Shown here in pieces: positions 1 through 34,982 of a stretch of 34,982 nt of DNA; positions within the stretch are counted from its first letter, which is position 1, and the number at the start of each line of letters is the position of its first letter. Source of the stretch: Saccoglossus kowalevskii. Lineage: Eukaryota > Hemichordata > Enteropneusta > Harrimaniidae. The position numbers were made by a program, and so were the translations under genes. The notes under the pieces are model-generated. The model was not told the origin of the DNA. It worked only from the letters and a program-made list of their open reading frames with translations, and did not search any database. The stretch is taken from positions 369,819 to 404,800 of the forward strand of contig NW_003116455.1 of assembly GCF_000003605.2 (NCBI RefSeq), given 5' to 3'.

Positions 1-3000
1 GGTTTCTAATAGCCTTACACATTTGGATGCCCCTACACATGGTAAAACAGACCTTGATGGGAAAACAAATTGATTGTGCCGATAAACAAGCTTGAAAATC
101 TTTGCTGATACTTCATGGACGTTTTCTAGGAGTTTATGTTTTTCAAAATACAAGGTCTTTAACAAAAAATAACTTATACTTATTGTCGTCGGATTAACAC
201 CAAATTTTCACAGCTTTAAGGTGACAATGAGAGGAACTTGAATGTGTCCAGACAAACTATTTCATCGATTATTTACCAACGAGTTGTGGGCAATGTGACT
301 AAAACAGTAATTGAAATTCAGCACACTATTTTTTAAAACGCGTTGCTTGAATAAAACTGACCAGACACATTCAATTTACCAGACTATTGAACAACTAGGA
401 AAAGTGAAAAAAATACTTCTTATCGCCAGCGTAAATGCGTAATTATTTTTTTTTTACAGAAAAAGTAATTTTTCACCTTTGATTGAGTAACACGTCGTAG
501 AATGCAGATACGGGCATGCAAAATACACTTGTGAAAAGCTTGAAGTCTGGCGATTCTAAAAATATATACTTTCCCGGGTCTATTTGTAGTCATTTAGTCA
601 CAATTAGAAGATGAAAACAAGTATGCAAATAATAGTCTCGCTACCTTAAGTTGGTCAACTTGTGTACGACTAGAGTTTGACAGGTTGGCAAAACATTCTG
701 CTAGAAGTTAGAGGGAATATCGTGTTTTTAAACAACTATGACGTGCAAAATAAATTACAGCATCAAATGCCACTTATTTATTTACGGTTTTGGCTTTGAT
801 GACTAAGTATTGTTGCAGCGATGCCTACAAAAATGGTAATTGTCTATCAGGACAAACGCTCACTCAAAGACACTGACAATAAAATTGTAATTCGTCATAT
901 ATTGATGTACAAGTCAGCATGTCTTCAGGTCTATATGCCGACAAAATGTCGAAATCCTAACTATCACTGCTTCACCATTATACTAATGCTGTAATAGGCA
1001 GATATTTAGATAGATCAGTCTCTCAAAACCTGTGGATAGATGCACGTACTTGGCGATTTGTCTTGTACAAAGTCTCTGAAAAGTACAAAATTTCCATATC
1101 TCAGCAACCGAAACTATCACCAATCGATAGAATGTTTATTAAATGCTCACCAGCGCGAAAACCGTGACAAAAATGATCTGTTTGAAGTTGTTTCAAGGTC
1201 AAACCAGGACAAAATTACTTGCTAAATGAGACACTGTATTAGAACGTCCCTCGGAAAGTGGAACAGCGAAAACATCAGGAAATGAATGAAAATGAACTGC
1301 TACTCATAGACTTCTTGTTGTTTTTGAAAAACATTTATTTGTACATTTTCTCTCTCTCAAAAATAAAGAACTAAGGGCAGTATACGTATGCTTCTGAAAT
1401 GTACGGTATGTTCGCTTCACGGGAGTACTAGTATCAGGAATACCTCCTTCAGTGACGTCATATTGTCCAAGTTCGACCAGAAGAAAATGGCTGCCTTGGA
1501 GTTGCGTGTTCTCCAAGGCACAGATTTCCGGGTAAAAGAACATTAAGCTAATGCTATTTGTCACGGTTTTAGCTTTTTGGCTACCTTTTTGTAAGATTTT
1601 AATAACCATGTGCTGCGAGATAATATTCTGCTTTTGTCGATGTGTATTTGTGATGTCATTTGGCGTCGCGCGTTAGTGTTAGGAAGTCTATCAGATGGGG
1701 AGGAAACGTAGCTCTACTTTTTCAATAAAAATCCTAAACTTGAAGAAAGGGCACATATCATAACTTGAAGATTAACTTGTGACTGATTTTCGCTCCTTAA
1801 CATACAATTGTTGGGGGAGTTGAACTCAATACAGTCGTGCTTTCTTGTGTTTTTAATTGTGAGATTCATTTCAACAGCGCCACCTTGAGTCTGAATGAAA
1901 TTTGCTGCGTAAATAACCGTGGAAAGACAAAGTCCTTCAATCACTGGTCTTGCCATCAGTATTGAAATATGGCTTTGTAAACAAAATAGAAATATTGATA
2001 GTTCAAATGAAACATTTTATAATGGAAAGTTCATATCAATATAGCTATACTTATTTGTTGTTAGCAGAACAATGAGCTATAATGCATTATTGCTAGTTTG
2101 GATGCCTTTACGTTTACACTGACCTATAGGCATTATCATTACTCATGCAGAATCTAAAATTTGATGGTGTATACTAGTACATTGATCAGGGGAAAGTACC
2201 TCAAAGATTTGCGAAGTGGAGGTGCTACTTCAAGGGGGATGGTCTATACACTGCACAAGTTGCTGTTTTCAACCGCTAGTAAATATTCAGTCAGAAAATT
2301 TACTTTCAACAATTAATATGTCAGTTTCCGATTGCGTGAACTGTGGAAAAGAGCCGGTCGTAATTTTATATCATTTTACAAGTCAACTAGTAGTTTCGCG
2401 GTAAGTCGGTTTCCTAATGGGTGGGTTTCGCGGGGAGTAGGGTTTTGTCGCAGTAACGGGTCTTTTCAGCGTTAAGAATTAAAGTTGTTTCTTTAACAAC
2501 TAGCGCTAGTCTGGGAATACCATCCTTGGAAGCTATTAATTTGCCCTTATGATTTGTGCAGTTGCTCTAGCAGGAGTTCCAAAATAAGAACCATGCTCTG
2601 ACAATGCCCCTAGTTTCAAAAACTAATAAACATTAGAACTCTAAATATCAAAACATATTTTGGTATGAAATAGTAATAATACCGTGAGAAGTTTATTTAG
2701 CCTTTTCACCACCAGTTTCCTTTTTTCATCACAAATCCACAAAATAGTCCCGTTTATAGTCTGCACTTTCCTTCTGAAGTCGGGGACAAAAATAGCAAAA
2801 ATGTTTGAGTAAAAACTGGAAATTTATCTCGAGTTTTTGCCTGTTGGCTCCAAATTTAGGATTTATTTCCAGAAATATTGATGAATATAAGAAAAAAAGG
2901 CAGACAAATTTGGGCTAGAAAGTCTAGTAGTGAAAAAGTTAGAACAGAAAACGGCGTGAAGACCATCCCACATTGTCAGGCTAGTAACGGTATACAAACG

Positions 3001-3420
3001 AGCAATTGTGGAAAGATGAGTTCTCGGGAAGATTGGAACGCATCGAAATACTCTTGGAAGTCAAACTCGGTATTTAGGGCCCGTCGTGACCAGATCAAAA
3101 CTTGCGTTCTTGTGTCACTGGAAGAACGCATTAGATTTAGGGAAATCAACAAAGATATACAATGATGTTGTGTCTGTTCTAACTATAATGTGCGATGCAC
3201 GCAGCGACAATCGCAAGCCAGCGTGATAAAAAATCTGCAAGTCTCTGCAATTTTATCCAGCTCTATTTCCATTTATCCGTTGATGCCATATATACTTGAT
3301 ATAATTTAGCTTACTCCGAAATCCTCTTTTCAATGTCAGGGTTCCAAAGATGTTTCTATATTGTTATTGTTTCTATATGAAGAAGTCGAAAATATCTCTT
3401 TTTTTAACGAAAAAATACAA
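1..3420. other. No recognisable gene; AT-rich intergenic DNA
   Basis: I see no supported coding exon here; the open frames are short and lack protein character. Small structures only: an 11-bp inverted repeat (238-248 with 364-374), a CRE-type TGACGTCA at 1453-1460, and a 9-bp-arm hairpin GCCTTGGAG/CTCCAAGGC at 1493-1519. Around 3085-3150 there is a stretch resembling one at 22490-22545, probably a dispersed repeat fragment. Confidence 0.5.
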
Positions 3421-3427
3421 AAATGAA

Positions 3428-3830
3428 GGGATAATATTATCCCCGAGTGGTTCCAGCAACAAGGAAGATAATATTATTCATGAATTGTCCAAAGAATGAA
3501 GGAGATAATATTATCCCCGAGTGGTCTCAACAACAAGAGAGATACTATTATCCCTGAGTTGTCCCAACAACAAGGAAGATAATATTATCCCTTAGTGGTC
3601 CCAACAACAAACGAGGGTGATAATATTATCCCTTTCTGGTCCCAACAACAAGGGAGATAATATTATCTCTGAGTTGAACGAAAGAGATAATATTATCCCT
3701 AACTTATTCCCAAAAACGAAAAAGATAATATTATTCCTCAGTGGCCCCACCATCAAGCGGGATAATATTATCCAAGTTGTCTAAGAAACGAATGAGATAA
3801 TATTATCCCTGAGTGGTCGCAGTATCAGAA
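3428..3830. repeat. Minisatellite, about 36-bp unit with palindromic core
   Basis: Eleven cores of the form GATAATATTATCCC occur in about 400 bp, on average about 36 bp apart. Between cores the spacer reads roughly GAGTGGTCCCAACAACAAGG with substitutions and small deletions. The fullest core, GGGATAATATTATCCC, is its own reverse complement over 16 bases, so every unit can form a small hairpin or cruciform. Units differ in spacer length and sequence, so the array is old or was homogenised only in part. No coding potential is visible. Confidence 0.9.
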
Positions 3831-4386
3831 AAAGTAATACGAAGATGTCGTCACGAAATGAACAAATCTATCTGAGGTTCTCTCAAGGTACCAACATACC
3901 AAGTACCAAAACATTTGGGCTGGTAGTTTTCAAGAAGAAGAAACTGCATTTGTTAAAGTACGACGGACGGACAGACAGACGAGGGTCGCCTATATGACAG
4001 CGATGATAGCACAGCTAATAAGTAAGTTGTGTAAATGGACATTTATAACCAGTCACTTTAATTGTATTCATTGTCACCCTGACAGCCATGTCATATCAAG
4101 AAAATCGGTCATTTTCAAACACAACGAAATCATTATAATCTATAACATCGGATACACCAATTACTTTATTCACAGCACATGTTTGTTATTTGTTCGTCCG
4201 CGTTTATGGACCACAGTCACCGTGACTATTATCGTTAATTTGTTAAATTTACTGATTAGAAGATATCCTTTTTTTGCGTGTAATCTAAACCCGGGGTCGC
4301 CAAAAGTTAATGTCACACGATGGTGACATCGAAGTCATTAATTGTTCACGTGACACCATCTTTATTTTGACCTCCTGAACTATGAC

Positions 4387-4424
4387 AATGTCATCACCCT
4401 GACCCTTTCGGGGGTGGTGACATT
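4387..4424. repeat. Stem-loop with 12-bp arms
   Basis: The arms AATGTCATCACC and GGTGGTGACATT pair with one mismatch around a 15-base loop that itself contains CCC/GGG. A smaller related hairpin, ATGTCAC/GTGACAT, lies at about 4311-4327. It immediately precedes the decayed sphingomyelinase-like copy and may be the remnant of a terminal-inverted-repeat element. Confidence 0.6.
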
Positions 4425-4429
4425 ATTTT

Positions 4430-5236
4430 CCAAGATGATGGGAAGGTGTTTATCTGAGAACGGCATCACGTTACAAGACCTTCAGTAGACGCACGGTGGC
4501 ATATAATCAACGAAGCCGACTAAGTATTTCTGGCTATTTCAGTTTCAAAGTTGGATACGGGTCAGGATACCGATTTTGTCGCTTCTAAAGACGTATCTTA
4601 TGCGGACATCGAGAAAAAATGTTAACGGCGTCACTAGACCTTATCATATGTTTGGAACTTGTAATGCAGTCGTATGGGGATAGGCGAAACGACATTCGAA
4701 AGCACAATCTATGGAGATGCGGGCATTCATACTCAAACTAGAATGAGGAAGCCATTAATTTCGGCAGTGATTTCAATGCAGATTATGTTAATCAGCCAAC
4801 ACTTGCTGAAAAGATCATGCACGCTATAGACGTGACAGCGCCACCACTGGCAGACACTCTTATAGTGACGTACGACCGCGTGAACAAGAAAAATCAAAAT
4901 GTGACGCAGACGTCAACAGGCGGCTAGGACCACGGTAGGTAAAACCCTACTAGGATTTGTGAGCTGCTTTGTTTTATTTAAGCACCACCACGTTACTATA
5001 TTTATCAAGGATCGAAAGAATACCGCAACAGCCGCCAAGTAATCGACCGCTTCTGTGTACTGGGTGTCATGGACTTCCCTTTGGAAACTTACCAAACTGA
5101 TCCTGTGACCGATTCATACCCTACTGTTACTATGACGACACTTCGACTGTTAACATGTGTTTGGAATCTCTCATTTGACAATCAATCATCTTAACCTAGT
5201 TTTTGGGCAATTAAAGATTAAATTTCGAAAAAAAAA
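4430..5236 (+). pseudogene. Decayed sphingomyelinase-C-like gene copy
   Basis: This stretch is a degenerate relative of exon 3 of the two intact genes downstream. Successive blocks align in order but in different frames. They are a block like the MMGGC segment, then the segment before VTR-YH-FGT, then a clear FNADYV metal-site block near 4775-4800, then a VTYDR block near 4867, and finally a CVLG-MDFPLE block near 5055-5090. Breaks seen include a deletion of roughly 110 bp near the start, a frameshift near 4617, in-frame stops, and unalignable sequence at about 4930-5040. The His of the FGTHLQ motif is gone, and the last catalytic His (in DHYC of the intact genes) is replaced by Arg. ATTAAA signals (5210 and 5217) and a nine-A run (5228-5236) follow. 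The A-run raises a processed origin, but no exon 1 or 2 sequence is recognisable to test it. Nonfunctional with high confidence. Confidence 0.85.
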
Positions 5237-5660
5237 GTTTGGGCTAGCTTTATAATTTAAATTTTCGCTTATATAAGAAGAAGCAGGGTGGTATTTACCA
5301 CTACACAGTAGAGCGCCGCAAACGGTAGTAGCTCAGTGATTAAGGAGAAAATGTTAGAACGAACCACGCTAGTTTTTGTTTGTTGTATAACGTTATTAAA
5401 ATAGCATATTATAATAAAATAACTAGTTGCCATAAATTCCAGTTAAAACATCTCAAATCACGGCTTCTTCTTCTAGTAACCACGTCTCAATAAAGCATAT
5501 TGTTGGTGTCTAATACCAGGATGAAAAATCAACCAAAATGCGTGATATATGACGCAGATGTCGATCCCAGTTGCTGTCCGTTGCTATTACACGCCTGCAG
5601 CGTTGACTGCGACTTATCCTATAGTTGCCTGGTATTTACTAGTAAAACTACTTTATGATA
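5237..5660. other. Spacer between pseudogene and copy A promoter
   Basis: No exon is visible. A tRNA A-box-like string (TAGCTCAGTGATTAAGG, about 5329-5345) has no partner B-box on the same strand. Homology to the copy B upstream region begins near 5660. Confidence 0.4.
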
Positions 5661-6054
5661 ATAATATTGTCTGCGTTTGATATTCGGTAGTCACGATAAA
5701 TGCGATAATGTAGTTTTGTACCGTCATGATGTTCTGGAAAGCGTGTAGAGTGTGCGTACATCGTGTTCTCTGCAGTCGACCACGTGTGACTCGGAACCCC
5801 AACAACGTGTCGTATCGTACATACGTAACCAGGCAACTATCAGAAGGCGATGAGTTTTATGTGATTACATCATGGTTGGCCTGCATCGCATCGTCCTACT
5901 TTTTCCAAATCACTGTGTTGATTAGAGTCATGTGACATCGCAGTACTTATATATAGCTTGGCAAAAGCGCCATTTGACGCACTAAACCACTGATACCAAA
6001 CACACCAATATATAACTATCTTGTAGATGCTTCTCTGTCTGTATCATCATCGTC
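5660..6054 (+). promoter_or_regulatory. Promoter/5' region of sphingomyelinase-like copy A
   Basis: This region aligns with 16540-16916 upstream of copy B. Islands shared by both are ACCCCAACAACGT, TACATACGTA followed by GGCAACT, GTGATTACATCATG (5861-5874 here; a CRE/AP-1-like core) and ATCATGTGAC-type sequence, with an ACACACCAA stretch nearer the ATG. The conserved islands in otherwise diverged DNA are good candidates for shared control elements. They may equally be residual duplication homology. Confidence 0.55.
5948..5955 (+). promoter_or_regulatory. TATA box, copy A
   Basis: TATATATA lies 100 bp before the initiating ATG at 6055, so transcription would start near 5980 with a 5' UTR of about 75 nt. 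The aligned position in copy B reads TTAATTTAAG (16821-16830) and is no longer a good TATA box. Confidence 0.5.
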
Positions 6055-9000
6055 ATGTTTTACCTAACACGACCGAGATTACTGTTTTCTCTGTTCATTA
6101 TTTACTACTCAGGTGAGTTCATTCGCCTTTTTCAGTATGTATAGCTAACACTGTACCATTGATTGAGTCGTACTAATCAGAGAGTCGTTTAGTGGAACGT
6201 TATTTGATGAGTGGGCTAATAATTTTTAATTGCGGCTACACGATTTATTGACACTGTCATTTAAGACTTAAGTTTCAAATTCAACTGCATAACCTCATCT
6301 GCCTCGTAATTGTGCATAGTTGGTCATTGCCAATGCGTTTCTCTGTCCTTACTTCAAATCGGTGTCAGTAAACCATGTAACCTTTGATCGTCGTCATTGT
6401 TCTGTAACGCAACCCGACCATAATGTTATCTTTTCATGATTCAACTTTGGTGCTAGTAAAGTACACCGTCCTTGTCCGAGTACATACACCCACTTCAGTT
6501 TTAACTCACATCTCGTCATGCACGCAGAGTTCGAATTTCGCGTAATTCCACACATGTCGTATACGTCGCATACAACTCTTATCGAACACTCCCTTTAACG
6601 CTGTGTTATGGGATATATTTTGTTTACCGACAATGGCCAATCAGCATTGTAGACTTGTTCGTTTACAGTAAAGAACAATACCGGTATGATTATTTTCACG
6701 TGGTGCCATTCATTAGTGAACTAGCGATAAATGAGCACGCATTAAAAGTAGATTTTGACCGTGTAAATCTGCACCACTCATACTAGTTCCATGGTTTAAA
6801 TATTACGGTAGTAATGTCATGATTTATATTTTCATGTGTTTAGGTGAGGTCGCTTTTAGCGGCCATTGCGACTTTCAATGATGACCTCTGGATAACCCAC
6901 ATCTGCTCGTAACTTGTCATGATCAGGTTCATTCGTATTAGGGAATTAGTAAATGGAACAACTGGCTGATATAATGGTCGACTATGGAAGTTGGTTAAGT
7001 CAACGAGGCGCCTATAAATATTAGAGTTATGTCCCGACATCGGGGGCAATTAATCAGACATTAAGGCGTGTTAAATACTTTGCGTAATTGGCTATATGTG
7101 TGGAGGCCACGCCTCGAGCTCTTAAACTTCTCTGTAATTGGTTAACAGTTGGAAAAGTGAATAAAGCTGATCTCAGTTAGTTGTGGCAAGCTCACCAGAA
7201 GGCAAGCAGTCCTGGGGCAGCCTTGACGCAGAGTTGACGCGGTCTTGGGAGAGTTCCGACGTGGCACTGAGATTAGAGGTTGAAACGATTTGATTCTCTG
7301 TGTGTCTTTGTTCGATAGAAAGGTGGAGAATTCCCCGAACTTGGTCGCTCTGACGTGAAGGTTTAATAACACTCAAATTAAGCTTTCACAGTAAATTCAG
7401 CCGATCTGTGCTCTCGTGATGTAGGAGGCATGGCACGCCATTTTTTTAATACCCTGTTATTTGACCATTTTGTTCACTTTGTTTTCCAGCACTACATAAA
7501 AACCCATTGGGAGAAGAAATAGCATGCGATAATCCATCGCTAGAGGGACTGCGCGTCTGGTTAGGTAGGTGTAACGCATACAACATACAATTCTATGATA
7601 TTCTCACCGTTGACCAATCTGATTAACATTTGATGTTTTATTTTTTTCTTATTTTTTAGTTATTTTCTATATTTTATTTATTCATATTGTCGTTTATGTA
7701 AGTTTAGTTTTAGTTCTACTTGATTCATTTTTTCAAATACTACATCACCATACGCTTAAAACATACACAGTATAGTCTAAAGTATAGTATACTATCCTGT
7801 CTATGCTTAAACCAAAATTTTAAACATATACAAACAAAATTGGTAATAAATAAAATATGGGAACAAATAAATACAAATTGGAGCATATAGCTACATAAGA
7901 TTGGACATTGACTAACTAGTGAGTTCATGGTCTGATGAAGTATGTACTACCATCTGTTTCACGGCGAAAACGACTAAAATGTACAGTTTATGTACGTACA
8001 TTCGGTAATCTAACATTTTCACTCGACTTGATTCTTTGCATTTCAGACGACGTTCCTGGCTGTCTAGCGAATGAGAGTTACTGCGCCCTCTACGACTTCA
8101 ATTATATTTGCACTGAACCGATTACGTATGAAGGAGAAACATGCAACAACGGCACACGTGTGTTGTGCGAGGCTAAGCCGCCAGTACCACTATCCGACCC
8201 AACACCAGCGACAACCATCAAAGTGTTAAGCTATAATATTTTGGAACTGAACTATATATATTGGCAGTCTGGTCAGCGTGAACGCACTTGTCGATTACCG
8301 TATCTTATTTTCGAGAACATTGGCGATGTTGACGTCATTATTTTTCAGGAACTTATGATGGGAGGATGTTTCCCCGATGTCTTGGATTTACGCGAGCTCC
8401 TGGCCCATCACGGATTTATATACAACACACCGACGGTTGGAATCGATGCCCAAGAAAATGAGTTAATTCGACTAGAGAATGGCGGTGGCTTCACCTCATC
8501 AAGATGGCCAATAGTTGCACACGACGAGGCGGTATTACTAGCCGTGTATCGAACGGATACTGATCTGTTCTCATCCAAGGGAATCGATTATGTAAACGTG
8601 GAAAAAACCGTCGATGACGTCACCCGGAATTATCACATCTTTGGCACACACTTACAATCGCGAGACGGAGGTATGAGACCGGAGGTGCGGATCGTTCAGG
8701 CATCGGAAATGAGATTCTTCTTACAAAGGCTTGACATTCCCGCGAATGAACCAGTGATATTCGGCGGCGACTTTAATGCCGATTACGTCGAGATGCCGGA
8801 ACACGCCGAAGCAGTGCTGCATGTTATGGACGTCACGGTGCCTGAAATAGTTGGCGATCTTAGAGTGACATATGATCGTGAAAACAACACCTTAATATCA
8901 GGTGACGGCGGTTCCTGGTTAGACTATGTGACCTACCACAACCAACATCTGCAGCCGACTAAAGCAACCCTGGAATCGATCCGAATTACAGATGATCCGT

Positions 9001-9224
9001 TTTGGATCTGTAATCGTGCAAGACTGCGTGATTTCAGTTACGAGTACCCGAATTCCGAAAATTGCCGAACCCCAATGCAGGTGATCGATCTGTCGGACCA
9101 TTACTGCGTTTTGGGAACAATGGACTTTCCTTTGGAGCCTACTATTTCGTCCGCATCTACAATGTTCCGGTACTACACTGTTGGTATAGTTGTATTCGTG
9201 TTTGCAAGTCATTTAATTATCTAG
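6055..9224 (+). CDS. Secreted/anchored sphingomyelinase C-like phosphodiesterase, copy A
   Basis: There are three exons, 6055-6112, 7490-7564 and 8047-9224, all joined in phase 1 with GT-AG borders (donors GTGAGT and GTAGGT). The product is 436 aa. Exon 1 encodes a signal peptide (cleavage probably near Ser19-Ala20). A cysteine-rich linker follows (Cys32, 50, 57, 65, 77, 85), then an endonuclease/exonuclease/phosphatase-fold domain from about residue 100. Visible active-site motifs are SYNI (Asn108), FQEL (Glu146), FGTHLQ (His246), GDFNAD (Asp286, Asn288), LDYV and SDHYC (Asp395, His396). Their order and spacing match secreted bacterial sphingomyelinase C, which cleaves sphingomyelin to ceramide and phosphocholine. 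The C-terminus has small residues (SSAS), a short spacer and about 15 hydrophobic residues, as in GPI-anchor signals. The open frame runs 37 codons upstream of exon 3 into the intron, but the acceptor CATTTCAG and the match to copy B support the spliced form. Family assignment is firm; substrate is inferred. Confidence 0.9.
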
Positions 9225-10085
9225 GAACGAATTCTATAAAAAACATACCCTCATAAACTGTCCGATATATTATCGTGATGGCGGTGGTTGATTTGCCACG
9301 TGAGACTAACCGCTATTTTCTAATATCGATTGCAGTATGCAAATAAGTAGACGTAGTGGGCGCTCCTCTAATATATAAAAGCCCGCAATTTACAGTAAAT
9401 TAAAAATACTTACAAATCTCGCGTTCCCAACGTGAGAAGCCCCAGACATTTATGCATATATACGGGTAGATTTTAGTCCATAGCTTTGCTTGTGTCGGTC
9501 TTCAGTCTTTGTGATGGTGTTTTATTAATTTTGTGAGATATGAAGTCTAAAGTTGAACTTTTCGGATTAGTATTTTATTTATCGGTACTTATATTACTTT
9601 TGTTGTCTATTTTCTTTAATGGTCCTACATGCATGTAAAGACCCTTTCCTGTACTTTCTTCTCAAATGGCTGTGAGCAGTCCAAGCACACATTTGTAGCT
9701 GGCAAAACTTTACGCTATATTTGCCTCAAATTGTTATCATTCGTTCTGATGAAAATGGCAGCTTTACTAAAGTTATGTCCGATCTGGCGACCCAAATTTC
9801 AGGAAAACAAAATACACATCGTTTTTTGTCATAGGTTTTCGTTATCGTCAGTGTTTAATATACATGGTATTCCTCGATTGGTGATAATTTAGATTGTGTT
9901 ATATAACATTTTTTTGACCATTTTAGCAAAATTTAAAGGATGATTATCGCCCTCAGTTTTCAACTGGCTGTGGAACCCGGGCATTAAATGTAGCAATCAT
10001 GATGATTAAATACCTTTACAAAGACTAAAGACCTACACAAGAAGAGCTATGGTCCTATAGCTAATATGCAGACTGTAATATACAT
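9225..10085. other. Copy A 3' UTR and spacer
   Basis: Homology to the copy B 3' region continues to about 9410. The shared ATTAAA at 9399-9404 is the likely polyadenylation signal. Beyond it, to 10085, I see AT-rich DNA with short unsupported open frames and no recognised element. Confidence 0.45.
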
Positions 10086-10603
10086 TTGATCATTTTTCAT
10101 TATCACATATGGCTACACTTTCCCCCCGGAAGTATTTTCCCTGGAATGAATTCATGTTGTTCACAATGTTTTTTTAATGCTGTTAGATTCTGTTCAAATT
10201 CAAAACTGAGACAATCGAGGTCTTTTGAATATGACAAATACATAAAATACGCACAGGAAAGAAGAATCAATACAATTTACGTTTACGCACATGTTGTAAA
10301 AGAAAACTCCATAGGAACGGAATCTGCATTGAGTGCGCATGAAAATAGCTTGCTTACCAGCAGGATGCCTAACTCACTCTGGGCTATCACCCGTCAGTGG
10401 TTAAATCACATCTGGCTATATTGTACACTGAGCTTACCATTAAATAACAAACAATTTAAAGCTTCATTTAAATCTAAAGCTGACGAATGGCATCAATAAA
10501 AGGATTAATACTATCAATATCAATATATATTCCATAATAAGAAGATATTTTTAAAAAAGATTTTCTTCTTTAAATAACCAGTGTGTTTCTATTCTGGCTT
10601 AAA

Positions 10604-10659
10604 CTTTTAAATTAAGAAAGGTTGTACATGTATATGTACAACCTTTCTTATTTTAAAAG
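10604..10659. repeat. Long hairpin, 26-bp arms
   Basis: The arms 10604-10629 and 10634-10659 are reverse complements with a single mismatch, separated by the 4-base loop GTAT. The inner 17 bp pair perfectly. A stem this long with so small a loop is atypical for a microRNA precursor and more like a short transposon remnant or palindrome formed during replication. No coding sequence is visible on either side within 250 bp. Confidence 0.85.
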
Positions 10660-10927
10660 TAAAATAAAACAAGCATTACAGACCTTTTATATGACAAATT
10701 TTCCTTCAAATCCAACTGCCTGCCTGTGACTTCTTTACCTCTTTTTTTAAAGTATACCCATGTTTATCACGTTATTACTAGTTATCTGAACAGTATTCCA
10801 CATGATACGCTTTAAAGACGATGTAAGTGAACCCAAGTGCGAGGAACTTCAATATATCAACTGGATTCACAATTTTAAAATCATTTGAAGAATATGCCAG
10901 ACATTGGGATAAATGAGAGGAGGTAGA

Positions 10928-11190
10928 ACTGGATATTGTTGTTGGAGTGGGGGAAGGATATCAAAAGTGAAGTGTTTTGTCGAATTGATGGACTTGAATC
11001 CTGCGCCAACAGTCGACCAAAGTCTGGTTTAAAAAATTCTGATGCATCCAATTGTCTCTCTGCTCTCCACGATAGATATGTTGTTGTACCAGTAGACACA
11101 GCTTCCAATAATACAGTGTTTGTAAATCATATTATTGAGTGCTTTATTTAAAAACTTGGGCTTACTTCAAATACAAATTCTATCAACAGA
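10928..11190 (+). mobile_element. Penelope-like retroelement relic (N-terminal RT region)
   Basis: An open stretch of about 71 codons (10936-11151) carries the arrangement found just before the reverse-transcriptase core of Penelope-like elements: a W-x-x-DIK block, then a short-repeat linker, then SALHDRYVVVPVDTASNN and VFV. In intact elements the last part normally reads like VPADKAxNN followed by VCK and a YY segment. Here the Lys is replaced and the VCK-YY part is shortened, then a stop follows (11149-11151). KLGLTSNTNS-like sequence continues past the stop. No RT catalytic motif or GIY-YIG nuclease is seen, so this is a dead 5' fragment. Recognition rests on one motif block. Confidence 0.55.
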
Positions 11191-12119
11191 CAAATAACTG
11201 TTAGCTGAAAAACACAATACAAAACTACATTTATTATTCCAAAGAATATTGTGAACTTAAAAATATGACTTTAATTAAAACTTGATTTTATACTACTATA
11301 CCACACGAAATTGTATCAATCAAACTTTTTAAATATCAATGGCTTTAGTCATTACAAATACACAATAATTGGATACGCTTCTACCTAAATTGTTAAGAAC
11401 AAAACTGATGTGAAATTTTCTGAACTAAAGAACCGCTTTGGGTTGCAATGAAACAATATAATCTAAAAGTAAATAATGTTCTGTAACATTTTGTATCTTA
11501 ATAACAAGAGATGGTTTTAAATATATTTAGTAACGAGGTAGTGTCGTGCATTTACTGTACCGTGTGAATTAATTAACTAAAACCTTTCGAAATTCACAAA
11601 AAATCTAAAAATAACAAAAAATAACCAAAGATAAAATTTTGAGTAAATAAAGCCCGAATACGACAAGCAGACCGACAACAGTGATCTAAAACAATTGACA
11701 CTAACTATCGCTTTACGAGTAATCTGAAAATATATAAATACAAATTGAATTTTTTTTGTATATGCTAAAAAATACCTTTTCGTGCTGCTTTTCGTCATAT
11801 CGTCATACAAACTGATTGCAAAATGTTATTGTTGAAAATAGCGTTCACATTCGTAAAAAGCGATTGCAAAGTTAATAGATTTGCTTAAAAATGTGACAAA
11901 TGTCTCGCCGAAACCCTTAGTGGAAGTTTAATGAGACACATAGCAGATTGGTCGACACATCTCGACAATTGAGCCTCATGGCACGTTTATTTGTTTTGGT
12001 GACTACCTGAGCAAACCGGCTGGTGAAACTATTTTCTTGGAATATCGTCACACAATTTTCACAACAAAATACATTGTAATATAATGTGTTTGATAAATCA
12101 AAAGAATCATTGATCTTCC
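11191..12119. other. AT-rich spacer, nothing recognised
   Basis: AT-rich sequence with no exon, RNA gene or element I can support. Remnants of the Penelope-like element could extend into its left end but show no motif. Confidence 0.4.
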
Positions 12120-12389
12120 ACGTAATGAATTGATTGTACATTTATTTACTGCATAAATATTTATTGATATATCACGTAATGAAGTGATTGTACATTTATT
12201 TACTGCATAAGTAATTATTGATATACCACGTAATGAAGTAATTGTACATTTATTTACTGCATAAATATTTATTGATATATCACGTAATGAAGTGATTGTA
12301 CATTTATTTACTGTATAAGTAATTATTGATATACCACGTAATGAATTGATTGTATATTTATTTACTGCATAAATAATTATTGATATACC
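12120..12389. repeat. Tandem repeat, five 54-bp units
   Basis: Five complete units start at 12120, 12174, 12228, 12282 and 12336, each beginning ACGTAATGAA and containing TGTACATTTATTTACTG. The period is exactly 54, a multiple of three, and stops are absent in one minus-strand frame. This yields a periodic 139-codon open frame that I regard as an artefact. Units alternate between two subtypes (TGATATATC and TGATATACC endings; AAATATTTAT and AAGTAATTAT interiors). This suggests a 108-bp higher-order step. Confidence 0.92.
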
Positions 12390-13690
12390 ACGTGGTTTAG
12401 TTTGCTGGAACATGGGAGGTTTGATAAAGAACTTCACTATCTTGTCTTTTTTGGCGTTGCAAACCATATTTGGCTGAAATGCTTACGCTTATGAAATGTT
12501 ATATGGGCGTGGTCGTTTTTGTAACTCGATGTCCGTAACTTAACAATCCAGCAACTCTCATGCTCAAGACTTTGACTGGAGGGGGCGGGGCGGGGGGGGG
12601 GTATAAACATTCGAAGTATAAAGTTAACGAGAAAGGATAGGTTTAGCACAGAACTATTGTAGGGGCAGGCGATATTGCTGGAGACGAGTAACCATACCAA
12701 CCATTATTGTTGTACCTGATAATTTTGCGGAGTTCATTTGTGGCATCGTAATTGTACCAGTGTGCATTCTTGTACCTACCTAATTAGCTATTATAATTGT
12801 ATTCAAATATATTGGCGCCCATCAGTCGAAAGTATCAGTGTGCCACACTAATGTAACTTTAAACTTGTTAAGAACCCGCAAACGAAGTGATACAAATTAT
12901 TTACTGACAAAAAAACAATTTCTAAACATTTCTTTTTGATTTGTTGGAAAAATTAGTTTTGTGTTGAATATTTCAAATATGTTGAAAACTATAAGTTTGT
13001 CATGGCTGACGTAAAAATGTGCCAAATATATCTAATTGGATTGGGACAAAACTATAAAACATTGTACAGAAATATATTAACATGTATGACATACAATGAA
13101 TATTGTGCATATCATAGTTTTATTGTACTGTATTGTAGAAATGTAACATTCTGTACATATTGAATACGGGACTTGGCGCTGTGTTATGTGCACATTACCA
13201 AGTTGGGATGCACGGGCAGTACATATTTGTGTCAGACATTATTTGATTTTACAAAATAAACAAATAAAATTGGAATAACCTATTGCACCTACATGAACAA
13301 AAATATTTTTGATATTTGATTAGCTGTTCTTGAGTAGATTTCGACTGTGACAGAAATATTTAAAGAATGGACAGTAACACAAGTTACATAATAGATTTAT
13401 TTAGTTATGCTACTAATGTTGTTAATTAGGATAGAATTCAGTTTTGCAAAAGTAAACCTCCAATTGGTTCACATAACACGTGTCCAAAAACGTTTTTATA
13501 TAAAGGTATTTGTCATCCACAAACCTAACTAGAAGACACTCTGCGTAATCTTCAAAACATATTTATGTTATTGATATAATTTTTATTTTTTTTAAAAGAA
13601 AGACTGGACATTTACTCAAACAATCAGATATTAATCTAATAATGGTTAGGTATTCTCCAATTCTTCAACAAGATCCAGTTCTCGCCTAAA
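12390..13690. other. Spacer with a G-rich tract
   Basis: No gene is visible. A guanine tract, GGGGG-C-GGGG-C-G10, lies within 12578-12601 and could fold as a G-quadruplex. The rest is AT-rich and unrecognised. Confidence 0.45.
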
Positions 13691-14490
13691 ATGTAATAAT
13701 CGATTGCTCCCCTCCTGAACATATTATGAAAATTCGTCCTCAATTTGTGTCGTTTTCAATAAACAATCATTTACAAAATAGCTGTTTCCAAAATCTCTCT
13801 AATATTTTAGTATTATTTCAGTTAACCTCTTAAAATTCTTCTAACATCAAAGTCAATGGAAATTCCCCTATCATAAATAAAATCGATATGATCAGTCTTT
13901 TGTCATTTTAAGAGTATCCGCACTGTAAATTTCATGACAATCCATCCATATGATTTTGAGTTATTAATGAAAAGTCATTCAGAATTTACATCTTTACCAA
14001 ATCTAATCTATTGGTATATGTGTCAATGGCAACCCCTCCTGAAATTGTGATAATAAACCATCCATAGCTTGTTTATAGGGTTAACCCTCCCGAACATTTC
14101 ACGGGCAAATAGCCATAACGTGTTTAGTTAATAACTAAAGAAAAAAAAAACATTCCCAAAATTACATTTCAAACAAACTATCACGAGAACCCAACTATAA
14201 CTTTTTGAGTTATTAATAAAATAGCTATTTTCATTACAATAGAATCCGATTCTATACCAAAGTCGACCCTGTTTAAGCTATACGTATTTTACCATATGTG
14301 AGAATCGCAACTTTTTTTAGACATTATTTTTTTATAGCACATGCTAACGTATTTCTAGAATACCAGTTACCTATCAAATCCAAGAATTCTTTACCAAACT
14401 GATCGATCCTTATCTGAAGATACACACCTTCTGAAAATTGAGAATCTATTCAAATATGTATGAATGAAAAGTCATTCCCTAAATGTGAAA
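13690..14490. repeat. Degenerate repeat region (CATCCATA...GAGTTATTAAT motif)
   Basis: Several diverged copies of one theme occur. It runs roughly CTCCTGAAA, then TTTCATGA, then AATCCATCCATA, then TTTTGAGTTATTAAT, then AAAAGTCATT. The clearest copies are at about 13930-13990 and 14178-14235. Weaker ones are near 13709, 14030, 14085 and 14430. Similar families are widespread in marine invertebrate genomes. No open frame survives. Confidence 0.45.
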
Positions 14491-14655
14491 TAAACATGAT
14501 GTATTTTGGCACATCATACCCCTAGTTGAAGTGCAGTTAGCTGCGATTTCTACTTGTGACACATATACAAAACACGTTACAGGTATTGCTCCAATACTAT
14601 CTGAATATTATGGTATCGAGAGAAGGAAACAAGAAAAATACAATTAAAAATGGTT

Positions 14656-15014
14656 TCACTATATTATGTATTTTTTTATTGTGCATTTAGTGTTTAATTA
14701 GGGATGTTTCCAAGAACCCAATGTGGGTAAGCATTTTCGCCGTACATTAACATACCAGGTTGTGTGACAGGTTGTAGACAGAGAATTTCATTTGTATACT
14801 GATTAGTTGAATATCCAGCTTTATTATATCATTGGATCACTATATTATGTACTTTTTAAAGCTGATCAAAATTTATTGTGCATTTAGTGCTTAATTAGGA
14901 ATGTTTCCAAGAATTTAGATGTGGGTAAACATTGTCTTCGTACATTGACATACCAGGTTGTGTGACAGGTTGTAGACAGAGTATTTCATTTGTGTACTGA
15001 TTAGTTGACTATCT
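14656..15014. repeat. Direct duplication of a 160-180 bp segment
   Basis: Copy 1 (14656-14815) and copy 2 (14836-15014) share the order TCACTATATTATGTA, TTATTGTGCATTTAGTG, TTAATTAGG-ATGTTTCCAAGAA, ATGTGGGTAA-CATT and a long block with ACCAGGTTGTGTGACAGG, ending in GATTAGTTGA. Copy 2 carries a short extra stretch (about 19 bp) near its start. Divergence is moderate, so the duplication is not recent. Confidence 0.85.
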
Positions 15015-15087
15015 AGGCTCATCATCATGTGTAATTTATAATTATTTTTTCAAATGACCAACGTCAGAGTCAGAATATAATGTATAT

Positions 15088-15122
15088 ACTTATATATATA
15101 TTTATATAATATATATATAAGT
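15088..15122. repeat. 35-bp AT palindrome
   Basis: ACTTATATATATAT and ATATATATATAAGT form 14-base complementary arms around a 7-base centre. It is a near-perfect cruciform-prone AT tract lying just after the direct duplication. Confidence 0.8.
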
Positions 15123-16540
15123 TTTCCCCAGTGTTTATTTTTTAATAATATACTAGTATCACGGGACGGAGTTTTGAACTAATTAACAAACATCTAACCG
15201 CCACAAAATGTGATGCCAAAAAGAAATATGTTTATTCACTGCTGACGTAATAATACTATAGATAGTGTTGAGTAATACCTCAATGACATTCTTTGCAAAA
15301 TATGCATGGAGTTAATTGATTATCCCAAATCCGATAATGGCACACTCTCAAGAGGCAAAGTCTAATGGTACACATAACTGTACTCGAACGCATGTATATC
15401 CCGTATGTAAACATACGCTGTCGTACTTTTCTTCTTCCGTTTTCAGCTAAGCGATTGCATTGCATAAATTAGTTGCGTGATACGCCATTTTATTAAAGCG
15501 GATAACAACACACGCTAAAAACGCAAAGGCTCAGGGGTAGATTATTGTTTGTACACAATGACACGCTATGGCCATCTGACGCATGCGCAGGTGATGACTC
15601 CCTTGCTTTAACACCCACCATCGGTGAAATTGTTTTGTCAATTTCGGGAAAACAATTCACCACTTGTTGACGATATAAAGGTCTTTTTAGATCTGACACT
15701 TGTAAATTGACTAAATGGTTTACATTTCTTAATTTATTAGTTATTATGCACAGTCAAATTACTGTTTACAGAAACCAAGTTTTGAATGTCGTGAAATGTC
15801 ATCTTTCAACGCTTTCTTCACGATAACTACGCGCTGTGAATTGGGTTCGTTGACGGACTATATCTGCGGAACAAAGGCTCACTTTCAACGAACAGTAAAC
15901 AAATCAAAAAATAGAACGAGCAACGAGAAACTCAATCCTGGAAGCACACAAAACGTAAACAATCATATACAAGCTTTCTGAAAACATATATTGCCATAGC
16001 TGTATGCTATCTAAAAATAACAAATTTACCTAAACAAATTTCAGTTGGTTTCCGTTTCAACTTCTCCATACGAACTGTTGTTTCGTTGGTATTCATGGTA
16101 ATACGTAGCCCTTGGCTTTGCTTTACAGCTTTATTTTTTATTTTGAGTTTGAAGTAGAGTCATATTGGTGGAAAATAAAGCCCCAAACCTACACACCCGG
16201 AGCGTATGGTACTTTCTTGTTCTCGCCTGATTCTGGCTCATTGAGAGAGGGGATGAATTCCTGATCAGAAAAAAATGACCAACGAACGTCATGAGGCTAA
16301 CGAACATACACGAAGGCGATCGGATCGCACAACCATAGTTCGTGAGTCGAAACAGTGTATCGGAACAAACACAACACCTCTTTGCAATTTGGAGGAATAA
16401 ACTTGTTCAATTTCCATCACTGGCTCCGAGATACTGTCAACAACTCGTGTTACGAGCCATCCGTGATAGCAAGCTGTTACTATGTTTTATGTTGTTTTAC
16501 AAATATTCTGTGTTTGCTATTTTTACTATAATATTAATTA
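15123..16540. other. Spacer, nothing recognised
   Basis: AT-rich DNA with short open frames on both strands that have no domain, signal peptide or splice context. An ACGCATGCGCAG string near 15580 resembles an NRF-1 site but has no gene attached. Homology to the copy A upstream region starts near 16540. Confidence 0.4.
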
Positions 16541-16916
16541 ATGCGTTCTGTGTCTGTAATATTCGCTAGTGACAGAAATACAATGGTGTAGTGCTGTGTT
16601 GAACAATCCATTTAATTCTAGAAAGTGTGTAGTGTGCTTAAATGTCTACCCTAGTCGCCCACTTGTAGCCTCAAACCCCAACAACGTCACTTACATATCC
16701 TACATACGTAGCAAGGCAACTGTAAGGACATGAGTTCTATATGTGATTACATCATGTGTAGAGGGCATTGTACCGCCGCATTTTTTCTGGGATGATTGGG
16801 ATCATGTGACCCCGTGTTACTTAATTTAAGGTAAGGATCACTTGGTGGATTTGAGCACTGCTACCGAACACACCAAAGTAAGACCGTGGGGTAGATGCTC
16901 TATGATCGCCATCAAG
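16540..16916 (+). promoter_or_regulatory. Promoter/5' region of sphingomyelinase-like copy B
   Basis: This is the duplicate of 5660-6054, with indels and many substitutions. It keeps the GTGATTACATCATG island (16743-16756), ACCCCAACAACGT and TACATACGTAGC. It has lost the TATA box of copy A, with TTAATTTAAG in its place. An additional in-frame ATG at 16902, absent from copy A, could add five residues before the Met at 16917. Confidence 0.5.
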
Positions 16917-19900
16917 ATGTTTTATTTAACAAGACCGGGATTGCTGCTGTCTTTGCTTATTATTCACTACTCACGTGAGTTTACTCGTTTATTTTTCATT
17001 GTGTAGAGAACATGTACATGTGCATGGGAACGCTCAGACATCCAAAATGTATATTACCATAATTCAGATGGTTGGGGAGTAAATTAGGCTGTAAGTATGT
17101 CCAGGTTGCATTATTAACACTTATGATTGAAAGAAAACAGTTGATAACAAATCCTATGCACCCCTATCTATTCCGCATCGGCCTGATTAGCGTAGGAAAG
17201 ACACATCCATGCTGTAGTACAGCTTTTCCAAATATCCTTCCTTATTTTAATCAGTACCATTGGCCATAAGCCATAATGTATACACTTAAATGTAACGCAA
17301 ATAAATAAATAGATTGTTTGACAAGAATAACCACTACTACTACTAGTCTGAATATTACAAACTTATACTTCACCTATGAATACCAAATTATATTTATATT
17401 TCAGTTAAATTTCCTTCCAACAAACTATGACGTTTTTGTAAAGAATAAAATACGTATTTTGCAAGATTTTGTATTGTATGTGTATTTTCAGATTGCAGTA
17501 GCAAAATAAATTACCATCGGCCTTTTGGCTAAGATTATGTGTAGTATCTGTTCTTATCAGCTTAATCCTTACTTATTTTTATGAAATTAAACCTCTTTTT
17601 CAAGTGCAGAAACTTAGAATAGATACCATATATACATACTAAAATTATACTGTTTCCAAGTTGAGGTAACATGAATTCATGAGATTCCTTTATTTATATA
17701 TTTTAAAATATTCGACCCTAAACGCGGTACACGCGTATACGCGCCAAATAAATAAATACACCTCTATTACGCATTTTTTTTATTTCAGCTTGTGTACCAT
17801 ATTTTTATTCAGAGAACAAACCACCGGAAAGACACTCACAGAATCGTTTAAAAGATATGATGGTACTTTTTAGGAATGAAACAAAAACATTGGAGTAAAT
17901 TGAACAAGTGTTGATTCTAGCTAGATAAGCGAACCCAACAAACGACCAATTGTAGATGCTTGGGTCTTCAACCCAATTTGTTGAAGCTACGTTAAATCAA
18001 CGTATTATTCACACATTAATTAATTAGATGTTGAAAATCGATTGAATAAGGAAATGGAATCAACATACTAGTAGATTTTGACATTGAAACAATGCATGTA
18101 TATTTATGTTGAACTAACGTTAAATCACTTTTATATAACTGAGTTGAAATTAAGTTTAAATGCCAATACTGGAACATGTGATCATATCAACATTGAGTAA
18201 ATATTAATGAACTGATGTTCAATAAACGTCATATAAGCACTTTTTCAAAACGTTCATAATGACCGAAAAACCAACGTTAACCGATTAAATTCACTAATAT
18301 CTGATTGAGGTCTACCTACGTTTGCATATACAATGTCAAAGCAATTGGTCAAGCAGTGTTCGAAAAGTCAGGAATAATATTTTTTTTACCAAAACTAAAA
18401 TTACCGTCCTAGCAAAATTAATACTGCTCTCAAAGATGGTGCCAACGTTCGACTCGACGACATAGAGCGGACTTTTAGTATTATATTTTCCACAGGCATC
18501 CACCCACATCCTATTGTCTGGTGCATATTACCCCGTCCTAAGTGGTGACATTCTTTGTCATTAAACTTGGCAAAAAAAGGGAAGACTACCTTTAAAGATC
18601 TATGGCACCTATTTATAGTATGCGGCAATAAGTTGACAACCTTGAACTAGGAATTGAATCAGCAATGTACATGTATGACATGATGTTAGTGCAATCTTTG
18701 AACTTGATTGTTCCCCTCATGTCAGAGATATCGTTTTAAAACACCATTGATGAAAACAATTTGTCTGTCAGTTTGGCATTATGATTTCGAAAAATATTGT
18801 ATGACTGTTCATTTTATTTTCGTTATGTTATGATTTAAAACAGCTATTTCAATTATTTACAGCTGATACATTTTCTCCGAATTTCATTAATATATTACAA
18901 TGCTGCGTCACACATCCTTAATTTTATAAGTAGAACAGAGAAGTTAAAAATTGTGAGCTGTAAATGAGAAAATTTATGTCCAGGATAATTGCGTAACGTT
19001 AAGAAATTAGGGAGAATCTTGTTAGGAATATGTGAATGAATGGTTTGGATTCAATAATTCCTACCATACCTCTCAGCCTATTAAATTTATTTAAAATTGT
19101 CAACCATATATATCATATATGTATCTGTTGTGCTTTGTTTCCTGCTGAGTTTATGTATACCCGCGTGTTTTTTCATAAAACTTATATGTTTGAGTCTGTT
19201 CCAGTATAGTCTACTGGAATCCGACCCCTGAGAGTTAAGTTAAGTTCTTCATACCCTCCAACATTTGTTGATGCAAAGTCTATGACAAACAAACAAGATG
19301 TCCGAACTGCAGATACAATGCAAAAAACAGATGTCATCACACAAACAATTCGAATGAAAAAATATGATTCCTTACATTCAATGAGATTCATAGACAGTCG
19401 ATTGAAATGCCTTCTACGGACACTTAATCAGATTCACTTCAAACTATGCATGTATCATTATTATTATTCGGCATACATAATTTAATTAATATTGTAAATA
19501 TGACATATTTTCTTGATTCTTTTGTGACGTGGTGAATTTAGAGAAGCAGTTTTCTTGACGTTGATACATTTTAGATTCGGGTGTCAATTTATTCATATTG
19601 TAATGAACCACCCACGTGTTTTTTTTGTATATAACTGGTTTGCTTGATTCTGTTCTAGAATATTTTATTTGAACCCCCCTATCTCAGGGAGTTAAGTATA
19701 TATATATATATATATTCGCGCCAAAGGTATCTCATCCTACCATTCTAGGATTAAAAACTACGGACATAGATCATTCCACTCAGCCTGAGTGTGGGCAAAA
19801 AATTACTGTTTGTTTGTTTTTATTTTCATTACCGAGAAATTTGACCTCAAAGGTTAGGTAATTTTTCACATAGCTTTTTTAGCTCTTATGTGATTTGTTT

Positions 19901-22900
19901 GGTTTGGCTGAATTTGCTCATACTTGACAGGCAGGTCGTACCGTTACTAATTGGAAAATAATACTGGCCCACCACTGCCATGGCAACAGCCTCCCCAAAA
20001 ACTGATTTTTGAATACTTTCTCCCCAAATTACTTCCTACCAGTCTTGTAATAGCAGTGTTCAAATGGCCATACTTTTTGCTCACCGACAAGAGATTACCG
20101 GCGCCGACATTATTACACTGCATCAACGTGATATATTTGCAACGCAACTTTGAATTTTGAATGAACTGTAAATGTTGCGTTCAATCTAGAAAATACAATG
20201 GTAAATATTAATCAATGACAATTCAGCAAAAACATAAGCATGATTCAATGTGTTATTTTTATTGTCATTAATATAGTATGGTAAGTACGTGTATGCCAGT
20301 CATTTAACACTGGCTATAGTCGTTGCTGTTAGTACTGCAAATTACTGATTCCACATAAAGGTAAGTAATATTGAAAGAAATGTATATATTATCTGTACTT
20401 ATTCTATTAAAGTCACACTTGAATCAGTACATATACCGTTTTCCAACAAACGTGTCTCTGAGTGAACTCTGTTTCAAACTGATTTTTTTTTGGAATCAAG
20501 CAGCTTTTATAATATTTCTTTTTTCCTTCTGTTGTTTCCAGTTTTTAAATACCTCTCTAAAATTGGTCCCTCTATATTTATTTTCAATAATCTGCTAACA
20601 GGACTGGTTCTCAATAAGTTCCTCATATTTGTTTCCACTACGTTATACTATAAAAAAAAATCACTGAAGTGCATGGTGTATGACAATTAATTCACATATA
20701 TTTGCATAAATACTAACATCTTTCATTATAACATGTCTGCAAAACTCCACCAGACTCGAGGTTTTGTTTTGAATCACCAATGGTAATATAATAAGCCATT
20801 CCATCTGAATGATGTCCGAGTCAATTATTGGCTCATATACAATACCATCACTTCTAGTTTTTGATACTCCAAAATATTCAATTATTTGTTTTAGCTCCGT
20901 CCTACCAGAATTGATATCAGAAACATCTTTAGGTAAGATAAATGGCTCAAATATGCCAAATGCCACCATCAAGTCAGAATTTGGAAATCTTTTTGAAATA
21001 TTCAGTACTACCTTGTCAATGAATTCAGCTTGAGTAGTTTCAAATATTTCCTCTCTTTGTTCCGTGTCCTTTATCTGATGAGACATAAACATAGATAATC
21101 CACTCTCTGTAGCATTCAAACTTGGTACAAGTTTCTAAAATTCTTGCGATGTTACACCAGGATTAGTCTTGAGCCCATGCATGGCCATAATATATGCTTT
21201 TAATTTTTGCTAATAAGTTTACAAAACAGGTAAGTAAACTATCAATACATATTATGATAGATTATACAGACCTATGAAAAAAAAATGATATGAAACGTCT
21301 GCTTTAATGTCACGGATGTGTTTTCTTGCAACATTTCGCTTTAGATTTTATAAATTCTTTGGAGAATAATGAAAGAATTTGAAGAGAACATTAACAATTT
21401 CTTGAATTTTTACAAGATATTTAATATTGTTCGCAGCGTTTCCACTTGATAGGGCTAACCTATGAGCAAGGCAATGGTTACTAAGTATGTAAGGGTTTAA
21501 ATCATTCTTGAATTTAGTTGTAACACCAGCTTTAGTAACAGTCATTACAGAGAATCCATCTGTAGCAAGAGCAATTATGTTTTTATGACTAAAACTAGAA
21601 TGTCGACAGTCTAGACTAAGATCTCTGTTTGTTAAATATACACCATCCACAAGATCACGCTCATCTGACTAACTGTTGCTACGTGTACTTAGAGCGCGGA
21701 CAGACTTGTATAGGTAATCTCTGTGTGTAAACGGTGCATCCGAATTTAATAGTTACTCCATGCTATTAAGGCTAGTTCTTCTCTTTATATTTAAAAATCT
21801 GCTTGTAAAAAAGTATTTCGTTCGGTAATTTGCGTCATAATAATTATTAATTGTTATGTATTTGAAATAGATACATACCTACTGGAGTAACCAAATTTAA
21901 ATAAAGATAATTTATCTACTTATGGAACATGATAAAAAAAATCGCCATTGCATGGCGCTCTCTACGTGCGCGCCATCAATTATAATAGCTAGAATTCTAC
22001 GTGTAACCTGTTTATAATTGATAATGTTGTCACTTTGTTTTCCAGCACTACATAAGAATCCATCGGGAGAAGAAATAGCATGCGACAATCCATCGCTAGA
22101 GGGACTGCGCGTCTGGTTAGGTGGGTGTAACGCATTCAACACATTTCTAAATTATTCTGACCACTGACCTACTGGAGAGTACGTGTTCTGACTAAATGTC
22201 AAATGAGCGATCATATGAAACACCGTTTTGTGCAAATTGTTTTATCAGCGAGGACACATACATGTATATTTAATATCAGCAACAAATACTAGTAACAACT
22301 AAGTTGTTTTAAAGGGCGGTGGTCGTCGCGCCACGAATGCACGAGCTATGGGTCTCGTAAGATGGTGACTTTGACTTACCCAGTCCAATGAGTACAAACT
22401 GAGTCGTTACTAAGCTTTAACTAGATAATTTATTTAGTGATTAGAAGGTAACGGAGAGTCGCCGGCGAGAATTAGTGCAAGTAGCGCCCAGGTCAAAACT
22501 CGGGTTCGTGATTGTATTAGAAGAGCGCATTGGATTGTGGGAAAACACAAATTTCGCACATGCGCGGAGAGACTACTACCGCTTTTTAACTTTGGATGCG
22601 AACAACGGGTTCTTGTCACCCAGTTGCTACGCATGCGCACGCGAGCAAAACGTGCAGAACAGCTTATTGAATAATGAACAGTGTATCAATGAACGGTTTG
22701 CTAGATTCGTCTCTCAGCTGATTCGATAGGACTTCCCTTTAAATTTAACATTAAACAGGTTTTAAGAAAAAGTGACAAAAGAGAAATAAGTTGCTACTTT
22801 ATTTATTTAAGCTTTTCGCGCCTACGATTATTTGTGTGAAAAAAAAAACAAAAAAACATCGGGAACAAACGCTTAGCTTGAGTGAAAAGATGATAAGGCG

Positions 22901-24663
22901 AGTGTGTTTCGTTGTATTCTGCTCTCCAAATACAATAAAAAATGAACCCCGACCTCAAACTAGGTCGACTTGATTCAACAAGTGTGAATGCAGCGTACGG
23001 TTCGATTCACGTTCGATTCGATTATGATTCATACTTTTATTGCCATACTTATAATTCACAGAATTCCAATATTCGTTGCAATTTAATATTTTTTGAGAAA
23101 ATCAAGGTTGTAAATAGTTTCATAGTCAGATCTGCGTATATGGCGAATTCACAGTCTCGCTCACATCGCAAATTACATGGCCCCAAATCCCACCACCAAG
23201 TATAGAAACGCGCGAGAAATGCGTGGATATGATTAAAAGAATATGAAACATATGTAATAAATATAGTCTCAAATTATCCCCACCTAATGCTAAAAAACAA
23301 CAAATTAAAATCTCAAAAACAAGGACGTAAAGAGTGGCTATATTTTTATTTATTTACAATTATTGTTTTTTGAGCTTCTTCCGCGTACTCAAATGCGTCA
23401 AGAAAATGACATGCACATCAACTATTTATATTGATCACCATTTTTTCCGCACAAAAATATTGTCTCATTGAACCGTACACTGTTTTCACGCTCGTCTTGA
23501 TTCTCTGCGTTTCAGATGACGTTCCTGACTGTCTAGCGAATGAGAGTTACTGCGCCCTCTACGACTTCAACTATATTTGCACTGAACCGATTACGTATGA
23601 AGGAGCAAAATGCAACAACGGCACACGTGTGTTGTGCGAGGCTAAGCCGCCAGTACCACTATCCGACCCAACACCAGCGACAACCATCAAAGTGTTAAGC
23701 TATAATATTTTGGAACTGAACTATATATATTGGCAGTCTGGTCAGCGTGAACGCACTTGTCGATTACCATATCTTATTTTCGAGAACATTGGCGATGTTG
23801 ACGTCATTATTTTTCAGGAACTTATGATGGGAGGATGTTTCCCAGATGTCTTGGACTTACGCGAGCTCCTGGCCCATCACGGATTTATATACAACACTCC
23901 GACGGTTGGGATCGATACCCAAGAACATGAGTTAATTCGACTAGAGAATGGTGGTGGCTTCACCTCATCAAGATGGCCAATAGTCGCACACGACGAGGCG
24001 ATATTATTAGCCGTGCATCGAACGGATACTGATCTGTTCTCATCCAAGGGAATCGATTATGTAAACGTGGAAAAAACCGTCGATGACATCACCCGGAATT
24101 ACCACATCTTTGGCACTCACTTGCAATCGCGAGACGGAGGTATGAGACCGGAGGTGCGGATCATTCAGGCAGCGGAAATGAGATTCTTCCTACAAAAGCT
24201 TATGATTCCCGCGAACGAGCCAGTGATATTCGCCGGTGACTTTAATGCCGATTACGTCGAGATGCCGGAACACGCCGAAGCAGTGCTGCATGTTATGGAC
24301 GTAACGGTGCCTGAAATAGTTGGCGATCTTAGAGTGACATATGATCGTGAAAACAACACTTTAATATCAGGTGGCGGCGGTTCCTGGTTAGACTATGTGA
24401 CCTACCACAACCAACATCTGCAGCCGAATAAAGCAACCCTGGAATCAATCCGAATAACAGATGATCCGTTTTGGATCTGCAGCTTTGTAAGATCATTGCT
24501 CGATTTCAGTTACGAGTATCCGAATTCCGAAAATTGCCAAAGCCCAGTGCAGGTGGTCGATCTGTCCGACCATTACTGCGTTTTGGGCACAATGAACTTC
24601 CCTTTGGAGCCCGAGATTGACAATCCCCTTGTTACGGCCTCTCCTATAATTTTCCGACACTAG
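16917..24663 (+). CDS. Secreted sphingomyelinase C-like phosphodiesterase, copy B
   Basis: The exons are 16917-16974, 22046-22120 and 23516-24663, phase 1 throughout, 426 aa. The first donor is AC|GTGAGT, weaker than the AG|GTGAGT of copy A. The layout matches copy A: signal peptide, six-Cys linker, then a catalytic domain with Asn108, Glu146, His246, Asp286/Asn288 and His397 all present, so it should be catalytically competent. It differs from copy A in a short patch after DDPFWIC, where it is one residue longer and more hydrophobic. It also ends earlier: TAG at 24661-24663 falls where copy A has a Tyr codon, removing the hydrophobic tail. The predicted product is therefore free and secreted. 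Intron 1 (5.1 kb) is swollen by transposon relics and a U2 snRNA fragment. The likely poly(A) signal is AATAAA at 24839-24844. The enzyme family is firm; expression and substrate are inferred. Confidence 0.88.
17509..17566 (+). pseudogene. U2 snRNA 5'-end fragment
   Basis: From TCGGCCTTTTGGCTAAGAT through GTGTAGTATCTGTTCTTATC to CAGCTTAAT the sequence follows the 5' third of U2 snRNA almost base for base, including the GUAGUA branch-point-recognition element. The match stops at about U2 nucleotide 58; stem IIb, the Sm site and the 3' stem-loops are absent. The first dozen bases match poorly. It sits in intron 1 of copy B on the same strand. It is therefore a truncated retro-pseudogene or the head of a U2-derived short interspersed element, not a working U2 gene. 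Confidence 0.85.
17950..18320. repeat. Degenerate GTTGAA / ACGTTAAATCAACGT repeat region
   Basis: Variants of GTTGAAxxxACGTTAAATCA recur here on both strands, with a small hairpin TTGGGTCTTCAACCCAA at 17960-17976 and an ATGTTGA/TCAACAT pair near 18026-18068. It looks like an old MITE or short satellite. Boundaries are uncertain. Confidence 0.4.
18405..18653 (+). pseudogene. Broken coding relic, family not recognised
   Basis: One plus-strand frame reads through about 83 codons with a single internal stop (18546-18548) and has strong protein character. The first part includes LDDIERTFSIIFSTGIHPHP and PIVWCILPRP; the second includes NLAKKGKTTFKDLWHLF. It lies inside intron 1 of copy B, among other transposon remains. 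I do not recognise the family. A transposon-encoded protein is the likeliest source given the setting, but that is inference. Confidence 0.35.
19156..19715. repeat. Pair of direct repeats plus (TA)n tract
   Basis: Two related segments of about 90 bp (19156-19245 and 19607-19700) share the order ACCC-CGTGTTTTTT, TATAA-CT, TTGA-TCTGTTC-AG, GAA-CC-CCC and GAG-GTTAAGT. The second ends in a (TA)n run, 19697-19715. Spacing of 450 bp suggests two insertions or one duplicated piece; they do not look like LTRs. Confidence 0.4.
20661..21680 (-). mobile_element. hAT-type transposase relic (ZNF862-like), broken
   Basis: Read on the minus strand from 21680 downward. The first block (to about 21348) has ERDLVDGVYL, ALATDGFSVMT, GVTTKF and NHCLAHRLALS. 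These are the catalytic-Asp block and the following HC-AHRLAL block of hAT/ZNF862-type transposases. After a gap of unalignable sequence (about 21215-21345), LKAYIMAMHGLKTNPGVTSQ-like sequence appears with a stop. A 152-codon stretch (21119-20661) then has KRFPNSDLMVAFGIFEPFILP, the RFP...F-P hallmark of the C-terminal half. The N-terminal zinc finger and the C-terminal dimerisation block are not seen. Stops and the gap make it inactive. It is inserted antisense in intron 1 of copy B and accounts for part of that intron's length. Confidence 0.7.
22330..22740. repeat. Locally GC-rich segment in copy B intron 2
   Basis: This stretch is less AT-rich than its surroundings and has two NRF-1-like strings (CACATGCGCGG near 22557, CGCATGCGCACG near 22630). 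A block at 22490-22545 also resembles 3085-3150 (shared TCAAAACT, GTTCxTG, GAACGCATT/GAGCGCATT). It is absent from the shorter copy A intron, so it is an insertion of unknown type. Confidence 0.35.
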
Positions 24664-24843
24664 ACAGTTGGCATAGTTATAATGTTTACAATCGTTTTAA
24701 TTGTCGAAGAATAGTTATGATTACCAGCATACACTCAGTAAGACGTAACAATATCGGGGCAGGCCGTGGAGCAAAATATCAGTAATTCAAATGAGTAGCC
24801 ATTTCATAAAATCCCGCGATGCTTACAGTATATTAAAAAATAA

Positions 24844-25493
24844 ACCTTAGAAAACAGGGACATGCAACTTCTGCCTGAGACAGGGGAAAATCCAGTTTCC
24901 TGTGTACAATGTGGGTTATAATCTCCTGTATAGATAATCCCATTATATACCTTGAAGATTTATACATCTGAAACAGTTTTAGTTGTTACCTTTCTACTCT
25001 TTTTTATATGTTTGATAAGTTATGCTGTGCCAATATTCACATTTGTCAGTATATAACGGGTACACTATGCTATATCGGTTATAAATATGATGACAAATCC
25101 ACTTGTTATAATGACGCAAATTTTGACAGGTTTAGGCAGTTTTGTTTTCTTGTAGAGAAAACTGACCCTATTTGTTTCCCTTTCCTGTTTTCATAGTGGA
25201 ATAAAAACTGTTAGCTTTGCAATTGTTAGTTTCACTCGTATCAATAGAATGGACTTGACTATTCAGTTTTAATCAAATGTAATTTTTCTGATTATATTCT
25301 AGCTACAAAGTTGGCTCATTTTGTGCCGCTACTCCCTGGCAGCCATGTTTGGCTTACGGAACAGGAGAGGATGTAACAGTGGTGTTGACATAGCTTTGTT
25401 GTCAGTTTCTCTGAGGTGTTAATTGGGTAGAAGATTATAACTAATGTTACATGAAATGGATACCCACAGTAGCATGTCCCTGTTCTCTAAGGT
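24844..25493. mobile_element. 650-bp element with 22-bp terminal inverted repeats
   Basis: The ends 24844-24865 and 25472-25493 are inverted copies (ACCTTAGA-AACAGGGACATGC) with one mismatch. The interior has no coding potential, so it is a non-autonomous DNA transposon (MITE-type). I see no clear target-site duplication. The left end directly abuts the AATAAA of copy B, and copy A lacks the element. It therefore inserted after the gene duplication, unless copy A lost it. Confidence 0.75.
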
Positions 25494-26007
25494 AGTACTA
25501 GTATCTAGTGTTTCCAACATATGAAGCCTGACAAATGTATGCATGTACCTAGGTTGTATTTACTTATGTATTTTCCCGGAATATTTATATTATTTATAAT
25601 AATTAAAGACTTTTTCAAGTTTGTGTATGATATCATATTTTCCATGTTGTTTACGAGTTTAGTTTGTGACGTTGATAGATTGTGTTGCCAATTTCAGCAA
25701 AACTAGGGGACATCGAGTTCTGGTCAATACGACAAATAAATCAAATATATACAGAAAAAAATCAATAAAACCTTATGTTTATTCACGTGTTTGTAAAAAC
25801 AAATTCGTGGGAACGGAATCTGAGAAATGAACACAGTGGCAGACACTCGCCCATCACATGATACCGAGTAATCGATAATCGATCTCAACCGTTTTATTAC
25901 AAATCACGTCGACTGACTGTAGTTTCTGTGACGTCAATAGTGCCACGCACGCTGTGCAGGGAAGAGTAACGCCACGTTATCACCGGAGAAAAAATACCCT
26001 GAAGAAA
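25494..26007. other. Upstream region of the Kazal-domain gene
   Basis: It contains no exon. The right half would hold the promoter of the gene starting at 26008: a palindromic CRE is at 25929-25936, and no TATA box is evident. Confidence 0.4.
25929..25936 (+). promoter_or_regulatory. CRE-type site TGACGTCA
   Basis: A perfect 8-bp CREB/ATF palindrome lies 72 bp before the ATG at 26008, where a proximal promoter or 5' UTR element would be. Function is inferred from position and sequence alone. Confidence 0.4.
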
Positions 26008-28421
26008 ATGAAGATCTTTATTTTACTTGTTGGTATTTTTGTTGGAGCATGTCATGCACAGGAGCAGCATCTAGATTACCTACTGTGTGCCGTGAGTATA
26101 TTACAACGTGACGTATTTAGAGAATATCCGAGTAATTTGAGGTGTGGCAAAATTTGCTTCAAACGAATTGTAATACCTCTGGAGATAGTGTACATAATTT
26201 GGTTGACAAATTTTACGTAAATCGAATAATACAAATGTATAATTTCTGGTATACAATTTAATCGGATTTCCACAAAAAAAGAAGAATATTGGTTGTTTCA
26301 TTAATTTGATTGCACAGTGGAATCATAGAGTGGCGGTGGTAATTAATGTTTAATTTAATTGACAACTCCTAAATCTGTTGAAAAAAATGTTTGAATATCT
26401 ATAGGATTTCGGAATTTCACGTATGTACAAATATAGACTGGCGTACCTAAATGTATGTAGTATGTGGGATAAATTGGGTTCCAACAAAGAAAAAAGAGTA
26501 ACACGAATGCAGTTATCACAAGAAGAGAGTTTTAAATGTGCAAATCAGTTGACGCGTGACTTGCGTGCTACACGTAATTGCATCGGTAGCCAGTGTTATT
26601 TTGGGACTCTCATTCACGTGACCTATTTGGCCAACCGTTTGGGAACACAGAGGGCGTGTCACGGGTCCCGGGTCATTCTGTGCAGAATATTGAATACTCG
26701 AACACGTTACATCGAACAACACTTTTATACCTAATTACGTGGGCAATTGTTCAAGTCAGGGACAATGAGTGTTTATGCAGTAAATCGGCGTCCTCGATTA
26801 ATGATTGTAAACTCACAGTAGCTAAAAAGCTTGAATATTATCTGTGTCTCACATTTTTCAATTCTTTATTAACTATACTCAAATACTGTATGTTTTTTTC
26901 ATGGCCAAATCATATCCAATGGATTTCAAATTGAATTCATGCTTTACGTATCATATACCTCTAGCCTGACCTCTGCAGCGACAAGTGCGTAGCACCAAAC
27001 AACGCGCATAACAGACCAGATAGATTGAGCAAGCATTCTGAGTACGACTGTTATTGTTCCTGTGGAATCGTCATCGGTGACGAATGCGAAGATGACGACG
27101 AGTGCGCAATGGGCACGTACTGTGGGTCGGCAGAGGATGGTAATGTCCAAGCAGGAGTCTGTAGGAGTAAGTGGGGGGGGGGGGGCAAAGTTTTCAAAGT
27201 TTTAATGGTATGTTTGTCTCATAACAGCCAGCATAATTATGCTCATGACAGCACAAAACCGTTTCCCTTTCCGCATTTTATGAATAATAGTATGTTTTCA
27301 AATATCCATGGGTTTGTTATCATCATAAAACACATACTTTTGAGTACCGCATTATTGTTCAAAACTCACAATAAAAAGCAGCTTTTTATTCCTAGTTTAG
27401 TGTTTTCAAAGTTCATTTTTATTGCTCTCCTGAAGTTGCGTCTATGGTTAATAAATGATAAGTATTTTAGTTATTTGAAGATATATTGAAAAAAAAACAG
27501 TTTGAAACAATGGCGTTTGAGTTTTATACTAAAAGTTAACTGTTCCCAACGTTACAGCTCTGTGTGACCACCCTAACATGCACTGCAACTCATTTTCTCG
27601 ATGTGAGATGGAGAACCATCAACCAAAATGTGTGTGTGATTTATTCGTATGCAGTGACACAATAAACCAACCAGTGTGTGGAGAAGGTAACAGAGATTTT
27701 ATGAACAGGTAGGTTGATATCCGCTTCGTCTTTCGTGTTATCAAGGCACGTCGTAATAATTTGTAATATCGCCCTCTAATGGGTCAAAAAACAATAGTGC
27801 GCCACCACATGACAAAAGAGATTTTGTTTTCAATACCCTGATTCCTTTTTCACATAGTCTGCCAATGATCTCTGGAAATCGCGTACGGCACACAGTTATA
27901 TTACATGAATGAATGAATGAATGAATGAATGAATGCATGAATGCAATTCATATATATATTTGTATACAGGTGTTTGTTTGAGAACTATAACTGCGAAAGG
28001 ATGCAGAGCGAGGAAGGTATAGAATCACTGACCTTGTTAGGTCATGGCACATGTGCCGGTACGTATTAAGTACGATGAGGCTCCCTAAATATATTTTCAA
28101 GCCATATGAGTTTATCTGTCTACGTGGGAAAAAAAAAATCAATGTCTGATCCGATTAAAAATTCGAAATTCCAGTTCCATCAGATAACGGTAATAATTGA
28201 TTAGATTATGGAGCAAAAAGTACATCTTCATGGTTATATTTATAACTGCTTGTCACCTCATCACGTTCAGATCTAAAATTGTGTCTCGTATTAACATTTC
28301 GTTATTGATATAATTGTCAATATTTTACTGAGTAATATTGCGCAAACTTGTTTCAGCTGAACGTTCTCTATTTTATATTTCAGAAGTACAAAGCAATGGT
28401 GGTTCATATGTGCGATTATAA
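26008..28421 (+). CDS. Secreted cysteine-rich protein with follistatin-type Kazal domain
   Basis: There are five exons: 26008-26091, 26965-27166, 27558-27708, 27970-28058 and 28384-28421. All borders are GT-AG (donors GTGAGT, GTAAGT, GTAGGT, GTACGT) and the phases (0, 1, 0, 1 carried bases apart) agree at every junction, giving 187 aa. Residues 1-17 are a signal peptide (MKIFILLVGIFVGACHA). The mature part has 20 cysteines. Residues 27-94 form a cysteine-rich module (C-x5-C pairs, with GDECEDDDECAMGTYC) reminiscent of EB/Dickkopf-type knots. Residues 98-174 are a follistatin-type Kazal unit with Cys122, 127, 136 (in PVCG), 147, 154 and 174. Most such domains are extracellular binding or serine-protease-inhibitor modules. 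The residue two after the second Kazal Cys (the usual P1 position) is Asp, which is unusual for an inhibitor. A G13 run sits directly after the exon 2 donor. Architecture is seen; role unknown. Confidence 0.85.
27905..27945. repeat. (TGAA)n microsatellite
   Basis: About eight ATGA/GAAT tetranucleotide units lie in intron 3 of the Kazal-domain gene, ending 25 bp before the exon 4 acceptor. Confidence 0.9.
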
Positions 28422-28831
28422 CTACCCAAAAAGACAAATACATCACCGTTCAATAACGTAATATAAGAGTTTCTTGGTACCTACATAAACAACCCCACTT
28501 TCCGTATACAAAAGTTGCTGATTCTTGGTCCCTGATACTTCTAAAGACGTTTGGGTTTACTTTCTACAGTACAATTTTGAGTTACTTACAGTGTTTGACA
28601 CAGTTCGTTGTACCACAACACACAGCAAAGACTTACTCCAAAATCGGGTAATTTCAGATTGCAAGACAAAATTATTAGGTCAGCCCACCTATATAGATAT
28701 ATTTTTTGGTGGTTTAGGTTTGTGCATTTTATGGAATCTTGGTGCATTTAGAACAGCATAACATCATATTCTTTCATATTTACAGTGGATTTGTCTGTGT
28801 TCACCATCAGCAAGGACTTTTAACACGCAGG
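28422..28831. other. 3' region of Kazal-domain gene, nothing else seen
   Basis: It probably contains the 3' UTR of the gene ending at 28421; I found no canonical AATAAA close by. The short open frames have no recognisable content. Confidence 0.4.
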
Positions 28832-29104
28832 GCCATCTTGAATGCATACAAGTTGTGAAACACGTTTTTCAGATTCCTACAAATCAGCACAAAAATGCCA
28901 ATCTTTCACAGAAATACGATCCGTTGGGGGTAATATTAAGCCAACCGATAACAAAATTCGGTCGAATTCGTCGTTTTTGTGTGGAAAAATCACTTAAATA
29001 CGAACACCTGATTACTTGAAGAACATAGAACACTTTCCCGGGGTATTTAAAACCAAAAAATTATTAAAAAAAAATATTTAGTTTTATGCCGCATTCAAGA
29101 TGGC
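28832..29104. mobile_element. Possible MITE with 14-bp inverted repeats
   Basis: GCCATCTTGAATGC (28832-28845) and GCATTCAAGATGGC (29091-29104) are exact reverse complements 273 bp apart end to end. The interior is AT-rich and noncoding. No target duplication is clear, so the call rests on the inverted repeat alone. Confidence 0.45.
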
Positions 29105-29890
29105 GACCCCCCATATAGTAAATATCGCATTTATTATCACGTGTGCGCCGGCTGACTGTGGGCAAAATCATGGTGTAAAAGTCTTCCGAATGAGAGACAT
29201 TACACAACTCTAAAATTTAGATGAAAATAAAAATAAAGTACTGTAATCGCTCTTGATTTGGAATGCCTTGTGATAAAAGTGCCTTACTGGCTAAGCAATG
29301 TAGGGATGTACAATACAAATACAGAACGTCAATAGAAAAATGTCAGTCAGTTCGATTATTGCTACCAGATAATTGCCAATACCAATAATTTCAAGATTGA
29401 TGCATTAATGAATTTCCTCCATCATCACATCTTCATGCATTAAACATTCATACCATTTCAATTATTCAAACTTCTTTCAACATGTACTTACATTTATTTG
29501 TGAATTTCACTTATTACGATACTAAAATATTTGCTTAAAGGGAATTGGAGGGTGTTGAAACCATATGTTAACTTTGTGTTAAGAAACACATTTGATATAC
29601 ATGCATATACCATGCACAGTATGGGCCCCAGCACTAAGCGCATTTTGTTGCAATTGCCACCACCCTTAAAACTATCAACATAATCTGCGGTGTTGGGTTT
29701 CTAGTTCTGCTATGTATTTGGGGGAATTTAATGGAATAAACACAATCAACAGGGCAGTGGTTTGTGTAAGAGTGTTTATTTTAAAGTGTAGTTAATAATC
29801 ACCAGTGGTTTTTTTTTAACCTTATGTTACAAAAAAAATGGACACAATGATGGTTGGCTATAACATAATATTCAGTATGTTATAAAAATG
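29105..29890. other. Spacer, nothing recognised
   Basis: AT-rich sequence between two MITE-like elements with no exon or RNA gene I can support. Confidence 0.4.
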
Positions 29891-29892
29891 AA

Positions 29893-30107
29893 TACACTAA
29901 AATACTTTATTTTCACTTGGAATTAATTTTCGTTATTTTTGCTGAAGGAATGGTTCAGTGAAAATAAAATCCAGCGAATATATCTTTTTTTCTATATTCA
30001 CATTCACCTGATCAGAAATCAGTGGAAATAAATTCCACACAAAACACCCAAAAAGTCTTTTCAGCGAAAATTAATTCCAGCTAAAATAAAGTATTTTACA
30101 GTATTAT
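29893..30107. mobile_element. Tc1/mariner-type MITE, about 215 bp
   Basis: The ends are inverted repeats of about 40 bp. The left reads TA-CACTAAAATACTTTATTTT and continues with TGGAATTAATTTTCG; the right is its reverse complement with a few mismatches (29891-29932 against 30065-30105). TA at both outer edges fits the TA target duplication of Tc1/mariner elements. The interior has further small inverted repeats (CCAGCGAA, GTGGAAATAAATTCCAC) and no open frame. Confidence 0.8.
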
Positions 30108-30192
30108 ATGCAATATCAGTAATATTATTGGTAAAAGAAACAGACAGGAAATACCAATAAAGAGTTATTGTTTCATATTTAACCTACCAACA

Positions 30193-30198
30193 TTTATT
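30193..30198 (-). terminator. Candidate CNOT11 polyadenylation signal
   Basis: AATAAA on the minus strand lies about 710 nt past the CNOT11 stop codon. It is one of several possible signals, and no transcript end can be seen. Confidence 0.3.
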
Positions 30199-30583
30199 GA
30201 AAATGAGATCTTTTGTGCATTCATACAGAAGAAAATAATAATAACAGACTATTGCATTTTAACACTGTCTATGAGAGGGTTGACATGCACTGAGGCAGTA
30301 TAGAGATTGTATTTACTGGCACATAGCATACTGCCAGAATCCATATTTTGTGGTACTCTTATACATAGCTAGTACCCTGAAATGTCAACAAATAACGTTT
30401 TGTGTTGTGCTAACATTTGTAACTGGATTCCATTTATGCTACAGCATGCAATGTAAACTAAGGAAAGTGTTAAAATGTGACACATTTATGTTGGTGACAT
30501 AGTTTACCCCATATAAGGAAAAATATGAACATTTGAATGAATGCTGATACAGCATTTTACGTAATGGCAAACTTGGTGCTCCA

Positions 30584-30616
30584 TGTATAATAATATATAT
30601 ATATATATATTATACA
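30584..30616. repeat. (AT)n palindrome
   Basis: TGTATAATA and TATTATACA flank an AT dinucleotide run, giving a self-complementary 33-bp tract in the presumed CNOT11 3' UTR or flank. Confidence 0.8.
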
Positions 30617-30906
30617 TACATCGAATTTGCTGTATTAGAAGTACATCTCTAATACCTATAAAAGCACATATGAACAATTGCATTTAATGTATACTGAATC
30701 ATTATAATATCACTTATATCGATCATAAACACCTCTGTAATTTAAAGCACATATGCTACAGTATGTAATAGAGCAAATGTAATATATATATTCTCTACAT
30801 CCATTACACCTTTCCTTATTGGACAAGAAACCATCAAATCAAGTCAGTCAATGAAATTCATCCAATCACAGACACAATGAATGACATAACTTCGTATTAA
30901 CAAGCA

Positions 30907-34772
<3,866 letters not shown>

Positions 34773-34982
34773 TTAGACATGTAAAAAAAACCACAGGAAT
34801 ACCTCAGTTGATTTACTAGCAGCATGTGTACTCATGTAAACGATAGAGGTACATGTATGTGCAAACATTAGCACTAATTTGCTCTATTAGTAGTGAGTCC
34901 ATGCTTACGTAAATTACAGACTGAAGTGAATCTATGCTAAATATACTTTAATGATTCAATATACAACAAATATGTTTATATG

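What the first reader, a model, noticed from the sequence alone, without database searches (positions are those of the whole stretch)
4430..24663. Three-copy tandem cluster of bacterial-type sphingomyelinase-like genes with an intronless catalytic exon
Two intact genes and one dead copy lie on the same strand within 20 kb. The whole catalytic domain (about 340 residues, spacing of Asn, Glu, His, Asp/Asn and His like secreted bacterial sphingomyelinase C) is in one exon. The signal peptide and the start of the Cys-rich linker are on two tiny exons. That layout is what one expects if an intronless bacterial gene was acquired and then gained 5' exons. The transfer itself is inference; the layout and motifs are seen.
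Basis: partly seen in the sequence, partly recalled or inferred. Interest (0 to 1): 0.75.

Follow-up and report, generated by a model that had tools for sequence, protein, structure and literature searches.

The report
Ancient bacterial-type sphingomyelinase genes in acorn worm
An acorn worm carries a large family of probable lipid-cutting enzymes of a kind known from bacteria, likely picked up from bacteria long ago in animal history, and this window holds two working copies and one dead copy.

The parts
4417..5152 (+). Copy 1: decayed, 5'-truncated remnant of a catalytic exon
   Evidence: tblastn pieces at 4491-4616, 4612-4740, 4748-5128 in different frames, 31-39% identity; other relatives extend to 4417 and 5152; genome search reports 1 TAG and 2 TAA inside its best piece
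6055..6112 (+). Copy 2 exon 1: signal peptide
   Evidence: ATG, hydrophobic stretch, GTGAGT donor; lies in a block 69% alike with copy 3
7490..7564 (+). Copy 2 exon 2: short spacer and the first residues of the Cys-rich linker
   Evidence: splice consensus, 87% block with copy 3, matches the spliced Glandiceps and Ptychodera proteins
8047..9224 (+). Copy 2 exon 3: rest of linker, whole catalytic domain, C-terminal tail
   Evidence: single open frame; TIGR03395 1e-23; AlphaFold model mean pLDDT 92.1
8047..8168 (+). Cys-rich linker repeat of copy 2 (begins at 7558 in exon 2)
   Evidence: HMM built from 51 presumed bacterial repeats matches residues 43-85, 18.9 bits; best score among shuffled sequences 10.4
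8196..9134 (+). Catalytic DNase I-like domain of copy 2 with N, E, H, D/N, D/H motifs and the two-Cys insertion
   Evidence: N63, E101, H201, D241, N243, C321, C339, D350, H351 invariant in 36 of 36 chosen linker-type rows; the same catalytic residues invariant in 22 of 22 rows that include four classical ones
9156..9221 (+). Hydrophobic C-terminal tail of copy 2, GPI-signal-like (inferred)
   Evidence: 12-residue Kyte-Doolittle maximum 2.77; predicted helix 370-390 at low confidence
16917..16974 (+). Copy 3 exon 1: signal peptide
   Evidence: ATG and GTGAGT donor
22046..22120 (+). Copy 3 exon 2
23516..24663 (+). Copy 3 exon 3: rest of linker and catalytic domain; open frame stops before a hydrophobic tail
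   Evidence: single open frame; TIGR03395 1.2e-22; tail maximum 0.97; splicing to a later exon is not excluded

Best explanation
The window carries part of a large acorn worm family of secreted or surface-held enzymes of the bacterial sphingomyelinase C type. Shown: the layout, the homology, the predicted fold, conserved active-site residues, purifying selection between copies 2 and 3, and the grouping with echinoderm proteins. Inferred: the enzyme uses a divalent metal and the conserved His/Asp/Asn set to cut the phosphodiester of sphingomyelin-like lipids in the outer membrane leaflet; the Cys-rich repeat, which also stands in front of GDPD and PI-PLC domains in presumed bacterial proteins, helps place it at membranes or glycans; copy 2 is anchored by its tail and copy 3 is released. 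Origin, inferred: a bacterial gene that already had linker repeats plus the catalytic domain entered an animal ancestor no later than the ancestor of Ambulacraria, gained a signal-peptide exon and a phase-1 intron just inside the last linker repeat, lost repeats in most lineages, and gained a hydrophobic tail in the branch that includes the window genes.
Against: AU tests do not reject linker-type bacteria as one clade (p 0.479; p 0.384), so animals nested inside bacteria is favoured, not shown. Separate placement of Ambulacraria and of the flatworm/plankton line is not rejected either (p 0.298; 0.245; 0.141). Ambulacraria drops to 83/24 in the catalytic-only tree. A eukaryote protein from EukProt (P0043) also belongs to the family and was left out of the careful trees. 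Most linker-type rows are unnamed metagenome proteins; only L009 and P0028 carry a bacterial label. The repeat also occurs with an astacin protease domain (P0065), so it is no proof of a lipid role. In one search the repeat HMM scored five ambulacrarian proteins (P0008, P0013, P0046, P0071, P0087) no higher than the best shuffled sequence and gave P0014, P0015 and P0031 no match. The tail is missing from P0007, P0010, P0015, P0074, P0089, P0090 and from copy 3. No activity, RNA or localisation data. TIGR03395 cut-off not reached.
Confidence: 0.7

Rival explanations
1. Several transfers: Ambulacraria and the Macrostomum/plankton line each took a linker-type gene from related bacteria.
For: Patchy distribution; AU does not reject it (p 0.298, 0.245, 0.141).
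Against: Free trees join them at 92/95 and 100/98.
Confidence: 0.3
2. Vertical inheritance from an early eukaryote with loss almost everywhere.
For: A eukaryote member P0043 and planktonic eukaryotes exist.
Against: In three searches the only named animals were hemichordates, echinoderms and Macrostomum; the outgroup and the deep branches appear bacterial. Search sensitivity is limited by shared words, and many hits are unnamed.
Confidence: 0.12
3. Recent acquisition private to this acorn worm, as the layout alone might suggest.
For: Intronless catalytic exon.
Against: Relatives at 55-58% identity in Glandiceps and Ptychodera and named members in starfish, sea urchins, sea cucumbers, a brittle star and a crinoid (class assignments recalled); same intron phase throughout.
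Confidence: 0.02
4. The fold is right but the substrate is not sphingomyelin: another lipid, or another phosphodiester.
For: 26-28% identity to the solved SMase C chains listed; TIGR03395 cut-off missed; marine invertebrate lipids differ (recalled).
Confidence: 0.25
5. Contamination of the assembly by bacterial DNA.
For: Bacterial-type protein.
Against: Introns, six contigs of up to 1.0 Mb, relatives in many animals, database proteins of S. kowalevskii that match.
Confidence: 0.005

Closest known systems
Bacterial sphingomyelinase C (TIGR03395; solved Bacillus, Staphylococcus, Streptomyces and Listeria enzymes)
   Different: Classical rows fetched here showed neither the two-Cys insertion nor a linker score above 3.5 bits; identity 26-28%
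Linker-type SMase C, apparently bacterial (P0016, P0024, P0027, P0028, L009 of a Mariprofundus MAG)
   Same: Cys-rich repeat(s) fused to the same catalytic domain; same two-Cys insertion
   Different: One to five repeats, one uninterrupted frame, no hydrophobic tail
Ambulacrarian 'sphingomyelinase C-like' proteins named by NCBI (Glandiceps P0001, Ptychodera P0002, Patiria P0006)
   Same: Same family; P0001 and P0002 are the nearest relatives of copies 2 and 3 outside this genome
   Different: Annotated one by one; copies 2 and 3 group together apart from P0001 and P0002
Animal neutral sphingomyelinases (human nSMase1 and nSMase2)
   Different: Lower identity (18-19%); different membrane topology and layout (recalled)
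GDPD-like sphingomyelinase D/PLD toxins of spiders and bacteria (PMC6299612)
   Same: Another patchy animal-bacteria sphingolipid phosphodiesterase for which lateral transfer is argued (passages seen)
   Different: Different fold and chemistry (fold recalled)

Membership tests
Bacterial-type sphingomyelinase C superfamily | DNase I-like fold closest to SMase C | tested here: met
Bacterial-type sphingomyelinase C superfamily | Catalytic N, E, H, D-x-N, D-H residues | tested here: met
   Invariant in 22 of 22 rows and 36 of 36 rows; their roles are recalled
Bacterial-type sphingomyelinase C superfamily | Hydrolyses sphingomyelin | not testable with these tools
   Needs an assay
TIGR03395 equivalog | Score above the curated cut-off of 248.2 | tested here: not met
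   84.2 and 80.7 bits
Linker-type SMase C | Cys-rich repeat fused N-terminally | tested here: met
   18.9 and 18.5 bits for copies 2 and 3; shuffled maximum 10.4
Linker-type SMase C | Two-Cys insertion before the last Asp-His | tested here: met
   C321 and C339 invariant in 36 of 36 rows
Linker-type SMase C | Falls in one clade apart from classical SMase C | tested here: met
   100/100; P0029, which has the repeats but a catalytic domain beside or outside this clade, was left out of those trees
Gene acquired by horizontal transfer from bacteria | Animal clade nested inside bacterial sequences | tested here: inconclusive
   Nested in the best trees; linker-type bacteria one clade in 10% and 2% of 200 bootstrap trees, but AU p 0.479 and 0.384
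GPI-anchored protein | Cleaved and lipid-linked C-terminus | not tested
   Hydrophobic tail only

The most novel reading that the evidence does not exclude
A bacterial gene with three Cys-rich repeats and a sphingomyelinase C domain was taken up before flatworms and Ambulacraria split, was kept in only a few animal lines, still shows its bacterial repeat order (with the 'CC' repeat in the middle) in some acorn worm paralogs, and was turned in most ambulacrarians from a secreted enzyme into a surface-anchored one by a tail that grew onto the same exon.
Probability: 0.35. Interest if true: 0.7.

Novelty: new variant of a known kind. Interest (0 to 1): 0.5.

Why it matters
It gives an unusually legible record of how a bacterial gene may become an animal gene: the donor-like architecture, the exon that stayed intronless, the added signal-peptide exon, repeat loss and a gained membrane tail can each be placed on a tree. 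It also points to a Cys-rich repeat, found here in front of sphingomyelinase C, GDPD and PI-PLC domains, that deserves study, and to 22 catalytic units of this kind in an animal used to study deuterostome origins.

Tried and rejected
Young private transfer: rejected by relatives in other hemichordates and echinoderms. Contamination: rejected. Virus carrier: one scan of viral contigs gave 10 pattern matches, none confirmed. Processed-copy origin of copy 1: a short A-run follows it, too little to decide. Donor phylum: of 398 genomes searched in the phylum of L009's genome 19 had some match, and among the 19 matches listed only that of L009's own genome reaches into the linker part; the genomes of L021, L032 and L022 (3 of 3) had catalytic matches without the linker, and L021's also a separate linker-only match with a stop in it; the phylum of L021's genome gave only 5 genomes, 2 of them with catalytic matches at 1e-20. 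Literature: eight searches of the held library found no paper on this family in their listings; most subscription papers are not in that library, and the hemichordate genome paper of 2015 is not held. PMC6006793 was looked at through a term search only and does not contain 'sphingomyelin'; of PMC6299612 I saw passages.

Rows left out: of the 80 bacterial loci 29 classical ones plus L009 went into the first tree; P0029, P0033, P0043, P0047, P0092-P0094 and near-duplicates were dropped before the careful trees for long or unsure branches. P0029 has linker repeats but a catalytic domain that falls beside or outside the linker clade, so linker and catalytic domain may have been joined more than once. 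The AU tests that could have settled nesting did not. In checking I lowered one claim: the 22 units are catalytic exons, not 22 genes, because those on C2529 alternate like the two units of P0031 and P0071.

Full report
What is there. The exon-3 protein of either intact gene finds three places on the + strand of the window: full-length copies at 8022-9221 and 23491-24660 (88-90% identical) and a broken one in pieces between 4491 and 5128; hits of other relatives extend the last to 4417-5152. The upstream exons are supported by splice consensus and by comparison with spliced relatives: copy 2 at 6055-6112, 7490-7564 and 8047-9224, copy 3 at 16917-16974, 22046-22120 and 23516-24663, giving proteins of 436 and 426 residues. 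There is no RNA evidence for exons 1 and 2. Between copies 2 and 3 dN is 0.032-0.036 and dS 0.094-0.126 over 363 codons, so the protein is being kept.

How big the family is. The window lies in a 572 Mb assembly of 4830 contigs. A search of it gave 26 matches, a lower bound for large families by the tool's own words. I read them as 22 catalytic units: twelve within about 54 kb of contig C2529 (ten full length, two cut by assembly gaps), two on C4614, one each on C3419 and C2923, one intact and two broken on C4170, and the three in the window. That makes 17 with an unbroken catalytic frame. Units are not genes: along C2529 they alternate between types that group with the first and the second half of the two-unit protein P0031 (P0071 is built alike), so the twelve units there are probably some five to seven genes, most of two units (inference). 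Two units match NCBI or UniRef proteins of Saccoglossus kowalevskii at 99.4-100% over the last exon (P0090 to L103, P0089 to L099), which identifies the genome as that species or a very close one.

The linker is bacterial too. Searching with P0016 brought in proteins with the same architecture: signal peptide, one to five copies of a repeat of the form W-x-G-x-x-P-x-C...D-C...C...G-x-K-V-x-C, then the catalytic domain. P0024 is an unbroken 648-residue frame on a 3.4 Mb contig, P0028 is labelled a bacterial MAG, and L009 from a Mariprofundus MAG lies just upstream of gnd- and zwf-like genes; the other rows are unnamed and presumed bacterial. An HMM built from 51 repeats of 15 such proteins matches residues 43-85 of copy 2 with 18.9 bits against a best of 10.4 among 2540 shuffled sequences. 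In the same call five ambulacrarian proteins (P0008, P0013, P0046, P0071, P0087) scored no better than the shuffled maximum, and P0014, P0015 and P0031 gave no match; classical bacterial rows reached at most 3.5. The same repeats also occur in front of GDPD and PI-PLC-X domains (P0042, P0048 above the Pfam cut-off, P0041 just below), and in an astacin protein (P0065), so a membrane role is a guess. Animals and linker-type bacteria also share two cysteines in an insertion before the last Asp-His: invariant, and present in 1 of 80 bacterial SMase loci from the genome scan, namely L009 (in six of the 80 the pattern did not find the stretch).

Repeat order. Three hemichordate proteins (P0007, P0089, P0090) have extra repeats, and the middle one carries a Cys-Cys variant; P0027 and P0028 also have three repeats with the Cys-Cys variant in the middle (by eye). 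The repeat HMM finds all three in P0007 but only the middle one in P0089 and P0090, whose outer repeats are degenerate. This is the most specific sign that the whole architecture moved as one. In the S. kowalevskii genes for P0089 and P0090 each extra repeat is on its own exon; in L098, the relative of P0007, both seem to share one exon.

Tree. With 72 rows and 495 columns the linker-type clade separates from classical SMase C at 100/100, Ambulacraria at 99/97, and Ambulacraria plus Macrostomum plus planktonic eukaryotes at 92/95. On the catalytic domain alone (312 columns) the eukaryote clade rises to 100/98 and lies among the linker-type bacteria (a 97/96 branch leaves some of them outside), while Ambulacraria falls to 83/24. 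AU tests do not reject the linker-type bacteria as one clade (0.479, 0.384) nor separate placements of the two animal groups (0.298, 0.245, 0.141). So the affinity to linker-type proteins is firm; the direction and number of transfers are judged by parsimony.

Introns. In 20 of 22 units an AG acceptor lies 8, 14 or 17 bases before the first linker cysteine, always phase 1; copy 1 and one gap-cut unit lack that region. Where several AGs were near I took the one in register. For two units the S. kowalevskii database proteins agree. Open frames P0046, P0075, P0077 and P0087, which group inside Ambulacraria, read as if through the same acceptor (by eye). No intron interrupts the catalytic domain in the 17 unbroken frames. 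In Macrostomum the protein P0081 has a long insertion relative to P0079 within the catalytic domain, which may be an intron read as coding.

The tail. Past the last Asp-His, 20 of 26 ambulacrarian proteins have a hydrophobic segment (12-residue maximum 1.9 or more), against 0 of 21 linker-type bacterial and 0 of 4 flatworm or plankton proteins; the six without are P0007, P0010, P0015, P0074, P0089 and P0090. Among the 15 units of this genome examined, 7 have such a segment, one of which (L095) may be read into an intron. Copy 2 has the tail (2.77); the frame of copy 3 stops before it (0.97), though splicing to a later exon is not excluded. A split into an anchored and a free enzyme is the simplest reading, untested.

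Age of the pair. In 14 of 15 steps of 60 bases from 8080 to 8979 copies 2 and 3 are 93-100% identical (88% in the other), with 11 of 130 fourfold sites different over 310 codons, and exon 2 is 90-97% alike; yet the introns fall within tens of bases to about 40-60%, as expected of unrelated sequence aligned end to end, the 3' coding end to 67-70%, and the region around exon 1 to 43-80%. That fits gene conversion of the catalytic exon between older duplicates better than a young duplication.

Novelty. NCBI already calls several of these proteins sphingomyelinase C-like, so membership is not new. Eight searches of the held library found nothing on the family, its linker, or its bacterial relatives in their listings. 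I rate it a new variant of a known kind.

Noticed in passing
window 8020-8980 and about 23485-24450: Catalytic exons of copies 2 and 3 are far more alike than their introns, tails and promoters: a gene-conversion-like tract.
   Followed up: partly
contig C2529 of the window's genome, 100211-154258 (loci L089-L095): Twelve catalytic units on one strand that alternate between types grouping with the first and second halves of P0031, suggesting a tandem array of two-unit genes.
   Followed up: partly
window 17511-17616 (+): U2 spliceosomal RNA match, 52.6 bits against a gathering score of 46, inside intron 1 of copy 3; gene or pseudogene not decided.
   Followed up: no
window 20661-21119 and 21348-21650 (-): Two open frames in intron 1 of copy 3 that look like pieces of a transposon-derived protein; no Pfam match at E 0.1; the transposon reading is recalled.
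   Followed up: partly
window 3406-3839: Degenerate tandem repeat of about 37 bases just upstream of copy 1, rich in GATAATATTATC.
   Followed up: no
window 12047-12447: 54-base tandem repeat, about six copies.
   Followed up: no
window 31967-32787: Tandem repeat of about 322 bases, copies mostly 85-89% alike.
   Followed up: no
proteins P0041, P0042, P0044, P0048, P0065: The same Cys-rich repeats stand beside GDPD, PI-PLC-X and astacin domains, so the repeat is a mobile module.
   Followed up: partly
P0031 (Glandiceps) and P0071 (Ptychodera): Proteins of 828 and 826 residues with two linker-plus-catalytic units.
   Followed up: partly
P0005 (Glandiceps): A family member for which a C-type lectin domain (PF00059) is listed besides the catalytic domain.
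   Followed up: no
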